Part shown: piece after piece, positions 1 through 64,000 of the stretch
Layout: each line of letters opens with the position of its first letter
How positions within the stretch are numbered: position 1 is the first letter of the stretch
Assembly: GCF_000445185.1 (NCBI RefSeq)
Contig: NZ_AVAF01000032.1
Location: forward strand, 1-64,000
Direction: 5' to 3'
From: Thermoanaerobacter sp. A7A
GTDB lineage: Bacteria > Bacillota > Thermoanaerobacteria > Thermoanaerobacterales > Thermoanaerobacteraceae
Length of the DNA stretch: 64,000 bases
The notes under the pieces: generated by a model
Seen by the model: the letters and a program-made list of their open reading frames with translations, nothing else
What the model was told of the DNA's origin: nothing
Databases searched by the model: none
Translations under genes and position numbers: made by a program

Positions 1-76
1 AGCCTGCCGTAGAAATTATCTAAATTCTCTATTTTATAGCATTATTCATTTCTTACCAATTCCTCAGCATTCATTC

Positions 77-340
77 CTATTCGTAATGTGTCCACATCCT
101 ATACATCTTTATAATGTGTTCATCCTCTAAAATTTCATAAATTATTCTGTGCTGAATATTTATTCTTCTTGAAAGTTTCCCTTGGAGATCACCTTTTAAT
201 TTTTCGTATGGAGGAGGATTTTGATGCGGATTTTCTTTTAATATTTTTAAAATTTCTTTTGCTTTTTTGTCAAGTCCACACGCTTCTAATTTTTTTGCAT
301 CTTTTAGAGCGTATTTAGAAAATTTTAACTTATATCCCAT
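77..340 (-). CDS. yoeB: YoeB/Txe-type mRNA interferase toxin
   Basis: Encodes an 87-residue basic protein of the RelE/ParE fold, Txe/YoeB branch, which in characterised members cleaves mRNA in the ribosomal A site. The family signature is at the C-terminus: the run GDLQGKLSRRINIQHRIIYE followed by VIKMYRMWTHYE-like residues, with the terminal aromatic/histidine cluster (WTHYE) near the catalytic end. Length is normal for YoeB (about 84-90). The ATG lies 16 bases inside the antitoxin gene, with an AGGACTTAGG stretch just before it, so translation is probably coupled to the antitoxin. The subfamily call is from memory of the motifs. Confidence 0.85.
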   Translation of the reverse strand: MGYKLKFSKYALKDAKKLEACGLDKKAKEILKILKENPHQNPPPYEKLKGDLQGKLSRRINIQHRIIYEILEDEHIIKMYRMWTHYE

Positions 341-582
341 CCTAAGTCCTTTTCATCCTTCCACTCTTCCAAGGGAATTTTATCTGACTCTATGATGCTT
401 TCTCTTAAATTTGGTACTGACAACAAATATAGCGTTTCTTGAATAGCATTCCAATCTTCTTCGGAAATTAAGACTGCATTTCCTTTTTTAGAAGTTATCT
501 GTATAGGTTCATTACTTACCATTATTTGTTCTAAAATTTTGTATATATTTTGTCTTACCGTTGTTACCGGTATTGTTTTCAT
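325..582 (-). CDS. yefM: YefM/Phd-type antitoxin
   Basis: An 85-residue acidic protein that opens with a Phd/YefM DNA-binding N-terminus (MKTIPVTTVRQNIYKILEQI, then the ITSKKGNAVLISEEDW segment) and ends in a charged toxin-binding tail. It should neutralise the downstream YoeB-like toxin and repress the operon. I place the start at the ATG at 582, eight bases after AAGGAG. A GTG three codons upstream overlaps the Shine-Dalgarno site and is unlikely. Its last 16 bases overlap the toxin gene, the usual antitoxin-first arrangement. Confidence 0.85.
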   Translation of the reverse strand: MKTIPVTTVRQNIYKILEQIMVSNEPIQITSKKGNAVLISEEDWNAIQETLYLLSVPNLRESIIESDKIPLEEWKDEKDLGWDIS

Positions 583-604
583 AAAAATCACTCCTTTTAA
601 ATTA

Positions 605-633
605 ATTATAACGTACGTTTTTATGTATGTCAG
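605..633 (-). promoter_or_regulatory. Promoter and palindromic operator of the toxin-antitoxin operon
   Basis: On the minus strand CTGACA (628-633) and TATAAT (605-610) are separated by exactly 17 bases, a good vegetative promoter. The spacer contains the perfect palindrome AACGTACGTT (610-619), abutting the -10 box. This is where a YefM/Phd antitoxin would be expected to bind for autorepression; the binding is inferred. Confidence 0.65.
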
Positions 634-797
634 TAAAAAATTAGATGACTTGTTATTGAAAATCCTTTATGTAAATTACTTTTCTCTTGTTCTTTAACAT
701 AACGCTGAATTGCGTTGTTAAATACTTCTTTTTCAAGCTTATTTTTATAACGAAGAACATCACACATGCTTTGCAAATCGGGTAATTTACTGTAATT
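630..797 (-). pseudogene. Unidentified coding-like remnant
   Basis: An open minus-strand stretch of 55 codons ends with TGA at 630 and contains an ATG at 767. Its composition is protein-like (for example LPDLQSMCDVLRYKNK, then KEVFNNAIQRYVKEQEKSN), unlike the hydrophobic reading of the neighbouring frame. It is bounded upstream by a TAA at 798 and has no Shine-Dalgarno site. I do not recognise the family. It is most likely the C-terminal end of a decayed gene. The 600-940 interval otherwise shows no gene. Confidence 0.25.
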
Positions 798-940
798 TTA
801 TCGTATTTTTTGGAAACTTGCAAAATTAAGATTAATAAAAACTGTTGCAAAGCCTACCACCATTAACTCTTCCTTCAAGCTCTAATATAAATCTGTTACC
901 AAAAAAGGTACCATATGGATAAAACCTTTTCGTTTTAATT

Positions 941-970
941 GTTTCAATCCCTTATAGGTAGGCTAAAAAC
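941..970 (-). CRISPR. Solitary 30-bp CRISPR repeat (array relic)
   Basis: Read on the minus strand, this 30-mer starts GTTTTTAGCCTACC and ends GGGATTGAAAC. That is the terminal GATTGAAAC-type sequence and length of the repeats I remember from Thermoanaerobacter CRISPR arrays. No second copy is visible within the window, so there is no array, only a relic. It directly abuts the 3' end of a truncated CARF-like gene (963-1214), whose stop codon lies inside the repeat. This argues for a deletion junction inside a former CRISPR-Cas locus. Exact identity to a catalogued repeat was not checked. Confidence 0.75.
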
Positions 971-1214
971 TGTATATAGTATGTATAGTTAATACGAGAG
1001 GTTCAAAAGAAAAACCTAATGACAAAATCAGGTTTTCATATCTTCCATGAAAATTAGTATTATTATCTAACTGAAACTTTTCTATTACCAATGGGAATAT
1101 CTCTTTGTAATAATAATCTTCAGCTTCTCTGGCTGGTATTGTCTCCCAAATTTCTACTTTTTCTCTTATTTCCTCTTCAATTTTATCACTTGGCAATATC
1201 GTTTTCTTTTCCAT
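963..1214 (-). pseudogene. Truncated CARF-domain (Csx/Csm6-like) CRISPR ancillary protein
   Basis: The reading frame has a proper start: GAGGAGGG lies four bases before the ATG at 1214, and a promoter cassette lies 45 bases upstream. It runs 83 codons and dies in the CRISPR repeat at 963-970. The last intact segment, ENLILSLGFSFEPLVLTI, resembles the first strand and ligand loop of CARF (cyclic-oligonucleotide sensor) domains, where an S-x-G-x-S-P-E-P pattern is typical; here F replaces the P. The nuclease or effector half is absent. The CARF call is based on this one motif plus the adjacent CRISPR repeat. Confidence 0.5.
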
Positions 1215-1265
1215 TTTTCCCTCCTCTTTTCTAAAAAATAAAACAATTTTACTATTATATTTATA

Positions 1266-1337
1266 ATTTTACCATTTTATTCTCCAAAAAACAACATAAA
1301 TATAAATAAAATTCCAATATATTTCGATAAATTTGTC
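1266..1337 (-). promoter_or_regulatory. Dispersed promoter cassette, copy 1
   Basis: On the minus strand a TTGTTT -35 box (1289-1294) and TAAAAT -10 box (1266-1271) are spaced by 17 bases. They are preceded by an AT-rich stretch with TATCGAAAT near its 5' end. Nearly the same 70 bases recur at 6377-6447 and 9344-9412. This copy sits about 45 bases upstream of the truncated CARF-like gene. Confidence 0.55.
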
Positions 1338-1361
1338 TCTTTTTTCTCTATTAAACATGAC

Positions 1362-1451
1362 ATGACTGTTTGGGGAGTTATCGTTCTAATTCTTGCTGTA
1401 ATAGAATTCTTTGCAGGACGCAAACCGCAAAAAGCAAATAAACAAGCTTAA
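1362..1451 (+). CDS. Possible single-membrane-span micro-ORF
   Basis: A 29-codon plus-strand frame encodes MTVWGVIVLILAVIEFF followed by a basic tail (AGRKPQKANKQA), i.e. one hydrophobic helix and a positively charged end. There is no convincing Shine-Dalgarno site, and it could be the tail of a decayed gene. It is the only coding-like signal in 1215-1464 besides the promoter cassette. Confidence 0.25.
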   Translation: MTVWGVIVLILAVIEFFAGRKPQKANKQA

Positions 1452-1464
1452 TCACCACGGCCCT

Positions 1465-1547
1465 TTTTTTGGGCATCTTCTTTTGCACCGACAATTCTAA
1501 CATACATTTTACCATTTGAAGTTTTACCTGTTGTAACTTAATAGCCT
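1465..1547 (-). pseudogene. Fragment duplicated from the NERD-domain gene
   Basis: About 82 bases are nearly identical to 6622-6703, which encodes the C-terminal part of the NERD-type gene (around TTGKTSSGKMYVRILGTKED). Differences are scattered substitutions, and one creates an in-frame TAA, so it is non-coding. It shows that a second copy of that gene once existed here and has been almost entirely deleted. Confidence 0.7.
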
Positions 1548-1565
1548 ACAAATCTTACTGATAAG

Positions 1566-2864
1566 TTATAGCAAAATCTCTTTAGTATCCGTCCCATACA
1601 CCTTTACAATCTCATTGTGCAACGGCTTAAAATCAATATTATCTACAAACAAAATACCCTCCACTTCTATGCCACTTTGTGGATTGTCAAAAACGTACAT
1701 GCCTTTTATTGACTTTTCCTTTATATAATAAACATACTCCAAAAGCTCCTTTAAACCCTGTATCATATATTCTCTATCTGTTGTATACTTTACTTCTCCT
1801 AAAATAACTTTTACTATTCTTCCTGTGTTTTTATCAATAATTTCTATTATTATATCCGGCCTGCCGCTCCAAAAGATATTGCCCAAAGTACCTTTATCAT
1901 CAAAAAGTTTATCTGCTATCTCGTGAGTCTTTTTAACTACTGCCATCATCCTTCTAAAATATTCATTTTCAATATTTTCTACTTCCTCAAATCCTATCTT
2001 AAATATTAGATTATCAGAACCAGTACTGTTGTGATAAATATTGTATAGTAAATTTCCGTCTTCCCAACTGGCTATTTTATTGTTCGTGCCATCAACGATA
2101 TACATTTTTTCATTACAAGCGTTATCTCTTAAAATTCTTACAACCCAATATAATTCAAACAAAGTATTTTCATCAGCAATTTCTATAAAAGTTTTCTCAA
2201 AAAGTTTTTTAATCTCTTCATAATCAATAAAATTTATAATTTGTCTGTACTTTCTTAAAAGCTTAGCTGCATCACTATAGAGTTTACTCCTGTTTTTTGC
2301 AACATCTTCAATCATCCTATCCATGACATTTATACCTTCAATATTTATCCTGCTCATATAAACATTTTTTTCATATATCTCTTTTACAATTTTATTTATT
2401 TTTTCTCCCTCTACGTACCAATCATAACCTGTAAATCTATCCATATTAAGGCCTATAACGATGTCATACAAAACTTCTATAAACTTTTTTAAGACTACAT
2501 TTTCTTTGGTATTATAAAGCTTATTCCTTTCATTATAAGAAAAAAGAGTTTTATCTTTATAATTTGTATTCAATCTCTGTCTTATAGTCTCTTTCCAATC
2601 TATGCTGCCTCTAATTTTATTATAACTTATCTCCTTTGTAAGATTAGTTGAAACCTTCAATTCCCTAATCATCATTGGAAGATTTAATATATAATCCTTA
2701 ACCTCATCCATTAATAAAAAATGTATTTTCAACAAATCTTCAACCTTATTTATGTTTAAATTTAACTCATTCAAAAAAGGTAGCGGAGATAATTTGCCAG
2801 ACTTTAAATATACCAATAAATCCTCTTTGATAGATTCTAAAAGCACTTCTTTACTTGTCTTCAT
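1566..2864 (-). CDS. McrC-like PD-(D/E)XK restriction endonuclease subunit (DUF2357 type)
   Basis: A 432-residue partner of the AAA+ protein encoded just upstream (18-base gap). The N-terminal two thirds resemble DUF2357 (for example NERNKLYNTKENVVLKKFIE-like residues around 120). The C-terminal third has a PD-(D/E)XK core: GRPDIIIEI at about 333-341 and ILGEVKYTTD at about 352-361, giving catalytic D...E-x-K. In McrBC-type systems this subunit cuts DNA once the McrB motor has translocated. I use the ATG at 2864, seven bases after AGGGGA, rather than the TTG two codons upstream. Modified-DNA specificity cannot be read from the sequence. Confidence 0.8.
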   Translation of the reverse strand: MKTSKEVLLESIKEDLLVYLKSGKLSPLPFLNELNLNINKVEDLLKIHFLLMDEVKDYILNLPMMIRELKVSTNLTKEISYNKIRGSIDWKETIRQRLNTNYKDKTLFSYNERNKLYNTKENVVLKKFIEVLYDIVIGLNMDRFTGYDWYVEGEKINKIVKEIYEKNVYMSRINIEGINVMDRMIEDVAKNRSKLYSDAAKLLRKYRQIINFIDYEEIKKLFEKTFIEIADENTLFELYWVVRILRDNACNEKMYIVDGTNNKIASWEDGNLLYNIYHNSTGSDNLIFKIGFEEVENIENEYFRRMMAVVKKTHEIADKLFDDKGTLGNIFWSGRPDIIIEIIDKNTGRIVKVILGEVKYTTDREYMIQGLKELLEYVYYIKEKSIKGMYVFDNPQSGIEVEGILFVDNIDFKPLHNEIVKVYGTDTKEILL

Positions 2865-2882
2865 AGTCAAATCCCCTAAAAA

Positions 2883-5294
2883 TCACATTTTTATTCCAAA
2901 AAAGTCTTTTATGAATCCATCCAATCTATCCTTTTGTCTAGAAAAATCTCCTATACTGCTTTTATACAATTCCTCTGCAAATTTTTTAATATCATTCTCC
3001 ATAACGCCTTCGAACTGCGGCAGGACATAAAGTATAACAGCAGAAGTGTAATCCCCTTCAACGCTAACATATCTGGCAATGTCTTCAATAATAGCAGGTC
3101 CAACCCTTCTGTATTTGTTAATAATATTCCAAACCTCCGCCAGTCCCTCTTTTAAATCCACATTATTGATGCTTTTATCCTCTATCCCCCATATATTAAG
3201 ATATTTCGCAACAAGGTCCTTATCAATGTTTTTTGGCACACCAACAGGAATAAAAGCAAATCGCCTCATAAAGGCATAGCTCATTTCATATAAAGAAGTT
3301 TTGTCGTAAGTGTTCATAGTCCCAATAATGCGAAAATCTTTAGGAATTACATACCCATGTTCTTGTATCTCTACCTCTTCTTCATCATCTTCCTCCGGAC
3401 GTATGACTATATTCTCTCCAGATTTTGACTTAAAACTCAGTGTCACCCTGTCCCCTGTTAAGGCAGAAAATAATACACCAAAAGCTTTGTCAATATCAGC
3501 TCTGTTTATTTCATCTATAATTAGCCACTTGATATTGGAATTGTTATTTTTCTTATTTTTAAAAAGCCGTAAAAATACGCCTTCATCAAAATACAAAGTT
3601 CCATCCCTATCAGGTTTATAACCACCAATAGTATCATAAGTAGACCAATCGGACATGGCAGTCACCATTTCGTATTCTACTCCGTAACTTTTACATATTT
3701 CTTTAGCTAGTTTGGACTTGCCTGTTCCAGGAGGACCTACCAATATTATGTGTTTACCTGATTTTAAAGCAGTAGATATTTGCTTTGATAAAACCTCTGC
3801 ATCCTCAAAAAATAAATTATTTATTTTAATTTCTCTTTCAAAATCAATTTCATGAAGAAAGCCATCTTTCTCCTCCTCGCCGCTTTTATCCTTTTCCCCA
3901 TGAGACACCTTAATAATGTCCTCTCTATTTATACCATTTATCTTTTTAAACCTATCAAAAACTTCAATAAACTTCTTCACCATTTTCTTATATGTAAAAT
4001 CATTAGGGTTATCAATGGTTTCTATATCATCGTGTTCTTTGGTGCCTTTCTCTTCAAGAATTTTATTAATATTATCACCTATATATAAACCATACGAAAT
4101 ATTAGAATACTTTTCCGTTTCATCTCCCCCAATTGTAAAAAATAACTGAGCAGCTTCTTTATGTGTTTTTTTCTTTTCGGGATATATTGCAAACCAACAT
4201 CTACTCCCTCCAAAATTCTGTGGTCCATAAAAATCACTAATATATTTATTTTCTTTAAATTTAAAATTAGGAAATATCGATTTAATACTATTGTAAATTT
4301 TTCTAATTTCTATATTCACTTTTTCCTTATACTTTTCATAATATAATGGAAACAAAATCTTAAAATCATTCCATGATTTTAAAATATCTTTTTCATGTTT
4401 ATTTGCAACTTCATTCTTTATGCTCTCCAAATTTTTCTCATCCACATAATCACCATTTAAAATCATCTCACACACTCTAAATCTAATTTCATTGACTTTT
4501 TCATCACCTTTGTATCTTTCATATAAAACTTGTAAATATTCTCTATCTAATTCCTTTAAATATTCCAAAAAAGCATTTATATCCTTACTAAAAGAATACA
4601 ATACCTTTGCATGTTCATAGAGATACTTTACACTTACTTTTACATACAGTTCCTTGTAGTTGGTAAGACAATAAATGAAATCCTGTGCATCCAACATATC
4701 TGGATTTTTTATATAATTTTTCTCTTTAAAATAATCGAGCAAAATATTACAAACTTCATAATAGGTAGAATACTTATCTGCTACATCTTCAGTTAAAGAC
4801 TCATTAATTCCAAAAGAATTTAAAAACTCTCTAAATGCCTGATCCCTATACAAGGGATACTTCTCTAAACTAAAACCTGCTAATAAATATCCAAAAAGAG
4901 AAGTATCAAATTTAATAGTAGTATTATATCTTTCCCCAGTATTCACAAATCTTCGTATTCTATCTTCTAAATCTGCCGAATCATCATATAGATAGTTAAA
5001 CAATTCAGCTACTTCTGAAGGTTTTTCTTCTGCATATTTATATAAATCATCTAAATTCGACCAATGAACAAAACCACCCTTTTGTGGATTTTTACTTTGA
5101 AAATACTTAATTATTTCTATAACATTCTCCCCAGCAATACGCTTGTCTTTTAAATAATCATTTATTTCGCTTAAAACTTCTCTTTTATACTTTTCATCGT
5201 AATCCACAGTTTCTTTGAACTTTAAATATTCCTCAATAGCAATGTCCATATAATTGTCCATAAAAAATTTTCCTTTTAAATCTTCAATCTTCAT
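2883..5294 (-). CDS. McrB-like AAA+ GTPase/ATPase of a two-gene restriction system
   Basis: An 803-residue protein with a long variable N-terminus and a C-terminal MoxR/McrB-clade AAA+ module. Walker A is GPPGTGKSKLA (about 518-528), followed by a McrB-like stretch with WSTYDTIGGYKP. Walker B is WLIIDEINRAD (about 587-597), the sensor is GTMNTYDKTSLY (about 656) and the arginine finger region is FMRRFAFIPV (about 675). The NTD contains FGPQNFGGSRCWFAIYP, probably the DNA-recognition module, and may be a DUF3578-like fold. It would load and power the McrC-like nuclease. The start at 5294 follows a GGGGGATCTTAGG stretch. It appears intact in an otherwise decaying region. Confidence 0.85.
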   Translation of the reverse strand: MKIEDLKGKFFMDNYMDIAIEEYLKFKETVDYDEKYKREVLSEINDYLKDKRIAGENVIEIIKYFQSKNPQKGGFVHWSNLDDLYKYAEEKPSEVAELFNYLYDDSADLEDRIRRFVNTGERYNTTIKFDTSLFGYLLAGFSLEKYPLYRDQAFREFLNSFGINESLTEDVADKYSTYYEVCNILLDYFKEKNYIKNPDMLDAQDFIYCLTNYKELYVKVSVKYLYEHAKVLYSFSKDINAFLEYLKELDREYLQVLYERYKGDEKVNEIRFRVCEMILNGDYVDEKNLESIKNEVANKHEKDILKSWNDFKILFPLYYEKYKEKVNIEIRKIYNSIKSIFPNFKFKENKYISDFYGPQNFGGSRCWFAIYPEKKKTHKEAAQLFFTIGGDETEKYSNISYGLYIGDNINKILEEKGTKEHDDIETIDNPNDFTYKKMVKKFIEVFDRFKKINGINREDIIKVSHGEKDKSGEEEKDGFLHEIDFEREIKINNLFFEDAEVLSKQISTALKSGKHIILVGPPGTGKSKLAKEICKSYGVEYEMVTAMSDWSTYDTIGGYKPDRDGTLYFDEGVFLRLFKNKKNNNSNIKWLIIDEINRADIDKAFGVLFSALTGDRVTLSFKSKSGENIVIRPEEDDEEEVEIQEHGYVIPKDFRIIGTMNTYDKTSLYEMSYAFMRRFAFIPVGVPKNIDKDLVAKYLNIWGIEDKSINNVDLKEGLAEVWNIINKYRRVGPAIIEDIARYVSVEGDYTSAVILYVLPQFEGVMENDIKKFAEELYKSSIGDFSRQKDRLDGFIKDFFGIKM

Positions 5295-5376
5295 CCTAAG
5301 ATCCCCCTAAAACTACATTAATGTATGTTATATTATCTATTCTATAAATTTATTGAAAATCCTTTATATTTCCATA

Positions 5377-5410
5377 AAAAATAAAGACACTACCTTTCAT
5401 AGTGCCCTTA
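5377..5410 (-). terminator. Likely terminator after the Rpn pseudogene
   Basis: On the minus strand GCACTATGAAAGGTAGTGT folds into a six-pair hairpin and is followed by CTTTATTTTTT. It overlaps the last codons of the 5408-6269 frame. Confidence 0.5.
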
Positions 5411-6269
5411 TTTCAAAAACTTATCTAAATCTTCTATCTTATCTATATCAAATATATTGTCAACAATATCCATCAACGTTTCCCTGTTTGCACCATCTAT
5501 TTTCTTTACATATTCTTCAGGAACATTCCCAAATTTCTTCTCTAATAACTTAATAACAGTTACTCCTATTCCCTTCTCCATGCCTTTTTCTATTCCTTTT
5601 TCTATTCCTTTTTCTATTCCTTTTTCTATCCCTTTTTTTATCCCTTTTTTAATACCCCTTTTCTCACGCTCTTTCATCTCTTGCAATATGGTCTTTTCAA
5701 GATTTGATATCATTATTTTCACCTCCTTGTTTTCATCTATTATCCTCTCTATATTTTCTCGCTCTTCTTCCGGCAATCTAGCTAGTAATATCTTTTTAAA
5801 CCATGCTTTAAATAATAATATTTCATCTTTATCCAAGTTGTTTAATATCTCTGATAATTCCTTAAGCCTTTTCATTATTTCTTCAAATTCTACTTTTTGT
5901 TCTAATAAAAATACAGAAGCTATTAAGTTTTCTAACTTTAATAATTCTTCTTTTGTATACCTATTTACATCTACTAGTATATATTTGAAATCTACTGCAT
6001 ATTCTCCAAAGGTTTCATAGGAATTTAGTGTTTCTTTGTAGCTTGTTTTTGCTGTCCATTTATGGTCTCCGTTGTATAATACTATCGGCACTATAACTGG
6101 TAATTTAAAATCTTTCCTTCTTGATTCTTTTCTTGGTGTATCTTTTAGTATGCTTCTCCATTACAAAACTTCTTAATAACTCTATAAACACTCGCTTACT
6201 GGATAACAAAAATTTATACCCTTTGTCATGCTGATTGTGAATAGCTTCCTTTACATTTTTATCATCCAT
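5408..6269 (-). pseudogene. Rpn-family recombination-promoting nuclease, internal deletion
   Basis: The N-terminal piece (ATG at 6269, AAGGAG nine bases upstream) reads HDKGYKFLLSSKRVFIELLR and matches the start of the intact paralogue at 37919-38956. At about 6160 the frame jumps from LLRSFV straight to WRSILKD...PIVLYNG in another frame. About 80 codons present in the paralogue, including most of the PD-(D/E)XK catalytic core, are missing. The rest (227 codons) is open and ends with a GIKKGIEKGIEKG tandem repeat and a helical tail. This is a dead gene by deletion. The Rpn/transposase_31 family assignment is from memory. Confidence 0.8.
5575..5660 (-). repeat. 12-bp tandem repeat coding G-I-E-K
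   Basis: About seven head-to-tail copies of a 12-base unit (minus strand GGAATAGAAAAA) encode (GIEK)n, with two 5' copies diverged to GIKK. Such in-frame repeats can expand or contract without breaking the frame. A similar 12-base repeat coding GKIE occurs in the paralogue at about 38078-38136. Confidence 0.8.
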
Positions 6270-6376
6270 GACATTTTGCTCCTTCTTAATATCATTATAT
6301 CTCATAAATGATAAGTTTTGAATAACAATTTATAATTGCTGTTACTAAGTCTCTAAATAATTTTCATTCTGTCTTC

Positions 6377-6447
6377 ATTTTACCATTTTATTTCTCAAAA
6401 ACCAACATAAATATTAAAAATATTTCGCCATATATCGACAAAAATGA
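6377..6447 (-). promoter_or_regulatory. Dispersed promoter cassette, copy 2
   Basis: Minus-strand TTGGTT (6400-6405), 17-base spacer and TAAAAT (6377-6382), with TTTTTGTCGATAT and GGCGAAATAT in the upstream arm. It is nearly identical to copies at 1266 and 9344. TTTGTCGA resembles half of the Spo0A box. It lies about 100 bases upstream of the Rpn pseudogene. Confidence 0.6.
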
Positions 6448-6525
6448 AAATGTGTAACACAGCAAAGCCCTGCGGATAATATTAATAGCTTAGCTCCACT
6501 TAACATTTTTATTATTTTTCAAGCT

Positions 6526-7441
6526 TTAAGAATAATAAAAAAACCATACATTTTTGTCTTTTTTATCCTTCCTTATTTCGCTTATTGTATAATTTTGGTT
6601 TTTATACTCCTCTGCAACTTTTTGGGCATCTTCCTTTGTTCCCAAAATCCTTACATACATTTTACCACTTGAAGTTTTCCCTGTTGTAACTTGGTATCCT
6701 TTTTCATCCTCTTCTTTCCTTTTACTATGCTTTCTTTTCCATTCTTCATGATCTAACGGTTTAGCATTTTTTACAGCTTCAATAATCAAATTAATATCCT
6801 CTTCAGATATATTTTCTCCTTTTACTTTTCTAATTTCTCCAACAGCCTCCATTCCTCCAATAACAACAGGCATGCTGCAATCTTTAGCTTTTACCCATTT
6901 AGCCCTTTTAAATATTACAATTGGATGTATATGATCTTTAATTCTTTCATGTAAATCAGGCAAATTTTCTCCTAACTATTTTTTAAACAATTTAACATGC
7001 CTTTCATTTTGTTTGGTAGGACTTTGAACTTCAACCCATTTATTTCCTTGTTTCATGCGCCATTTATCTTTTGTTCCTAAAAAAGCACCATCCCATGATT
7101 TTGTCTCTAACACAAAAATTCCGTTTGTATTTAATACAAAGTGATCAATTTGTATAAACTTGTCAGGCTCTACTTCTAAAACAAGGTCATTTATAACAAT
7201 TACCTGGAAGCCATAAATGCAATGCCCATCCTGCTGAATCTTCACCACTACTTCCCTGTTCTTTTTCAGAAATACGCCTCCATGTATAAGCAACATCCGC
7301 AATAGGTTCTAAAAGCCATCCAAGAAAGCCCTCACTAATTTTGTCTAGATGTTTTTGCTTTTCTCTTTCTTCTTTTTCTTTGATTTTTTGATAAAAAAGC
7401 TTTTTTATCTCTCTATCCTGCTCTATAAAACGCGCAAACAT
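6526..7441 (-). pseudogene. NERD-domain protein, broken by a frameshift and an amber codon
   Basis: A 305-codon gene in three pieces. It starts at the ATG at 7441 with GGAGAGAGGAGCAAA upstream. The first frame carries a charged helix and then GWALHLWLPGN. At about 7195 the reading must shift frame to continue INDLVLEVEPDKF, QIDHFVLNTNGIFVLETKSW and GNKWVEVQSPTKQN, which is the NERD (nuclease-related) core with the QIDH and ETK residues. An in-frame TAG at 6976-6978 then interrupts it before LGENLPDLHERIKDH and the remaining 140 codons. Both lesions are single changes in otherwise conserved sequence, so recent inactivation or sequencing error are possible. NERD is a PD-(D/E)XK-like domain of unknown role. 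Confidence 0.8.
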
Positions 7442-7497
7442 TTTGCTCCTCTCTCCTTTTTAATAAAAGGTTTACCCCACATATTCAACTGCATCAT
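7423..7497 (-). CDS. Short ORF upstream of the NERD gene, possible leader peptide
   Basis: A 24-codon frame begins ATGATG at 7497 behind a strong GAAGGAGAGACA and reads MMQLNMWGKPFIKKERGAKC, overlapping the start of the NERD gene by 19 bases in another frame. The good ribosome site and the overlap suggest translational coupling. It has no recognisable family. Confidence 0.3.
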   Translation of the reverse strand: MMQLNMWGKPFIKKERGAKCLRVL

Positions 7498-7718
7498 TGT
7501 CTCTCCTTCTATGAAATTTCTACAATCTTGTTTTGAATTAATTTCCAAATATACTCTCACGCAAAATTGAAGAAATCACTTATGAGCTTTGCAGTACAGA
7601 GTTTTCAAAATTTGCAATTTCCGAGTTCTGTAAAAACCTTAACTCTATTGTTACAGCGTAGCATTCAAGGTCTGTTGAAGAAAAAAGCTTTCTTTTCGTA
7701 GTGAACACTATAGTCATA
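7498..7718. other. Intergenic, no gene seen
   Basis: No credible gene. The stretch is AT-rich, with short imperfect inverted repeats around ACAGAGTT and AGTTCTGT (7600-7640). It may be the remains of a mobile element, but nothing decisive is visible. Confidence 0.3.
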
Positions 7719-7875
7719 ATGGCTAAAGAAGAAGTCCGGGCTTGTCAGCGTAGTGCATTTGCCTACTTTTATCCAGAGAAATTTTTACAAAAATTTAGAT
7801 TTGACCCCTATGTAAAGCACACATATATATTGATGCATAATATGTATATAGGGGATATTTATAATGTGTTTTGGT
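7719..7875 (+). pseudogene. Unidentified 52-codon coding-like frame
   Basis: The plus-strand frame from an ATG at 7719 reads AKEEVRACQRSAFAYFYPEK and continues FLQKFRFDPYVKH. Composition is protein-like, but there is no Shine-Dalgarno site. It overlaps the next gene start by 12 bases and is not a family I know. It could be the tail of a decayed gene. Confidence 0.2.
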
Positions 7876-8178
7876 AAATTAGCAAACATCATAAAAGGTA
7901 TTTGGAAAAATAAAAATGAGGGCATTGATAAAATAACACTGAGCCTTTATGGTCTTAATATAAGTGTAGAGAGAAAGACAAATATCAATATTCCACATGA
8001 AGTAACAGTAGTAGTCCCAAGAGTTGAACTTAGAAAAAAGATAAAAGATAATGAGAAAGAGATAGAGATAATAATGAATAGTATAACTGTTGTACACTCT
8101 CCACATCATGAATTAGCAGGTTCCCCTTCTTCCCCGGTAATTCCTAAACAGTATTCCCCTAAATACAACAAAAATTAA
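7864..8178 (+). CDS. Hypothetical protein
   Basis: A 104-residue protein, mixed charge, without a signal peptide or clear membrane segment. The ATG follows AGGGGATATTTATA, an acceptable ribosome site. The middle (LYGLNISVERKTNINIPHEV) looks like beta strands and the tail is proline/serine-rich. It is the only plus-strand gene in this part of the window and has no identifiable domain. The opposite strand also has a 76-codon frame here, which I regard as the shadow. Confidence 0.5.
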   Translation: MCFGKLANIIKGIWKNKNEGIDKITLSLYGLNISVERKTNINIPHEVTVVVPRVELRKKIKDNEKEIEIIMNSITVVHSPHHELAGSPSSPVIPKQYSPKYNKN

Positions 8179-8318
8179 TTAAAAATAATTGTTATAATAT
8201 ATTGGCTATTAAAAAATGCTACAGCCCCTTATAAAAAAGAATCGTATACCGGATATAAGCTATTTGGGTGCATAAATTTTTAACAGTCTTTTTGCATTGA
8301 CCTCTTTTTATAATTTAT

Positions 8319-8429
8319 TTACCAAAGTGGCAAAGCTCTTACATCCAAAAAATACCTAAGGTAAATTCTACTGTGTCCCCTTACCCTTATAACCATATCA
8401 TAAAAAACTTTACTGTTAATCTCATCCAT
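8319..8429 (-). CDS. Short ORF translationally coupled to the SdpI-like gene
   Basis: A 36-codon frame starts at the ATG at 8429 directly after AAAGGAGAGTAGAGG, four bases past the SdpI-like stop codon, and encodes MDEINSKVFYDMVIRVRGHS and then RIYLRYFLDVRALPLW. The strong ribosome site supports translation. It may be a small protein or the surviving N-terminus of a truncated gene. The interval 8179-8318 shows no other gene. Confidence 0.4.
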   Translation of the reverse strand: MDEINSKVFYDMVIRVRGHSRIYLRYFLDVRALPLW

Positions 8430-8432
8430 CCT

Positions 8433-9095
8433 CTACTCTCCTTTGTTTTTAAAAATTATATAAGAATACACAACCGGTACCATAACAGCAGTAATTAGCA
8501 GCACAAACATAAAAACAATCACCCATGTGCCTTTAAAAAAAGAAAAAAATAATCCAATAATACCTGCAATGAGCCATATTTTACTAGCTACCTGATGTGT
8601 GACATTCCATACCTCTTCATCTGCCAGCGTCCAAGGAGTCCTTATACCCACAAAATAATTATGGCGTAGTTTACCCATAACGCTTCCAAACCCAATCAAC
8701 ATAAAAGGAATAATAAAATTGCCTATTCTATTCATATCAATTCTATAACCTAATGCAGAATACGTAGAAGCAAAATATACTGCCATGAAAATAATTACCA
8801 CAACCGCTCTTACTATCCTATAAGCTTCAGCAAATTTGCCATAATTAGCTCTTTTAGGGTCAATAAGCGGTATAAATAGCATCACAAAATATATTATTGT
8901 AATAGTAGAAGGCAAAATAAATATCTCATTTTTTGAACCAAACCTATCTACTTGACCAGAAATGTTCCAATGCATTGGAATTTTATCCGGTAAACGTCCA
9001 AAAATGGCAAATGTAAAAATCCATATCAATATGATAATGCCAATTAACCACCAATCCTTTTTTATCTCGTATTTGACATTGTAGTTTTCATCCAT
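8433..9095 (-). CDS. SdpI/DUF1648-family membrane protein
   Basis: A 220-residue integral membrane protein with about six hydrophobic segments. The N-terminal DUF1648 half has the motif PDKIPMHWNISGQVDRFGSK after the first helix. The C-terminal half has the SdpI signature GKLRHNYFVGIRTPWTLADE followed by EVWNVTHQ. In Bacillus subtilis SdpI confers immunity to the SdpC killing factor and sequesters the ArsR-type repressor SdpR. No sdpR-like gene is adjacent here, so the role (bacteriocin tolerance or envelope stress) is open. The start is the ATG at 9095; the only other gene-like signal upstream is the small remnant at 9158-9339. Confidence 0.85.
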   Translation of the reverse strand: MDENYNVKYEIKKDWWLIGIIILIWIFTFAIFGRLPDKIPMHWNISGQVDRFGSKNEIFILPSTITIIYFVMLFIPLIDPKRANYGKFAEAYRIVRAVVVIIFMAVYFASTYSALGYRIDMNRIGNFIIPFMLIGFGSVMGKLRHNYFVGIRTPWTLADEEVWNVTHQVASKIWLIAGIIGLFFSFFKGTWVIVFMFVLLITAVMVPVVYSYIIFKNKGE

Positions 9096-9157
9096 ACTAC
9101 ATTAAACACTCCCCTCATGTTGTATATATTGAATCAAGTATTTTTTCTACGAGTATT

Positions 9158-9339
9158 CTAAATACCTTTAGTTTTTTCTTCAAAGGTACTCCTCGTTATC
9201 TTACGTTCTCTACTTAAAGAATTATAATTTTCAAAAACATTATCTATGCCCTTTTTATGTCATTCATTAGATATATATCTCTATTCTTTAATATCTTAAA
9301 ATCAAAACCTTTTAAAAGTGAAAATATATTTTTATCCAT
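9158..9339 (-). pseudogene. Small coding-like frame with one frameshift
   Basis: An ATG at 9339 opens KNIFSLLKGFDFKILKNRD and YLMNDIKR, then hits TAG. In the next frame the sequence continues as GIDNVFENYNSLSRERKI and TRSTFEEKTKGI to a TAG at 9158. The charged composition across the join suggests a former gene of about 60 residues with a single-base change. No family is recognised. The promoter cassette at 9344 lies immediately upstream, too close for a normal leader. Confidence 0.3.
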
Positions 9340-9343
9340 CTAT

Positions 9344-9412
9344 ATTTTACCATTTTATTTCTCAAGAACCAACACAAACATTAAAAATGTTTCGATATAT
9401 TTTGACAAAAAT
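9344..9412 (-). promoter_or_regulatory. Dispersed promoter cassette, copy 3
   Basis: Minus-strand TTGGTT (9367-9372), 17-base spacer, TAAAAT (9344-9349). Upstream are ATCGAAACATTTTTAATG and TTTTTGTCAAAATATA. It is about 90% identical by eye to copy 2 at 6377. It could drive the SdpI-like gene with a leader of about 240 bases. Confidence 0.6.
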
Positions 9413-9453
9413 AAAAGAGGGATGGCCCTCTTCACTTAAACTATAATTTTTTA

Positions 9454-10366
9454 TTATTTACTCTCTACAGCTCTTTTTGGCTCTGTATTTTTCCAATATT
9501 CCATAAAAAACACTATAAAAATACTGACCATAAGACCTAATATAAATGCTATAATTATATTCAATGATTTTTTAGGTGCTACTGGTTTATCAGGTATTAA
9601 AGCTTTGCTAGTTATAAGAATGCTTTGATTGCCAAGTTCCGATTCTTTAACCAGTTCCAGCATATTATATTTTTCTAACATTATATCTCTTGTAGTTTTC
9701 AGTAAATCCAACTGTTTTTGTTTCTGCTCAATTAAAAGCTTGTCTTGAGAATTTGTTTGAATTTTATTAAGTTCCGCTGTTACCTCTTTTATTTTATCAT
9801 TTTGGAGAGTTATAAGTTTATTCAAAGTTTCGATTAATTTATCTGTCTGCCTGTTATTTCTCTCAATTATATAAGTCCGAAAATTTTGCGCTATTGTATC
9901 TGCAATTTTTGCCGCAAGCTTTGGATCATTTTCCTTTACAGTAACTGTTATAAGATTTGTATTGTTAATCACAGAAACCGAAATTTGCTTTTTTAAATTT
10001 TCTATTGTGTACTTTTGAGGATCTAATCCTAATTGTTTTACAGTATTCATAAGAACAATAGGATTAGTAACCTCTTCTTTAAATGCTTCTACTGACATAT
10101 AAGTCTTTTTCTATACTGTCACTTTGTACTGTCGGAAGATTTGAATCTTTTCCCGGAAGAATAACCGTAGTATTTGAACCAAAAAAGCCTGTTGCAGGTG
10201 TTACATCTGTAACTGATAAAGTTGTAGTTGCTTCATAGGTGGGTTTTATTACAAAAAAACTAAGCACTGCTGCTACTAAAGTTGCAGTAAGAGTTACAAT
10301 AATGATTGTTTTTTTATATTTTAAAATTACCTCAATAAGCTCTCTCAATGAAATTTCTTCTTCCAT
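9454..10366 (-). pseudogene. Wzz/YveK-like chain-length co-polymerase, frameshifted
   Basis: The first frame (95 codons, ATG at 10366) has SLRELIEVILKYKK, a membrane helix (IIIVTLTATLVAAVLSFFVI) and the KPTYEATTTLSV strand typical of Wzz proteins. The second frame (ATG at 10098) continues MSVEAFKEEVTNPIVLMNTV, a coiled coil, and a C-terminal helix preceded by the proline-rich PDKPVAPKKS motif. The two frames overlap by 20 bases and differ by one base, whereas relatives are one protein, so I call a frameshift. Wzz proteins set polysaccharide chain length in the membrane, which fits the cluster upstream. A genuine split pair or a sequencing error is possible. Confidence 0.75.
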
Positions 10367-10498
10367 TTTTATCCTCCTTATTCTACAAATCTTTTATCCA
10401 CGTTTAGAAGATTATTACTAAAATATTTTTAAATAATTTCCAAGAATTTAAATTTTTTAAATCTCTTAATTATATTTTTCTTACTTATTATTCATTAC

Positions 10499-10696
10499 TT
10501 ACACAAATTCACATACATTTTCGCATTCTACACCTTGTCTTTTGAACAGATTAAAAGTGCATCTTCTTCTATGTCTACTATGATTAATTACATCTTTTAT
10601 TCTTTGTACTCCATAATCATAAATTTTGGATGTTATTTTCCCGCATCTTGGACAAACAGGATTATTTTTAATCCTCCATTTTACAACAAAGAGCAA
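10499..10696 (-). pseudogene. ISL3-family transposase, N-terminal remnant
   Basis: Sixty-five codons beginning MLFVVKWRIKNNPVCPRCGK and continuing ITSKIYDYGVQRIKD, the zinc-ribbon N-terminus typical of ISL3 transposases. After about residue 35 the frame loses similarity and ends, with no DDE domain following. It is a dead fragment and marks past IS activity next to the polysaccharide genes. Confidence 0.6.
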
Positions 10697-10753
10697 ACTA
10701 AAATAATTATACCATATTTACGTAAAAAGTCTACCCTTCGAAGTATTGTTACA

Positions 10754-10797
10754 CAAAAAAAGCACCACTTATCGAAATATAAAAAGTGGCGCTTTTT
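10754..10797. terminator. Bidirectional rho-independent terminator
   Basis: AAAAAAAGCACCACTT and AAGTGGCGCTTTTT form a nine-pair stem with one G-U-type mismatch around a 13-base loop, with A and T tracts on the two sides. On the minus strand it follows the epimerase gene. Confidence 0.75.
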
Positions 10798-10925
10798 ATC
10801 AAAATATCCCCCTATTTTAAATTATATACCTTTCGTGTTTACTAAAATTATACAATGAGTTTTTTAATTATTCTTACTATAGTTCTCATTTACGTTTAAA
10901 TACTTTAATCTATAAAATATAAGTG

Positions 10926-11876
10926 CTACTCTCCCCTACTGATTGCAACCTCATCTTCTGCATACTTCACCCTATAATACTCAATTGTCTCTCTCAATCC
11001 CTCTTCTAAGCTATACTCCGGTTTCCATCCAAGCACATCCAAAGCTTTTTTATTATCAAGATAACTATGTACTATATCGCCTTTACGAGGTTCTGCATAA
11101 ATAGGCTTCAAAGAAGTTCCCATGATTTTATTCATCAAATCAATAAGCTCATTTATACTTGTAGGCTTATTCGTGCTTATATTTACAATCTCGTTATCTC
11201 CCTTTTCCAATGCCAGAAGATTGGCTTTTGCCACATCTTTTACATAAACAAAATCACGCGTTTGATTTCCATCTCCAAAAATAATAGGCCTCTCATCTTT
11301 AAGTATTTTATCTACAAAAATAGATATTACTCCGCCTTCTCCTTTTGGGTCCTGCCTTATTCCATATACATTTGCATAACGCAAAATTGTATACTTTAAA
11401 CCATACAATTGCCTATATACCTCAAAGTAATGCTCTGGTGTATGCTTTGATATCCCATAGTAGGAGATAGGATCTACCTTATGTTTTTCATCAATAGCAA
11501 GATACTCAGGATCTCCATATACCGCTGCTGATGAAGCATATATAATTTTTTTCACTTTATAACTTTTAGAACATTCCAACAAATTCACTGTACCCAAGAT
11601 ATTTACTTTTGCATCAAATACAGGCTCTTTAATTGACTTTTGTATATCTATTTGAGCTGCCTGATGTATCACATAATCAGGTTTCTCTTTTTCGAATACT
11701 TCATGTAAATCATCATCTGTAATATCTTTATTATAAAAAACTGCCTTTTTGTTTATAAACTCATGTTTTCCTGTTGAAAGATTATCAACTATTACAACTT
11801 CATAGCCATTTTCAATCAACAAATCCGCTATGTTTGAACCTATAAAACCTGCTCCACCTGTAATTAAAACTTTCAT
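10926..11876 (-). CDS. NAD-dependent sugar epimerase (extended SDR), copy 1
   Basis: A 316-residue extended short-chain dehydrogenase/reductase of the UDP-glucose/GlcNAc 4-epimerase type. The Rossmann motif is ITGGAGFIGSNIADLL at residues 4-19. The catalytic ASSAAVYG (Ser/Thr) is at about 118 and Y-x3-K in YYGISK is at about 143. RDFVYVKDVAKANLLALE and the sugar-binding half follow. It is cytosolic and should supply a nucleotide sugar to the adjacent sugar transferase (12-base gap). A second copy at 22803-23723 is nearly the same, differing mainly at the C-terminus. Exact substrate cannot be told. Confidence 0.85.
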   Translation of the reverse strand: MKVLITGGAGFIGSNIADLLIENGYEVVIVDNLSTGKHEFINKKAVFYNKDITDDDLHEVFEKEKPDYVIHQAAQIDIQKSIKEPVFDAKVNILGTVNLLECSKSYKVKKIIYASSAAVYGDPEYLAIDEKHKVDPISYYGISKHTPEHYFEVYRQLYGLKYTILRYANVYGIRQDPKGEGGVISIFVDKILKDERPIIFGDGNQTRDFVYVKDVAKANLLALEKGDNEIVNISTNKPTSINELIDLMNKIMGTSLKPIYAEPRKGDIVHSYLDNKKALDVLGWKPEYSLEEGLRETIEYYRVKYAEDEVAISRGE

Positions 11877-11887
11877 CTATGTATCCC

Positions 11888-13303
11888 TTACCTTTCTATT
11901 TTAGTGATACCTAATTCGCTGTAAACATTGTAATCTAGACTTTCTAACAATTCTTCCAATTCCACGTCTTCCTTTATTCCAAAAGAAGCTTCTTTAGTTA
12001 ATACAGTTTTTAAAGTAAGCAATATTATTTTAAGATCCAACCAAAATGAATAATTCTTAATATATATCAAGTCTAATCTCAACTTGTCATCCGCATCTGT
12101 TGAATATTTTCCAAATACTTGTGCAAGTCCTGTTATACCCGCTTTTACATTATGCCTATACTTATAGGATGGATATTGTTTTTCAAATTGTTCAACAAAA
12201 TATGGTCTCTCAGGTCTAGGGCCTACAAAGCTCATATCTCCCTTTAAAACATTGAACAATTGAGGCAACTCATCAAGTCTGGTCGCTCTCAATATTTTAC
12301 CTACTTTTGTAATCCTTGGATCATTATCTGTGGCTAAAACAGGCCCCGTCATCTTTTCTGCATCATTGTACATTGTTCTAAACTTATATACTTTAAATTT
12401 CTTACCATTTTCCGTTATTCTTGTCTGCTTGTAAATTACTGGTCCAGGGGATGTTAATTTAATTATCAAAGCAATTATTGCCATTAAAGGAAGAGTAATT
12501 ACTACTCCAATAATTGAAAAAACAACGTCAAATACTCTTTTAATAAATTTATCTTCTTCTGTTAATGAGAGAGAATTTATACTCACAACCGGCACATCAT
12601 CAAATTGCACAAATTGCGATTTAACCATAAGAATATCTCTGAAATTTGGTACAACAAAAAGATGTTTTTTAAACTTCATTGAGTCATAAAAAAGTCGTGT
12701 TTTTATATCCTCTTTAACATCATTACATATATAAACAGCATCTATTTCATCAAAATGTTTAATGATTTCATCGTACTTTTCAGGACTTATTATATATTTT
12801 ATTTCAAACCATCCGCGTGAACTCGTAATTAATTTCTTGGCTATTTTATCCGCCGCATCCTTTTCCCCAACGATCATTATATTCTTTTCACCATGCGCAT
12901 GTTTTATCGCATTTTGTACTATATATCTCCATAATGACAACAATCCTATTTGGATTATTAAAGCTATGCCAAATATACTTCGGGGAAAAGCAAATTGTCT
13001 TATAAAAAAGGTCGACACAACTGTTAAAATCTGTAATAGTGACAAAGAAATTATCAACGAAAAAACTATATCATTATAATTTTTACGCAAAGTATTATAT
13101 AAACCATAAATATGAAATAAAATAATAGATAGCAAGGTAATCACAGGTATTAATTCATAATAAGGTTGAAAATTTTTTACTGGCAGATTATTACCAAATC
13201 TCACAATATATGCGAGCACGAAACCTACATGGACTAATATCAAATCCATCAGAAAAATAATTAACTTACCTAATTTAGGAAATTTGTGCAAAAACGTGTC
13301 CAT
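11888..13303 (-). CDS. Polyprenyl glycosylphosphotransferase (initiating sugar transferase), copy 1
   Basis: A 471-residue WbaP/CpsE-type enzyme that transfers a sugar phosphate to undecaprenyl phosphate to start repeat-unit assembly. About four membrane helices fill the first 130 residues, followed by a Rossmann-like linker domain (NIMIVGEKDAADKIAKKL) and a fifth helix (FDVVFSIIGVVITLPLMAII). The catalytic bacterial sugar transferase domain follows, with TSPGPVIYKQTR, KVYKFRTMY, LRATRLDELPQLFNVLKGDM and SFVGPRPERP. It is intact, unlike copy 2 at 23737-25151. AGGTGG lies before the ATG at 13303. Confidence 0.9.
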   Translation of the reverse strand: MDTFLHKFPKLGKLIIFLMDLILVHVGFVLAYIVRFGNNLPVKNFQPYYELIPVITLLSIILFHIYGLYNTLRKNYNDIVFSLIISLSLLQILTVVSTFFIRQFAFPRSIFGIALIIQIGLLSLWRYIVQNAIKHAHGEKNIMIVGEKDAADKIAKKLITSSRGWFEIKYIISPEKYDEIIKHFDEIDAVYICNDVKEDIKTRLFYDSMKFKKHLFVVPNFRDILMVKSQFVQFDDVPVVSINSLSLTEEDKFIKRVFDVVFSIIGVVITLPLMAIIALIIKLTSPGPVIYKQTRITENGKKFKVYKFRTMYNDAEKMTGPVLATDNDPRITKVGKILRATRLDELPQLFNVLKGDMSFVGPRPERPYFVEQFEKQYPSYKYRHNVKAGITGLAQVFGKYSTDADDKLRLDLIYIKNYSFWLDLKIILLTLKTVLTKEASFGIKEDVELEELLESLDYNVYSELGITKIER

Positions 13304-13375
13304 CTAAACACCACCTATATAGCTTTTATCTTTTTACATAATATCACTTTATATATTAATTTACAACAATAGATT

Positions 13376-13713
13376 TTAAATGTATAAACCATATATCTCA
13401 TCCATTTCTTTTAAAACTTCCTCAATAGCATAATCTTGTATAATCCTTTTACCCTCTTCTCCCATTTTGGTTCTCAACGTTTTATCTTCGGCTAATTTTG
13501 TAATTGCTTCAGCTGTTGTTTCTACATCATTTACAGAAACTAAGTACCCATTAACACCATCTACAACTAAATCTCTATTTCCTCTTACATTTGTGGCAAC
13601 AATAGGTTTACCTGCCGCCATTGCTTCCATTATAGCTCTTGGAAGACCTTCCCGTAAAGATGTTAGTGCAAAAATATCAACAGCATTTAAAAGCTCTGGA
13701 ATGTCACTTTATA
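13376..13713 (-). pseudogene. GT4 glycosyltransferase, C-terminal fragment
   Basis: Reads SDIPELLNAVDIFALTSLRE, then GLPRAIMEAMAAGKPIVATN and the usual GT-B tail ending at 13376. This is the C-terminal nucleotide-sugar-binding half of a GT4 enzyme including the E-x7-E motif. All of the N-terminal domain is missing, and similarity stops abruptly at about 13713, just outside the defence island. The island insertion or a linked rearrangement probably removed the 5' part. Confidence 0.8.
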
Positions 13714-13832
13714 ACGTCAAATTAGAGCACCAAACTCACATACCTATGGTTTCTAAAACATTGAAACTAAAAGTTTTTGGGGAAAAGAAGATTTATTCCT
13801 TTAATTCATCGACGTCTTTTAAAACTTATTGA
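13714..13832 (+). other. Unassigned coding-like stretch at the island edge
   Basis: A plus-strand open stretch encodes LEHQTHIPMVSKTLKLKVFG and EKKIYSFNSSTSFKTY before TGA at 13832. It has no start of its own. The phrase looks like a protein C-terminus, possibly of a transposase, but I cannot place it. It lies exactly between the truncated glycosyltransferase and the island. Confidence 0.2.
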
Positions 13833-13843
13833 GCTTTGGAACT

Positions 13844-16153
13844 TTATTCTTCCTCATGTGAGAAGTCCTCTATTTTAAAGTAAGTGATTTCTCCTTTTTC
13901 TTTCTCTTCCCTAAGGGCTTCTTCAACCTCTCCCTTGGCCGTGAAGTAAATTATCTGCCATCCCTCCTCATAGGCCATTTCTTTCACCATTTGAAGTTGT
14001 TTCCTTAATCTGTAGGGATCAGCTTTTATAAAAGGGTCGTCCAAGATAAAGAAACCTCCAGAAGAAGCCAAAAGCTTTTTGCCTAGGGCCAGCCTTATAG
14101 CGAAGTACAATTGGTCATAGGCTCCGCCTGACAATTTTTCGGTAGAAAGTCGGGCTCCATCCTCTCGTACCACCTCTACCGTACCTCTTTCTTGGTGGTA
14201 AACTACTCCTCTGTAGCGATGTTCAGTGGCTACAGCAAAATATTTAGACACCAAGCTATCTTCACCAAATAAGGTAGCTACCTTTTCCTTTTCTTCCTTA
14301 TCTATTTTTTCCCAAATTCTAATGGCAGTTAAAACCCTGTTTTTCCGGGTTTCATTTTCTTGTATAAATTTTTGCAACTCTTCCTTGATTTTTTCTAAAT
14401 CGGCCAGGGTATGACAGTACAAATATTCTTCTGAACGCAAAATTTCTCCAGCCCTTTTCTCTATCTCCGTCATCATTCTCTTTATATTTTCCCTCTGCTT
14501 TTCTAGGGTTTCTAATTTTTCTTCTAACTGTTGCCGTTTTCTCCTTAAATGGTCTACCTCTTTTTCGTCATATTTTCTTCCCAGAGCCTTATCCTTGTAA
14601 GACGATAGCTCTTCTATGGCTTGTTCCCAGTAGGAAATAGCTTCTCCTCCTAAAAGGCTTCTTAACTCCCGTTCCGCTCCCTTTATTTTTGTTTCTAAAT
14701 CCTTCTTCTCTTCTATTTTTTTCTTATAACCCTCTAGGGTCTCCTCTCCTGAATTTTCTTTTATCCTAGCAATGACATTTTGTACACTTCTAATCTTTTC
14801 CTCTAGATTTTCTATTCTCCCCCTTAATTGCTCAATTTTATTCTCTAATCTCTCTTTTTGTCTTTCCATATCTTCTTTATCCTTGTTTTTTTGAAGATAT
14901 GTCTCTTCAAATCTTTGGATATGAGCCAAAGATTTTTCTAGGGTCTCTCCCTCCAACTCCAGCTCTGCCAGAGCCAGTCGGATCTTTTCAAATAAACTTT
15001 CTAGATGCCCCTTTTTGCGCCAAAATTGAAAGCTATAAGCCCAAGAAACTACGGCAGATAACAAAAATACAAATGTCAAAAAGATCATCCAGGAGGAATA
15101 TTTAAAAAATAACCCCAAGAGAGAAAAGGCTAAAAGAATTGAAGAAGCGTAAGCCAGAGGCTGCCAAAAGCTGTTTTTGGTTTCCCACGCTCGAAACTCT
15201 GCCCTCTGTTTTTCGTAATTTATCAGCTCCGGCTTAATATTCTCCTCTAGCTTTTTCTTTCTCCCCTCCAAAATCTCAAATTCCTCTTTTAGCACTGCGT
15301 ATCTGTTCTCATGTTTTTGAAGCTCTTCTTCTGTTTTTTGTAGTTCCTCTAAAGCCCCCTCCTTTTCCCTATGATATTGCTCTATATCCCTTTCGTGGTC
15401 TCTCCATTTTTGCCATTCAGCTTCGCTGAACCCCTCTAGCGCTTTAAGCCTTTCTGAGTACTCATATATCTCCTTTAGAGCATTTTCAGCTTTTTCGTAT
15501 ATTTCCCTTTTTCGGGCCTCTTCCAATTCCTCTAACTCATTTTTTAGCTTTTCTATCTCTTCGGCTGTCTTTACATATTCCAGCTCAGAATCTTCAAGCC
15601 CTTCTTCGTTTATTCTTTTATGTAATTCATCTATCTCTTCTATGAGCCTTTGTCCTTTCTCTATCCTATCTTTCAATTTTTCCTCTCCTACATTGCGAAA
15701 AATACCAGTGGGAGTTATCTTACCTATTTCCCTCAATTTCTCTTTTATTTTATTGATTTCTTCTGAACGAAGGCCCATCAGCCTGTCAGTCACCTCAGTA
15801 TAGAAAGCCCCCTCTTTATCAAGGGAAAGGTCGCTATTTCTTATTATGAAAATATTGCGGCAATCTGTGGGACTCAATCCTGTCACTTGGATCAGAGTAC
15901 CCTTGTCGGGGAGCTTGACCTCCATTCCTTGCTCTGTCTCCAAAACTACATACCCCTCTGGATTTTCCTCTACTCTATCTATATTTTCAAAATCTTTCAC
16001 GTTTTTTCCCAATAAAAGTTTTATAAGTGCCTCTATGGTCAAGGTTTTTCCGCTCTCATTTTTCCCTACAAACAGAGTAAAATTCCCCAGCACAAATTTA
16101 GTTTTGTAACCTAGAGGGCCATAGCGAGTAATTAAAAATTCCTTTATTCTCAT
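13844..16153 (-). CDS. YhaN-like SMC/Rad50-type ATPase with membrane hairpin
   Basis: A 769-residue ABC-type ATPase. Walker A GKNESGKT is at 30-37, long coiled coils flank the centre, the signature LSGGAYDQLYFAIRLALG is at about 670 and Walker B FFILDDPF at about 700. Two hydrophobic segments at about 330-375 (LLAFSLLGLFF and IFLTFVFLLSAVVSW) sit where SbcC has its zinc hook, a layout I associate with Bacillus YhaN. It should act with the Mre11-like nuclease encoded immediately upstream (ATGA overlap) in ATP-driven DNA end processing, here probably at the membrane. Base composition is visibly more GC-rich than the flanking polysaccharide genes. Confidence 0.8.
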   Translation of the reverse strand: MRIKEFLITRYGPLGYKTKFVLGNFTLFVGKNESGKTLTIEALIKLLLGKNVKDFENIDRVEENPEGYVVLETEQGMEVKLPDKGTLIQVTGLSPTDCRNIFIIRNSDLSLDKEGAFYTEVTDRLMGLRSEEINKIKEKLREIGKITPTGIFRNVGEEKLKDRIEKGQRLIEEIDELHKRINEEGLEDSELEYVKTAEEIEKLKNELEELEEARKREIYEKAENALKEIYEYSERLKALEGFSEAEWQKWRDHERDIEQYHREKEGALEELQKTEEELQKHENRYAVLKEEFEILEGRKKKLEENIKPELINYEKQRAEFRAWETKNSFWQPLAYASSILLAFSLLGLFFKYSSWMIFLTFVFLLSAVVSWAYSFQFWRKKGHLESLFEKIRLALAELELEGETLEKSLAHIQRFEETYLQKNKDKEDMERQKERLENKIEQLRGRIENLEEKIRSVQNVIARIKENSGEETLEGYKKKIEEKKDLETKIKGAERELRSLLGGEAISYWEQAIEELSSYKDKALGRKYDEKEVDHLRRKRQQLEEKLETLEKQRENIKRMMTEIEKRAGEILRSEEYLYCHTLADLEKIKEELQKFIQENETRKNRVLTAIRIWEKIDKEEKEKVATLFGEDSLVSKYFAVATEHRYRGVVYHQERGTVEVVREDGARLSTEKLSGGAYDQLYFAIRLALGKKLLASSGGFFILDDPFIKADPYRLRKQLQMVKEMAYEEGWQIIYFTAKGEVEEALREEKEKGEITYFKIEDFSHEEE

Positions 16154-17211
16154 ATTCTCACCTCCATTATGGCTTGGAGGACTAAGTCAGACAAATGCTT
16201 TTTTTCCTCTTCTTCAACGCCCTCCTTCTCTAGGGTTTCTAAAAACTTTTTAAAAAGGTCGTCTTCCCATATCCTGCTTATATCTCTAAACTGGTAGTTT
16301 TCCCCTGCAATTTTTCCTGAAGCTAATTTTCTCACCTTTTCCACTAATTCTTCCTCCCCCATCCCCAACTTTTCCCCATGAAGGTACCCAGATACGGTTA
16401 AAAGTACTTGGGCTTTGGGGTGGAGATTTTTGAGGTAGTTCTCTAATATGTCTAAAGGATGACGAGGATCAAAAGGGTCTAGTTTTAAAGTAACTTCCTC
16501 AAAGTGTAGAGTATCGAGAAGGTATTCCTGGGGAGGCTCTCCTATTTCAAAAATATTTGCTTTGCGCTGACCTGTTTCCTTTTTAGTAACAGAAACTGGA
16601 GATCCAGGGTAAACAAAATATTTGCCTTTTTCTACTTCCCATACGTTATAGCGAGAATGAAAATGTCCCCCCAGTATATACTGTAGGTTTAAACCTTCAA
16701 AATAAGAAAGTTTCACCGGCATATACCTGCCTTCTCCTTCTTCACCAAAATCCTCCCGGGCAAAGTAGCTATCCACCAATTCTCCATGATAAAGTAAAAT
16801 ATTGGTCTTGTCCGGAATCAGCCTGTCTTCCAAGGTTCGAATTTTTTGCACCATTTCTCTACCTTCTATATTTTCAAAAGGCATACCCCACACTCTGACT
16901 GTTTCTAATTCAAAAGGTTCATGGAGATGGGTCAAAATCGTCACATCTTCGCCCCAATACATACCCTTAGTGTAAGCACTTTTATCGTGATTTCCAGGGA
17001 TTATAAGAATTTTAAAATCATTGTCAGAAAAAATACTTCTCAAATGGGGCCTTAATTTTTCTACCTCTACCTCGGTATCAAAAAGGTCACCACTTATCAC
17101 CAAGAGATTGATTTTCTCTTTTCTCCCCACTTCTATTAATTCTTCTAAAGCTTCCCATCTTTCGTCTTCATATCCCTTTAAATGAAGGTCTGCCGTATGG
17201 AGAATTCTCAT
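16150..17211 (-). CDS. YhaO/SbcD-like Mre11-type nuclease
   Basis: A 353-residue calcineurin-fold metallophosphoesterase. Metal ligands are visible in order: DLHLKG (D7, H9), ISGDLFD (about 41-47), IPGNHDKS (about 70-77), LLYHGE (about 140) and GGHFHSRYN (about 180). Such proteins are Mn-dependent DNA exo/endonucleases that work with a Rad50-like ATPase; the partner gene overlaps its stop by four bases. It is shorter than Mre11 and close to the YhaO/SbcD class. The ATG at 17211 follows a GGGGTGAAATT ribosome site. Confidence 0.85.
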   Translation of the reverse strand: MRILHTADLHLKGYEDERWEALEELIEVGRKEKINLLVISGDLFDTEVEVEKLRPHLRSIFSDNDFKILIIPGNHDKSAYTKGMYWGEDVTILTHLHEPFELETVRVWGMPFENIEGREMVQKIRTLEDRLIPDKTNILLYHGELVDSYFAREDFGEEGEGRYMPVKLSYFEGLNLQYILGGHFHSRYNVWEVEKGKYFVYPGSPVSVTKKETGQRKANIFEIGEPPQEYLLDTLHFEEVTLKLDPFDPRHPLDILENYLKNLHPKAQVLLTVSGYLHGEKLGMGEEELVEKVRKLASGKIAGENYQFRDISRIWEDDLFKKFLETLEKEGVEEEEKKHLSDLVLQAIMEVRI

Positions 17212-17223
17212 AATTTCACCCCA

Positions 17224-17429
17224 TTACTCCTTTTCATAGCAAATTTCCCTTATCCCGCATTCTGAACATCTTTTCTTTCGGCAGTAAATTTTATCTAAAA
17301 CATAAGAAGCTGTCTGAACCCATCCGGCCAGCTTTCCAAAATGTTTTTTAGCCGAAACGCCAAACATTCTTCTCTTACTGGGCACTCTGTACAGAAAAAA
17401 GTTTTACAGAACAAAGAAATTCTTTTCAA
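17224..17429 (-). pseudogene. Small Cys-rich frame(s): two Cys4 motifs in different frames
   Basis: Frame one (17295-17429, TTG start at best) contains C-KTFF-C-TE-C-PVREE-C. Frame two (17224-17367, ATG at 17367, 47 codons) ends with C-RKKR-C-SE-C-GIREI-C. Both have exactly C-x4-C-x2-C-x5-C. They overlap out of frame, so this is either one gene with tandem metal-binding motifs and a frameshift, or two overlapping small genes. The spacing resembles, but is not, the C-x6-C-x2-C-x5-C iron-sulphur motif of endonuclease III, and Cas4-like nucleases have related clusters. It lies between the helicase and the Mre11-like gene in the same direction. Confidence 0.45.
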
Positions 17430-17437
17430 ACTGTCAT

Positions 17438-19576
17438 TTATTCCAAACTTATTATCCTAATACGGAATTTATCTAAAAAATTCAATACCCCTTCGATATC
17501 CACATTATGAGCCCCATGCATTTTTATTTGCAATTTTGGGGGAAGGAAATGACTATATTTGGATACAAAAAATTCCTGTTCTTTAGTGTAGGGCAATAAA
17601 TTTTCTAAAGACCACTTTCTTCTCTTAATATCCTGTAAAATATCGATAAATTCATCACTGGCGGAAATCTCCATGCGTCCGATTCCATCTGTTTTTGCCA
17701 CGTCAACTCCATAATAGCGCAACATCCACATCAAAGTTCTAAAAATATTTGTGCCAGTAAAGGTTTCAAATAGTAAGCCCTCTTTCGTTTTCCAGACAAT
17801 CCTTTCGTCTGGCTTAACATTGAAATATCTATAAGGTGTCCTTAATTCTTCTAAAACAGTCTGGGCCCTCTCATCAATAAAATCAAACTTACAGTCTGAA
17901 CACAATATTTCGTGCATGCGCTCAGGAATACGGGGGTGCAATGGTCCTGGTCCACCTGAATATCTAGGAGGCTTTCCATCCACCGCTTTTTTTACATATA
18001 CTTTATTTTTATGAAAATCTATCTCTTCTATTTTCCACAGCTGCCCAGCAAGAATGATATTGTCTCCGTCGTTTAAAAGAGAAGTTTTTTCGATTTCTCC
18101 TATATTTTTATTTCCATAAAAAACTTCATAAACCTCTGGAGTCATGAAGACCGAGTAAAAATCTTTCTGCCTTAGCAGTCGTTCTCCCTCTAGGCCTACA
18201 ATTAACTCCTGGGTATCAGCCAATATTTCTAAATATTCCTTCTCAATCATGTGTTCAACTAATATACGGATATCTGATTTCGGCAATTCATGAAAGGCAG
18301 CGTTTTCACTTATCAATGAAACAAGTTCCTCAAGAGGGATACCGTTCAGCTGGTGACATATAGAAATAATTTGATGAAATAAAATATCATATGGGTACGG
18401 ATAGCCTTTGCTGGGTTCAATCCAACCTTGCAACAAGAGATCCATCACTGCAATAGATTGCAGCAATCCATATTTGTCTGTGGTATACATCTGCAAATAT
18501 TGACCTTCCCCTTGCTTTCTTCCTGACCTGCCCAGTCTCTGCTTTAAAGAGGAAACCGTAAATGTACTATCCACCTGTATTACCAGATCAATTTCCCCTA
18601 TATCGATCCCTAGTTCTAAGGAGCTTGTAGCTATAACACTTTTAATCTCAGTGGACTCTGCCATCAGCTTCTCCACAAATTCCCGTTCTGCCTTAGCTAT
18701 TGAAGAATGATGGGCATAATACCTTTCTCCCAGGCCCTCCCTTTGAGCTAAACGATTTAAAATTACTGTAGCCTCTTCTACTGCCGCCCGACTATTAAAA
18801 AAAATCAAAGAGGTATAGTTCCGGGTCAGTTCTAGAATATCTTCGTATAATTCCAGAGGATAATTTCCTGTTTTAGTTTTTTCAAAATGCATTAAACTGT
18901 AATAGATGTCCCTCTCAAATCCCTTTACTTCAATGATTTCCACATTATCTGGATTGTTGCAATTAACCCACTTTTTAATCAGAGAAAAATTATCGATTGT
19001 TGCTGACAACCCGATGATCCGAGGGGGCTTTTTGCTGTATCGCTCAATACGAGATAAGAGAGATCGGAGCTGAACTCCTCTTTCTGTATTAATAAAAGCG
19101 TGGAGCTCGTCAATTACAATAAATTCGAGGTCCTGAAATAATTGCTTCAAAGAGCGTGTTCTGTTTATGAACAAGCTTTCAATAGATTCGGGAGTAATCT
19201 GTAATATGCCAGCAGGATTATCAATTAATTTTTTCTTACTGTGTTGGCTCACATCACCATGCCACCTATGCACAGGAATATTCATCTCTTCACATAATTT
19301 TTGAAGTCGCTCAAATTGATTATTAATCAAAGCCTTTAGAGGAGAAACGTAAAGAACCTTCAAAACGCTAGGAGCTGTCTTCTCGATTTTGCTGATGATG
19401 GGCAAAAATGCAGCCTCAGTTTTTCCAGAAGCTGTACCTGACGACAACACCACATCTTTTTCTGTATCGATAATCACAGGGATTGCTTTTTCTTGGATAG
19501 GGGTAAAATGTTTCCATCCCATGTCCCATATTTTCTTTTGCACTTTATCTGATAGCTTATAAAATATTTGGCTCAT
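17438..19576 (-). CDS. DEAD/DEAH-box SF2 helicase, Shango helicase candidate
   Basis: A 712-residue superfamily II helicase. Motif Q/I is FTPIQEKAIPV and SSGTASGKTEAAFLPI (about 20-60), motif II is VIDELHAF (about 156; DELH), motif III is GLSATIDN (about 190), and the second RecA lobe has SLELGIDIGEIDLVIQVDS and QRLGRSGRKQGEG (motif VI). A long C-terminal domain resembles Lhr/BrxHI-type helicases. Together with the TerB protein and BrxD-like ATPase upstream (18-base gap to the latter) it matches the three-gene composition I know for the Shango anti-phage system. Nucleic acid unwinding or remodelling is the expected activity. Confidence 0.8.
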   Translation of the reverse strand: MSQIFYKLSDKVQKKIWDMGWKHFTPIQEKAIPVIIDTEKDVVLSSGTASGKTEAAFLPIISKIEKTAPSVLKVLYVSPLKALINNQFERLQKLCEEMNIPVHRWHGDVSQHSKKKLIDNPAGILQITPESIESLFINRTRSLKQLFQDLEFIVIDELHAFINTERGVQLRSLLSRIERYSKKPPRIIGLSATIDNFSLIKKWVNCNNPDNVEIIEVKGFERDIYYSLMHFEKTKTGNYPLELYEDILELTRNYTSLIFFNSRAAVEEATVILNRLAQREGLGERYYAHHSSIAKAEREFVEKLMAESTEIKSVIATSSLELGIDIGEIDLVIQVDSTFTVSSLKQRLGRSGRKQGEGQYLQMYTTDKYGLLQSIAVMDLLLQGWIEPSKGYPYPYDILFHQIISICHQLNGIPLEELVSLISENAAFHELPKSDIRILVEHMIEKEYLEILADTQELIVGLEGERLLRQKDFYSVFMTPEVYEVFYGNKNIGEIEKTSLLNDGDNIILAGQLWKIEEIDFHKNKVYVKKAVDGKPPRYSGGPGPLHPRIPERMHEILCSDCKFDFIDERAQTVLEELRTPYRYFNVKPDERIVWKTKEGLLFETFTGTNIFRTLMWMLRYYGVDVAKTDGIGRMEISASDEFIDILQDIKRRKWSLENLLPYTKEQEFFVSKYSHFLPPKLQIKMHGAHNVDIEGVLNFLDKFRIRIISLE

Positions 19577-19594
19577 ATTTATTTGCCTCCCAGG

Positions 19595-20926
19595 TTATGA
19601 AAGCTGGGTTCTTTTAAAACGTTTATGGATGTCGATGACTTTTTCCGAGGAGTTGTTTTCTCTAGTCTCTTCTCCTATATATAATTCTTCAAAATTCAGA
19701 GTAGGGTGTTCCATCTTAATATTCAAAAAGCTGATAAACTGCCTGACCACATCTCCTAAAATAATGTGCTTTTCAGCCCCTGGTCGCTTGTATGTCCACA
19801 GCAAATACTTCCGAATTTCTTCGTCCGTCACATTTATTTCATAGCCATAATGGGCTGCGTGGATATCCCGTATATTCATCAATAGAATCAAGGTTTCTTC
19901 AGGTGTAAGGGGAGTTAATTTCATTACTGCCTGCCTTAAATCTTGATATTCTTCCTTTTCCACCGCTGGCTTCAAACGTCGCTTCAATGCCTGGTAGCTG
20001 TAAAGCCCACGGCGCTCATCCTCTAAAAACTCAGGGGTACCGCTAAACGTTATATACAAACCCTCAACTGAACCTTGCAAAATGTCATTGTAGATCATCA
20101 GGATATAGTCATAATTTTTTTCTCTGGCTTCCCTATGAGTAATCTTATATAGATTGACTGCTTCATCTAAATTGATAATCAAGCCTGAATACCCTGCTTG
20201 CCTTACAAATTTACACAGCACTTTTAAGTAACTATAATAATTGCTATCATTAATGATCTCTCTAATTTCTAGGTCCCGCATTGCATCGGTTTTGGTCAAA
20301 TATTCTCCTCTGAGCCACCTCAAAGCTTGACGCTGTTTTTCCTTATCTTGCTTTACAAAACTTTTATAGTAAATACTTAGAACTTTTGCAAAATCGTAAC
20401 CACCCGTTAACTCATCTAAATGAGAAACAGCTTTAACAATTTCTTTCTCTACTGCTTGAACAAATACACTCTCCTCCAAAACAGCTTTATCTTCATAATC
20501 TAGGTCTTCCATTACTTTCTTTTGCAAACCCATTATCCACTGATCTAAAATAATGGGCAGGGCGTTCCCTTGGGGTGCGGATTTGGTTGATAGATTTTTT
20601 ATCAATTCATTGTACAAGGCCAGAGCTTGATTATCGCTTCCATACAATCTTCTATGGGGAGTAAAATCCGCATTGGTAACTACAAATCCTTCTTCTAGAC
20701 CCACTTGCCTAACAAAATTTTGCATAAAACTTTTTCCAGTTCCATAGGCGCCGATAAAAAACTTGATCATAGAGTTTCCATTTTCTTTTATGTCTCTTAA
20801 TTCTTCTCTTATTTGTTTCATTTCCGCTTCACGGCCCACCATTATATACTGGAGACCTTTTTTAGGAACCACCCCGCCTGCCAATGCACTTAAAATATCT
20901 GCTGAATCTCTCCTTTTAATTTTCAT
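19595..20926 (-). CDS. BrxD-like P-loop ATPase (DUF2791), Shango ATPase candidate
   Basis: A 443-residue protein with the BrxC/BrxD (DUF2791) pattern: ADILSALAGGVVPKKGLQYI and VGREAEM at the N-terminus, Walker A FFIGAYGTGKSFMQN (about 55-69), ADFTPHRRL, and Walker B GLIINLDEAVNLYK (about 245). BrxD-type ATPases accompany Lhr-like helicases in type 2 BREX, and an ATPase of this kind accompanies a TerB protein and helicase in Shango. The start codon overlaps the end of the TerB gene by 11 bases, so the products are probably made in fixed ratio. Confidence 0.8.
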   Translation of the reverse strand: MKIKRRDSADILSALAGGVVPKKGLQYIMVGREAEMKQIREELRDIKENGNSMIKFFIGAYGTGKSFMQNFVRQVGLEEGFVVTNADFTPHRRLYGSDNQALALYNELIKNLSTKSAPQGNALPIILDQWIMGLQKKVMEDLDYEDKAVLEESVFVQAVEKEIVKAVSHLDELTGGYDFAKVLSIYYKSFVKQDKEKQRQALRWLRGEYLTKTDAMRDLEIREIINDSNYYSYLKVLCKFVRQAGYSGLIINLDEAVNLYKITHREAREKNYDYILMIYNDILQGSVEGLYITFSGTPEFLEDERRGLYSYQALKRRLKPAVEKEEYQDLRQAVMKLTPLTPEETLILLMNIRDIHAAHYGYEINVTDEEIRKYLLWTYKRPGAEKHIILGDVVRQFISFLNIKMEHPTLNFEELYIGEETRENNSSEKVIDIHKRFKRTQLS

Positions 20927-22760
20927 GCCGATTTCTCCTCTCCACTTCTTCCCATACAGTTACCAGCTCTTCGTTTATCACATACTCTTCTCCTATGAGC
21001 TCAATAAAGACATCTTCTAAATATTCCTCCGCTTTAGCATTTATCTGCTCGACAAAAATCGTTACAGGAACACCTTGATCTCTCAACTGTTCCTCTGCTT
21101 CATTTATGCTTTTCTTTCTATTGGAAAATGTGCTGATAAATTTAGATTCCTCTTCTGTTAAGGAAGAAATAAATCCTTCCACATCAACTTCTTCATCAGA
21201 CAAGCAGATTCGAGACCTATTTTCGGGAATGTCTATTTCAGGCAAGTCCAGTTCAGGTTCAATTTCCTCGCCGTCTATCCCTGTGGTTTGGACTGGTCTT
21301 GGAGGTATAATATGTTTCGACTCTTCCTTTTCTTTCGATGCTACTTGAGAAAAACGACTCTTTACTCCTTTAACTGGAGAAAAACGGCTTTTGAGGCCTA
21401 CATCCTTTGTCAGGTCCAAGCTCTTTATTTCCTCTAATAAAGCTTCTTTAAACCCAGGAGGCAACAATTCTTCGTTTACTTGAAGCTGTCTGGTAACTCC
21501 AGCGAGCAATCGAGCAACATTCTCTGAAAGCCGGAATAAAGCTGTTACTTCATTGTAAAAATAATCTGTAGGCACATATTGTAAGTACTTTATAACCCGG
21601 CTTGGAACATTTCGACCTATTACTGCGCTATTAAAAAAGTGATATGTCTCTATTTTTTCTTCTGGTTTAAACCAGGCTTTCTCCAGATCTAATCCCTCTT
21701 CTATATTTATCCTTTGAAATAATTTTAAAGCCTGTTCAAAAACAGCATATACTCTTTGGGCATTGGTTTTAAAAAAGGTGGTTTCTGAATATCCATATAG
21801 AACCTTTCGCCATTCTTCCATAGGTATTTTGCTAATATCATCTTGATATTCTTTGAAAATCTGATAAAAATTGAGCCCAGAATACGGTTCTGCCCCTAAT
21901 CCCCATTTATAAGCCAATTCAATTTCATTCAGTTCTACCAACATATCCCTTATCCAGGGCACAATATATCTGTCCAGATCAGGAAGTCTATCCTTGTACG
22001 CCTCCCGTAAGCGGACCATCATACTAACGTTGAACGCAGCATTTTGATTGAATGTATAGTTCAAGAGTTCATAAACAAATAAGATTACGTAGCTCAAATC
22101 TGTGTCCAAATAATTGCCGTTTAGTGCCTGATACCTCCAGTAGAAATACCACCTCTTCTGCCTTTCGTCCAAATCTCTAAAAGTAGTCCAATACACCTTC
22201 AATGGCACAAAATCCGCCTTCCTGAGTTTCATATCAGCGTATTTAATCGAATCCTTCATAAACTCCGTTTCACGAGTGGAAAAAGTAATCTCTATAGTAG
22301 GTGAACTCGACTTTTTAGCTTTGAGAGAGTTTTTTAGTTCCTCAATTTCTTTTCTTATGTAGAGAGGAGTTTCAAGGTGAGCATATTCTGGCAGTATGAT
22401 ATCTTCTTCCTTGTAAAATTTCTCTTTTCCTTTTTGAAGTAAAACTTTTTCTGGAGAAGGATCAAGTTTTTTGACTTGAGTAATTTCCTCTGTAGGAGAA
22501 ATCCGAGTTGGTGTTTCGGGGAGCTTCTTTGAAACCTCTTCTTCCCTTTCTGAATACTCCTTCTGCCATTTCTTAATAAAAAACATATCTATCCAACCCA
22601 ATACCATAGTCAAAGGGAGCAATTTGCCTGCGGAAAATATGACGATCAAGAGATATATCGCAGCCTTTAGATATTTTTGATAATAAAAAAGATGCGCTCC
22701 AAAACCCCCCAAGAAAAAGGCCAATAAATAGCCTACTGTCGGAGACTTGCCTTTTTTCAT
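20916..22760 (-). CDS. TM2-TerB_N-TerB_C protein, Shango TerB candidate
   Basis: A 614-residue three-part protein. Residues 5-60 form a TM2-like helical hairpin (VGYLLAFFLGGFGAHLFYYQ and then AAIYLLIVIFSAG). Residues about 170-430 match TerB_N (RQKRWYFYWRYQALNGNYLD, TDLSYVILFVYELLNYTF). After a low-complexity linker, about 515-605 form a TerB_C-like acidic helical domain. TerB modules are metal-binding, membrane-linked domains of stress and phage-defence operons. First gene of the island operon; its start is only 43 bases from the upstream epimerase stop. The TM2 anchor predicts that the whole complex is recruited to the membrane. Confidence 0.8.
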   Translation of the reverse strand: MKKGKSPTVGYLLAFFLGGFGAHLFYYQKYLKAAIYLLIVIFSAGKLLPLTMVLGWIDMFFIKKWQKEYSEREEEVSKKLPETPTRISPTEEITQVKKLDPSPEKVLLQKGKEKFYKEEDIILPEYAHLETPLYIRKEIEELKNSLKAKKSSSPTIEITFSTRETEFMKDSIKYADMKLRKADFVPLKVYWTTFRDLDERQKRWYFYWRYQALNGNYLDTDLSYVILFVYELLNYTFNQNAAFNVSMMVRLREAYKDRLPDLDRYIVPWIRDMLVELNEIELAYKWGLGAEPYSGLNFYQIFKEYQDDISKIPMEEWRKVLYGYSETTFFKTNAQRVYAVFEQALKLFQRINIEEGLDLEKAWFKPEEKIETYHFFNSAVIGRNVPSRVIKYLQYVPTDYFYNEVTALFRLSENVARLLAGVTRQLQVNEELLPPGFKEALLEEIKSLDLTKDVGLKSRFSPVKGVKSRFSQVASKEKEESKHIIPPRPVQTTGIDGEEIEPELDLPEIDIPENRSRICLSDEEVDVEGFISSLTEEESKFISTFSNRKKSINEAEEQLRDQGVPVTIFVEQINAKAEEYLEDVFIELIGEEYVINEELVTVWEEVERRNRHEN

Positions 22761-22802
22761 TTAATTGCCCCTCCCAGAATTTTTTAGGGAATCTTCATAG
22801 CC

Positions 22803-23723
22803 TTATTTGACGTTCCCTTTATAATACTCAATTGTCTCCCTTAACCCCTCTTCCAAACTATACTCCGGTTTCCATCCAAGCACATCCAAAGCTTTTTTAT
22901 TATCAAGATAACTATGTACTATATCTCCTTTTCGAGGCTCTGTATAAATAGGCTTTAAAGAGGCATTCATGATTTTATTCATTATCTCAACAAGCTCATT
23001 TATACTTGTAGGTTTATTCGTGCTTATATTTACAACTTCATTATCTCCCTTTTCCAATGCCAAAAGATTAGCTTTCGCCACATCTTTTACATAAACAAAA
23101 TCACGCGTTTGCTTTCCATCTCCAAAAATAATAGGTCTTTCCCCTTTAAGCATTTTATCTATAAAAATAGATATTACTCCACCTTCTCCTTTTGGGTCCT
23201 GTCTTATCCCATATACATTTGCATAGCGCAAAATCGTATATTTCAATCCATACAATTGGCTGTATACCTCAAAATAATGCTCTGGTGTGTGTTTTGATAT
23301 TCCATAGTAAGATATGGGATTTACTTTATGTTTCTCATCAATGGGAAGATATTCAGGATTTCCATACACTGCTGCTGATGAAGCGTATATAACTTTTTTA
23401 ACACCACTTTTTCTGCAACATTCCAGTAAATATACTGTTCCAAGTATATTTACCTTCGCATCAAATACAGGATTATCAATTGATTTCTGCACCTCTATCT
23501 GAGCTGCCTGATGTATCACATAATCAGGCTTTTCTTTTTTAAATATTTCACACAAGTTCTCATCTGTAATGTCTTTTTTATAAAAAATGGCCTTTTTATT
23601 TATAAATTCTTCTTTTCCTGTTGAAAGATTATCAACTATTATGACTTCATATCCATTTTCAATCAGCAAATCTACTACATGTGAACCTATAAAGCCTGCA
23701 CCACCTGTGACTAAAACTTTCAT
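22803..23723 (-). CDS. NAD-dependent sugar epimerase (extended SDR), copy 2
   Basis: A 306-residue paralogue of the protein at 10926-11876, with VTGGAGFIGSHVVDLL at residues 5-20, the YYGISK catalytic Tyr/Lys motif and the same RDFVYVKDVAKANLLALE block. The DNA is also closely similar, so the duplication is recent. It differs at scattered positions and lacks the last ten residues of copy 1. It appears intact. The sugar transferase gene lies 13 bases upstream, as in copy 1. Confidence 0.85.
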   Translation of the reverse strand: MKVLVTGGAGFIGSHVVDLLIENGYEVIIVDNLSTGKEEFINKKAIFYKKDITDENLCEIFKKEKPDYVIHQAAQIEVQKSIDNPVFDAKVNILGTVYLLECCRKSGVKKVIYASSAAVYGNPEYLPIDEKHKVNPISYYGISKHTPEHYFEVYSQLYGLKYTILRYANVYGIRQDPKGEGGVISIFIDKMLKGERPIIFGDGKQTRDFVYVKDVAKANLLALEKGDNEVVNISTNKPTSINELVEIMNKIMNASLKPIYTEPRKGDIVHSYLDNKKALDVLGWKPEYSLEEGLRETIEYYKGNVK

Positions 23724-23736
23724 CGTATATATCTCC

Positions 23737-25151
23737 TCACTTATCTATTTTTGTAATTCCTAATTCACTGTAAACATTATAGTTTAAAGATTTCAACAGC
23801 TCTTCTAATTCCATCTCTCTTTTCACACCAGAAGATGCTTCTTTTATGAATATGGTCTTTAATGTCAATAATATTATCTTAATATCAAGCCATAAAGAGT
23901 AATTTGTGATATATATAAGGTCCAATCTCAATTTGTCGTCCACATCTGTCGTATACTTTCCAAATACCTGTGCAAGACCTGTTATCCCTGCCTTTACATT
24001 ATGCCTGTACTTGTATGAAGGATACTGCTTTTCAAATTGTTCTACAAAATATGGTCTTTCAGGTCTGGGACCTACAAAGCTCATATCGCCCTTCAAAACA
24101 TTAAATAATTGAGGCAGTTCATCAAGTCTAGTCGCCCTTAACACCTTGCCTACTTTTGTAATCCTTGGATCATCCTCTGTAGCTAAAACAGGTCCTGTCA
24201 TTTTTTCAGCATCTTTGACCATTGTCCTAAATTTATATACATTAAACTTCTTGCCTTTCTCTGTTACTCTTAACTGCTTATAAATCACTGGACCGGGTGA
24301 AGTCGCTTTAATCAACATAGCAATTATTACCATTAGAGGCAAAGTAACTACTATACCAATAAATGAAAAAACTATATCGAAAAGCCTTTTAATTAACTTA
24401 TCTTCACTAGTCAATGAAGGATAATTCACACTTATAACAGGAACATCATCAAATTGTACAAATTGCGATTTTACTAAAAGAATATCTCTTAGATTTGGGA
24501 CAATAAAAAGATGTTTCTTAAATTTCATTGAATCATAAAAAAGACGGGTCTTAAGATTCTCATCAACACCACTGCATATGTATATTGCATCTACTTCATT
24601 GATGTGATTAATAATCTCATCATATCTTTGAGGACTTATTATGTACTTTATATCAAACCAACCTCTAGAACTTGAAATTAATTTCTTCGCTAATTTTTCT
24701 GCTACTTCCTTTTCGCCTATAATCATTACTTTCTTCTCGCCATGCACATATTTTCTTACATTTTGTACTAAATATCTCCACAGGGACAACAATACAAGCT
24801 GAATTCCAAAAGCTATAAAAAATATGCTCCGTGGAAATGCAAACTGTCTTATAAAAAATGTTGAAGCTACTGTTACAACCTGCAGCAGCAGTAAGGAAAG
24901 AATTAAAGAAAACACTATATCTCCATAGCTTTTCCGTGAGTATTATACAAACCATAAATATGAAATAAAATAATAGCAGACAATGTGATCACAGGAATTA
25001 ACTCATAATATGGCTCAAGGTTTGCAATTGGCGGATTTGTTCCAAATTTGATAGTATACGCAAGTATAAATCCTGTATGAATTAATAATAAATCTACAAT
25101 GAAAACAATAAATTTGCTTAATTTAAAGAATTTATGAAAATGGGTATGCAT
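23737..25151 (-). pseudogene. Polyprenyl glycosylphosphotransferase copy 2, one-base frameshift
   Basis: The N-terminal frame (ATG at 25151 behind AGGTGG) gives the first membrane helices up to FHIYGLYNTHGKAMEI and a TAG at about 24919. The rest (IVFSLILSLLLLQ to the C-terminus with SFVGPRPERP) is open in the frame one base away. Aligning with copy 1 (YNTLRKNYNDIVFSL) shows that one missing base near 24930 explains the break. The catalytic domain is complete but separated from its start, so the gene is probably inactive unless the base is a sequencing error. Confidence 0.85.
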
Positions 25152-25193
25152 TAGAGACACCACCTATTAAAATAATTTGTCACTTGGGTAGAA

Positions 25194-26096
25194 TTATCGT
25201 TGTAGATTTAAAGCTTTTTGGGTACGTGCATTTATCTTATAATTTTTAAACAACCGGTTTATATCATCTTTGCTTTTGACATAACTTTTCATTATTTCAC
25301 TATAATCGATAAAATTATTTACCCTATTAATATTAAATCTACAGAACAATAATATCTTCAAATACAGAAAAGTTCTATATTTATCATCAATAGTCTTTTT
25401 AAAATTCAGTCTCATAAAAAGTTTTTCATAAGATGAATATAACACGAGAAAATATATGTATGGAATAAATATCATTGAAAGAGTTATTGGTAAAATAAAA
25501 TCTTTTATAAGTTCCAAAAGAACAATATTTTTTATATCACTTAAAAATCTGTTTAATGAACTAAATATTAAAAACAAACCAACACCTGCAGTCGTGTGTC
25601 TCAACAGATTAGCTGTTACTTCGTACTCTTTATTTTCATACTCTACCTTGTGTTCAGCAATTCCTACCATAAGAGATAAAAAAACAAACAAAGAAATTAA
25701 AATAATTTCACAGATTAATGAAAAGTTGTATGAATCCACAATAAATCCCACCAGAACACCTATGCTGAGATTATTTTTTGCCATCTCTTTAAAGTATTTC
25801 ATATCTTTAGCTTCGTTTATCGATTTTATAGTAGAAGGAATAGCAGTAACTATATACCATATAATAGTATCTTTTAATAATTTAAACTCCCAGAGTCCAA
25901 TTTTAAACAATATAAAAACTGTTAATGATACATATAAAACCATACTTATATGCCAACCAATCAATTTTCTGTCAAAAAATGCTTTGAGGAGATCCCATAA
26001 CGAGTGCCTAGTATCTTTTTTATAGATCACTAAAACCAATAATATGAGTAGCCAAAAGCCAATTGCTAACTCCCTATTGCTAAAATTTTCTAGCAT
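25194..26096 (-). CDS. Hypothetical polytopic membrane protein
   Basis: A 300-residue protein with about six to seven hydrophobic helices in the first 220 residues (for example LAIGFWLLILLVLVIY and LISLFVFLSLMVGIA) and a soluble basic C-terminus. The family is not recognised. Position inside the polysaccharide cluster, between an initiating transferase and a glycosyltransferase, might suggest an envelope role. It does not look like a Wzx flippase, which would have about 12 helices. Confidence 0.6.
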   Translation of the reverse strand: MLENFSNRELAIGFWLLILLVLVIYKKDTRHSLWDLLKAFFDRKLIGWHISMVLYVSLTVFILFKIGLWEFKLLKDTIIWYIVTAIPSTIKSINEAKDMKYFKEMAKNNLSIGVLVGFIVDSYNFSLICEIILISLFVFLSLMVGIAEHKVEYENKEYEVTANLLRHTTAGVGLFLIFSSLNRFLSDIKNIVLLELIKDFILPITLSMIFIPYIYFLVLYSSYEKLFMRLNFKKTIDDKYRTFLYLKILLFCRFNINRVNNFIDYSEIMKSYVKSKDDINRLFKNYKINARTQKALNLQR

Positions 26097-26118
26097 TTTA
26101 CTTTACTCCTCGTAAAAA

Positions 26119-27237
26119 TTATAACATTTTGCTAGATTTTTGCCCAATGACTTCTTGATACACTTCCATAGTCTGTTTGGCCATACGTTCAAAAGTAAAA
26201 AATTCTTCGTATCTTTTTCGCCCCGCTAATCCAAACTTAATACGCTTATGAGAATCTAATAGTAGTTCCTTCAAACGTTTTTTCAGTTCCTCTTTGTCTC
26301 TCCTTGGAATAATGTATCCTGTTACTCCATCAATAACCACCTCTTTTACTCCTCCTACCTCAGAAGCTATAACTGGAAGTCCTGCCCGCATTGCTTCTAA
26401 AATAGAACGTGGGAATCCTTCCCATTTTGATGTTAGAATAAAAATCTGTGCTTTTGCCAATCTAGAAGGTACATCATCACAAGCACCAGAAAATTGAACT
26501 TTATCTGAAATTCCTAACTTTTCGGCTCTCTCTCTAACTATTTCCATCAATGGCCCATCACCTACTAATTCTAATGTCCAGGGTAAATCTTTCAGTTCCT
26601 CAAGAGTTTCTAACAATAAAATATGATCTTTTTGTTCTTCAAAGCGAGCTACCATAATTAAATGTACTGGTTCAACTTCAGGTTTAGCAAAAAGAGTACT
26701 ATCAATATCAGGCATCCCGTTATAAATTGTGACAATTTTGCTTGGATGGGCAATTTTGTACCTTATAGCAAGTTCACGATCATAGTTAGAAACTGTAATG
26801 ATTTTATCTTCGAGTGAACCTACTAACTTTTCCGCCCATCTGTAAACCACCTGTTTTCTTTTGGGAACTCCTTCCGTAAAAGCCCAACCATGGGCTGTAA
26901 AAACTACAGGTATTTTCAACCACTTTGCAGCCAATCGGCCTAACCATCCAGCTTTTGATGAATGCAAAGAGATAATATCAGGTTTTATTTCACGTAAAAC
27001 ATCGATAATCTCTTTTAATGCAAGCAAATCCTTAAATGGATTAATAGGACGAACTAAATGTCTTAGAGCAATATACGGTATATCTAACTCTTTTAATTTC
27101 TCAGTAAAAGACCCTGTTCCTCCCACTAATACTATTACTTCATGACCCTGTTTTTTTAAAAAATAAGCCAAATCTTTCACATGGACCTGAGCACCACCAA
27201 TAGCATCAGCACGTGTAATTATATAGGCTATTTTCAT
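26119..27237 (-). CDS. GT4-family glycosyltransferase
   Basis: A 372-residue GT-B fold enzyme. The N-terminus has KIAYIITRADAIGGAQVHVK. The donor half has VTIYNGMPD, LIMVARFEEQKDHILLLETL, VGDGPLMEIV and SKWEGFPRSILEAMRAGLPV with the E-x7-E motif. It adds a sugar to the lipid-linked repeat unit on the cytosolic face. The ATG at 27237 sits behind AAGGAGGCAAAGAA and is preferred over a TTG six codons upstream. Confidence 0.85.
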   Translation of the reverse strand: MKIAYIITRADAIGGAQVHVKDLAYFLKKQGHEVIVLVGGTGSFTEKLKELDIPYIALRHLVRPINPFKDLLALKEIIDVLREIKPDIISLHSSKAGWLGRLAAKWLKIPVVFTAHGWAFTEGVPKRKQVVYRWAEKLVGSLEDKIITVSNYDRELAIRYKIAHPSKIVTIYNGMPDIDSTLFAKPEVEPVHLIMVARFEEQKDHILLLETLEELKDLPWTLELVGDGPLMEIVRERAEKLGISDKVQFSGACDDVPSRLAKAQIFILTSKWEGFPRSILEAMRAGLPVIASEVGGVKEVVIDGVTGYIIPRRDKEELKKRLKELLLDSHKRIKFGLAGRKRYEEFFTFERMAKQTMEVYQEVIGQKSSKML

Positions 27238-27363
27238 TTCTTTGCCTCCTTGCACAAAAAACCTTATACTGATACCATTTAATACCTTCTCTTACCTTTA
27301 CAAATAACACGTAAAGTACATAATCGTGATTAACTTACAAAAATAATTTTCTTCATGAATCCT

Positions 27364-29067
27364 CTAATAGAATCCCAATTCTTCTTTTACTATCTCAGCT
27401 ATACGCTTTACAAATTGAGGTGCATAATCTGGCATAAAACTATGAATTCGCCGAGCTATGTATCGAGCAATAAGCCCTTTTGCTTGGTTTTTCGATACTG
27501 GTTTGATTATATTATGCGCTTCCTCTTCTATTTTTTCATAAGTTGGAGTTCGTTCCGTTCTAGTGTTTTCATAGTCTTGTTTTACAGCTGTTTCAAATTC
27601 TTTACCCAGAATTACGATTGGTGTTGCAGGCTCATTTTCGCTTGTTACAACATCCCACGCTTTTCCATGTAAAATTTGTTCCAATTGCAAACCAAAACAA
27701 CTTGCTAAGTTTTTATTAGACTTTCTTTTTTGATTATCACTACCTTTTGCATCCACACCGTCATCGTCGTTGTCAAAAACCACTAACATCGGAATTTTAA
27801 ACTTACCAAACAAACGCCAATATTTGGGAATCTGATTTTTGCCCTGCACTGCAATAACTGACACACCTTTTTGGTCGCAATTCAAGCCCACCGCAGCTAA
27901 GTACTCTGGTAAAGCTAATTCTTCAGTTTCACCTTCCACAAGGATGAGAAATCTAGCAAAAAAAGCTTCGTTTAGCCGGTAATTTGAAGTACTCTTATAA
28001 TATTCAGTAATATTTTCGATAGTAGCTTTTCCTTCTGGTACACCTGTTCTGTAACAATGTTCTACAAGCTCAGCTTTTGAAACCAAAGTTAAAGTTGTAT
28101 GCTGACAACCTTTATTTTCTGGGTCATCAACTTTTCGCACTAGACCGATCGAATCAAAAAATTCCGTATCAACGAAATTATTCGAATGTGTAGAAATAAT
28201 AACCTGGAGTCCAGTGCTAACAATCTCACGTAAAATGCGAAATAAATTCCGTTGTGCCTGAGGGTGTAAATAAATTTCAGGTTCTTCAAGAGCTAAAATA
28301 CCTCTTATTTCTTCTCCATATTGTCTTAAATTAACAGCATAACTTCTAAGAAGAGCAAGAAGAATCAAATTTCGTGTACCTTCTCCTAATTCGTCTAAAT
28401 CAATATCTCTCCTATTTTGATTAGGATCAGATGCTAGAATATGCATAGTTTTGAAATAATTACTGGGAGTAAACGGCTTAAAGTCTATTGACATTTTTAG
28501 TGGAACATCTGCTTGTAGTTCTTCAAAAAATTTACCAAAATCTTTTTTGAATTCTGAAAAACCAGGAACTTGGTCAAATAGATCAACAATTTCATTAAAT
28601 CTTTCTTCAAGTTTATCTGAAAGATTGTAGGCCCTTTTATGAAATGTTTTGCGAATTTTCCCTAATAAACTCCAATCGTAAAAAGATATATGGCGATCAA
28701 ATGCCCGATCAGCTCCTAGATAAGTAGAAGGAAAATCTTCTTTAATGTTTTGATCTCGAATAAGATTCCCTAAAACATCTCTATACTCAGGCCATCTTGA
28801 AGAAGAAGAAAATATAGCAGAAGAACCATTATCAAAAATAAGTTCTATTCTTATTTCCTTACTTTTGTCTCTCAAATAAAAATCATAATCCTGTAATCTC
28901 TCAGAACTAACCCAATCTTCTCCACAAATTAAATTAATAGCCCGTATAATATTTGACTTTCCTGAATTATTGGGCCCTACAAGTACAAGTAAGTTACTTT
29001 CAGGAAACTCAAATTCTAAATGTTTGATTGAGCGGAAGTTTTTAATGACTACACGCTTTAATTTCAT
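27364..29067 (-). CDS. OLD-family ATPase with TOPRIM nuclease domain
   Basis: A 567-residue protein with an ABC-type ATPase at the N-terminus (KRVVIKNFRSIKHLEFEF, Walker A GPNNSGKS at 31-38, LALEEPEIYLHPQAQRNLF at about 255 with the Walker B glutamate) and a C-terminal TOPRIM nuclease (LILVEGETEELALPEYL at about 372, VVFDNDDDG at about 430). OLD proteins are DNA nucleases involved in phage exclusion. GajA of Gabija has the same layout, but no UvrD-like GajB gene is beside it, so it is best called a solitary class 1 OLD. It interrupts the polysaccharide cluster and is probably a defence cargo gene. Confidence 0.85.
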   Translation of the reverse strand: MKLKRVVIKNFRSIKHLEFEFPESNLLVLVGPNNSGKSNIIRAINLICGEDWVSSERLQDYDFYLRDKSKEIRIELIFDNGSSAIFSSSSRWPEYRDVLGNLIRDQNIKEDFPSTYLGADRAFDRHISFYDWSLLGKIRKTFHKRAYNLSDKLEERFNEIVDLFDQVPGFSEFKKDFGKFFEELQADVPLKMSIDFKPFTPSNYFKTMHILASDPNQNRRDIDLDELGEGTRNLILLALLRSYAVNLRQYGEEIRGILALEEPEIYLHPQAQRNLFRILREIVSTGLQVIISTHSNNFVDTEFFDSIGLVRKVDDPENKGCQHTTLTLVSKAELVEHCYRTGVPEGKATIENITEYYKSTSNYRLNEAFFARFLILVEGETEELALPEYLAAVGLNCDQKGVSVIAVQGKNQIPKYWRLFGKFKIPMLVVFDNDDDGVDAKGSDNQKRKSNKNLASCFGLQLEQILHGKAWDVVTSENEPATPIVILGKEFETAVKQDYENTRTERTPTYEKIEEEAHNIIKPVSKNQAKGLIARYIARRIHSFMPDYAPQFVKRIAEIVKEELGFY

Positions 29068-29111
29068 AACTACCCCTCTTTTTTACACACCTTTTAAAAT
29101 CCCACAGAAAA

Positions 29112-30254
29112 TTATATACTTCCAACTTTTAGCCCCTTACTTTTAAGTAGCTCTAAATATAAACTTTCCCACTGATCTACTACTCTTTCTAAATCATAAT
29201 TTTCCTTTATATACCTCCGCCCATAATTCCCCATCTCTTTTCTGACATTTTCATCTAAGTCCATCATTTTTAACATAGTCTGAGCTAAAGCTTCAGAATT
29301 CTTTGGGGGAACAAGGAAACCAGATTTTCCATCTATAACAATTTCTCCATTCCCCCCAACATCTGTAGCTACTATAGGTAAACCTACAACTGAGGCTTCC
29401 AAAAGCACAAGAGGCATACCTTCCCAAGAAGAGGACATAACATATGCATCAGCAGCATTCATTAGAACAGGAATATCTTTACGCACTCCTAAAAAATAAA
29501 CATGAGATATAATATTCAGGTCGTCTACTAAATGCTTGGCTTTTTCCATTAAAGAGCCTTGCCCTGCAATTAGAAGTACAGAATCATTTCTTTTTGAAAC
29601 TACTTTAGCAAAAGCATTCAACATATTAGGATAATCTTTAGCCTCCTCAAATCTCCCTACAGCCAACCATACAAATTTGTCTTCAATCCCTAATTCCTTT
29701 CTTAAACGAATTCGTGCTTCTAAATCAGGTTTAAATATTTCAGTATCAATCCCATTAGGTATATGTATTACTTTATGCCGAGGCACTGCGCCTATTTGTA
29801 CATACCTCTCCAATCCTGCACGGCTAACTTGGGTGGTTAAATCACATAACCAATCTGTAATACGATAGGCAATTTCCCTTTGCCTTCCACCTTCGATAAT
29901 ACTGTGAATTGTACAGATGAGTATGGGAGTTTTAACAAAAATTTTAGAAATTCGCCCTAAGAGATTAGCATGAACCATATGGCAGTGAAGAATTTGAGGT
30001 CTTTCACGTCGCAAAATCTTTACCAAGCGAAAGAGTCCTCTTGGATCCGGCACACCTCGTCGCATCTCCAAAGAATAAACATGTATTCCTGCTCTCTTAA
30101 GTTCTTCCACATAAGCCACAGGAGGGATCATGGAAATTACTTGCACATCCCAGCCTCGTTTCTTAAGACGAGTAGCTAAATGCACAAGCTGTGTCTCTGC
30201 ACCACCGTAATTAAGTCCTGTAGTGAGAAAAGTAATTACCTTGGTTTTAAGCAC
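29112..30254 (-). CDS. GT4-family glycosyltransferase
   Basis: A 380-residue GT-B enzyme with TTGLNYGGAETQLVHLA at the N-terminus, LHCHMVHANLLGRISK, VIHIPNGIDTEIFKPD, and the donor-binding SSSWEGMPLVLLEASVVGLP and VATDVGGNGEIVIDGKSGFL. It is cytosolic or membrane-associated and extends the repeat unit. It lies directly downstream of the IS110 element, which separates it from the Wzy-like gene and may cut its transcription. Confidence 0.85.
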   Translation of the reverse strand: MLKTKVITFLTTGLNYGGAETQLVHLATRLKKRGWDVQVISMIPPVAYVEELKRAGIHVYSLEMRRGVPDPRGLFRLVKILRRERPQILHCHMVHANLLGRISKIFVKTPILICTIHSIIEGGRQREIAYRITDWLCDLTTQVSRAGLERYVQIGAVPRHKVIHIPNGIDTEIFKPDLEARIRLRKELGIEDKFVWLAVGRFEEAKDYPNMLNAFAKVVSKRNDSVLLIAGQGSLMEKAKHLVDDLNIISHVYFLGVRKDIPVLMNAADAYVMSSSWEGMPLVLLEASVVGLPIVATDVGGNGEIVIDGKSGFLVPPKNSEALAQTMLKMMDLDENVRKEMGNYGRRYIKENYDLERVVDQWESLYLELLKSKGLKVGSI

Positions 30255-30337
30255 AAAAACTCACTCCATTTGAAAAATAATTGTTAATTATAATTAAATT
30301 TTACTGTAAAAACTCCCCTCGTATAATATGATTTGGA

Positions 30338-30371
30338 AATTATCAAGAAGTTTTTTTACTTCTTGATAATT
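30338..30371. repeat. Perfect 14-bp inverted repeat
   Basis: AATTATCAAGAAGT and ACTTCTTGATAATT face each other across a loop of T residues just left of the structured RNA region. It may be part of the left end of the IS110 element or a terminator. A TATAAT-like GTATAATATG lies ten bases upstream. Confidence 0.6.
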
Positions 30372-30398
30372 GAGCGTGCCTTTGCGAAAATTAATTTA

Positions 30399-30637
30399 GG
30401 TTGGTCTGGGGTCACTCTTAACACCCCCTGTAGCTTTTCAAATACAGCCTACTCAAGTAAGAGTGAGACCCCTGCGGTGCAGTACTAGTTTCTCACTCGT
30501 GAGCTGAGCCAGCAGGCATTCCGGCCCCTAGATTCAGCAGGCTAGGGGTGCACCCCCGGTTGCCCTGTCAAGCTCTTATCGCCCGCGAGGCTGTTAGGTA
30601 CTGCACCCGCAGGGCACGCCCCTAATCCTGGCCAACC
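30399..30637 (+). ncRNA. Candidate bridge RNA of the IS110 element
   Basis: The 240 bases before the transposase are far more GC-rich than the surroundings and densely paired. An outer stem joins GGTTGG (30399-30404) to CCAACC (30632-30637). A 5' hairpin joins GGGGTCACTCTTA (30408-30420) to TAAGAGTGAGACCCC (30458-30472), with an inner CTGTA/TACAG hairpin. A long-range stem joins TGCGGTGCAGTAC (30473-30485) to GTACTGCACCCGCA (30598-30611) and encloses further hairpins, e.g. GGCCCCTAG with CTAGGGGT. A 5' stem-loop followed by two internal loops is the architecture reported for IS110 bridge RNAs, which pair with target and donor DNA. Loop-to-DNA pairing was not resolved here. Confidence 0.7.
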
Positions 30638-30653
30638 AAAGGAGGGATATCTG

Positions 30654-31889
30654 GTGGCTCAGGTTATCTTTGCAGGCATCGATGTCAGCGCCTCTAAGCT
30701 GGATCTCGTATGCATCGATGAAAATGGTAATCAACTTTCTCCTGCTAGGTCTTTCTCCAATAATGCTGAGGGCGCAAATGCGCTGGTGGATACTTTAGTT
30801 TCACTAGCAACTAAATCCAATGTCTCGCAACTTAATCTTGGATTAGAAGCTACCTCTATCTTCAGTATTCCACTTAGAGATTTCCTTTTGGATGCACCTC
30901 AGTTAAAGCCTTATTCGGTCCAGGTGTATGAAATTAATCCTTCTCTTGTATCCGGGTTTAAAAAAGCTTTCGGCTCAAGACTCCCTAAAACTGATGCCTT
31001 AGATGCCTATATAATTGCTGAGAGGCTTCGCTTTGGACATCTTACTCCATACAGCCATGAAGTTTCTGTTACTGCACCTTTGCGTCAGCTTACAAGGCTT
31101 AGATTACATCTTGTCGAACTCCTTGTTGATGAGAAAAATCGAGCTTTGAATTTGCTCTTTCTGAAATTCTCTAATTACAAACAGGACAATCCCTTTACCA
31201 ACGTCTTTGGCAGAGCGTCCATTGAAGTCCTGAAAGAATTTACCCCTGATGAAATAGCTCAGATATCCATAGAAGAACTTGCAGAGTTTATTCAGTCTCA
31301 CGGAAAAAACAGATTCACTAATCCTGAAGAAATCGCTACTGCTCTAAAGCAAGCCGCAAACCGTGCTTACCGCCTAAACTCTAAAATGGAACAGGCCTGT
31401 GAGATAGCTATTTCTTTAACTCTTCAAAACATTGAGCATCTCAAAAGGCAGATTAAAAGCCTTGATAAGGTTATTTCCAGAGAGCTTAAAGCTATCCCTC
31501 AAACACTTACTACAGTTAAGGGTTTAGGCGATGTGTCGGCTGCAGGAATAATCGCTGAAATAGGCGATATTAAGCGTTTTAAAAACGAAGCCTCTCTTGC
31601 TCAGTATTCTGGCCTCACCTGGACCCGTTATCAGTCGGGCGACTTTGACGCTGAAGAGCGTCGTTTGACAAAGAGCGGGAACAAATACCTCCGCTATTAC
31701 TTGGTCATGGCCGCAAACTCGTTGCGGGTGCACAACGAGGAATACAAGGCCTATTATCAGACCAAGTATCAGGAGGTTCAAAAGCACCAGCATAAGAGAG
31801 CGCTGGTATTGACTGCCCGCAAACTTGTTAGGCTGGTCTTTGCACTGCTGAGCAAAGGCCAAATCTACAAAGGGGCGGTGAAGAGTTAA
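30654..31889 (+). CDS. IS110-family DEDD recombinase (transposase)
   Basis: A 411-residue protein. The N-terminal DEDD (RuvC-like) domain has FAGIDVSASKLDLVCID (first Asp at 10), LGLEATSIFS (Glu at about 64) and PKTDALDAYIIAERL (Asp pair at about 115). The C-terminal Tnp20 domain has TVKGLGDVSAAGIIAEIG and LTKSGNKYLRYYL, with the conserved serine region. It appears full length and active. Start is GTG at 30654, with AAAGGAGG nine bases upstream. The protein would work with the RNA encoded just before it. Confidence 0.9.
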   Translation: MAQVIFAGIDVSASKLDLVCIDENGNQLSPARSFSNNAEGANALVDTLVSLATKSNVSQLNLGLEATSIFSIPLRDFLLDAPQLKPYSVQVYEINPSLVSGFKKAFGSRLPKTDALDAYIIAERLRFGHLTPYSHEVSVTAPLRQLTRLRLHLVELLVDEKNRALNLLFLKFSNYKQDNPFTNVFGRASIEVLKEFTPDEIAQISIEELAEFIQSHGKNRFTNPEEIATALKQAANRAYRLNSKMEQACEIAISLTLQNIEHLKRQIKSLDKVISRELKAIPQTLTTVKGLGDVSAAGIIAEIGDIKRFKNEASLAQYSGLTWTRYQSGDFDAEERRLTKSGNKYLRYYLVMAANSLRVHNEEYKAYYQTKYQEVQKHQHKRALVLTARKLVRLVFALLSKGQIYKGAVKS

Positions 31890-31999
31890 TTTTGTCTTTT
31901 AAAACCTATTAATTGCTACTTTTGAAGCCAATTTTTACCATATTAATTGGCTAAGGGTATTATTGTCTTTTTTTGCTTTGATAATTTTATTTTCCAATT

Positions 32000-33334
32000 T
32001 TAAGGTATTGACATATTACCGTGAGTCTTATTTTTTAATTTCAGTTTATAATAATTTGCAGATAAATTAGCTGCTATTACCCAAAATAAAATGTTTCCTA
32101 ATTGAATCCCAACAAAAATATACGTTTCCCCTATTCCATGTAATGATATGGCAAGAAAAGCTGCTAACGCTATTTTTACAAACTTGTAATTATCATCTTC
32201 GTCTTGTTTAATATTCACTTTAAGTACTTCATTCCCATGTAGTACAATTAGCCTGATAAATGCTAATATTAAAATCAAACCAGGTAATCCAAGCTCCAAT
32301 AACAAAGCAAGATAACTTCCGTCTAAAGGTTGTAACTTTAGTAGTTCTTTGTCAAACACATTCAATCCATATGGCATAAAAAAATTTCGCTTTGCCTTTT
32401 CAAACCACCATATAAAAGGAACAATGCGTCCTATTATACTATATTCGCTTAAACGGAAGTAGGGAAACATGTGATAAATACTAACAAATACGGTTCTTAA
32501 CATACTGCTACCCAAATAAGCATCAATACCTATTAGCAACACTGTACCAATTGTTATGAATATTACAAAAAGTGAATATTTAATTTTAAAAGAATATGTC
32601 ATTATATAAACAAAGATAATAAATAAACTCCAGCGAGAGCCAGTAATCAACAAATTAAATGACGCATAGCTAATAAAGAAAAATATTATAAATTTTTTTA
32701 AAATATTTTTTTTATTTGTCAAAAGTGCTGTTAAACTTATAATTGCTAACGCAGAAATGATGCCATGTGCATTTGGACCAGAAATACCTTCGTATCTTGT
32801 AACTCCTTTTATAACATCTAAAACATTTATGTTGCGATTAAAAAAATTAGACATAATCAGAAAAAATATACTTGACGTTGCTGTATATAACCATATCTGA
32901 TATAAACCTTTTGAATTACGATAAAAGTATTTAAAAGAAATAAAATATAACAAAATTTGAAATAAGAGTGAGGAAAGCCTTATTGAAGACTTTATCAAAG
33001 ACTCAGTATTTACAGGTATACGAATAAAATAAACAAATAAAATCCACACCAGAAAAAGGATTAAAATCTTGAGCTCTGGTACTAAGAATATGGATCTTAA
33101 TTCTCTAAGAAAAACAAATAACAATACTAATAATATAGGAAAAACAAAGAAAATATTTGTATAAGTATGATTTTGATTAAATACGTTGTGAACCATTAGC
33201 GACAAAATAGAAGCAATAATGAAAAATCCCAATATATAACCTGTTATATCAAATCGCAATAACAAAGTTTTATCGAAATACTGCTGATTATGATTATTAT
33301 AATTTTTAGATGAATTCCTCATTAGTTTTAGCAC
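32000..33334 (-). CDS. Wzy/O-antigen ligase-like membrane protein
   Basis: A 444-residue protein with about 11-12 hydrophobic helices and a large loop containing RLSEYSIIGRIVPFIWWFEK. The LITGSRWSLFIIF stretch is typical of the O-antigen ligase/polymerase family. It probably polymerises repeat units on the outer membrane face of the cytoplasmic membrane. It overlaps no neighbour, and the GT4 gene lies 13 bases upstream. The family is so divergent that polymerase and ligase cannot be separated by sequence. Confidence 0.75.
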   Translation of the reverse strand: MLKLMRNSSKNYNNHNQQYFDKTLLLRFDITGYILGFFIIASILSLMVHNVFNQNHTYTNIFFVFPILLVLLFVFLRELRSIFLVPELKILILFLVWILFVYFIRIPVNTESLIKSSIRLSSLLFQILLYFISFKYFYRNSKGLYQIWLYTATSSIFFLIMSNFFNRNINVLDVIKGVTRYEGISGPNAHGIISALAIISLTALLTNKKNILKKFIIFFFISYASFNLLITGSRWSLFIIFVYIMTYSFKIKYSLFVIFITIGTVLLIGIDAYLGSSMLRTVFVSIYHMFPYFRLSEYSIIGRIVPFIWWFEKAKRNFFMPYGLNVFDKELLKLQPLDGSYLALLLELGLPGLILILAFIRLIVLHGNEVLKVNIKQDEDDNYKFVKIALAAFLAISLHGIGETYIFVGIQLGNILFWVIAANLSANYYKLKLKNKTHGNMSIP

Positions 33335-33347
33335 TCCTTATACTATA

Positions 33348-34484
33348 TTACTCGCTTATAAGAATTTTCGCATACTCGTTCATAACGTATTCTAAAGAAA
33401 ATAGTGTTAGATTAATTTTAGATAAATCTTTTTTCCTATCTTCTAATGTTTCTAAAATAGCTTTAGCCATTAAATTTGGATCTCCAACGGGTACTAATTT
33501 CCCATGTTTTCCACCATCCAATATTTCCGAAGGCCCACTAGGACAGTCTGTTGATACTACTGGCGTTCCTAAAGCCATCGCCTCCACAAGCACATTTCCA
33601 AATCCTTCCCATCGAGATGACAAAACAAACACAGTTGCATGTCTCATATATTTATAAGGATTATTTACAAATCCAGGTAAAGCAACATCCTGCTCTAATC
33701 TAAGTTCTTTAATTAAGGCTTCAAGTTTAGGCCTCTCTTCTCCTTCACCTAAAATCATAAGACGTGCTGGAATCTCTTTGCGTACTAAAGCAAAAGCACG
33801 AATGAGGGTAGAATAATCTTTTGCAGGAGTCAATCGACCTACGCTTAGTACTACAGGAGGCTCACTCGGGTCAAACCAAGGATGATCTAAAGGCTCATCA
33901 GCTTTAGCAAAAAGTTCAGGAGTTATTACTGGGTTGTATATTACATGGACTTTTTCTCGACGTAAATTGGTAAGCCGTATAAGGTCTTCGGCTACTCCTT
34001 TTGAAACAGCAACAACCGCATCTACCCCGGGGTAAAAGACACGCACCCATAAAGGAATAAGTCTGGCACGTATACTCGTTGCATTTGTACTAGCTTTACT
34101 GAGAGTGCTATGAACACTTACTACTACACGTGTTGGTACTTGGGAGAGTTTTTTAGCCCACAAGGCTACAATATTTGCGTGATCTAAAGCCGATAGTAAA
34201 GCCTCTGGTCTTTCTTGGCGTAAATAGCGAATAAGTCCAGGTAAACTATACAGAACTCGCCGGCTCTTGAGGTCAATCACTCGTATATTATCGGGAACCT
34301 GTGAAAGATAAGGTCCTTCTGCTTTAGCAAGAACTAAATCTACTTTATACCCTCTTTCAGCAAATCCTCTTGCCAAATTTAACATAACCCGTTCTGCTCC
34401 ACCACCACGAAGGGATGGAATAAATAATGCTATTTTAAATTCTTTCAGTTTTGATTCATTATTTTTACTCTTATATGGTCCCAT
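33348..34484 (-). CDS. GT4-family glycosyltransferase
   Basis: A 378-residue GT-B enzyme: ALFIPSLRGGGAERVMLNLA, VHVIYNPVITPE, VVLSVGRLTPAKDYSTLIRA, SSRWEGFGNVLVEAMALGTP and VVSTDCPSGPSEIL. The STDCPSGPSEIL block is typical of GT4 members that use UDP-sugars in capsule synthesis. I chose the ATG at 34484, behind GGGGTGTTTAT; the longer frame to 34526 would overlap the upstream gene by 82 bases. Even so it overlaps that gene by 40 bases. Confidence 0.85.
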   Translation of the reverse strand: MGPYKSKNNESKLKEFKIALFIPSLRGGGAERVMLNLARGFAERGYKVDLVLAKAEGPYLSQVPDNIRVIDLKSRRVLYSLPGLIRYLRQERPEALLSALDHANIVALWAKKLSQVPTRVVVSVHSTLSKASTNATSIRARLIPLWVRVFYPGVDAVVAVSKGVAEDLIRLTNLRREKVHVIYNPVITPELFAKADEPLDHPWFDPSEPPVVLSVGRLTPAKDYSTLIRAFALVRKEIPARLMILGEGEERPKLEALIKELRLEQDVALPGFVNNPYKYMRHATVFVLSSRWEGFGNVLVEAMALGTPVVSTDCPSGPSEILDGGKHGKLVPVGDPNLMAKAILETLEDRKKDLSKINLTLFSLEYVMNEYAKILISE

Positions 34485-35386
34485 ATAAACACCCCTAAAC
34501 CCACTGGGAAAGATATAATCCACCATATTTTAAGCGACGATTCAAGAAACTGCTTAACAATTGACACCCGTGCATGCAACGCAAACCGTGTATAACTGAC
34601 ACAAAATCTAATCTTCTTATAAAAACTTACATCCCTTCGTTTTGAAACAAGCGCACACAAATCTTTAAAATATAACCATCGGGCTAATGCAGTTTTCATA
34701 GCAAAAGATAATCCTTTTGATGATAGACCATCGGGTAAATATTCTCTATAAGCAATTATTTCATTAAAATATCGCATTTTATACTTGTTTCCTATTTTAT
34801 TCCATACAATTCCTTCTGGAACGAATTTACCTATATCCTCAGGAAACTTATACAATCTCAGCACATCAGTTCGAAAACACTCCATTTTGTCACCTTTTAT
34901 TCCCCATTTGAGCCAGCGATCAAGCATATTAGAATCCCATACTTGTGTTGGGAAAACATCGCCTATTATTTCACCATTTGGAAAAGCAAGCAATCCACCT
35001 ACACCCGCAAAATTATTGGCATCTTCTTCAGGAATTGTTTCCCATAAATAAAGCAAACGTTCTAATCCGTTAGGTCCAAGCCAATCATCTGAATCTACAA
35101 TTAAAAACAAAAAACCTCTCGCCACCTCAACTCCTCTATTTATTGCAACGTGTTTTCCGCTATTAGGTTGCCATATGTAATTGATAGGGAACCATGCTTC
35201 TTTTTTCCATTTATCAACTAACTCTTTTGTACCATCCTCTGATCCATCATCTATTATTATCCATTCAAAATCGCGAAAAGTTTGTTTTTTCAAACTATTA
35301 TATAATCTCTCAAGCACATAAGCTCGATTAAATGTCGGAGTAAATACAGTAAAGGTAAATTCAAAGTTAGATTTCATTTCCTTCAT
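34445..35386 (-). CDS. GT2-family glycosyltransferase
   Basis: A 313-residue GT-A fold enzyme. The N-terminus reads FTVFTPTFNRAYVLERLYNS, then WIIIDDGSEDGTKELVDKW. The metal-binding DxD is in LIVDSDDWLG at about 97, and a C-terminal hydrophobic segment (IWWIISFPVGLGVFIWD) suggests membrane association. Start may be the ATG at 35386 or the one three codons in (35377), which has a better-spaced AAGGA. It is part of the same transcription unit as the flanking genes. Confidence 0.85.
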   Translation of the reverse strand: MKEMKSNFEFTFTVFTPTFNRAYVLERLYNSLKKQTFRDFEWIIIDDGSEDGTKELVDKWKKEAWFPINYIWQPNSGKHVAINRGVEVARGFLFLIVDSDDWLGPNGLERLLYLWETIPEEDANNFAGVGGLLAFPNGEIIGDVFPTQVWDSNMLDRWLKWGIKGDKMECFRTDVLRLYKFPEDIGKFVPEGIVWNKIGNKYKMRYFNEIIAYREYLPDGLSSKGLSFAMKTALARWLYFKDLCALVSKRRDVSFYKKIRFCVSYTRFALHARVSIVKQFLESSLKIWWIISFPVGLGVFIWDHIRVKIMNQN

Positions 35387-35444
35387 CCTTTTCAGAATTA
35401 TTATTCTATTTCCAAAAAACTGATTAAATCCTTTTCTAGCTATT

Positions 35445-36392
35445 CTAAGACCTCTTTATCCACTCCACAAAATTATGTATCCCTTTCTTAAACTCTATCT
35501 TCGGCCTAAACCCTAAAAGCCTTTCTGCTTTCTCCATATCCGCCCAGGTCTGCGGCACGTCACCTGGCTGTAAAGGCAAAAACTCAAGATGAGCCCTTAT
35601 CCCCAAAGCTTCTTCTAATGTTCTCACCATTTCTAATAAGCTAACGATTTGATTGTTACCAAGATTAATTACCTCATACAATGTGGCAGTATAATCCATA
35701 GCCCTACGTACACCTTCAATAATATCGTCTATATATGTATAATCCCTGCGGCTTGAACCGTCGCCGTATATGGGTATAGGCTTTCCTTCTAGCATCAATC
35801 GAGCAAATTTATGAATAGCTAGATCTGGCCTTTGTCTAGGCCCATATACTGTAAAAAATCTGAGTGCAATAAAGCGAATCCCATAAAGATGGCTGTATAC
35901 ATGGCCTAATAATTCACCACTCACTTTTGTAGAGGCATAAGGGCTAATTGGCTTTAACACACAGTCATCTTCTTTCCAAGGAACATTATGATTTATACCA
36001 TAAACACTAGAGGAAGAAGCAAAAACGAACTGCTTTATTCCTCTATGCCGTGCAAATTCTAAAAGGTTTTGCGTTCCTCTAACATTTACTTCCTGATAGC
36101 CAATTGGATCTTGAATTGATGGGCGTACCCCCGCTTTTGCCGCTAAATGAACGATAACATCATAGTCATCAGTTAATTTTTCGTGAAGTGCTTCCATATC
36201 TCTTATATCTATTTCAAATAGCCGATACGTCTTATAATCAAAATGAGCAGAAATGTTTTTTCTTTTGATGGCAGGGTCATAAAATGGGTCAAAATTGTCC
36301 ACTACAGTGACTTGCCATCCTTCTTTTAATAGCCTGTCCACCAAATGGCTTCCAATAAACCCTGCTCCTCCAGTAACTAAAGCATGTTTCAT
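35445..36392 (-). CDS. UDP-glucuronate 4-epimerase-like SDR
   Basis: A 315-residue extended SDR: VTGGAGFIGSHLVDRLL at the N-terminus, VVDNFDPFYDPAIKRKN (the FDPFYD motif common in UDP-glucuronate 4-epimerases), LAAKAGVRPSIQDP, ASSSSVYG, and YASTKVSGELL containing the Y-x3-K pair. Its start overlaps the stop of the UDP-glucose dehydrogenase gene (ATGA), and the two would convert UDP-glucose to UDP-glucuronate and then UDP-galacturonate. This predicts an acidic polysaccharide. Confidence 0.8.
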   Translation of the reverse strand: MKHALVTGGAGFIGSHLVDRLLKEGWQVTVVDNFDPFYDPAIKRKNISAHFDYKTYRLFEIDIRDMEALHEKLTDDYDVIVHLAAKAGVRPSIQDPIGYQEVNVRGTQNLLEFARHRGIKQFVFASSSSVYGINHNVPWKEDDCVLKPISPYASTKVSGELLGHVYSHLYGIRFIALRFFTVYGPRQRPDLAIHKFARLMLEGKPIPIYGDGSSRRDYTYIDDIIEGVRRAMDYTATLYEVINLGNNQIVSLLEMVRTLEEALGIRAHLEFLPLQPGDVPQTWADMEKAERLLGFRPKIEFKKGIHNFVEWIKRS

Positions 36393-37774
36393 CTGCCCAC
36401 CCCCATGTATATAAATCCTGCTCCTCTTGCTTCTTTGGGTGCATAAATATTTCTCCCATCAAGTAATATGGGGGTGCGCATCACATAAGCTAGGCGTTTT
36501 AAATCAATCTTACGATAAAGCTGCCATTCCGTTGCAACTACTACAGCATCTGCTCCTTCTGCTGCTAGGTATGGATCATCTACAAAGGTTATTTCTTGAA
36601 GTTCTTCAGTAGTAAAAGCTTTACGCGCATTTTCTATGGCAACAGGGTCATGTGCACGAATATGTGCTCCCCTTTCTATGAGTAATCTAATAATATCAAT
36701 TGCCGGAGATTCTCTTACATCGTCAGTTCCTGGTTTAAAAGATAGACCTAAAATTGCAATTGTACGCCCTCGTACACCTTTTAACACTGACTGTAATTTT
36801 TCAACAGTGCGCTCCCTCTGAAGCTGATTGACTCTCCGTGCTGCTTCCACAATAGGCATCTCATAGTTGTATTCTCTGCCTACAGCAATTAGGGCAGCAG
36901 TGTCTTTTGGAAAACAGCTCCCTCCCCATCCTATACCTGCGTTTAAAAAACGGGCTCCAATACGCGTATCTAATCCGATGCCACGAGCAACTTCAGTAAC
37001 ATCAGCGCCCACTTTTTCACAAAGGCCAGCAATTTCATTGATAAAGCTTATCTTTAGCGCTAAAAAGGCATTAGCAGCGTATTTTATCATTTCAGCACTT
37101 ACAGGATCAGTTGTGATAAGGGGTGGAAGGCTATAACCATCACGCTTAGGAATAGCTTGAGGTGGATCAAAAGTTTGTTCTAAAATTGGTCTGTGCATTC
37201 TTCTGAGCATTTCAATAGCTTCTGGATCTTCTGATCCAATAACAATCCTGTCTGGATAAAAGCTATCATAAAGCGCCATTCCTTCACGTAAGAATTCAGG
37301 ATTTGAAGCAACATATACAGTAGCTTTAACATTTCTTTCTTCTAGTGTTTTTTTAATTACATGGGCTACACGCCTATTAGTGCCAATTGGCACAGTAGAC
37401 TTTACAACAACAGTATATTTACGCCCATCTATTAGCCCTTCTGCAACGGTACAAGCAGCTTCTTCTACATAATGTGTATTTGCTTCTCCATTAGCTTTTG
37501 CTGGAGTACCAACAGCAATCATAATAATATCTGCATCGCCTACATTAGATTTTAAATCGGTAGTGAAAGTAATATTATTTTTTAAACTAGTTAATAGTTC
37601 TTCTACACCAGCCTCATGTATTGGACTTTTCCCTTTTTTGAGCAGTTCTATCTTTTTTTCATCAATATCTACTCCAACAACGTTATGCCCTATATAAGCA
37701 AGCATAACAGCTGTCGTTAAACCGACATAGCCTGTGCCAACAATTACTATTTTCATTCCCTTGTTTGTGCTCAA
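36389..37774 (-). CDS. ugd: UDP-glucose 6-dehydrogenase
   Basis: A 461-residue NAD-dependent dehydrogenase of the UDP-glucose/GDP-mannose family: IVIVGTGYVGLTTAVMLAYI (NAD site), SNPEFLREGMA, INEIAGLCEKVGADV, the catalytic cysteine in GWGGSCFPKDTAAL, and the C-terminal domain with LGLSFKPGTDDVRESP. It oxidises UDP-glucose to UDP-glucuronate. I start at the TTG at 37774, which is preceded by GAGGAGAGAGAAA at good spacing; the internal ATG at 37756 has only AAGGGA touching it. It is the first gene of the polysaccharide cluster. Confidence 0.85.
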   Translation of the reverse strand: MSTNKGMKIVIVGTGYVGLTTAVMLAYIGHNVVGVDIDEKKIELLKKGKSPIHEAGVEELLTSLKNNITFTTDLKSNVGDADIIMIAVGTPAKANGEANTHYVEEAACTVAEGLIDGRKYTVVVKSTVPIGTNRRVAHVIKKTLEERNVKATVYVASNPEFLREGMALYDSFYPDRIVIGSEDPEAIEMLRRMHRPILEQTFDPPQAIPKRDGYSLPPLITTDPVSAEMIKYAANAFLALKISFINEIAGLCEKVGADVTEVARGIGLDTRIGARFLNAGIGWGGSCFPKDTAALIAVGREYNYEMPIVEAARRVNQLQRERTVEKLQSVLKGVRGRTIAILGLSFKPGTDDVRESPAIDIIRLLIERGAHIRAHDPVAIENARKAFTTEELQEITFVDDPYLAAEGADAVVVATEWQLYRKIDLKRLAYVMRTPILLDGRNIYAPKEARGAGFIYMGVGR

Positions 37775-37846
37775 TTTCTCTCTCTCCTCTGTCAGATTAT
37801 TAAATTGATTTTCATAAAAATAAAAAAAACCCCTATCCACCTTACA

Positions 37847-37873
37847 ATTATACTAAATTATGATTTCGTACAA
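37847..37873 (-). promoter_or_regulatory. Probable promoter of the polysaccharide cluster
   Basis: Minus-strand TTGTAC (37868-37873) and TATAAT (37847-37852), with a 15-base spacer. It lies about 70 bases before the ugd start. The spacing is short, so strength is uncertain. Confidence 0.4.
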
Positions 37874-37918
37874 TTAGTCCATTATTACGCCAAAAAATAA
37901 AAGACCATGCCTATAAAA

Positions 37919-38956
37919 CTAATTTATATACTTCTTTAAGTCATCTAATTTTTCAATTTTCAAAATATCTCTTGCTAAAGCAAGTAATGCTTTGTCATCT
38001 AACTTTTCAAGTCCATTTATATATTCAAAAGGTATATCTTTAAACTTTTCTTTCAATTGTTCAAGTAGCACCATTCGTATTCCTTCTATTTTTCCTTCTA
38101 TTTTCCCTTCTATTTTCCCTTCTATTTTTCCTTCTTTTCTAGTTTTTTTAAATTCCTCTTTTAAACTACGTTCTAAATTGGAAATCATTTTTTCCACCCC
38201 CTCACTCTTTTCGAATATTTTCTTTACCTCTTCTCTTTTGCCTTCGGGTAGAAATCTGAATATAATAGACACAAACCAGTTTCTCAATAATATAAACTCT
38301 TCTTCAGACAGATTTTTGAGCACATCTGTTAATTTTTTTAATCTTTCTATTAATTCTTCTCTGTCTATCCTTCTGTCTAGCAAAAAGACACTACCTATAA
38401 GATTAGATAATTGTAAAAGTTCTTCTTCATTATATCTATTCACATCAATGAAAATATATTTAAAGTCTATTATATTTTCTCCAAATAATTGATATGAATC
38501 TATCGTTTCTTTAAAGCTCAAAGAAGCAGTCCATCTATTAACACCATTATACAACACAATAGGAATAATCGCTGGTAATTTATAGTCCTTCCTTTTTTGC
38601 TGGTTTAATGATGTATCTTTAAGAATTTCTCTCCACACTTCAATTATATACAATAACAATCTGTATGGCATTTGAAAATCAACTTTTGATTGTAATTCCA
38701 ACAATATATAAAAGAAAACTTCTTTATCCTTCAATTTTACTTGATAAACCAAATCAGCCTCTTTATTTTTAAAATCTTGCAATATGAAGGATTTGTTTAT
38801 TCGTATTACTTTAGATTCGTCTATTTCATTTACCCAATCTTTTTTGACAAAACTTCTTAAAAGTTCAATAAATACTTTTTTATGAGAAAGTAGATATTTA
38901 TAACCTTTATCATGAGGGGCATTTAAATTCTTTTTATTTTTATCAGTTTCCATCAT
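37919..38956 (-). CDS. Rpn-family recombination-promoting nuclease/putative transposase
   Basis: A 345-residue intact paralogue of the broken gene at 5408-6269. It starts HDKGYKYLLSHKKVFIELLR and has the nuclease-core pattern KEADLVYQVKLKDKEVFFYI, then LLELQSKVDFQMPYRLLLYI (PD-(D/E)XK-like D...E-x-Q). The C-terminal helical part carries a GKIEG tandem repeat (about residues 275-293). Rpn proteins nick DNA and raise recombination in enteric bacteria. Genes of this type multiply in thermophilic Clostridia, and recent work links them to phage defence. A TATAAT-like box lies just before the ATG. Confidence 0.75.
   Translation of the reverse strand: MMETDKNKKNLNAPHDKGYKYLLSHKKVFIELLRSFVKKDWVNEIDESKVIRINKSFILQDFKNKEADLVYQVKLKDKEVFFYILLELQSKVDFQMPYRLLLYIIEVWREILKDTSLNQQKRKDYKLPAIIPIVLYNGVNRWTASLSFKETIDSYQLFGENIIDFKYIFIDVNRYNEEELLQLSNLIGSVFLLDRRIDREELIERLKKLTDVLKNLSEEEFILLRNWFVSIIFRFLPEGKREEVKKIFEKSEGVEKMISNLERSLKEEFKKTRKEGKIEGKIEGKIEGKIEGIRMVLLEQLKEKFKDIPFEYINGLEKLDDKALLALARDILKIEKLDDLKKYIN
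38078..38136 (-). repeat. 12-bp tandem repeat coding G-K-I-E
   Basis: Four to five copies of a 12-base unit (minus strand GGAAAAATAGAA with small variations) encode (GKIE)n. It is the same repeat period as in the paralogue at 5575-5660. Confidence 0.75.
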
Positions 38957-38968
38957 ATCTCACCTATA

Positions 38969-39124
38969 TTATATCACATCATTTTTGACTACTGCAGGAA
39001 ATAAAAAAGATAAAGCCTCACTCTGCGGGCGCAAGTGCTTAAAAAGCACCGCCTCCGCTTCTGTATCTATATTACCACCAATAAAACTTATGGGCGCCGA
39101 AACAGCCTCATAAGTCCTATCGGA
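38969..39124 (-). other. Unassigned coding-like stretch, GC-richer than neighbours
   Basis: A 51-codon open stretch without a start reads TYEAVSAPISFIGGNIDTEA and EAVLFKHLRPQSEALSFLFP, ending with TAA 12 bases before the Rpn start. Part of it also forms the hairpin GTGCTTTTTAAGCAC. It could be the tail of a deleted gene or a structured leader. 39125-39296 shows no gene. Confidence 0.25.
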
Positions 39125-39296
39125 TCATGTCAAAATTTAGCGTGAACAATAATATATATTCGACGTAAATTTACATTTTCCTTCTTTTCCAAAGGAATTT
39201 TTTATAATTTTATAGAATGATATTCCATGAAAAGATTATAGTAAACCTTTGAAGTCTGATATTATTCCTTCCTGATGCTGAATAACTTTCTTCTCA

Positions 39297-40991
39297 TTAC
39301 TCTTCAAATATTTTGTAATCTCCTTTTCCTATAAATACCACTAATGCTTTCTTTAAATTTTGTTTATCTTTAAATTGCATACTTTCACGGTATCTCTTTA
39401 ATTGTTCTTTCCCTTTTTCTCTTATCTCCTCAATATATTTTTCGTCACTTTTCTTTACATACTTTAGCTCTATCAACCATTCGTATTTTACATCTGGCAT
39501 TCTTATGTCTTTTTCTAAATAAATATCTATATAACCTCCCTCTGTTTCTTTCTCACTTATAAGCTTGTATATGTTACTCATTGTCAAGTATGAAAAGAGT
39601 ATTATTTTTATATATTTTTCATCAAATTTTATTGTATCTCTATTGGATAATACTTTTAGAACTTTTTCACTTATAAATTTTACAAAGTTCTTTATTTTTC
39701 CTTCAAATGCCATTTCCCATATGGCTTTTGCTATTTCTAGCATTTCATATTTTATGTTGTTTTCTTCCTTTAATTTTTTACTGAAGTACTCCCAATACAT
39801 TGTTTTTATTACGTAATTAGGTATGCCAAGTTCTAAGATATTGTACCTGTAATCTTTTATTGTTAATAAGCCCATATAAAATAGAAGAGAAATGAAGTAT
39901 TCTTCGTCGTACATTCTGTCAAATGAAAATTTTGTTACTATCTCCGCTACTATCCCTTCCTCTTTTATGATTCTCTCTAATAATGCCTTGTTCTCTTCAT
40001 TCATTGTAAGCCTGTTTAGCCTACCATAGTCTGTCTTTACATTGTCGTCTATTAGATACTCTGGATATCCTCCTGTGTTTTTGTATTGTGCTAAAAAGTA
40101 TAGTACCATGTCTGGATTGTATACCCTTGTCTTGGCATTTTTGTTGAATTTATAGCCATCGTATAATTCCCTTAAGTTATTTATTAAATTCTCTTTTTCC
40201 TCTATCCCTACTTCTTCTAGTATCTTCACCACTTCTTCTTCTGTAAATCCCAGCATCTCATTTAAGCTTAAATCCATTGTGACATTTAATGCTATGTTAA
40301 ATCCACTCGTTAAGTCGTCCAACATTATTGGGGATATCCCTGTTATGAATATCCTGTCTATTACACTCTCTGTCCCTATCTTCAATGTCTCATAAAAGTC
40401 TCTTACAAATCCTGATGCCCTCACTATCTCTCTGTAAAATTCACTCTCACCCATCGCTATTATGTCATTGGCAAAATGGTCATATTCGTCTATTATTAGG
40501 TATATCTTTTTACCTACTTTTTTTACTTCATTTATTAGCGTCATTATAACCGCATTTATATCAGTTATTTGGTCAATTTTCTCCCTTATTTCTTCCGTAT
40601 TTCCTAATATACCCTCGTATCTGCCTAATAAAGCATTTATTGAATTTTTCACACTTAACAAAAAGGACTCTTTTAGTTGGTCTTTGTTTTCTGTGTTTAG
40701 GCCTGAAAAATTCAGTTTGAGTATCATATAACTGTTCTTTAGCTTTGTTGGCTTCTTCCCTATATATAAGTCACCAAATAGTTTCTCAAAGTCTTTCTCA
40801 TTGTTTATGTCATAGTAGTTCTCTAATGTTGAAAGAAAGAGACTTTTCCCAAACCTCCTCGGCCTTATGAAAAACAGGTATTTGCTATTTAAGTTCTCTA
40901 TCTTCTCTATATACATCGTTTTATCTACATACAGGTATCCTTCTTCTCTCATCGCTCTGAAATTGGACATCCCATAGGGTATTTTCTTCAT
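39297..40991 (-). CDS. AAA-ATPase-like / PD-(D/E)XK protein (DUF1703 type)
   Basis: A 564-residue protein of the AAA-ATPase_like plus PDDEXK_9 family. The N-terminus is MKKIPYGMSNFRAMREEGYL and YVDKTMYIEKIE, the P-loop-like RPRRFGKSLFLSTLENYYD follows at about 45-63, and IYLIIDEYDHFAND is the Walker B region. The C-terminal nuclease-like domain ends with YEWLIELKYVKKSD. It is a widespread, multicopy family of unknown function in anaerobes, suspected to be mobile or defensive. I start at the ATG at 40991 behind GAGGTGGTAGAG, dropping 21 upstream codons. Confidence 0.8.
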   Translation of the reverse strand: MKKIPYGMSNFRAMREEGYLYVDKTMYIEKIENLNSKYLFFIRPRRFGKSLFLSTLENYYDINNEKDFEKLFGDLYIGKKPTKLKNSYMILKLNFSGLNTENKDQLKESFLLSVKNSINALLGRYEGILGNTEEIREKIDQITDINAVIMTLINEVKKVGKKIYLIIDEYDHFANDIIAMGESEFYREIVRASGFVRDFYETLKIGTESVIDRIFITGISPIMLDDLTSGFNIALNVTMDLSLNEMLGFTEEEVVKILEEVGIEEKENLINNLRELYDGYKFNKNAKTRVYNPDMVLYFLAQYKNTGGYPEYLIDDNVKTDYGRLNRLTMNEENKALLERIIKEEGIVAEIVTKFSFDRMYDEEYFISLLFYMGLLTIKDYRYNILELGIPNYVIKTMYWEYFSKKLKEENNIKYEMLEIAKAIWEMAFEGKIKNFVKFISEKVLKVLSNRDTIKFDEKYIKIILFSYLTMSNIYKLISEKETEGGYIDIYLEKDIRMPDVKYEWLIELKYVKKSDEKYIEEIREKGKEQLKRYRESMQFKDKQNLKKALVVFIGKGDYKIFEE

Positions 40992-41054
40992 CTCTACCAC
41001 CTCTTTCTTTTCTTTTTTAATACTTTTTTGCATTTTTTGTATTCCTTTATGCAT

Positions 41055-41133
41055 GAGATTCTTCGGCTTCGCCTCAGAATGACAGAAAACAAAGATTCTT
41101 CAGCTTAAGGCTTCGTTTCACTTCGGCTCAGGA
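41055..41133. repeat. REP-like GATTCTTCGGCTTCGCC repeat pair
   Basis: Two imperfect copies of a unit AGATTCTTC-GGCTTCGCCTCAG and AGATTCTTC-AGCTTAAGGCTTCG lie in tandem, the first followed by AATGACA. Similar GATTCTTCGGCTTCGCC units occur as dispersed intergenic repeats in many bacteria. It contains no gene. Confidence 0.5.
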
Positions 41134-41152
41134 TTTTACTGCTACACTTTAC

Positions 41153-41180
41153 AAAAAAAGACACACTTTATAGTGTATCT
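41153..41180 (-). terminator. Terminator after the coiled-coil gene
   Basis: Minus-strand ATACACTATAAAGTGTGT folds into a seven-pair hairpin followed by CTTTTTTT. Confidence 0.7.
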
Positions 41181-41186
41181 CGATGT

Positions 41187-41435
41187 CTACAAATTTACTA
41201 CTGCTCTCTTTAAAAGCTGTCTATCCAGCTTTACTTCCTGTGATTTTTGGTTTAATTCGGTAATCTTTTTATCATTCTAATCTAGTGTTTTTTTCTTTAA
41301 CTTCATCTTTATTTTTGTAATAGCTTCATCAAATCTTTCTTCAAATCCATCCAATCTTTTTTCAAAGTTGTCAAACCTTTTTTCAAAACTATTAAATTTG
41401 TCAACAATAAAATTCACAAAATCTTCATTTGTCAT
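41187..41435 (-). pseudogene. Small coiled-coil gene with in-frame amber codon
   Basis: The ATG at 41435 follows GGGGGCCATGAA. It encodes a charged coiled coil with heptad-like repeats (FNSFEKRFDNFEKRLDGFEE), stopping at TAG 41277-41279 after 52 codons. The same frame then continues NDKKITELNQKSQEVKLDRQ to a second TAG at 41187 and a terminator. One C-to-T change (CAG to TAG) would explain the break. If not a mutation, the 52-residue product is the real protein. Confidence 0.5.
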
Positions 41436-41502
41436 TTCATGGCCCCCATATAAAAACCTTTTACTAGCTTCATCATACCATTCCTTTTATGGTAAATCAA
41501 GA

Positions 41503-41536
41503 TAAAAAAAGAGATACACTTTTAATGTATCTCTTG
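41503..41536 (-). terminator. Terminator of the ligase/TPR gene
   Basis: AGAGATACA and TGTATCTCT pair around a short AT loop, followed on the minus strand by TTTTTTTAT. The stem overlaps the last codons of the gene. Confidence 0.75.
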
Positions 41537-44008
41537 AAGCGTCTTTTGGGATTCTTCTATTATCTGTTTGGTCATTTCAGTCATAGGCTTTGGCTCTAAT
41601 GATTTGGAATTTGCTTTGTCAAACATTTTTTGTACATCTACCGCTTTTTGCAAAAATTCTTTTGCCTTTTCTTTATCTCCATTGTTTAAATAATACATAC
41701 CAACTTTGTTATAAGCATCAGCTAATTGCTGGTAATTTTCTGGCCTCAATGGTTGTACTTCCACTGCTTTTAATACATATTTAAGGCCAAGGTCAATTTG
41801 TCCATGAGCAAGATAGAAAGCTCCCAGTTGGGCATTAAGTTGAGAATTAAAAGGCTCTAATTGCACGGCTTTTTCTTCCTCAAACATCGCTTTTTGAAGC
41901 CTTACAGCATCCTTTAACTGGTCACCAAAGGCGGTGAGAATTTGCCCGTATGTCATTCTGTATTTTGCGTTCCAAGGGTCATAGGATACTGCTTTTTCAT
42001 AATTTTGTTCCGCCAAAATAAGATTTTGTTGTCTCAAAAAGTTATCCCCTTTTACGGCATAACTTAGCGCTACTGACATAGAGGTAGACATAAACATTAC
42101 AACAAAGGCTACAACTATCGCTAAATAGTTTAAGTAAATTTTTTTGTTTTTTACTTTAACTTTTAGTATGTCCAGAGAATTTATTATACCAATTAACGCC
42201 CAAAGTGCAATAGATACTGCAGAAAGCGACAGGTCAAAATCCATTGCAGCATGAGCGTAAAGACTTACTATTGCTGTTATAATTGCAGCAATTAAAATTC
42301 TGTCTTTGTCTTCCATGTATCCTTTATACACTCTATGCATGCTTCTAAAAAGGGATACCAACAAAAATATTATAGCAATAGCTCCAATGATACCCGTATC
42401 TAAAAGTACCTGCATGAAATAGTTATGAGTCTGAGTAGTCCAATACAGGTAAGATTGGTATTTGAAATATAGTGATGCCCATGCACCACCACCTGCTCCC
42501 AATATAGGATAATCTTTAAAAATTTTTAATCCATCTTTGTAAAACTGCATTCTTTGTGAGCTACTTTGGGTTGACAGGCTTATATCTTGGACACGTGATG
42601 CAATATTCTCTGGCAAGTACTTGTATTTTAACATTATGTTTTGTGCTTCATAAGGAGCATTTTTAGGATATATTTGCGCCTTTGTAAAAGTAACTGATGT
42701 ATTTTGAAATCTATTCACAAATGTTATGGCAAGCCTTTTTGTGTCTTTCAAAGTAGAAAATTCTATTGTTTTTTCTCCTATGAAATTGTCTTTATCGTAA
42801 AATTCTGTAATTTTAGTGGATTGGTCATTTTCATTTCTGCTGTTTATTATTATGCCGTAAGCCCAATCCTTATTTGAGGGATTTTTGGCTACAACATCGT
42901 ATTTTAATACATAAACTCTGTCAGGTTCTGCACTCACAAATCTCGTTATGCTTTTTATGCTGTCAGGCTCCTCTACATCATGTTTTAAAGTCAAAGGAAC
43001 TTGTGTCGTAAAAACTATGTATCCTGCTGCTAACACAAAGATTCCAATTGCAGCAGCAATAGCTATTCCCACTTTCACATTTATTTTATTGACAACACTT
43101 ACAAAAAAGCTTATTGCGTATGTAACAATTAGTGAAGCAAAAACCCCAATCAAATACCATTTGATTAAATTGAGAGCTACACCGCTGGCAACTGCTGAAT
43201 TAAATTTTACTATAGGCAGTGCTGAAGCAATTAAAACCCCTACAAAATACATAAAAGGTTCTATTCTTTTGCCTCTTGGCATCAAAAACATGAGGATAAT
43301 GCCAAGGAAAGGAAGCATAAGCCATGCTCCGCGAGATAAGGTAAATACATAGGCGTAAAACTGTGTATAAGCGGTTACGCCGTATATTGCCTTTAAATAT
43401 TTATTATCAGTATAAGAAATTAAAGCTAAATTGACAAGGAAAAAAGCCATCAAAAATGAAGCTGTTGTATTAGGGTACTGAAAAGTAGAGTTTATCCTGC
43501 CTCCTACCCATGAACCGTTGTAATGGATGAGATTAACTGAAGATCCCAGCCCCACAACCGCTACTACAAAAGAGCTTAAAACTAGCACATTTAACAGCAT
43601 AAAAATTTTTTTGTTATCTTTTACGGTTCTACTAACCATAAAATACATGAACAAATAATCAAAATATCTCAAAACTTCCCCTATGCTCGCCCTTATATTT
43701 ACAGCAAAAAAACTAGAGATTATATACGCCACTACAAGAGATAAAGCAGCATAGTCTAAGGTAGTACTTATTATGGGTTCTTTTTGCACAATTTTAAAAA
43801 TAGCCCATATAATAAATACCGCAGAAGTCAATGCAATCGTGGGAAACATTTCTTTTTCAAAGTACATGCCTCTAAAAAAAGGTGGATAAAATACGAGAAC
43901 TAAAAGCAATATATAAAATATTGTGTCTAAGCTTGCAAAACTTCTGTAGGTTTTTTTCGTTTGTTTTTTTAATGTCTTGCCCTTTTTTACAGCTACTTTT
44001 TGTGCCAT
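41522..44008 (-). CDS. O-antigen ligase-domain membrane protein with C-terminal TPRs
   Basis: An 828-residue protein. After a basic N-terminus, about 12 membrane helices include the ligase/polymerase hallmark (GGRINSTFQYPNTTASFLM and TLSRGAWLMLPFLGIILM). A periplasm-facing loop domain (about 330-470) is followed by the RMQFYKDGLKIFKDYPILGA and TQTHNYFMQVLLDTGIIGAI region. The last 170 residues form TPR repeats (AEQNYEKAVSYDPWNAKYRM, IDLGLKYVLKAVEVQPLRPE). It would transfer or polymerise glycans at the outer face and may have a partner protein. The ATG at 44008 follows AAGGGGATTGAAA. Confidence 0.8.
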   Translation of the reverse strand: MAQKVAVKKGKTLKKQTKKTYRSFASLDTIFYILLLVLVFYPPFFRGMYFEKEMFPTIALTSAVFIIWAIFKIVQKEPIISTTLDYAALSLVVAYIISSFFAVNIRASIGEVLRYFDYLFMYFMVSRTVKDNKKIFMLLNVLVLSSFVVAVVGLGSSVNLIHYNGSWVGGRINSTFQYPNTTASFLMAFFLVNLALISYTDNKYLKAIYGVTAYTQFYAYVFTLSRGAWLMLPFLGIILMFLMPRGKRIEPFMYFVGVLIASALPIVKFNSAVASGVALNLIKWYLIGVFASLIVTYAISFFVSVVNKINVKVGIAIAAAIGIFVLAAGYIVFTTQVPLTLKHDVEEPDSIKSITRFVSAEPDRVYVLKYDVVAKNPSNKDWAYGIIINSRNENDQSTKITEFYDKDNFIGEKTIEFSTLKDTKRLAITFVNRFQNTSVTFTKAQIYPKNAPYEAQNIMLKYKYLPENIASRVQDISLSTQSSSQRMQFYKDGLKIFKDYPILGAGGGAWASLYFKYQSYLYWTTQTHNYFMQVLLDTGIIGAIAIIFLLVSLFRSMHRVYKGYMEDKDRILIAAIITAIVSLYAHAAMDFDLSLSAVSIALWALIGIINSLDILKVKVKNKKIYLNYLAIVVAFVVMFMSTSMSVALSYAVKGDNFLRQQNLILAEQNYEKAVSYDPWNAKYRMTYGQILTAFGDQLKDAVRLQKAMFEEEKAVQLEPFNSQLNAQLGAFYLAHGQIDLGLKYVLKAVEVQPLRPENYQQLADAYNKVGMYYLNNGDKEKAKEFLQKAVDVQKMFDKANSKSLEPKPMTEMTKQIIEESQKTLQEIH

Positions 44009-44205
44009 TTTCAATCCCCTTTTCTTGTAGCATTTTAATCCATTAAGACCACAGTATATACATATTCGACAAAAATTTCACTTTTCCTTCTTTTTATCAA
44101 ACTATCAATTACAAATTTAAAATCGCAAAAAGGCACAATTTGCCTCAATCACACATTTTAATTGCAAGAATATAATAAAGTGAAAATAGAAAAAGGAGGA
44201 TGGGT

Positions 44206-45216
44206 ATGAGGCTTAAGTACTTAATTGTATTCCTGTTAGTATTAGCCCTTACAGTTTCTTTATTTGCAGGGTGTATAAATAAAAGTCAAAAACTTACAAA
44301 AATTAATTTTGTAGAAACAGTCCATTCTATTTTTTACGCTCCCTATTACGTAGCTGTAAGCCAAGGCTTTTTCAAAGAACAGGGGCTGGAACTCGTCATT
44401 ACAACTGCTCAAGGGTCAGATAAAGCTGCAACGGCCGTTTTATCAGGCACAGCAGACATAGGACTTCAAGGGCCTGAAACCACTGTATACGTACTTAAAG
44501 AAGGTAGAGATGATTATCTTGTAAACTTTGGGCAGCTCACAAGAAAAGATGGGTCTTTCCTTTTGGGGAAAAAGCCTGAACCGGACTTTAAATGGGAAAA
44601 TTTAAGAGGCAAAAAGGTAATAGGTGGAAGGCCTGGCGGAATGCCTCAAATGACACTGGAATACATTTTAAAAGAGCACGGCATAAATCCAAAAACAGAT
44701 TTAACTCTCATCACCAATCTTCAATTTACAGCTGCAGCGGGAGCTTTTATGTCTTCCGATGCTGATTACGTGGCGTTATTCGAACCTACAGCTTCCCTAG
44801 TTGAAAAACAAAAAGGTGGATACATTGTAGCATCAGTTGGCGCTTCCAGTCATGAAGTTCCTTATACGACTTTTAATGCAAGAAAAAGCTATATTGAAAA
44901 ACATCCCGATATAATACAGCGTTTTGTAAATGCAGCGTATAAGGGAATGCTGTGGGTGGAATCTCATTCTCCTAAAGAAGTAGCAGAAGCAATTAAGCCT
45001 TTCTTCCCAGATGCTGATATAGACCTTATGGCGACAGCTATTGAAAGATACAAAAATCAAAACACCTGGGGCACTACTCTAAAAATGAAAGTTGAAGACT
45101 TTGATTTTTTGCAAAATATACTTTTAGATGCAAGTGTAATAAAAGAAAAGGTGGACTCACATCTTCTAATCAACAACACTTTCGCTGAAAAAGCTGAAAA
45201 AATGATCAAAAAGTAG
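44206..45216 (+). CDS. NMT1/SsuA-type ABC transporter substrate-binding lipoprotein
   Basis: A 336-residue lipoprotein with a lipobox LFAGC (Cys about 23) and the NMT1/SsuA/ThiY pattern: VETVHSIFYAPYYVAVSQGF, FKEQGLELVITTAQGSDKAA, GTADIGLQGPETTVYVLKEG and GKKVIGGRPGGMPQMTLEYI. It captures a small aromatic or sulphonate-type substrate outside the cell for the ATPase and permease downstream. The thiamine-precursor (HMP) and riboflavin subclasses are candidates. No TPP or FMN riboswitch is visible upstream, so the substrate is open. ATG at 44206, six bases after AAAAGGAGG; an ATG at 44200 overlaps that site. Confidence 0.8.
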   Translation: MRLKYLIVFLLVLALTVSLFAGCINKSQKLTKINFVETVHSIFYAPYYVAVSQGFFKEQGLELVITTAQGSDKAATAVLSGTADIGLQGPETTVYVLKEGRDDYLVNFGQLTRKDGSFLLGKKPEPDFKWENLRGKKVIGGRPGGMPQMTLEYILKEHGINPKTDLTLITNLQFTAAAGAFMSSDADYVALFEPTASLVEKQKGGYIVASVGASSHEVPYTTFNARKSYIEKHPDIIQRFVNAAYKGMLWVESHSPKEVAEAIKPFFPDADIDLMATAIERYKNQNTWGTTLKMKVEDFDFLQNILLDASVIKEKVDSHLLINNTFAEKAEKMIKK

Positions 45217-45226
45217 GGTTTTAAAT

Positions 45227-45261
45227 TGTGCTCAATATGTCCCTCCCATATTGAGCACAAC
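45227..45261 (+). promoter_or_regulatory. Intercistronic stem-loop in the ABC operon
   Basis: TTGTGCTCAATATG and CATATTGAGCACAA are perfectly complementary over 14 bases around a seven-base loop, 11 bases after the binding-protein stop. It is followed by CTCCCCTTTTATT rather than a strong T tract. It could reduce read-through or stabilise the 3' end of the binding-protein mRNA, giving more binding protein than transporter. Confidence 0.75.
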
Positions 45262-45300
45262 TCCCCTTTTATTAACTTCACATAGAAGGGAGTGTCTTTT

Positions 45301-46047
45301 ATGAATAAAATAATGGTCAGCCTCAAAGATGTATCCTTTAATTATCACACCTTAGAGGGTGAAACTGAAGCTTTAAAAAATATTTCTTTTGATGTGTACG
45401 AAGGAGAATTTGTAGGGATTATAGGCCCTTCTGGGTGTGGCAAATCTACTCTTCTTTCGATTATTTCCGGTCTTTTAAAGCCTTCTTACGGAAGTGTAGA
45501 GGTAAATGGAAAAATAGGCTATATGCTCCAAAAAGACCACCTTTTTGAATGGCGAAATATATGGCAAAATGCGCTACTTGGACTTGAAATACAAAAAAGT
45601 CTAACAGAAGAGTCTAAAAAATACGTAGAAGGTTTGCTTGTAAAATACGGCCTCGGCGAGTTTAAAAACCATTATCCTAATCAATTGTCAGGTGGGATGC
45701 GACAAAGAGCCGCTCTCATAAGGACATTGGCTTTAAAACCAGACATACTTTTACTAGATGAGGCCTTTTCTGCTTTAGACTACCAAACAAGACTTGCTAT
45801 ATCCGATGAAGTGTATAAAATTCTTAAATATGAGCAAAAAACTGCGGTCATAGTAACTCACGATATCTCAGAGGCAATTTCTATGTGTGACAGAATTGTA
45901 GTGCTATCAAATAGGCCTGCCCATGTAAAAAAGATTTATGACATTGTCTTAACCTGTGAAGATCGAACTCCCATAGGCTGCAGAAAAGCTCCTGAGTTTA
46001 GAGAATATTTTAATTCTATTTGGAAGGAGTTGGATGTCCATGTATGA
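45301..46047 (+). CDS. ABC transporter ATP-binding protein (SsuB/TauB/ThiZ type)
   Basis: A 248-residue ATPase: Walker A IIGPSGCGKSTLLSIISG at about 37-54, Q-loop MLQKDHLFEWRN, signature NQLSGGMRQRAALIRTLALK, Walker B ILLLDEAFSALD and the H-loop VIVTHDISEAISM. It is of the nitrate/sulphonate/taurine class that pairs with NMT1 binding proteins. The start is the ATG at 45301 behind AAGGGAGTG. Confidence 0.9.
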   Translation: MNKIMVSLKDVSFNYHTLEGETEALKNISFDVYEGEFVGIIGPSGCGKSTLLSIISGLLKPSYGSVEVNGKIGYMLQKDHLFEWRNIWQNALLGLEIQKSLTEESKKYVEGLLVKYGLGEFKNHYPNQLSGGMRQRAALIRTLALKPDILLLDEAFSALDYQTRLAISDEVYKILKYEQKTAVIVTHDISEAISMCDRIVVLSNRPAHVKKIYDIVLTCEDRTPIGCRKAPEFREYFNSIWKELDVHV

Positions 46048-46852
46048 AGCAGCAACCCCTTATATTTCAAAGGAGCACAGGGAATTTTTAAAAAAAGTTA
46101 AGAGAAAAAATGTATTGATACGAGTCACCCAATTTGCATTATTAATCCTCTTTTTCGCTACATGGGAAATTGTCGCAAGGTATAAAATTGTAGACCCTTT
46201 TTTGGTCAGCCAGCCTTCAAGAATGCTGAAAACTATGATGACTTTAAGCCAGAATGGTTCTCTTTTTATGCACATATGGGTTACTTTGAGTGAAACGATA
46301 ATAGGTTTTACTCTTGGCACAATAATTGGCATGATAATCGCTATACTTTTGTGGTGGTCAGATTTTTTGTCAAAAGTTGCAGAACCTTATTTGGTTGTAC
46401 TTAATAGCCTCCCTAAAATTGCATTGGGTCCTATATTTATAGTTTGGATGGGAAATGGAGAAGCTCCAATAATTACAATGGCTCTTGCTATTTCATTGAT
46501 AGTAACTATAATCAGCTTGCAAACGGGTTTTAAAGAAGTAGACGAAGAAAAAATAAAACTTTTAAAGACTTTTGGTGCCACAAAAATGCAAATACTTACA
46601 AAATGTATTCTTCCCGCCAGTGTCCCAACGATTATTTCCGCCATAAAAATAAACATCGGACTTTCCTGGGTAGGAGTAATTACAGGAGAATTCTTAGTTT
46701 CTAAAGCAGGTTTGGGATATTTGATTGTCTACGGCGGTCAAATTTTTAAGTTGGATTTGGTAATGACAAGTGTCATGATACTCTCAATACTTTCTGCCTT
46801 GATGTACATTTTTATAGTGTATCTTGAAAAAAAGCTGATAAGGTGGAGATAG
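46034..46852 (+). CDS. ABC transporter permease (SsuC/TauC/ThiX type)
   Basis: A 272-residue permease with about six helices and the EAA-type loop LKTFGATKMQILTKCILPAS (about 173-192). It overlaps the ATPase gene by 14 bases. With the two genes upstream it forms a complete importer. Either ATG of ATGTCCATG could be used; the first follows AAGGAGTTGG. Confidence 0.9.
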   Translation: MSMYEAATPYISKEHREFLKKVKRKNVLIRVTQFALLILFFATWEIVARYKIVDPFLVSQPSRMLKTMMTLSQNGSLFMHIWVTLSETIIGFTLGTIIGMIIAILLWWSDFLSKVAEPYLVVLNSLPKIALGPIFIVWMGNGEAPIITMALAISLIVTIISLQTGFKEVDEEKIKLLKTFGATKMQILTKCILPASVPTIISAIKINIGLSWVGVITGEFLVSKAGLGYLIVYGGQIFKLDLVMTSVMILSILSALMYIFIVYLEKKLIRWR

Positions 46853-46923
46853 AAAACAGTGTTTTTTGTCTTTTTATGTGCTAAAATATGTATTGTAGTA
46901 CTATAAATGCGGGGTGAAAACTA

Positions 46924-48555
46924 ATGAAAATTGCATTAGCACAAATAAATCCAGTTGTAGGAGATATAAAAGGAAACTTTAAAAAGATAGTAGAGTTTAT
47001 AAATACAGCAAAATACCAAAAAGCTGACCTTGTGGTGTTCCCTGAATTGTCTACTGTAGGTTATCCTCCTAAAGACTTTTTGTTTATGCAAGATTTTTTA
47101 GAAGCCAATGAAAAATATATAAATGAAATAGTCTTGCCCGCTACTTATCAAATCGGAGTAATACTTGGTACTGTAAGGCAAGACACAGAAGGCAATCTTT
47201 ACAATTCTGCTTTTTTTATTTATGACGGTAAAATAGTCGAGGTTTTTGATAAGACTTTATTTCCAAACTATGACGTATTTGATGAAAAAAGGTATTTCAA
47301 ACCAGCACAAATAAGAAAGGTAGCTTCTTTTAAAGGGATAAAATTAGGAGTTAATATATGTGAAGACATATGGAAAGATTATGTTTTTGAGCCAAATGTA
47401 GATTATTCTGTTGATGTTTTAGAAGAACAATTTAAGCTAAAACCTGATATTTTTATAAATATTTCAGCATCTCCTTACTACTTGGGTAAGCAAAATATGA
47501 GAGTAGAAATGATAGAGAAAAAAATAAAAAAGTACGCAATTCCTTTTGTTTACGTGAATCAAGTTGGTGCAAATGATGAATTGATATTTGACGGTTCTAG
47601 CTTTGTAGTAAATGAAGAAGGCAAAAGAGTTGTGCAGCTTAAAGCTTTTGAGGAAGACATTAAAATTGTCGATATGGAAGAGCTTAAAAATTTTAAAGAG
47701 TTACCTGAGATAAAAGAGGATATATCATGGGTATACAATGCTCTCGTAGTTGGTGTAAGAGATTATTGTAAAAAATCAGGTTTTAAAAAGGCAGTAGTAG
47801 GCTTAAGCGGAGGAATAGATTCTGCAGTAGTTTGTGCCATTGCAGTAGAAGCTTTAGGAAAAGAAAATGTTCTTGCAGTTTCAATGCCTTCAAGATATTC
47901 CTCTGAAGGAAGTAAAACTGATGCAAGAATACTGGCTGAAAATTTGGGAGTTGAATTTAGAGTAATCCCAATAGAGCCTGTGTTCAAAAGTTATTTATCC
48001 GTTTTCAATGGGGATAACAGCGTTATAGGTGACCTGGCAGAAGAAAACATACAGGCAAGAATAAGAGGTAATTATTTAATGTTTATATCAAATAGGGAAG
48101 GGCACATTGTTTTAACTACCGGAAATAAATCAGAATTGGCAATGGGATATTGCACTCTTTACGGAGATATGAGCGGAAGCCTTGCACCAATTGCAGATGT
48201 ACCTAAGACAATGGTATACGAGCTTGCGAAGTATATAAACAGAGAAAGAGAAATAATTCCAATTTCTATAATTGAAAAAGTTCCTTCTGCAGAATTAAGA
48301 CCTAATCAAAAAGATGAAGACTCATTGCCTCCTTACAAGATTTTGGATGAAATATTAAAAATGTATATAGAGGAAAACAGGTCAGCAAAAGAAATAATAG
48401 AAAAAGGATATGATGAAAGATTGGTAAAAGATGTTATAAATAAAGTCAACAGAGTAGAGTACAAAAGAAAACAAGCAGCACCTGGACTCAAAGTCACCAC
48501 CAAAGCCTTTGGAACAGGAAGACGTATGCCAATTGTTCACAACTTTAAACTGTGA
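46924..48555 (+). CDS. nadE: Glutamine-dependent NAD+ synthetase
   Basis: A 543-residue two-domain enzyme. The N-terminal CN-hydrolase (glutaminase) domain has the Glu-Lys-Cys triad in VVFPELSTVGYPP, FDKTLFPNYDVFDEKRYF and GVNICEDIW (Cys at about 145). The C-terminal synthetase has the PP-loop VVGLSGGIDSAVVCAIA at about 288. It amidates deamido-NAD to NAD with ammonia from glutamine. Length and order fit the glutamine-dependent class. It has its own ribosome site (GGGGTGAAAACTA). Confidence 0.92.
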   Translation: MKIALAQINPVVGDIKGNFKKIVEFINTAKYQKADLVVFPELSTVGYPPKDFLFMQDFLEANEKYINEIVLPATYQIGVILGTVRQDTEGNLYNSAFFIYDGKIVEVFDKTLFPNYDVFDEKRYFKPAQIRKVASFKGIKLGVNICEDIWKDYVFEPNVDYSVDVLEEQFKLKPDIFINISASPYYLGKQNMRVEMIEKKIKKYAIPFVYVNQVGANDELIFDGSSFVVNEEGKRVVQLKAFEEDIKIVDMEELKNFKELPEIKEDISWVYNALVVGVRDYCKKSGFKKAVVGLSGGIDSAVVCAIAVEALGKENVLAVSMPSRYSSEGSKTDARILAENLGVEFRVIPIEPVFKSYLSVFNGDNSVIGDLAEENIQARIRGNYLMFISNREGHIVLTTGNKSELAMGYCTLYGDMSGSLAPIADVPKTMVYELAKYINREREIIPISIIEKVPSAELRPNQKDEDSLPPYKILDEILKMYIEENRSAKEIIEKGYDERLVKDVINKVNRVEYKRKQAAPGLKVTTKAFGTGRRMPIVHNFKL

Positions 48556-48585
48556 TTTTTAAATAACTTGTGAGGAGGAGATATT

Positions 48586-49449
48586 TTGTCAAAACAATTA
48601 AAAAGCGACATTGTGCTCACCGTAGTAACCATGGTGTGGGGGGCTACATTTATAATAGTCAAAAACGCTATACAGACACTTCCTGTATACAATTTTCTTT
48701 TTATACGCTTTTTATTGGCTTTTTCGCTTCTCGCAATAATCTTCTATAAAAAGTTAAAAACCATTGACAAAAAAACATTGGCTGCTGCTTCAGTAATTGG
48801 GACAATGCTTTTTTTAGGTTATGCCTTTCAGACAATGGGACTTAAATACACTACAGCATCTAAATCAGGATTTATAACAGGGTTTAGCGTAGTGTTAGTG
48901 CCAATTTTAGAAGCAGTGCTTCTTAAAAGAAAGCCTTCAAAGCCTGCAATTTTAGGAATTGTCCTCGCTTTTATAGGACTTATACTGCTCACTACAAATA
49001 TTGACTTATCTATTAACATAGGTGACTTTTTGACACTTTTGTGTGCCTTTGCTTTTGGAATGCAGATTGTTTTGATAGCAAAATACGCCTCCACCTTGGA
49101 TACATATTTACTCGCTACTATTCAAATAGGAATAGTTGCACTTTTAAGCGGCATTGTGACTTTTCTATTTGAAAAGCCTTTTATACCTACATCTGTCGAT
49201 GTCTGGTTAGCCATTATAATAACCGGCTTTTTTGCTACGGCTTTTGCTATTGTTGCCCAAAATACAATGCAAGCGTACACTACTGCTACTCATACAGCTT
49301 TGATATTTGCATTAGAACCAGTTTTTGCTGCAATAGCTGCTTTTTTAATTGCAGGTGAAGTGATGTCCTTTAGAGCAATACTAGGCGGAATTTTTATGTT
49401 TGCAGGTATAGTGCTTTCCGAACTGCCTGAAAAGGAAGTGAGTAAATAA
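48586..49449 (+). CDS. EamA/DMT-family transporter
   Basis: A 287-residue protein with ten hydrophobic helices and the duplicated EamA fold: MVWGATFIIVKNAIQTLP in the first half and ALIFALEPVFAAIAAFLIAG in the second. It exports or imports metabolites; the substrate is not predictable. The TTG start at 48586 follows GGAGGAGATATT. Confidence 0.85.
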   Translation: MSKQLKSDIVLTVVTMVWGATFIIVKNAIQTLPVYNFLFIRFLLAFSLLAIIFYKKLKTIDKKTLAAASVIGTMLFLGYAFQTMGLKYTTASKSGFITGFSVVLVPILEAVLLKRKPSKPAILGIVLAFIGLILLTTNIDLSINIGDFLTLLCAFAFGMQIVLIAKYASTLDTYLLATIQIGIVALLSGIVTFLFEKPFIPTSVDVWLAIIITGFFATAFAIVAQNTMQAYTTATHTALIFALEPVFAAIAAFLIAGEVMSFRAILGGIFMFAGIVLSELPEKEVSK

Positions 49450-49451
49450 TA

Positions 49452-49500
49452 AAAAACTTCCTACTGCTTTTAAAAATCATCAGTAGGAAGTTTTATTTTT
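49452..49500. terminator. Bidirectional terminator between the EamA gene and atpC
   Basis: AAAACTTCCTACTG and CAGTAGGAAGTTTT pair over 14 bases around a 14-base loop, with A and T tracts on both sides. It ends both convergent transcripts. Confidence 0.9.
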
Positions 49501-49912
49501 ACATTTTTTGATATTTGCTAGCAATTTGCAATCTCATCAAAGCCCTCTTTAAGGCTGCTTCTGCCAAAAGATGTTCCTGTTTGCTTCTTTTTTGCCTAAG
49601 TTTTTCTTCTGCTCTTTCTTTGGCTGCTTGAGCACGAGCTATATCAATTTCTTCGGGCCATTCTACTGCACTGGACAAGATTGTCACACTGTCTCTTTTG
49701 ACTTCCATAAAGCCGCCGGAAATAAATGCCTCTCTCCACTGTCCGTCTTTTTTTATCTGTAAAGTACCTGTACCTACGGCTGCTGTCATGGGGATGTGGC
49801 CTTTTAAAATACCTATTTGACCTGTGGTTATGGTCACTATTATTTCTTCCACATCCCCTTCGTAAAATTTTCTATGAGGAGTTAAAACCTCGAGGTGAAA
49901 ATTTTTATCCAT
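49499..49912 (-). CDS. atpC: ATP synthase F1 epsilon subunit
   Basis: A 137-residue protein: the N-terminal beta-sandwich FHLEVLTPHRKFYEGDVEEI, then VTITTGQIGILKGHIPMTAA and the C-terminal helical hairpin (ARAQAAKERAEEKLRQKRSK). It is part of the central stalk and can inhibit ATP hydrolysis. The ATG at 49912 follows GAGGTGAAAAGA; a GTG three codons upstream lies inside that site. Last gene of the operon, with its stop codon in the terminator. Confidence 0.95.
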   Translation of the reverse strand: MDKNFHLEVLTPHRKFYEGDVEEIIVTITTGQIGILKGHIPMTAAVGTGTLQIKKDGQWREAFISGGFMEVKRDSVTILSSAVEWPEEIDIARAQAAKERAEEKLRQKRSKQEHLLAEAALKRALMRLQIASKYQKM

Positions 49913-49922
49913 TCTTTTCACC

Positions 49923-52206
<2,284 letters not shown>

Positions 52207-52207
<1 letters not shown>

Positions 52208-53727
52208 TAACTATCACCCTTTGCGGCGTACTTTTCTTTGTACTCCAAAATTGCAGCTTTTAATTTTTCTTCTGTTTCGGAACTTAAATCTTTTGTGTCT
52301 CTTATCGACTGTTTTATTTCGGGATAATTTATATCCAAAAATTCTAAAAGTCCTTTTACAAAAGGTCTAACTTGTTCTACCTCGATATCAGCAACATATC
52401 TATTCATCACAGTATATATAGCTATTACTTGATCTTCTACTGGCATTGGCTGATATTGAGGTTGCTTTGTGATTTCAACAATTCTTTCCCCTTGTCTTAA
52501 AACTTCAAGGGTTGCTTTATCTAAGTCAGACCCAAATCGCGCAAAAACTTGCAATTCTCTATATTGAGAAAGTTCCAACCTTAAGCGACCAGCCACTTTT
52601 TTCATCGCCTTTATTTGTGCGGCACCGCCAACACGGGATACAGATAGACCCACATTTATAGCTGGTCTTATTCCTGAATAGAAAAGCTCTGACTCAAGGT
52701 ATATTTGTCCATCTGTGATTGAAATTACATTTGTAGGAATATATGCAGATATATCCCCTGCCAATGTTTCCACAATAGGAAGAGCCGTCAACGAACCTCC
52801 CCCGTATTCATCTGCAAGCCTTGCAGAACGTTCAAGAAGTCTTGAATGAAGGTAAAATACATCGCCAGGGTATGCTTCTCTTCCAGGTGGTCTTCTCAAA
52901 AGCAAGGATATAGTTCTATAAGCAATAGCATGCTTTGAAAGGTCATCATAAACTACCAGTACATCTTTGCCTTGATACATAAAATGTTCTCCCATAGCGC
53001 AACCTGCATACGGAGCAATATACTGAAGTGCAGCTGAATCACTGGCAGTTGATGCGACAACTGTTGTATATTCCATAGCCCCATACTTTTCTAACATGTT
53101 TACAATTCCTGCAACAGTTGAAGCCTTTTGTCCTATAGCTACATATATACAATATACTCCTTTGTCTTTTTGATTTATTATAGTATCTATAGCAATAGCA
53201 GTTTTACCTGTTTGCCTATCTCCAATTATTAATTCTCTCTGCCCTCTTCCTATAGGGATCATAGAATCTATAGCTAAAATACCTGTCTGTAAAGGTGTAT
53301 CCACAGATTTCCTTCTTACTATTGGTGGAGCGGGATATTCAATTGGACGTTTTGTTTCGTAGTTTATTGGTCCTTTACCATCAATGGGCTCTCCTAAGGG
53401 GTTTACAACTCTTCCTAACATTTCTTTTCCAACAGGCACTTCCATGATTCTGCCTGTTCTTTTTACTATATCCCCTTCTTTAACTTTTTCGGGGTCTCCA
53501 AGGACAACAACACCTACGGTATCTTCTTCAAGATTTAAGACCATTCCAACGACTCCACTTTCAAACTCCACCATTTCTCCGTAAATAGCATTGTCAAGGC
53601 CATAAATCCTCGCTATTCCATCACCTGATTGGATGACGTGTCCAATTTCCTGAGTTTCAAGGTTAAAATCGAAATTTTTTATTTTTTCTTCTATAACTGA
53701 GCTTATTTCTTCAGGTCTTATGCTCAT
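52207..53727 (-). CDS. atpA: ATP synthase F1 alpha subunit
   Basis: A 506-residue subunit: Walker [16 protein letters not shown] at about 169, [34 protein letters not shown] and [20 protein letters not shown]. It binds nucleotide non-catalytically and forms the catalytic interface with beta. Confidence 0.97.
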
Positions 53728-53752
53728 ACTCTTTCACCTTCTTAAATTCATT

Positions 53753-54286
53753 TTACACAGCTTGTTGCATATTTTTTAGAAGTGCAGTAAGTCTTGCTTT
53801 GACTGAACCATCGATTATTGTATTCCCAATAATAAGTTTTAAACCGCCTAATATTCTTTTATCTACTATTGGTTCGATATTGATGTGTTTTTCTAACTTT
53901 TTCTCTAATTTTTCTTGAAGCTTTTGCAATACTTCTTCTTTTAGTGGATATGCAGAAACGACTTTTACATCTGTAATATTAAAATACTCTTTGTATAGCT
54001 TTTTAAACTCCTTTCCAATGTCTTCAATTAGATCTTCTCTATGTTTTGATATTATTATTTTGATAAAATTGATAACTTCTTTATCGGTATCCTTTAAAAT
54101 CTGCTCCACAAATTCTATTTTCTTTGTTTTATCAATACTTTTATTCTTAAAAATCCGCTTTACTTTATCCACTTGAAGAATTTCAATTGCTTTATTTAAC
54201 TCCTCATAATACTCTTTCACTTTATTTTGCTGCTTCGCAACATCAAAAAAGGCATAAGCGTATCTCTTCGCAATTATTTGTGCCAT
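53753..54286 (-). CDS. atpH: ATP synthase delta subunit (OSCP)
   Basis: A 177-residue protein. The N-terminal helical bundle (RYAYAFFDVAKQQNK) and the C-terminal half ending IDKRILGGLKLIIGNTIIDG and SVKARLTALLKNMQ are typical. It links the b stalk to F1. It overlaps atpF by 13 bases. Confidence 0.93.
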   Translation of the reverse strand: MAQIIAKRYAYAFFDVAKQQNKVKEYYEELNKAIEILQVDKVKRIFKNKSIDKTKKIEFVEQILKDTDKEVINFIKIIISKHREDLIEDIGKEFKKLYKEYFNITDVKVVSAYPLKEEVLQKLQEKLEKKLEKHINIEPIVDKRILGGLKLIIGNTIIDGSVKARLTALLKNMQQAV

Positions 54287-54783
54287 GATGCCCCCGCCTC
54301 CTCGATAACCTCATTGATGAGGTCTTCGTCAGCAACAGGTAGCTTTTTCTCCAGCACACGGGAAGCGGCATCTATGACTAATTGCGATATCTCTGTCCTT
54401 AAATCATGCATAGCTTTGATTTTCTCTAACATTGCCTCTTCTTTTGCCTTTTCTATTATATTTTCTGCCTCTTTATTGGCATTTTCTATAATTTTGTTTG
54501 CTTTGTCTTCTGCTGCCTTTTGTGCCTTCTCAATAATAGCTTTTCCTTCATTATCAGCATTTTTTAGTATTTCTTCGTACTTAGCTTTTAAATTATGAGC
54601 TTCTTGCCTTTCTCTATTTGCTTCTTCTAAGGAGGATTTAATTTTGTTTTCTCTATTTTCAAGAAATTGTGTAACAGGTTTGAATAGAAGCCATTTCAAA
54701 ATAAAATAAAGAACTAGTAAATTAATTATTGTAAAGATGAAAGTCGATATATTAAAAATGCCCAATTTTTTCCCTTCTTTCAT
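54274..54783 (-). CDS. atpF: ATP synthase Fo b subunit
   Basis: A 169-residue protein with one N-terminal membrane helix (FTIINLLVLYFILKWLLF) and a long charged coiled coil (ENRENKIKSSLEEANRERQE). It is the peripheral stator stalk. Confidence 0.93.
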   Translation of the reverse strand: MKEGKKLGIFNISTFIFTIINLLVLYFILKWLLFKPVTQFLENRENKIKSSLEEANRERQEAHNLKAKYEEILKNADNEGKAIIEKAQKAAEDKANKIIENANKEAENIIEKAKEEAMLEKIKAMHDLRTEISQLVIDAASRVLEKKLPVADEDLINEVIEEAGASWHK

Positions 54784-54802
54784 CAGGAAATTTGTCTCAA
54801 AC

Positions 54803-55024
54803 TTATGGCTTTAATATTATTATCAGGAATGCCACCAACAAACCGTAAATAGCTGTTGCCTCTGCAAGCGCGCCTCCCAATAAAAGAAGCTGCATAATCC
54901 TTCCACCTGCTTCTGGCTGTCTTGATACAGCTTCAACTGCCTTTCCTGTCGCAAGACCTATACCAATACCTGCACCTATCCCTGTTAATGCAGCAATAGC
55001 TGCTCCTATAGCTAATAAATCCAT
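54803..55024 (-). CDS. atpE: ATP synthase Fo c subunit, predicted proton type
   Basis: A 73-residue hairpin of two helices joined by the RQPE loop (residues 35-38), forming the rotor ring. The ion-binding carboxylate is Glu55 in LAEATAIYG. Compared with the sodium-binding c subunit of Ilyobacter tartaricus, the glutamine ligand in helix 1 is replaced by Ile22 and the serine after the glutamate by Ala56, although Thr57 and Tyr60 remain. The sodium ligand set is therefore incomplete, and I infer proton coupling. Confidence 0.95.
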
Positions 55025-55093
55025 TTAAATCCTCTCCTTTTCTTTTTTATTTTTATTAAAATTTTTTAATCATTTCATTATTTTTATTATACA

Positions 55094-55747
55094 TTATTCT
55101 ATAGCTTCTTCAATATATAACATGGTCAAAAACACAAATACCAACATCTGTAATAATCCATCAAAAAGGTCAAAATATAAACTAAATACTGCAGGAACTA
55201 CTATTGGCACAGCCCTTTCAATAAGTTCCATTATCGTAACTGCTGCAAATATGTTGCCAAAAAGTCGGGCTGCCAGCGACAAAGGTCTTGTAAATAAATC
55301 CAAAACATTGATAAAAAGGTTTATAGGAGACTTAAAAAAGTGCTTTACGTACCCTTTAAGCCCTCTTGCTCTTATGGAAGCTATAATAACAGTAGTAATC
55401 GACATAATGGCAAGGGCTGAAGTTGTACTAATATCTTTAGTAGGAGGTGTTAAGCCAAAAATGCTTATAGTGTTGGCTAAAATCAAAAAAGCTGCTACAG
55501 TTCCTAAATAAGGAGCATAATCTCTCCAATGCTCTCCTAAAGCACCTTCCACAAATTTATTAAATCCCTCCACCATAAGCTCTACAACATTTTGTGCACC
55601 CTCAGGAACTAATTTCCATCCCTTAGTAACAACAGCAGCACCCAAAATTAGTACAGCCATTATAATCCATTCTACTACTATTGTTTCTGTAATAGGAATA
55701 CCTCCAAATAGCGGTATGGTAAATACCACTGAAGATCCTATCTCCAA
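55094..55747 (-). CDS. atpB: ATP synthase Fo a subunit
   Basis: A 217-residue membrane protein with five to six helices. The essential arginine is in LSLAARLFGNIFAAVTIME, and PLFGGIPITETIVVEW follows the start. It forms the ion half-channels against the c ring. The frame extends further upstream, but the strong site AGGAGGTGAGGTTA immediately precedes the TTG at 55747, which I take as the start (a GTG three codons upstream lies within it). Confidence 0.9.
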   Translation of the reverse strand: MEIGSSVVFTIPLFGGIPITETIVVEWIIMAVLILGAAVVTKGWKLVPEGAQNVVELMVEGFNKFVEGALGEHWRDYAPYLGTVAAFLILANTISIFGLTPPTKDISTTSALAIMSITTVIIASIRARGLKGYVKHFFKSPINLFINVLDLFTRPLSLAARLFGNIFAAVTIMELIERAVPIVVPAVFSLYFDLFDGLLQMLVFVFLTMLYIEEAIE

Positions 55748-55860
55748 TAACCTCACCTCCTCTTCTATACCCCCAACATGTATAATTATATACTTATTAC
55801 AAAAGATTTTCAATTTAGTATATTTACTGTGTTGCTAAAAGCTAACAATTCATTTGATTT

Positions 55861-56223
55861 TTACCTGCTTCGCAACTCTTCTTCTAGATTTTTGTCTAAC
55901 ACAAATAGATAGACGTATTCTCCTTTTTGAGGATTCATATCCTTATAGATACCTATAACATTACAACCTGTAAGGCGCATTATCATCTCCTTAAACTTGG
56001 GTTTTAATATTTCATCCAATAATTCCCTTAATTGTTTTACCAGCCTTTTACCCTCTTCAGTAGATATAATTTGCATCTCCTCATGGCTCAAAGATTTAAT
56101 AAGCCTTACAATAATCATATCCTCGCAAATTCGGGTTTTTGCTGCCTCTGCACCTCTTCCAATTGCTTCTTTTGTGAGTTTTATCATTTCTTCGTTTATT
56201 TTACTTTCTAATACCCCTTTCAT
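55861..56223 (-). CDS. DUF2294 family protein
   Basis: A 120-residue soluble protein with the DUF2294 pattern: IGRGAEAAKTRICEDMIIVR, LSHEEMQIISTEEGKRLVKQ, then LTGCNVIGIYKDMNPQKGEY. Function is unknown; relatives occur beside diverse operons and some annotations mention Na-dependent transport without evidence. The ATG at 56223 follows GGAGGGAGAAAATA. It lies about 110 bases upstream of atpB on the same strand and may be cotranscribed with it. Confidence 0.75.
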   Translation of the reverse strand: MKGVLESKINEEMIKLTKEAIGRGAEAAKTRICEDMIIVRLIKSLSHEEMQIISTEEGKRLVKQLRELLDEILKPKFKEMIMRLTGCNVIGIYKDMNPQKGEYVYLFVLDKNLEEELRSR

Positions 56224-56278
56224 TATTTTCTCCCTCCGCACATATAAACGCAAAAATTTTTATCAATAGTTAATAAAA

Positions 56279-56307
56279 ATTATACCCCTTATAATGTTCT
56301 AACACAA
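56279..56307 (-). promoter_or_regulatory. Promoter upstream of the DUF2294 gene
   Basis: Minus-strand TTGTGT (56302-56307), 17-base spacer and TATAAT (56279-56284), about 50 bases before the start codon. It may also serve the ATP synthase operon, because no better promoter is visible between 55748 and 55860. Confidence 0.6.
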
Positions 56308-56394
56308 CAATTTTAATGCTGCTAAATTTTTTATTTCATCAAAAATAATCAAAAATTTAACGATTTTCTCGTGCTTTTTTACAAAATTAAAAAT

Positions 56395-56979
56395 TTATTT
56401 TTTTGTCCACTCCTCAAAAATTGATAATACTTGGGATACTCCCATTTTCTTTAAAGAAGAAAAAACTATAATTCTTTCGCTATCAATGTTAAAAGTTTTA
56501 CAAATGCCTTCTACTGCATTTACTATCTCTGATTTATTGACCTTATCAGCTTTTGTTAATACCACTGTAAAAGGTAACTCTTTATGTCTAAACCAATTTA
56601 CCATTAAAAAATCGTCTTCTGTAGGAGTTCGACGTATATCTATTAAAAGCAAAGCATGCCGCAGATTCTTAGAAGTATTTAGAAAAGTCTCTATGTTATG
56701 TGCCCACTGTTTCTTCATTTCTTTTGAAACTTTTGCATATCCATATCCCGGCAAGTCTACTAAATAAAAGCCATTATTTATCAAATAAAAATTTATGCCC
56801 CTAGTTTTTCCAGGTTTAGAACTTGTCTTTGCGAGATTTTTTCTGTTTAATACAGTATTTATCAAAGTGGATTTGCCCACGTTTGACCTTCCTACGATTA
56901 CTATCTGAGGAAAATTATCTTTAGGATACTGCTCTTCATTAAAGGCAGTACGAACCAGCTCTACAGTTTTAATTTTCAT
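56395..56979 (-). CDS. engB: Ribosome-biogenesis GTP-binding protein EngB/YsxC
   Basis: A 194-residue GTPase: G1 [21 protein letters not shown]2 [17 protein letters not shown]3 [14 protein letters not shown]4 [12 protein letters not shown]. It assists 50S subunit assembly. The ATG at 56979 behind AAGGAGGGCATTT overlaps the lon stop by 11 bases; a longer frame has no ribosome site. Confidence 0.94.
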
Positions 56980-59305
56980 AAATGCCCTCCTTAGACAAGG
57001 CATAGTCAAGAACTTCATCAATTTTTTCAACAAACTTGAATTCTAATTTTCGCTTTACACTTTGAGGAATTTCATCTAAATCCCTTTTGTTTTCTTGAGG
57101 AAGTATTACTTTTCCTATTCCTGCTCTATGGGCTGCTAAAACTTTTTCCTTTACTCCTCCAATTGGAAGGACTTTGCCCGTCAAAGTTATTTCTCCTGTC
57201 ATTGCTACATCTTTTCTCACAGGAACTTTTTTAAGAGCAGACACCATTGCTGTCACCATTGTTATGCCAGCAGAAGGTCCATCTTTTGGAATTGCACCTT
57301 CAGGAACGTGTATATGTATATCGATATTTTTGTAAAAATCTTTATCTATATTCAGTTTCTCGGCATTTGCCCTTATATAGCTAAACCCAGCTTGGGCAGA
57401 TTCTTTCATTACGTCACCTAATTGCCCTGTAAGATTGAGTTTGCCACTTCCTGGCATTATGGAGGCTTCTACAGTTAAAATTTCTCCTCCTATCCTTGTC
57501 CATGCAAGTCCAAAAACTATCCCTACTTCGTCTTTTTGATTCGCTTTGTCAGGGCGGTAAATAGGCTTGTCTAAATAAGACTGTAAATTTCTTTTTCCCA
57601 CTTTTACTACTTGTGCATTTTCTTCCACTATCTTCTTTATAGCTTTCCTCACAATTTGAGATAAATTCTTTTCTAAGCCTCTTACTCCTGCTTCACGAGT
57701 ATATTCCGAAATTATTCCTTTGATAGCAGATTCTTGGATTATTATCTTGTTATCTGGCACCCCATGTTCTTTTAAAATCTTAGGGATTAAATAATCTTTT
57801 GCAATATGAAGTTTTTCTTCTTCAGTATATCCAGAAACATATATAACTTCCATTCTATCTAAAAGAGGCGCCGGTATAGTATCTACCGTATTAGCCGTTG
57901 TTATAAACAATACCTTTGAAAGGTCAAAAGGCAAATCAAGGTAATGGTCTCTAAAAGTGGAGTTTTGTTCTGGGTCAAGAACTTCAAGCATTGCAGAAGC
58001 AGGGTCTCCTCTAAAGTCTGAGCTCATTTTGTCTATTTCATCCAGTAAAAACACAGGATTTTTTGAACCGGCTATTTTTATGGAATTTATAATACCTCCT
58101 GGTATAGCTCCGACGTAGGTACGCCTATGTCCCCTTATTTCTGCTTCATCTCTCACTCCACCAAGAGATAATCTGACAAATTTTCTATTCATAGCCCGCG
58201 CTATAGACCTGCCTAATGAAGTCTTACCAACACCTGGAGGACCTACAAGGCATAAAATAGGACTTTTAATTTTGTTGTAAAAACTTCTAACTGCTAAAAA
58301 CTCTATTATCCTCTCTTTTACTTTCTTTAAGCCGTAATGGTCCTCATCCAATATTTTTTGTGCTCTTTTTAAATCTAAAATATCTTCTGTTTCGTAATTC
58401 CAAGGTAAATCCAAAATCCAATCCAAATATGTCCTCACTACAGAAGCTTCTGCAGAACCAGGCGCCATTTTAGAAAGGCGCTTTAATTCTTCTTTTGCCT
58501 TTTTTCTAACTTCTTCTGGTAAATCTTTTTCATTTAATTTCTTTTCATACTCCTCAATCTCTTGGTCAACTTCATCTGTCTCTCCTAATTCAGCTTTTAT
58601 AGCTTTTAACTGTTCTCTTAAATAATATTCCTTCTGCAATTTGTCAATTTGGCTTCTCACCTTTGCATTTATTTCTTTTTCAATGTTTAGTATTTCTAAT
58701 TCTTTCATTAAAAACCCTAAAAGAGTTTCTAACCTTTTATTTGCATCAAAACACTCCAAAAGCTGCTGACTTTGACTCGTATTTAAAGATATATGGGCCG
58801 CAATCATGTCTGCGAGTCTTCCAGGCTCTTCTATGCTTATAACACTGTATAAACTATCTATAGGCAGTCTCGAAGTCATATTTACATATTCTTCAAAAGC
58901 AGAAATAACACTTCTCATTAAAGCTTCAAGCTCTGGTGTCTTTTCAATTTCTTTTTGCACTTCTTTTTCTATAACTTCTACCTCAAAAAATTCATCATCT
59001 CTTGTCACTTGCTGAATTTCAGCACGACTTATCCCTTCTACCAAAACTCTTATAAGTTCTCCTGGCAGTTTTAACATTTGTTTGACTTTTGTAATAGTGC
59101 CAACTTTGTAGACGTCGTCAATAGAAGGGTCTTCTATCTCAGCTTCTTTTTGTGTTGTAACAAATATCAACTGATTTTTCATAAAAGCTTCTTCCAAAGC
59201 CCTAATTGACTTTTCTCTTCCTATATCAAAATGAAGCACCATGTATGGAAAAATAGTTAATCCTCTTAAAGGAATCATTGGCAATATATACTTTTTTTCT
59301 GTCAT
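56969..59305 (-). CDS. lon: ATP-dependent protease Lon
   Basis: A 778-residue LonA protease: N-terminal LON domain ([20 protein letters not shown]), Walker [21 protein letters not shown], Walker [21 protein letters not shown], and the Ser-Lys dyad in [15 protein letters not shown] and [20 protein letters not shown]. It degrades misfolded and regulatory proteins in the cytosol. The ATG at 59305 follows GAGGGTGAAGAT. It is grouped with clpX, clpP and tig in the same direction, as in many Clostridia. Confidence 0.96.
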
Positions 59306-59405
59306 ATCTTCACCCTCTTTTATGCAATATAACCAAGCCCCCTTCCCATTCACTATTTTAGTATGTGAAGGAGAAGGGGGATTGATGTAAAAATTCTCTA
59401 TTTTT

Positions 59406-60680
59406 TTACGAAACAGACTCCGTCTTTTTTATTTTCTTTTTGGCTTTTTGAGCATCTGAGTAAACCAATGTTGGCGGAGCCTTCTTTAGTACCGTCTCCT
59501 CTGTAATTATACACTTTTCTATGTTGTCACTGGATGGTATTTCGTACATCACATCCAACATAATTTCCTCTAAGATTGCCCTCAGTCCTCTTGCGCCGGT
59601 CTTTCTCTCCAAAGCCATATCTGCAATGAGCCCTAAAGCTTTCTTATCAAATTCAAGCTTTACACCATCTAATTCAAACAATTTTTCGTATTGTTTTGTC
59701 AGCGCATTTTTGGGCTCTGTCAAAATCCTTACTAAGTCATCCTTACTCAATGGGTCTAATGTAACTACTATTGGCACCCTTCCTATAAACTCGGGTATCA
59801 TACCGAATTTAAGAAGGTCCTGTGGCATTATATGACTTAAAATTTCGCTTAAGTCTTTTTCTTTTCTGCTCTGTACTTCTGCGCCAAATCCTAAGCTCTT
59901 TTTCCCTATTCGGGATTCTATTATTTTTTCTATGCCTTCAAAAGCGCCACCACATATAAACAATATATTAGTTGTGTCAATTTGTATAAACTCTTGATGA
60001 GGATGTTTTCTTCCACCTTGTGGCGGCACATTTGCAATGGTCCCTTCTAAAATTTTTAACAAAGCCTGTTGTACGCCTTCTCCTGAGACGTCACGAGTAA
60101 TAGAGGGATTTTCTGACTTTCTCGCTATTTTATCTATTTCGTCAATGTAAATTATACCTTTTTCAGCTTTTTCTATGTCATAATCTGCTGCTTGTATAAG
60201 CTTTAAGAGTATATTCTCTACGTCTTCACCAACATATCCAGCCTCAGTTAGAGAAGTAGCATCAGCTATTGCAAAAGGAACATTTAGAAGTTTTGCCAGT
60301 GTCTGAGCCAATAAGGTTTTACCAGAACCTGTGGGACCTAAAAGTAAAATATTGCTCTTTTGAAGTTCTACATCGTCTGGCTTTATCCTGCTGTTAATTC
60401 TCTTATAATGATTGTAAACAGCAACAGCTAAAGCTTTTTTAGCTTTTTCCTGCCCAATTACATATTGGTCAAGAAATTCTTTTATTTCCTTTGGCTTAGG
60501 AAGTTCTCCAATTCCCATATCAATATCTTCTTCAAATTCTTCATTTATAATTTCTTGACAAAGTTCAATGCATTCATCACAAATATACACACCAGGCCCT
60601 GCAACTAGCCTCTTTACCTGGTCCTGTGTCTTTCCGCAAAAGGAACACTTTAGTTGTTTTTGATTATCATATTTGGCCAT
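59406..60680 (-). CDS. clpX: ClpX ATPase subunit of ClpXP protease
   Basis: A 424-residue unfoldase: N-terminal zinc finger [14 protein letters not shown]...YICDEC with four cysteines, Walker [21 protein letters not shown], Walker [17 protein letters not shown], the ClpP-docking loop [10 protein letters not shown] and sensor-2 region [13 protein letters not shown]. It recognises and unfolds substrates for ClpP, encoded 21 bases upstream. Confidence 0.96.
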
Positions 60681-60701
60681 AATTTCACCTCTTTTGGGGC
60701 A

Positions 60702-61289
60702 TCATCTTTTATTCCTGATGAGAACCTCGTCTATAATGCCATACGCTTTTGCATCCTCCGCGTCCATGAAAAAGTCCCTCTCAGTATCTGCCTTTATCTT
60801 TTCAATAGGCTGCCCCGTATTTTCTGCAAGTATTTTATCCAACTTATCTCTTAATTTTAAAATCCTTTCTGCATGAATCTTAATGTCAGTAGCTTGACCC
60901 TGCATGCCCCCTAAAGGCTGATGTATCATTATTTCGCTATTAGGAAGTGCAAATCTTTTTCCTTTCGCGCCTGCTGCCAGTAAAAATGCAGCCATGGATG
61001 CCGCCATTCCGACACATAGAGTCACTACATCTGGTTTTATATACTGCATAGTATCATAAATGGCAAAACCTGCTGTTATTGAACCTCCTGGACTATTTAT
61101 ATAAAGCCAGATGTCTTTATCAGGGTCTTCAGCTTCCAAGAACAAAAGCTGTGCAATAACTAAACTTGCCGTAGTATCATTTATTTCTTCTCCTAAAAAG
61201 ACAATCCTGTCTTTTAGCAAACGTGAAAATATGTCGTAAGAACGTTCGCCTCTATTTGTCTGCTCTACAACAATAGGTACAAGACTCAT
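60702..61289 (-). CDS. clpP: ClpP protease subunit
   Basis: A 195-residue serine peptidase: catalytic Ser in [20 protein letters not shown] (about 98), His in [16 protein letters not shown] (about 123) and the Asp in [14 protein letters not shown] (about 172). It forms the barrel of ClpXP. The ATG at 61289 follows GAGGAGTGATTATT; a GTG three codons upstream is unlikely. Confidence 0.96.
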
Positions 61290-61294
61290 AATAA

Positions 61295-62593
61295 TCACTC
61301 CTCTTTACTTATTATTTTACACTTACTGAAAATAAAGTCAATCGTCTTATAATAAGCTATATCCTCTTTTATGCTGTTTATCTGGCTTTCAGTAAGACTT
61401 TTCTTGAATTCTTCCAAATTTATTCTGTAATTCGCTGCCATCTCTTTTAATTTATTTTCTAATTCTTCCTCTGTAACTTCAATATTTTCCACTTTGGCAA
61501 TTTTGTCTATGACAAGTTGAGTTTTTACTCTATTTAAAGCTCCATCCCACATCTCTTTTCTTAAATTTTCTAAAGTCTTCCCTGTAATTGATAAATAGCT
61601 ATTTAAATCTAAACCTTGATATCTCAAATTATAATCTAAATCCCTCAAAGAAATATCTATTTGCCTTTCCACCATAACATCTGGTATATCAACTTTTGCG
61701 TTTTCTACAACTTTCATTACTGCTTTCTCTTTCATTTCATTTTCTGCTTCTACCCTATTTTTTTCTTCTAATTTCTTCCTTATATCAGCTTTTAATTCAT
61801 CTAACGTTTCAAATTCACTTACATCTTTTGCAAATTCATCGTCTAACTCTGGCAGTTCTTTTTTATTTAAAGCCTTAAGAGTGACTTTAAAAACAGCTGA
61901 TTTGCCTCTTAATTCTTCTACTCTATAATCTTCAGGAAAAGTAATATTTACATCAAAAGTCTCATTTACATTGTGGCCTATTATTTGGTCCTCAAACCCG
62001 GGAATAAAAGTATTGCTACCTAATTCTAATTCATAATTTTCCGCCTTGCCGCCTTCAAAAGGCTTGCCATCTATAAAGCCTTCAAAGTCTATTACAGCAA
62101 TATCTCCACTTTCTGCTGCTCTTCCTTCAATAGGTATAATTCTCGCATTTTGCTGTCTTAATTTTTCTAATTCGTATTCTACATCCCCATCGTACACATC
62201 ATACTCTATTTTTTCAATTTCTATGCCTTTATATTCACCTAACTCTACCTCAGGCATGACAGGTACAGTTGCTTCTAAAATCAAGTCTTTTCCTTTGCCG
62301 ATTTGTAAAATATTAATATCTGGGTAATCAACAGGTTCTAAATTAAACGTTTTAAGAGCTTCCTTATACGCCTCATCAAAAACATACTCTACAGCATCTT
62401 CGTAAAGGACACCTTCACCATAATATCTTTCTACAATTACTCTCGGAGCCTTTCCTCTTCTAAAGCCGGGTACATTAAATTTTGAAGCATTCTTTTTAAA
62501 AGCAAAATTTAAACCCTCTTCAAATTTTTCACTCGGTATTGTAAGTTCAATCGTCGCAACACTTTTCTCTAATTTTTTAAGACTCACACCCAT
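61295..62593 (-). CDS. tig: Trigger factor
   Basis: A 432-residue ribosome-associated chaperone: ribosome-binding tail with [13 protein letters not shown] at about 38-50, FKBP-like prolyl isomerase [20 protein letters not shown] at about 162-181 and a helical C-terminal chaperone domain. It heads the tig-clpP-clpX-lon-engB unit with its own promoter upstream. Confidence 0.96.
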
Positions 62594-62647
62594 TAAGCAA
62601 ATCCTCCTATTCTCTTTCTTTCGTATAAAGTCTTCTAAACTTATAAT

Positions 62648-62675
62648 ATTATAACATAAAAAAACGGTGAATCAA
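62648..62675 (-). promoter_or_regulatory. Promoter of the tig-clp-lon unit
   Basis: Minus-strand TTGATT (62670-62675), 16-base spacer and TATAAT (62648-62653), about 45 bases upstream of tig. No clear CtsR-type tandem GGTCAAA repeats or CIRCE element are seen. Confidence 0.65.
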
Positions 62676-62700
62676 ACTCAAGTTGTTGTAATTTTATGCA

Positions 62701-62730
62701 AAAAAAATAATGCCTACTGCATTATTTTTC
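62701..62730. terminator. Terminator of the tRNA transcript, bidirectional
   Basis: AAAAATAATGC and GCATTATTTTT pair over 11 bases around a five-base loop, with poly-A and poly-T on the flanks. On the minus strand it lies 36 bases after the tRNA-Leu. Confidence 0.85.
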
Positions 62731-62766
62731 TGTCAAATATATATTTTTCTCCCTTGAAATTTTTAT

Positions 62767-62851
62767 TGGTGCGGGCAAAGGGACTTGAACCCCCACGTCG
62801 AAAGACACCAGATCCTAAGTCTGGCGCGTCTGCCAATTCCGCCATGCCCGC
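62767..62851 (-). tRNA. tRNA-Leu (anticodon UAG)
   Basis: Minus strand: acceptor GCGGGCA pairs with TGCCCGC, the anticodon stem CCAGA/TCTGG encloses the loop CTTAGGA (anticodon TAG), a class II variable arm follows, and the T arm contains GGTTCAAGTCCC. CCA is encoded (62767-62769). Length with CCA is 85 bases. Confidence 0.95.
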
Positions 62852-62860
62852 ATATTAATA

Positions 62861-62912
62861 TGGTGCACCATTAGGAACTCGAACCATAGCCCCGCTGATT
62901 AAGAGTTCACGC
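62861..62912 (-). pseudogene. 3' half of a tRNA-Lys (CUU), 5' half missing
   Basis: Minus strand from the anticodon stem onward: loop CTCTTAA (anticodon CTT), T arm GGTTCGAGT and acceptor ATGGTGC followed by ACCA. The 5' acceptor strand, D arm and half of the anticodon stem are absent, and the T stem has a mismatch. tRNA 3' halves of this kind are what site-specific integrases leave behind, so this may be an attachment-site scar; a simple deletion is the alternative. Confidence 0.65.
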
Positions 62913-62955
62913 AAGACCATTTTATCAAAGTTTTTTTAATATGTCAAGAATGCCT

Positions 62956-63204
62956 CTAAGCAGGATCGCACTTCCCTTTTAATAATTTTAGAAGTACTTC
63001 AGGGGCATTTTCTTTTTTAATCATTCTAGCCTCATCTTCACCTCTATGAATAATATTTCTGACTACACTATCTGCTAATTTTGAAATTTTTAGCTCGTCA
63101 ATTTCTCCATATGCTTCGTACAGTCGTTCATCTTGTATTACAAATGCATGCAAAAATATCCAAGTATACGTTCCGCCGTAGGATTCCAAAAAGTTACGTT
63201 TCAT
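62956..63204 (-). CDS. Hypothetical protein, possibly truncated
   Basis: An 82-residue charged protein starting MKRNFLESYGGTYTWIFLHA and ending ENAPEVLLKLLKGKCDPA, with no signal or membrane segment. No Shine-Dalgarno site precedes the ATG, so the 5' part may be missing. No family is recognised. It lies next to the tRNA-Lys half and could be the end of an integrated-element gene. Confidence 0.4.
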   Translation of the reverse strand: MKRNFLESYGGTYTWIFLHAFVIQDERLYEAYGEIDELKISKLADSVVRNIIHRGEDEARMIKKENAPEVLLKLLKGKCDPA

Positions 63205-63323
63205 TTGTCGTTAATCATGATAATAGCATTGGGGGAATATTAGACCGCTCTCATACTGACATTATCGCAGAATACTTTTAATACGACAATATCACAGAAT
63301 AATAGCATTTTTCTTTTTGCTTA

Positions 63324-63352
63324 TTGACAATGCAAAGAAAAACAAGTATAAT
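63324..63352 (+). promoter_or_regulatory. Perfect consensus sigma-A promoter
   Basis: TTGACA (63324-63329), exactly 17 bases and TATAAT (63347-63352), both perfect matches. The expected start is near 63359, only 13 bases before a strong terminator. Confidence 0.85.
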
Positions 63353-63371
63353 TAAAGTAGCAAGTAAATAG

Positions 63372-63417
63372 AAAAAAAGGCAAAGGCGCCTTTAAAAAAA
63401 GGTGCCTTTGCCTTTTT
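63372..63417. terminator. Strong terminator directly after the promoter
   Basis: AAAAAGGCAAAGGCGCCT and AGGTGCCTTTGCCTTTTT form an 18-base stem with one mismatch around an A-rich loop, followed by T residues. It would stop the transcript from 63359 after about 55-60 bases unless it is conditional. Confidence 0.85.
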
Positions 63418-63794
63418 AATTATTAGCCCTCAAATTTAATTTTCCATCAAACTTTATACCAAAATATTATCTCCTAAAAAACCTTTTTAAAATATGCAGA
63501 CCATTTTTTATTATACCACAAATTAATTCAAATTTGAAAAAAGGAGCACAAGGAGGTGAAAGTGGTTACTAATAGGACGTACTTAATGTATACTGAATAT
63601 TTTAAGAAAAATAGAGAAAAATGAGAAAATTGTAGATATGTTTTATAAAATGATTATAATAGCCAGCAGAATTTGCAGCGGATTTGCACCCTTTTAAAAA
63701 GGAGAGGGGTGTAGCAGGATAGGTTAGGTGTTTATAACAAAAAATGTAAGAATATTTTAAAAAAACAAAAAATTTTAAAGGAGGATGGTAGGCC
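63418..63794 (+). other. Long leader region before the binding-protein gene
   Basis: About 380 bases with one leader-type ORF (63562-63624), a weak promoter candidate (TTGTAG at 63630-63635, 19 bases, TATAAT at 63655-63660) and a CACCC/GGGGTG pairing around 63690-63710. No T-box or known riboswitch consensus is recognised. Confidence 0.4.
63562..63624 (+). CDS. Putative 20-residue leader peptide
   Basis: GTG at 63562 sits five bases after a perfect AAGGAGGTGAAA ribosome site and encodes VVTNRTYLMYTEYFKKNREK. It includes three tyrosines but only one leucine and no isoleucine, so it is not a classical branched-chain attenuator peptide. It lies upstream of the binding-protein gene. Confidence 0.4.
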   Translation: MVTNRTYLMYTEYFKKNREK

Positions 63795-64000
63795 GTGCGT
63801 AAAAGCTTTGTTAGGGTAGTAGCGGTAGGTTTATTATCGTTTTTACTTTTGTTTACTTCGGCGTGTGGAAATAAGTCTGAGAGTAGCGATGCTATAAAAA
63901 TTGGAGCAAACTTAGAGCTGTCGGGAAATGTTGCTACATTGGGGCAATCAGGCTTAAATGGAATTATGTTAGCTGTAGATGAAATTAATAATGCTGGTGG
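63795..64000 (+). CDS. Branched-chain amino-acid type ABC substrate-binding lipoprotein, partial
   Basis: The window ends 68 codons into this gene. A lipoprotein signal (SFLLLFTSACGNK, lipobox cysteine at 24) is followed by IKIGANLELSGNVATLGQSG and LNGIMLAVDEINNAGG, the type 1 periplasmic binding fold of LivJ-like proteins. The GTG start at 63795 follows AAAGGAGG at a rather long distance. Substrate may be leucine, isoleucine, valine or another amide or amino acid. Confidence 0.85.
   Translation, partial: MRKSFVRVVAVGLLSFLLLFTSACGNKSESSDAIKIGANLELSGNVATLGQSGLNGIMLAVDEINNAG

Follow-up and report, generated by a model that had tools for sequence, protein, structure and literature searches.

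According to the available portion of the published description, Shango comprises three genes, for a TerB-like protein, an ATPase and a helicase, and restricts phages in Pseudomonas; no fourth, Cys-rich gene is described there (PMC10250203). In the window analysed here (a 64,000-nucleotide stretch of DNA from Thermoanaerobacter sp. A7A), SngA, SngB and SngC together make up a complete Shango set as recognised by PADLOC, located upstream of and adjoining a short gap that we refer to as the Cys slot. On the far side of the slot, adjoining it on the same strand, lies a nuclease-ATPase pair resembling SbcD/SbcC (YhaO/YhaN-like), which starts 12 bases past the end of a Cys-rich reading frame. The neighbouring genes are the following.

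20916..22760, minus strand: SngA, a protein with TM2, TerB_N and TerB_C domains (PADLOC SngA 6.7e-41; Pfam)
19595..20926, minus strand: SngB, a BrxC/BrxD-like ATPase (PADLOC SngB 9.4e-155; PF10923)
17438..19576, minus strand: SngC, the Shango DEAD/DEAH helicase, BrxHI/Lhr-like (PADLOC SngC 2e-218; Pfam DEAD, Helicase_C and WH_Lhr)
16150..17211, minus strand: SbcD-like metallophosphoesterase (PF00149 8.7e-17; TIGR00619 9.1e-15, under its cut-off)
13844..16153, minus strand: SbcC/Rad50-like SMC ATPase (AAA_15; Rad50 family 2.4e-11, under its cut-off)

The gap between the stop of the SngC-type helicase gene at 17438 and the ATG of the SbcD-like gene at 17211 is 226 bases long on the minus strand and was translated in all frames. 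We consider it fairly probable that it holds a small, lineage-specific gene with tandem Cys4 motifs whose frame has been broken, and which is a conserved part of neither Shango nor SbcD/SbcC.

Two Cys4 motifs in overlapping frames

Five features of the Cys slot are used throughout.

17408-17364, minus strand: Cys4 motif 1, CKTFFCTECPVREEC, in frame A
17283-17239, minus strand: Cys4 motif 2, CRKKRCSECGIREIC, in frame B
17429-17295, minus strand: frame A ORF, LKRISLFCKTFFCTECPVREECLAFRLKNILESWPDGFRQLLMF, 44 aa, with a TTG start in a weak ribosome-binding context and a TAG stop
17403-17224, minus strand: frame B open frame, ending ...MFGVSAKKHFGKLAGWVQTASYVLDKIYCRKKRCSECGIREICYEKE, which holds motif 2 and ends in TAA, 12 bases short of the SbcD-like ATG
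17349-17343, minus strand: AAAAAAC run (A6C run) between the motifs, reading A_AAA_AAC in the frame A register, the likeliest site of the frame break

Both motifs have exactly the spacing C-x4-C-x2-C-x5-C and are separated by 125 bases, which confirms the initial annotation's observation that the same Cys4 spacing occurs in two overlapping frames. The interval 17224-17429 extends from the TTG start of frame A to the TAA stop of frame B, and passing from frame A to frame B corresponds to a shift of -1. The first codon is uncertain, as an ATG at 17437 reads just 3 codons and the TTG at 17429 has the weak ribosome-binding context listed above; within frame B, starting at an internal ATG (17367) would yield 47 aa. 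When the two frames are joined, the result starts near the SngC stop and ends immediately ahead of the SbcD-like gene, an operon-like fit. Cys accounts for 8 of the 68 codons in the slot, compared with a share of 0.4% in the genes around it, and at the non-Cys positions the two motifs share 3 identical residues of 11 (BLOSUM sum 9, P = 0.012).

That such a repetition would be unlikely by chance had been asserted from the letters alone, and simulation bears the assertion out. Across 60 simulated windows the exact C-x4-C-x2-C-x5-C motif appeared 0.05 times per window, and pairs of identical spacing, allowing any C-x(2-8)-C-x(2-8)-C-x(2-8)-C arrangement with members 40-250 bases apart, appeared 0.017 times per window. 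The narrower pattern C-x4-C-x2-C-x-[VIM]-R-E-x-C has 2 matches in the window and none in 100 shuffles, and in 39 relatives and 199 phylum genomes (two sets that partly overlap) these two sites alone match it in a coding frame, the sole additional match falling out of frame within a RecF-like gene. Because that pattern was derived from the two motifs themselves and was thus chosen afterwards, we prefer the pair statistic, roughly 2e-4 per window. The notion that the gap is non-coding and the two motifs a coincidence draws on the absence of conservation and on a weak coding signal, and we regard it as highly improbable given about 0.017 same-spacing pairs per window multiplied by the P value for residue likeness. 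The Cys slot is a real, non-random feature, though as a minor local curiosity and not a missing part of a defence system.

A probable frame break at the A6C run

Codon preference was scored separately before and after the A6C run, with Cys codons excluded. Before the run, frame A scores 0.6 and has no stops, while the other frames score 0.0 (2 stops) and -7.7 (1 stop; frame B). After the run, frame B scores 2.8 with no stops, and the other frames score -4.7 and -8.5 with 2 stops each. The absolute coding scores of the slot are low; the switch in preference still coincides with the A6C run. A single small gene bearing both Cys4 motifs in tandem and interrupted by one frameshift, as originally proposed, is consequently the best fit, with both codon preference and the absence of stops changing frame at the same seven bases.

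The gap would thus once have held a gene of about 70 codons encoding two similar C-x4-C-x2-C-x5-C modules some 40 residues apart, and the net -1 change would most likely stem from an indel of one base within the A6C run, either a true mutation or an error of sequencing or assembly. Frame breaks of this sort that lack relatives are mostly indels or sequencing errors (PMC3711429). Two other genes in the window have comparable breaks. One is a sugar-transferase gene (23737-25163), one base short relative to an intact paralogue (11888-13303); the other is Wzz-like (9454-10366) and is likewise divided by a small shift of frame. Both count in favour of reading the slot as a frame-broken gene.

Since A_AAA_AAC lies in register, programmed -1 ribosomal frameshifting was considered as well, by which the sequence would yield a 44-residue product with one module and a product of roughly 68 residues with two. 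The heptamer conforms to X_XXY_YYZ in the exact register of frame A and sits between the motifs, and a short hairpin begins about 5 bases past it. However, the hairpin is of a kind that random sequence readily supplies (-9.3 kcal/mol, z -0.24, with 78 of 200 shuffles equally good) and so does not qualify as a stimulatory structure, and it would be weaker still at the growth temperature of a thermophile. In E. coli, A_AAA_AAC is far less prone to shifting than A_AAA_AAG (PMC5009743). The site is conserved in no relative examined, the fragment found in the congener G006 stops short of it, and A-runs are also places where indels arise. On balance, programmed frameshifting is improbable here. An elaboration in which frameshifting between the Shango helicase and SbcD/SbcC-like nuclease genes yields an accessory protein with tandem Cys4 modules (Fe-S or zinc), acting as sensor or gate for the nuclease arm of a joint defence operon, strikes us as very improbable.

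A bacterial pair of genes overlapping by 73 bases on the same strand is unusual, and an overlap of this length would be needed if the slot held two independent small genes with one Cys4 module each, the first starting at the frame A TTG at 17429 and the second at the frame B ATG at 17367. That ATG is preceded by a purine-rich stretch, as would suit a separate start; frame B, though, is the worst-scoring frame ahead of the A6C run and has a stop upstream of the ATG. Two overlapping genes are accordingly no likelier an account than programmed frameshifting, and we retain the single gene with a broken frame.

Homologue and family searches

Searches with the joined peptide returned no intact homologue in 249 phylum genomes and phages, for which the query was correctly joined, and none in 398 phylum genomes, viral contigs and plasmids, for which the query wrongly repeated a few bases between the motifs. 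The weak matches from the 398-genome search are to unrelated proteins; one example lies in an 831-residue protein that has a C-x7-C-x2-C-x5-C run. No RNA family, tandem repeat or terminator was found in the slot. Folds predicted for each of the two frames alone, without an alignment, are of low confidence (pLDDT 62 and 70).

Known WhiB proteins come from Actinobacteria and from phages of these bacteria. WhiB was the top match of the Cys peptide in Pfam, PHROGs and PDB sequence searches, and the likeness to these WhiB/Wbl [4Fe-4S] regulators consists of a C-x2-C-P-V-R-x-x-C-L run around motif 1. Two legitimate ways of joining the frames score 20.0 and 18.5 bits against PF02467, versus a cut-off of 23.6, and the match at 20.0 bits covers just 18 residues; a score of 26.1 bits, above the cut-off, is void, as it came from a join in which 7 bases were counted twice. 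WhiB proteins have a distant first Cys ahead of a C-x2-C-x5-C run, whereas in the slot the first Cys is 4 residues away and a second Cys4 module follows, and the G[VI]WGG-type turn of WhiB is absent from the slot sequence. The Fe-S loop of endonuclease III (PF10576, C-x6-C-x2-C-x5-C) has its last two spacings, x2 and x5, in common with both motifs, but its first spacing is x6 where the slot has x4, and the score is 12.8 bits versus a cut-off of 20.5. The helix-hairpin-helix glycosylase domain of endonuclease III is also too large for the 68 residues of the slot. With both likenesses below cut-off, we limit the claim to a small tandem Cys4 protein. From the motif, each Cys4 module of the intact protein would probably have held a single zinc ion or Fe-S cluster, and the tight gene spacing suggests that the protein would have been a small accessory, its frame translated after that of SngC and before that of the SbcD-like protein.

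The same slot in other genomes

The Cys slot had been put forward as a sixth, unnoticed component of the island, to be checked by looking for an uninterrupted Cys-rich ORF at the same place in related operons. No such ORF follows the SngC-type helicase gene at any of 28 other loci, made up of 4 same-family relatives (helicase 71-73% identity), 16 phylum loci and 8 more, with the caveat that the more distant helicases among the 28 may not belong to Shango; one further locus, with an archaeal Lhr-like helicase (L011), was looked at and then set aside. Likewise, none of 16 other SbcD-like genes related to the present one has a Cys-rich ORF upstream, unlike the arrangement here. The proposal of a sixth component is left unsupported by these counts, which largely amount to the outcome that had been named as speaking against it. 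We reject the slot as a conserved Shango component, as it is absent after the 28 other helicase genes and present as a fragment in G006 alone, and it is not a conserved part of the SbcD/SbcC pair either.

The G006 fragment is informative about where the slot belongs. In this congener the DNA is alike from a sugar epimerase gene up to 17369, past SngC and within motif 1, and then diverges, as in the following line.

17369..17437, minus strand: 69 bases past the SngC stop shared with G006, where the third Cys codon TGC is AGC

Soon after the homology break G006 has a fragment of an epimerase gene, the rest of the slot being lost. In G005 the contig stops at the SngC stop. In G003, homology to the SbcD-like gene begins at its ATG, with different genes upstream. 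The first part of the slot is thus kept beside SngC in one congener, and homology on the other side starts only at the SbcD-like ATG, so the Cys slot belongs with the SngC side. As far as seen, it occurs in this genus only, in one genome and as one congener fragment. The island lies between two sugar epimerase genes that resemble each other (10926-11876 and 22803-23723), and recombination between epimerase copies may have produced the epimerase fragment after the break in G006.

G003, a further congener, has at positions 2782-7190 of locus L057 a broken SbcD/SbcC-like pair with internal loss. The genes ahead of this pair, one for an AAA ATPase and one a 437-residue ORF, are about 85% alike to 1572-5442 of the window. 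This arrangement suggests that the SbcD/SbcC-like pair moves between defence-like partners.

In such a rearranged region, recombination could have left in the slot what remains of some longer or unrelated gene, with a transposase or a different Cys-motif protein as possible sources. The halt of G006 homology inside motif 1, with an epimerase fragment after it, and the position of the broken SbcD/SbcC copy in G003 are both consistent with such an origin. Against it, the open stretch matches the length of the gap almost exactly, and a longer homologue was not found in the 398 and 249 phylum genomes or in phages. We judge a remnant unlikely, and continue to favour a small gene with a broken frame.

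If the living strain carries the gene unbroken, its product would be an orphan protein, small and Cys-rich, encoded within a defence operon, and its size and frame break would make it easy to overlook in annotation. As found, the slot mainly illustrates how a lineage-specific gene in decay can occupy a short intergenic space within a Shango locus.

Shango and the SbcD/SbcC-like pair

Of wider bearing than the Cys slot itself is that Shango here stands next to an SbcD/SbcC-like pair. A complete Shango set followed by an SbcD/SbcC-like pair on the same strand (13844-22760) is a combination absent from the other loci examined, and the literature searched contained no paper that treats Shango and SbcCD together. 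Elsewhere, different nuclease or ATPase-like genes come after SngC-type helicase genes. At L059:3-1394 (G087), the helicase gene is followed by a weakly TrlF-like gene (NF045780, 42.5 bits, below cut-off) and by RecF; at L071:1-1485 (G129), an AAA_15 ATPase gene lies 3' of it; and at L074:251-1489 (G462), the gene in the 3' position is CoiA-like (PF25164, below cut-off). In the window itself, a further defence-type gene is found near the island at 27364-29067, encoding an OLD-family protein with an AAA_15 ATPase and an OLD-like TOPRIM domain.
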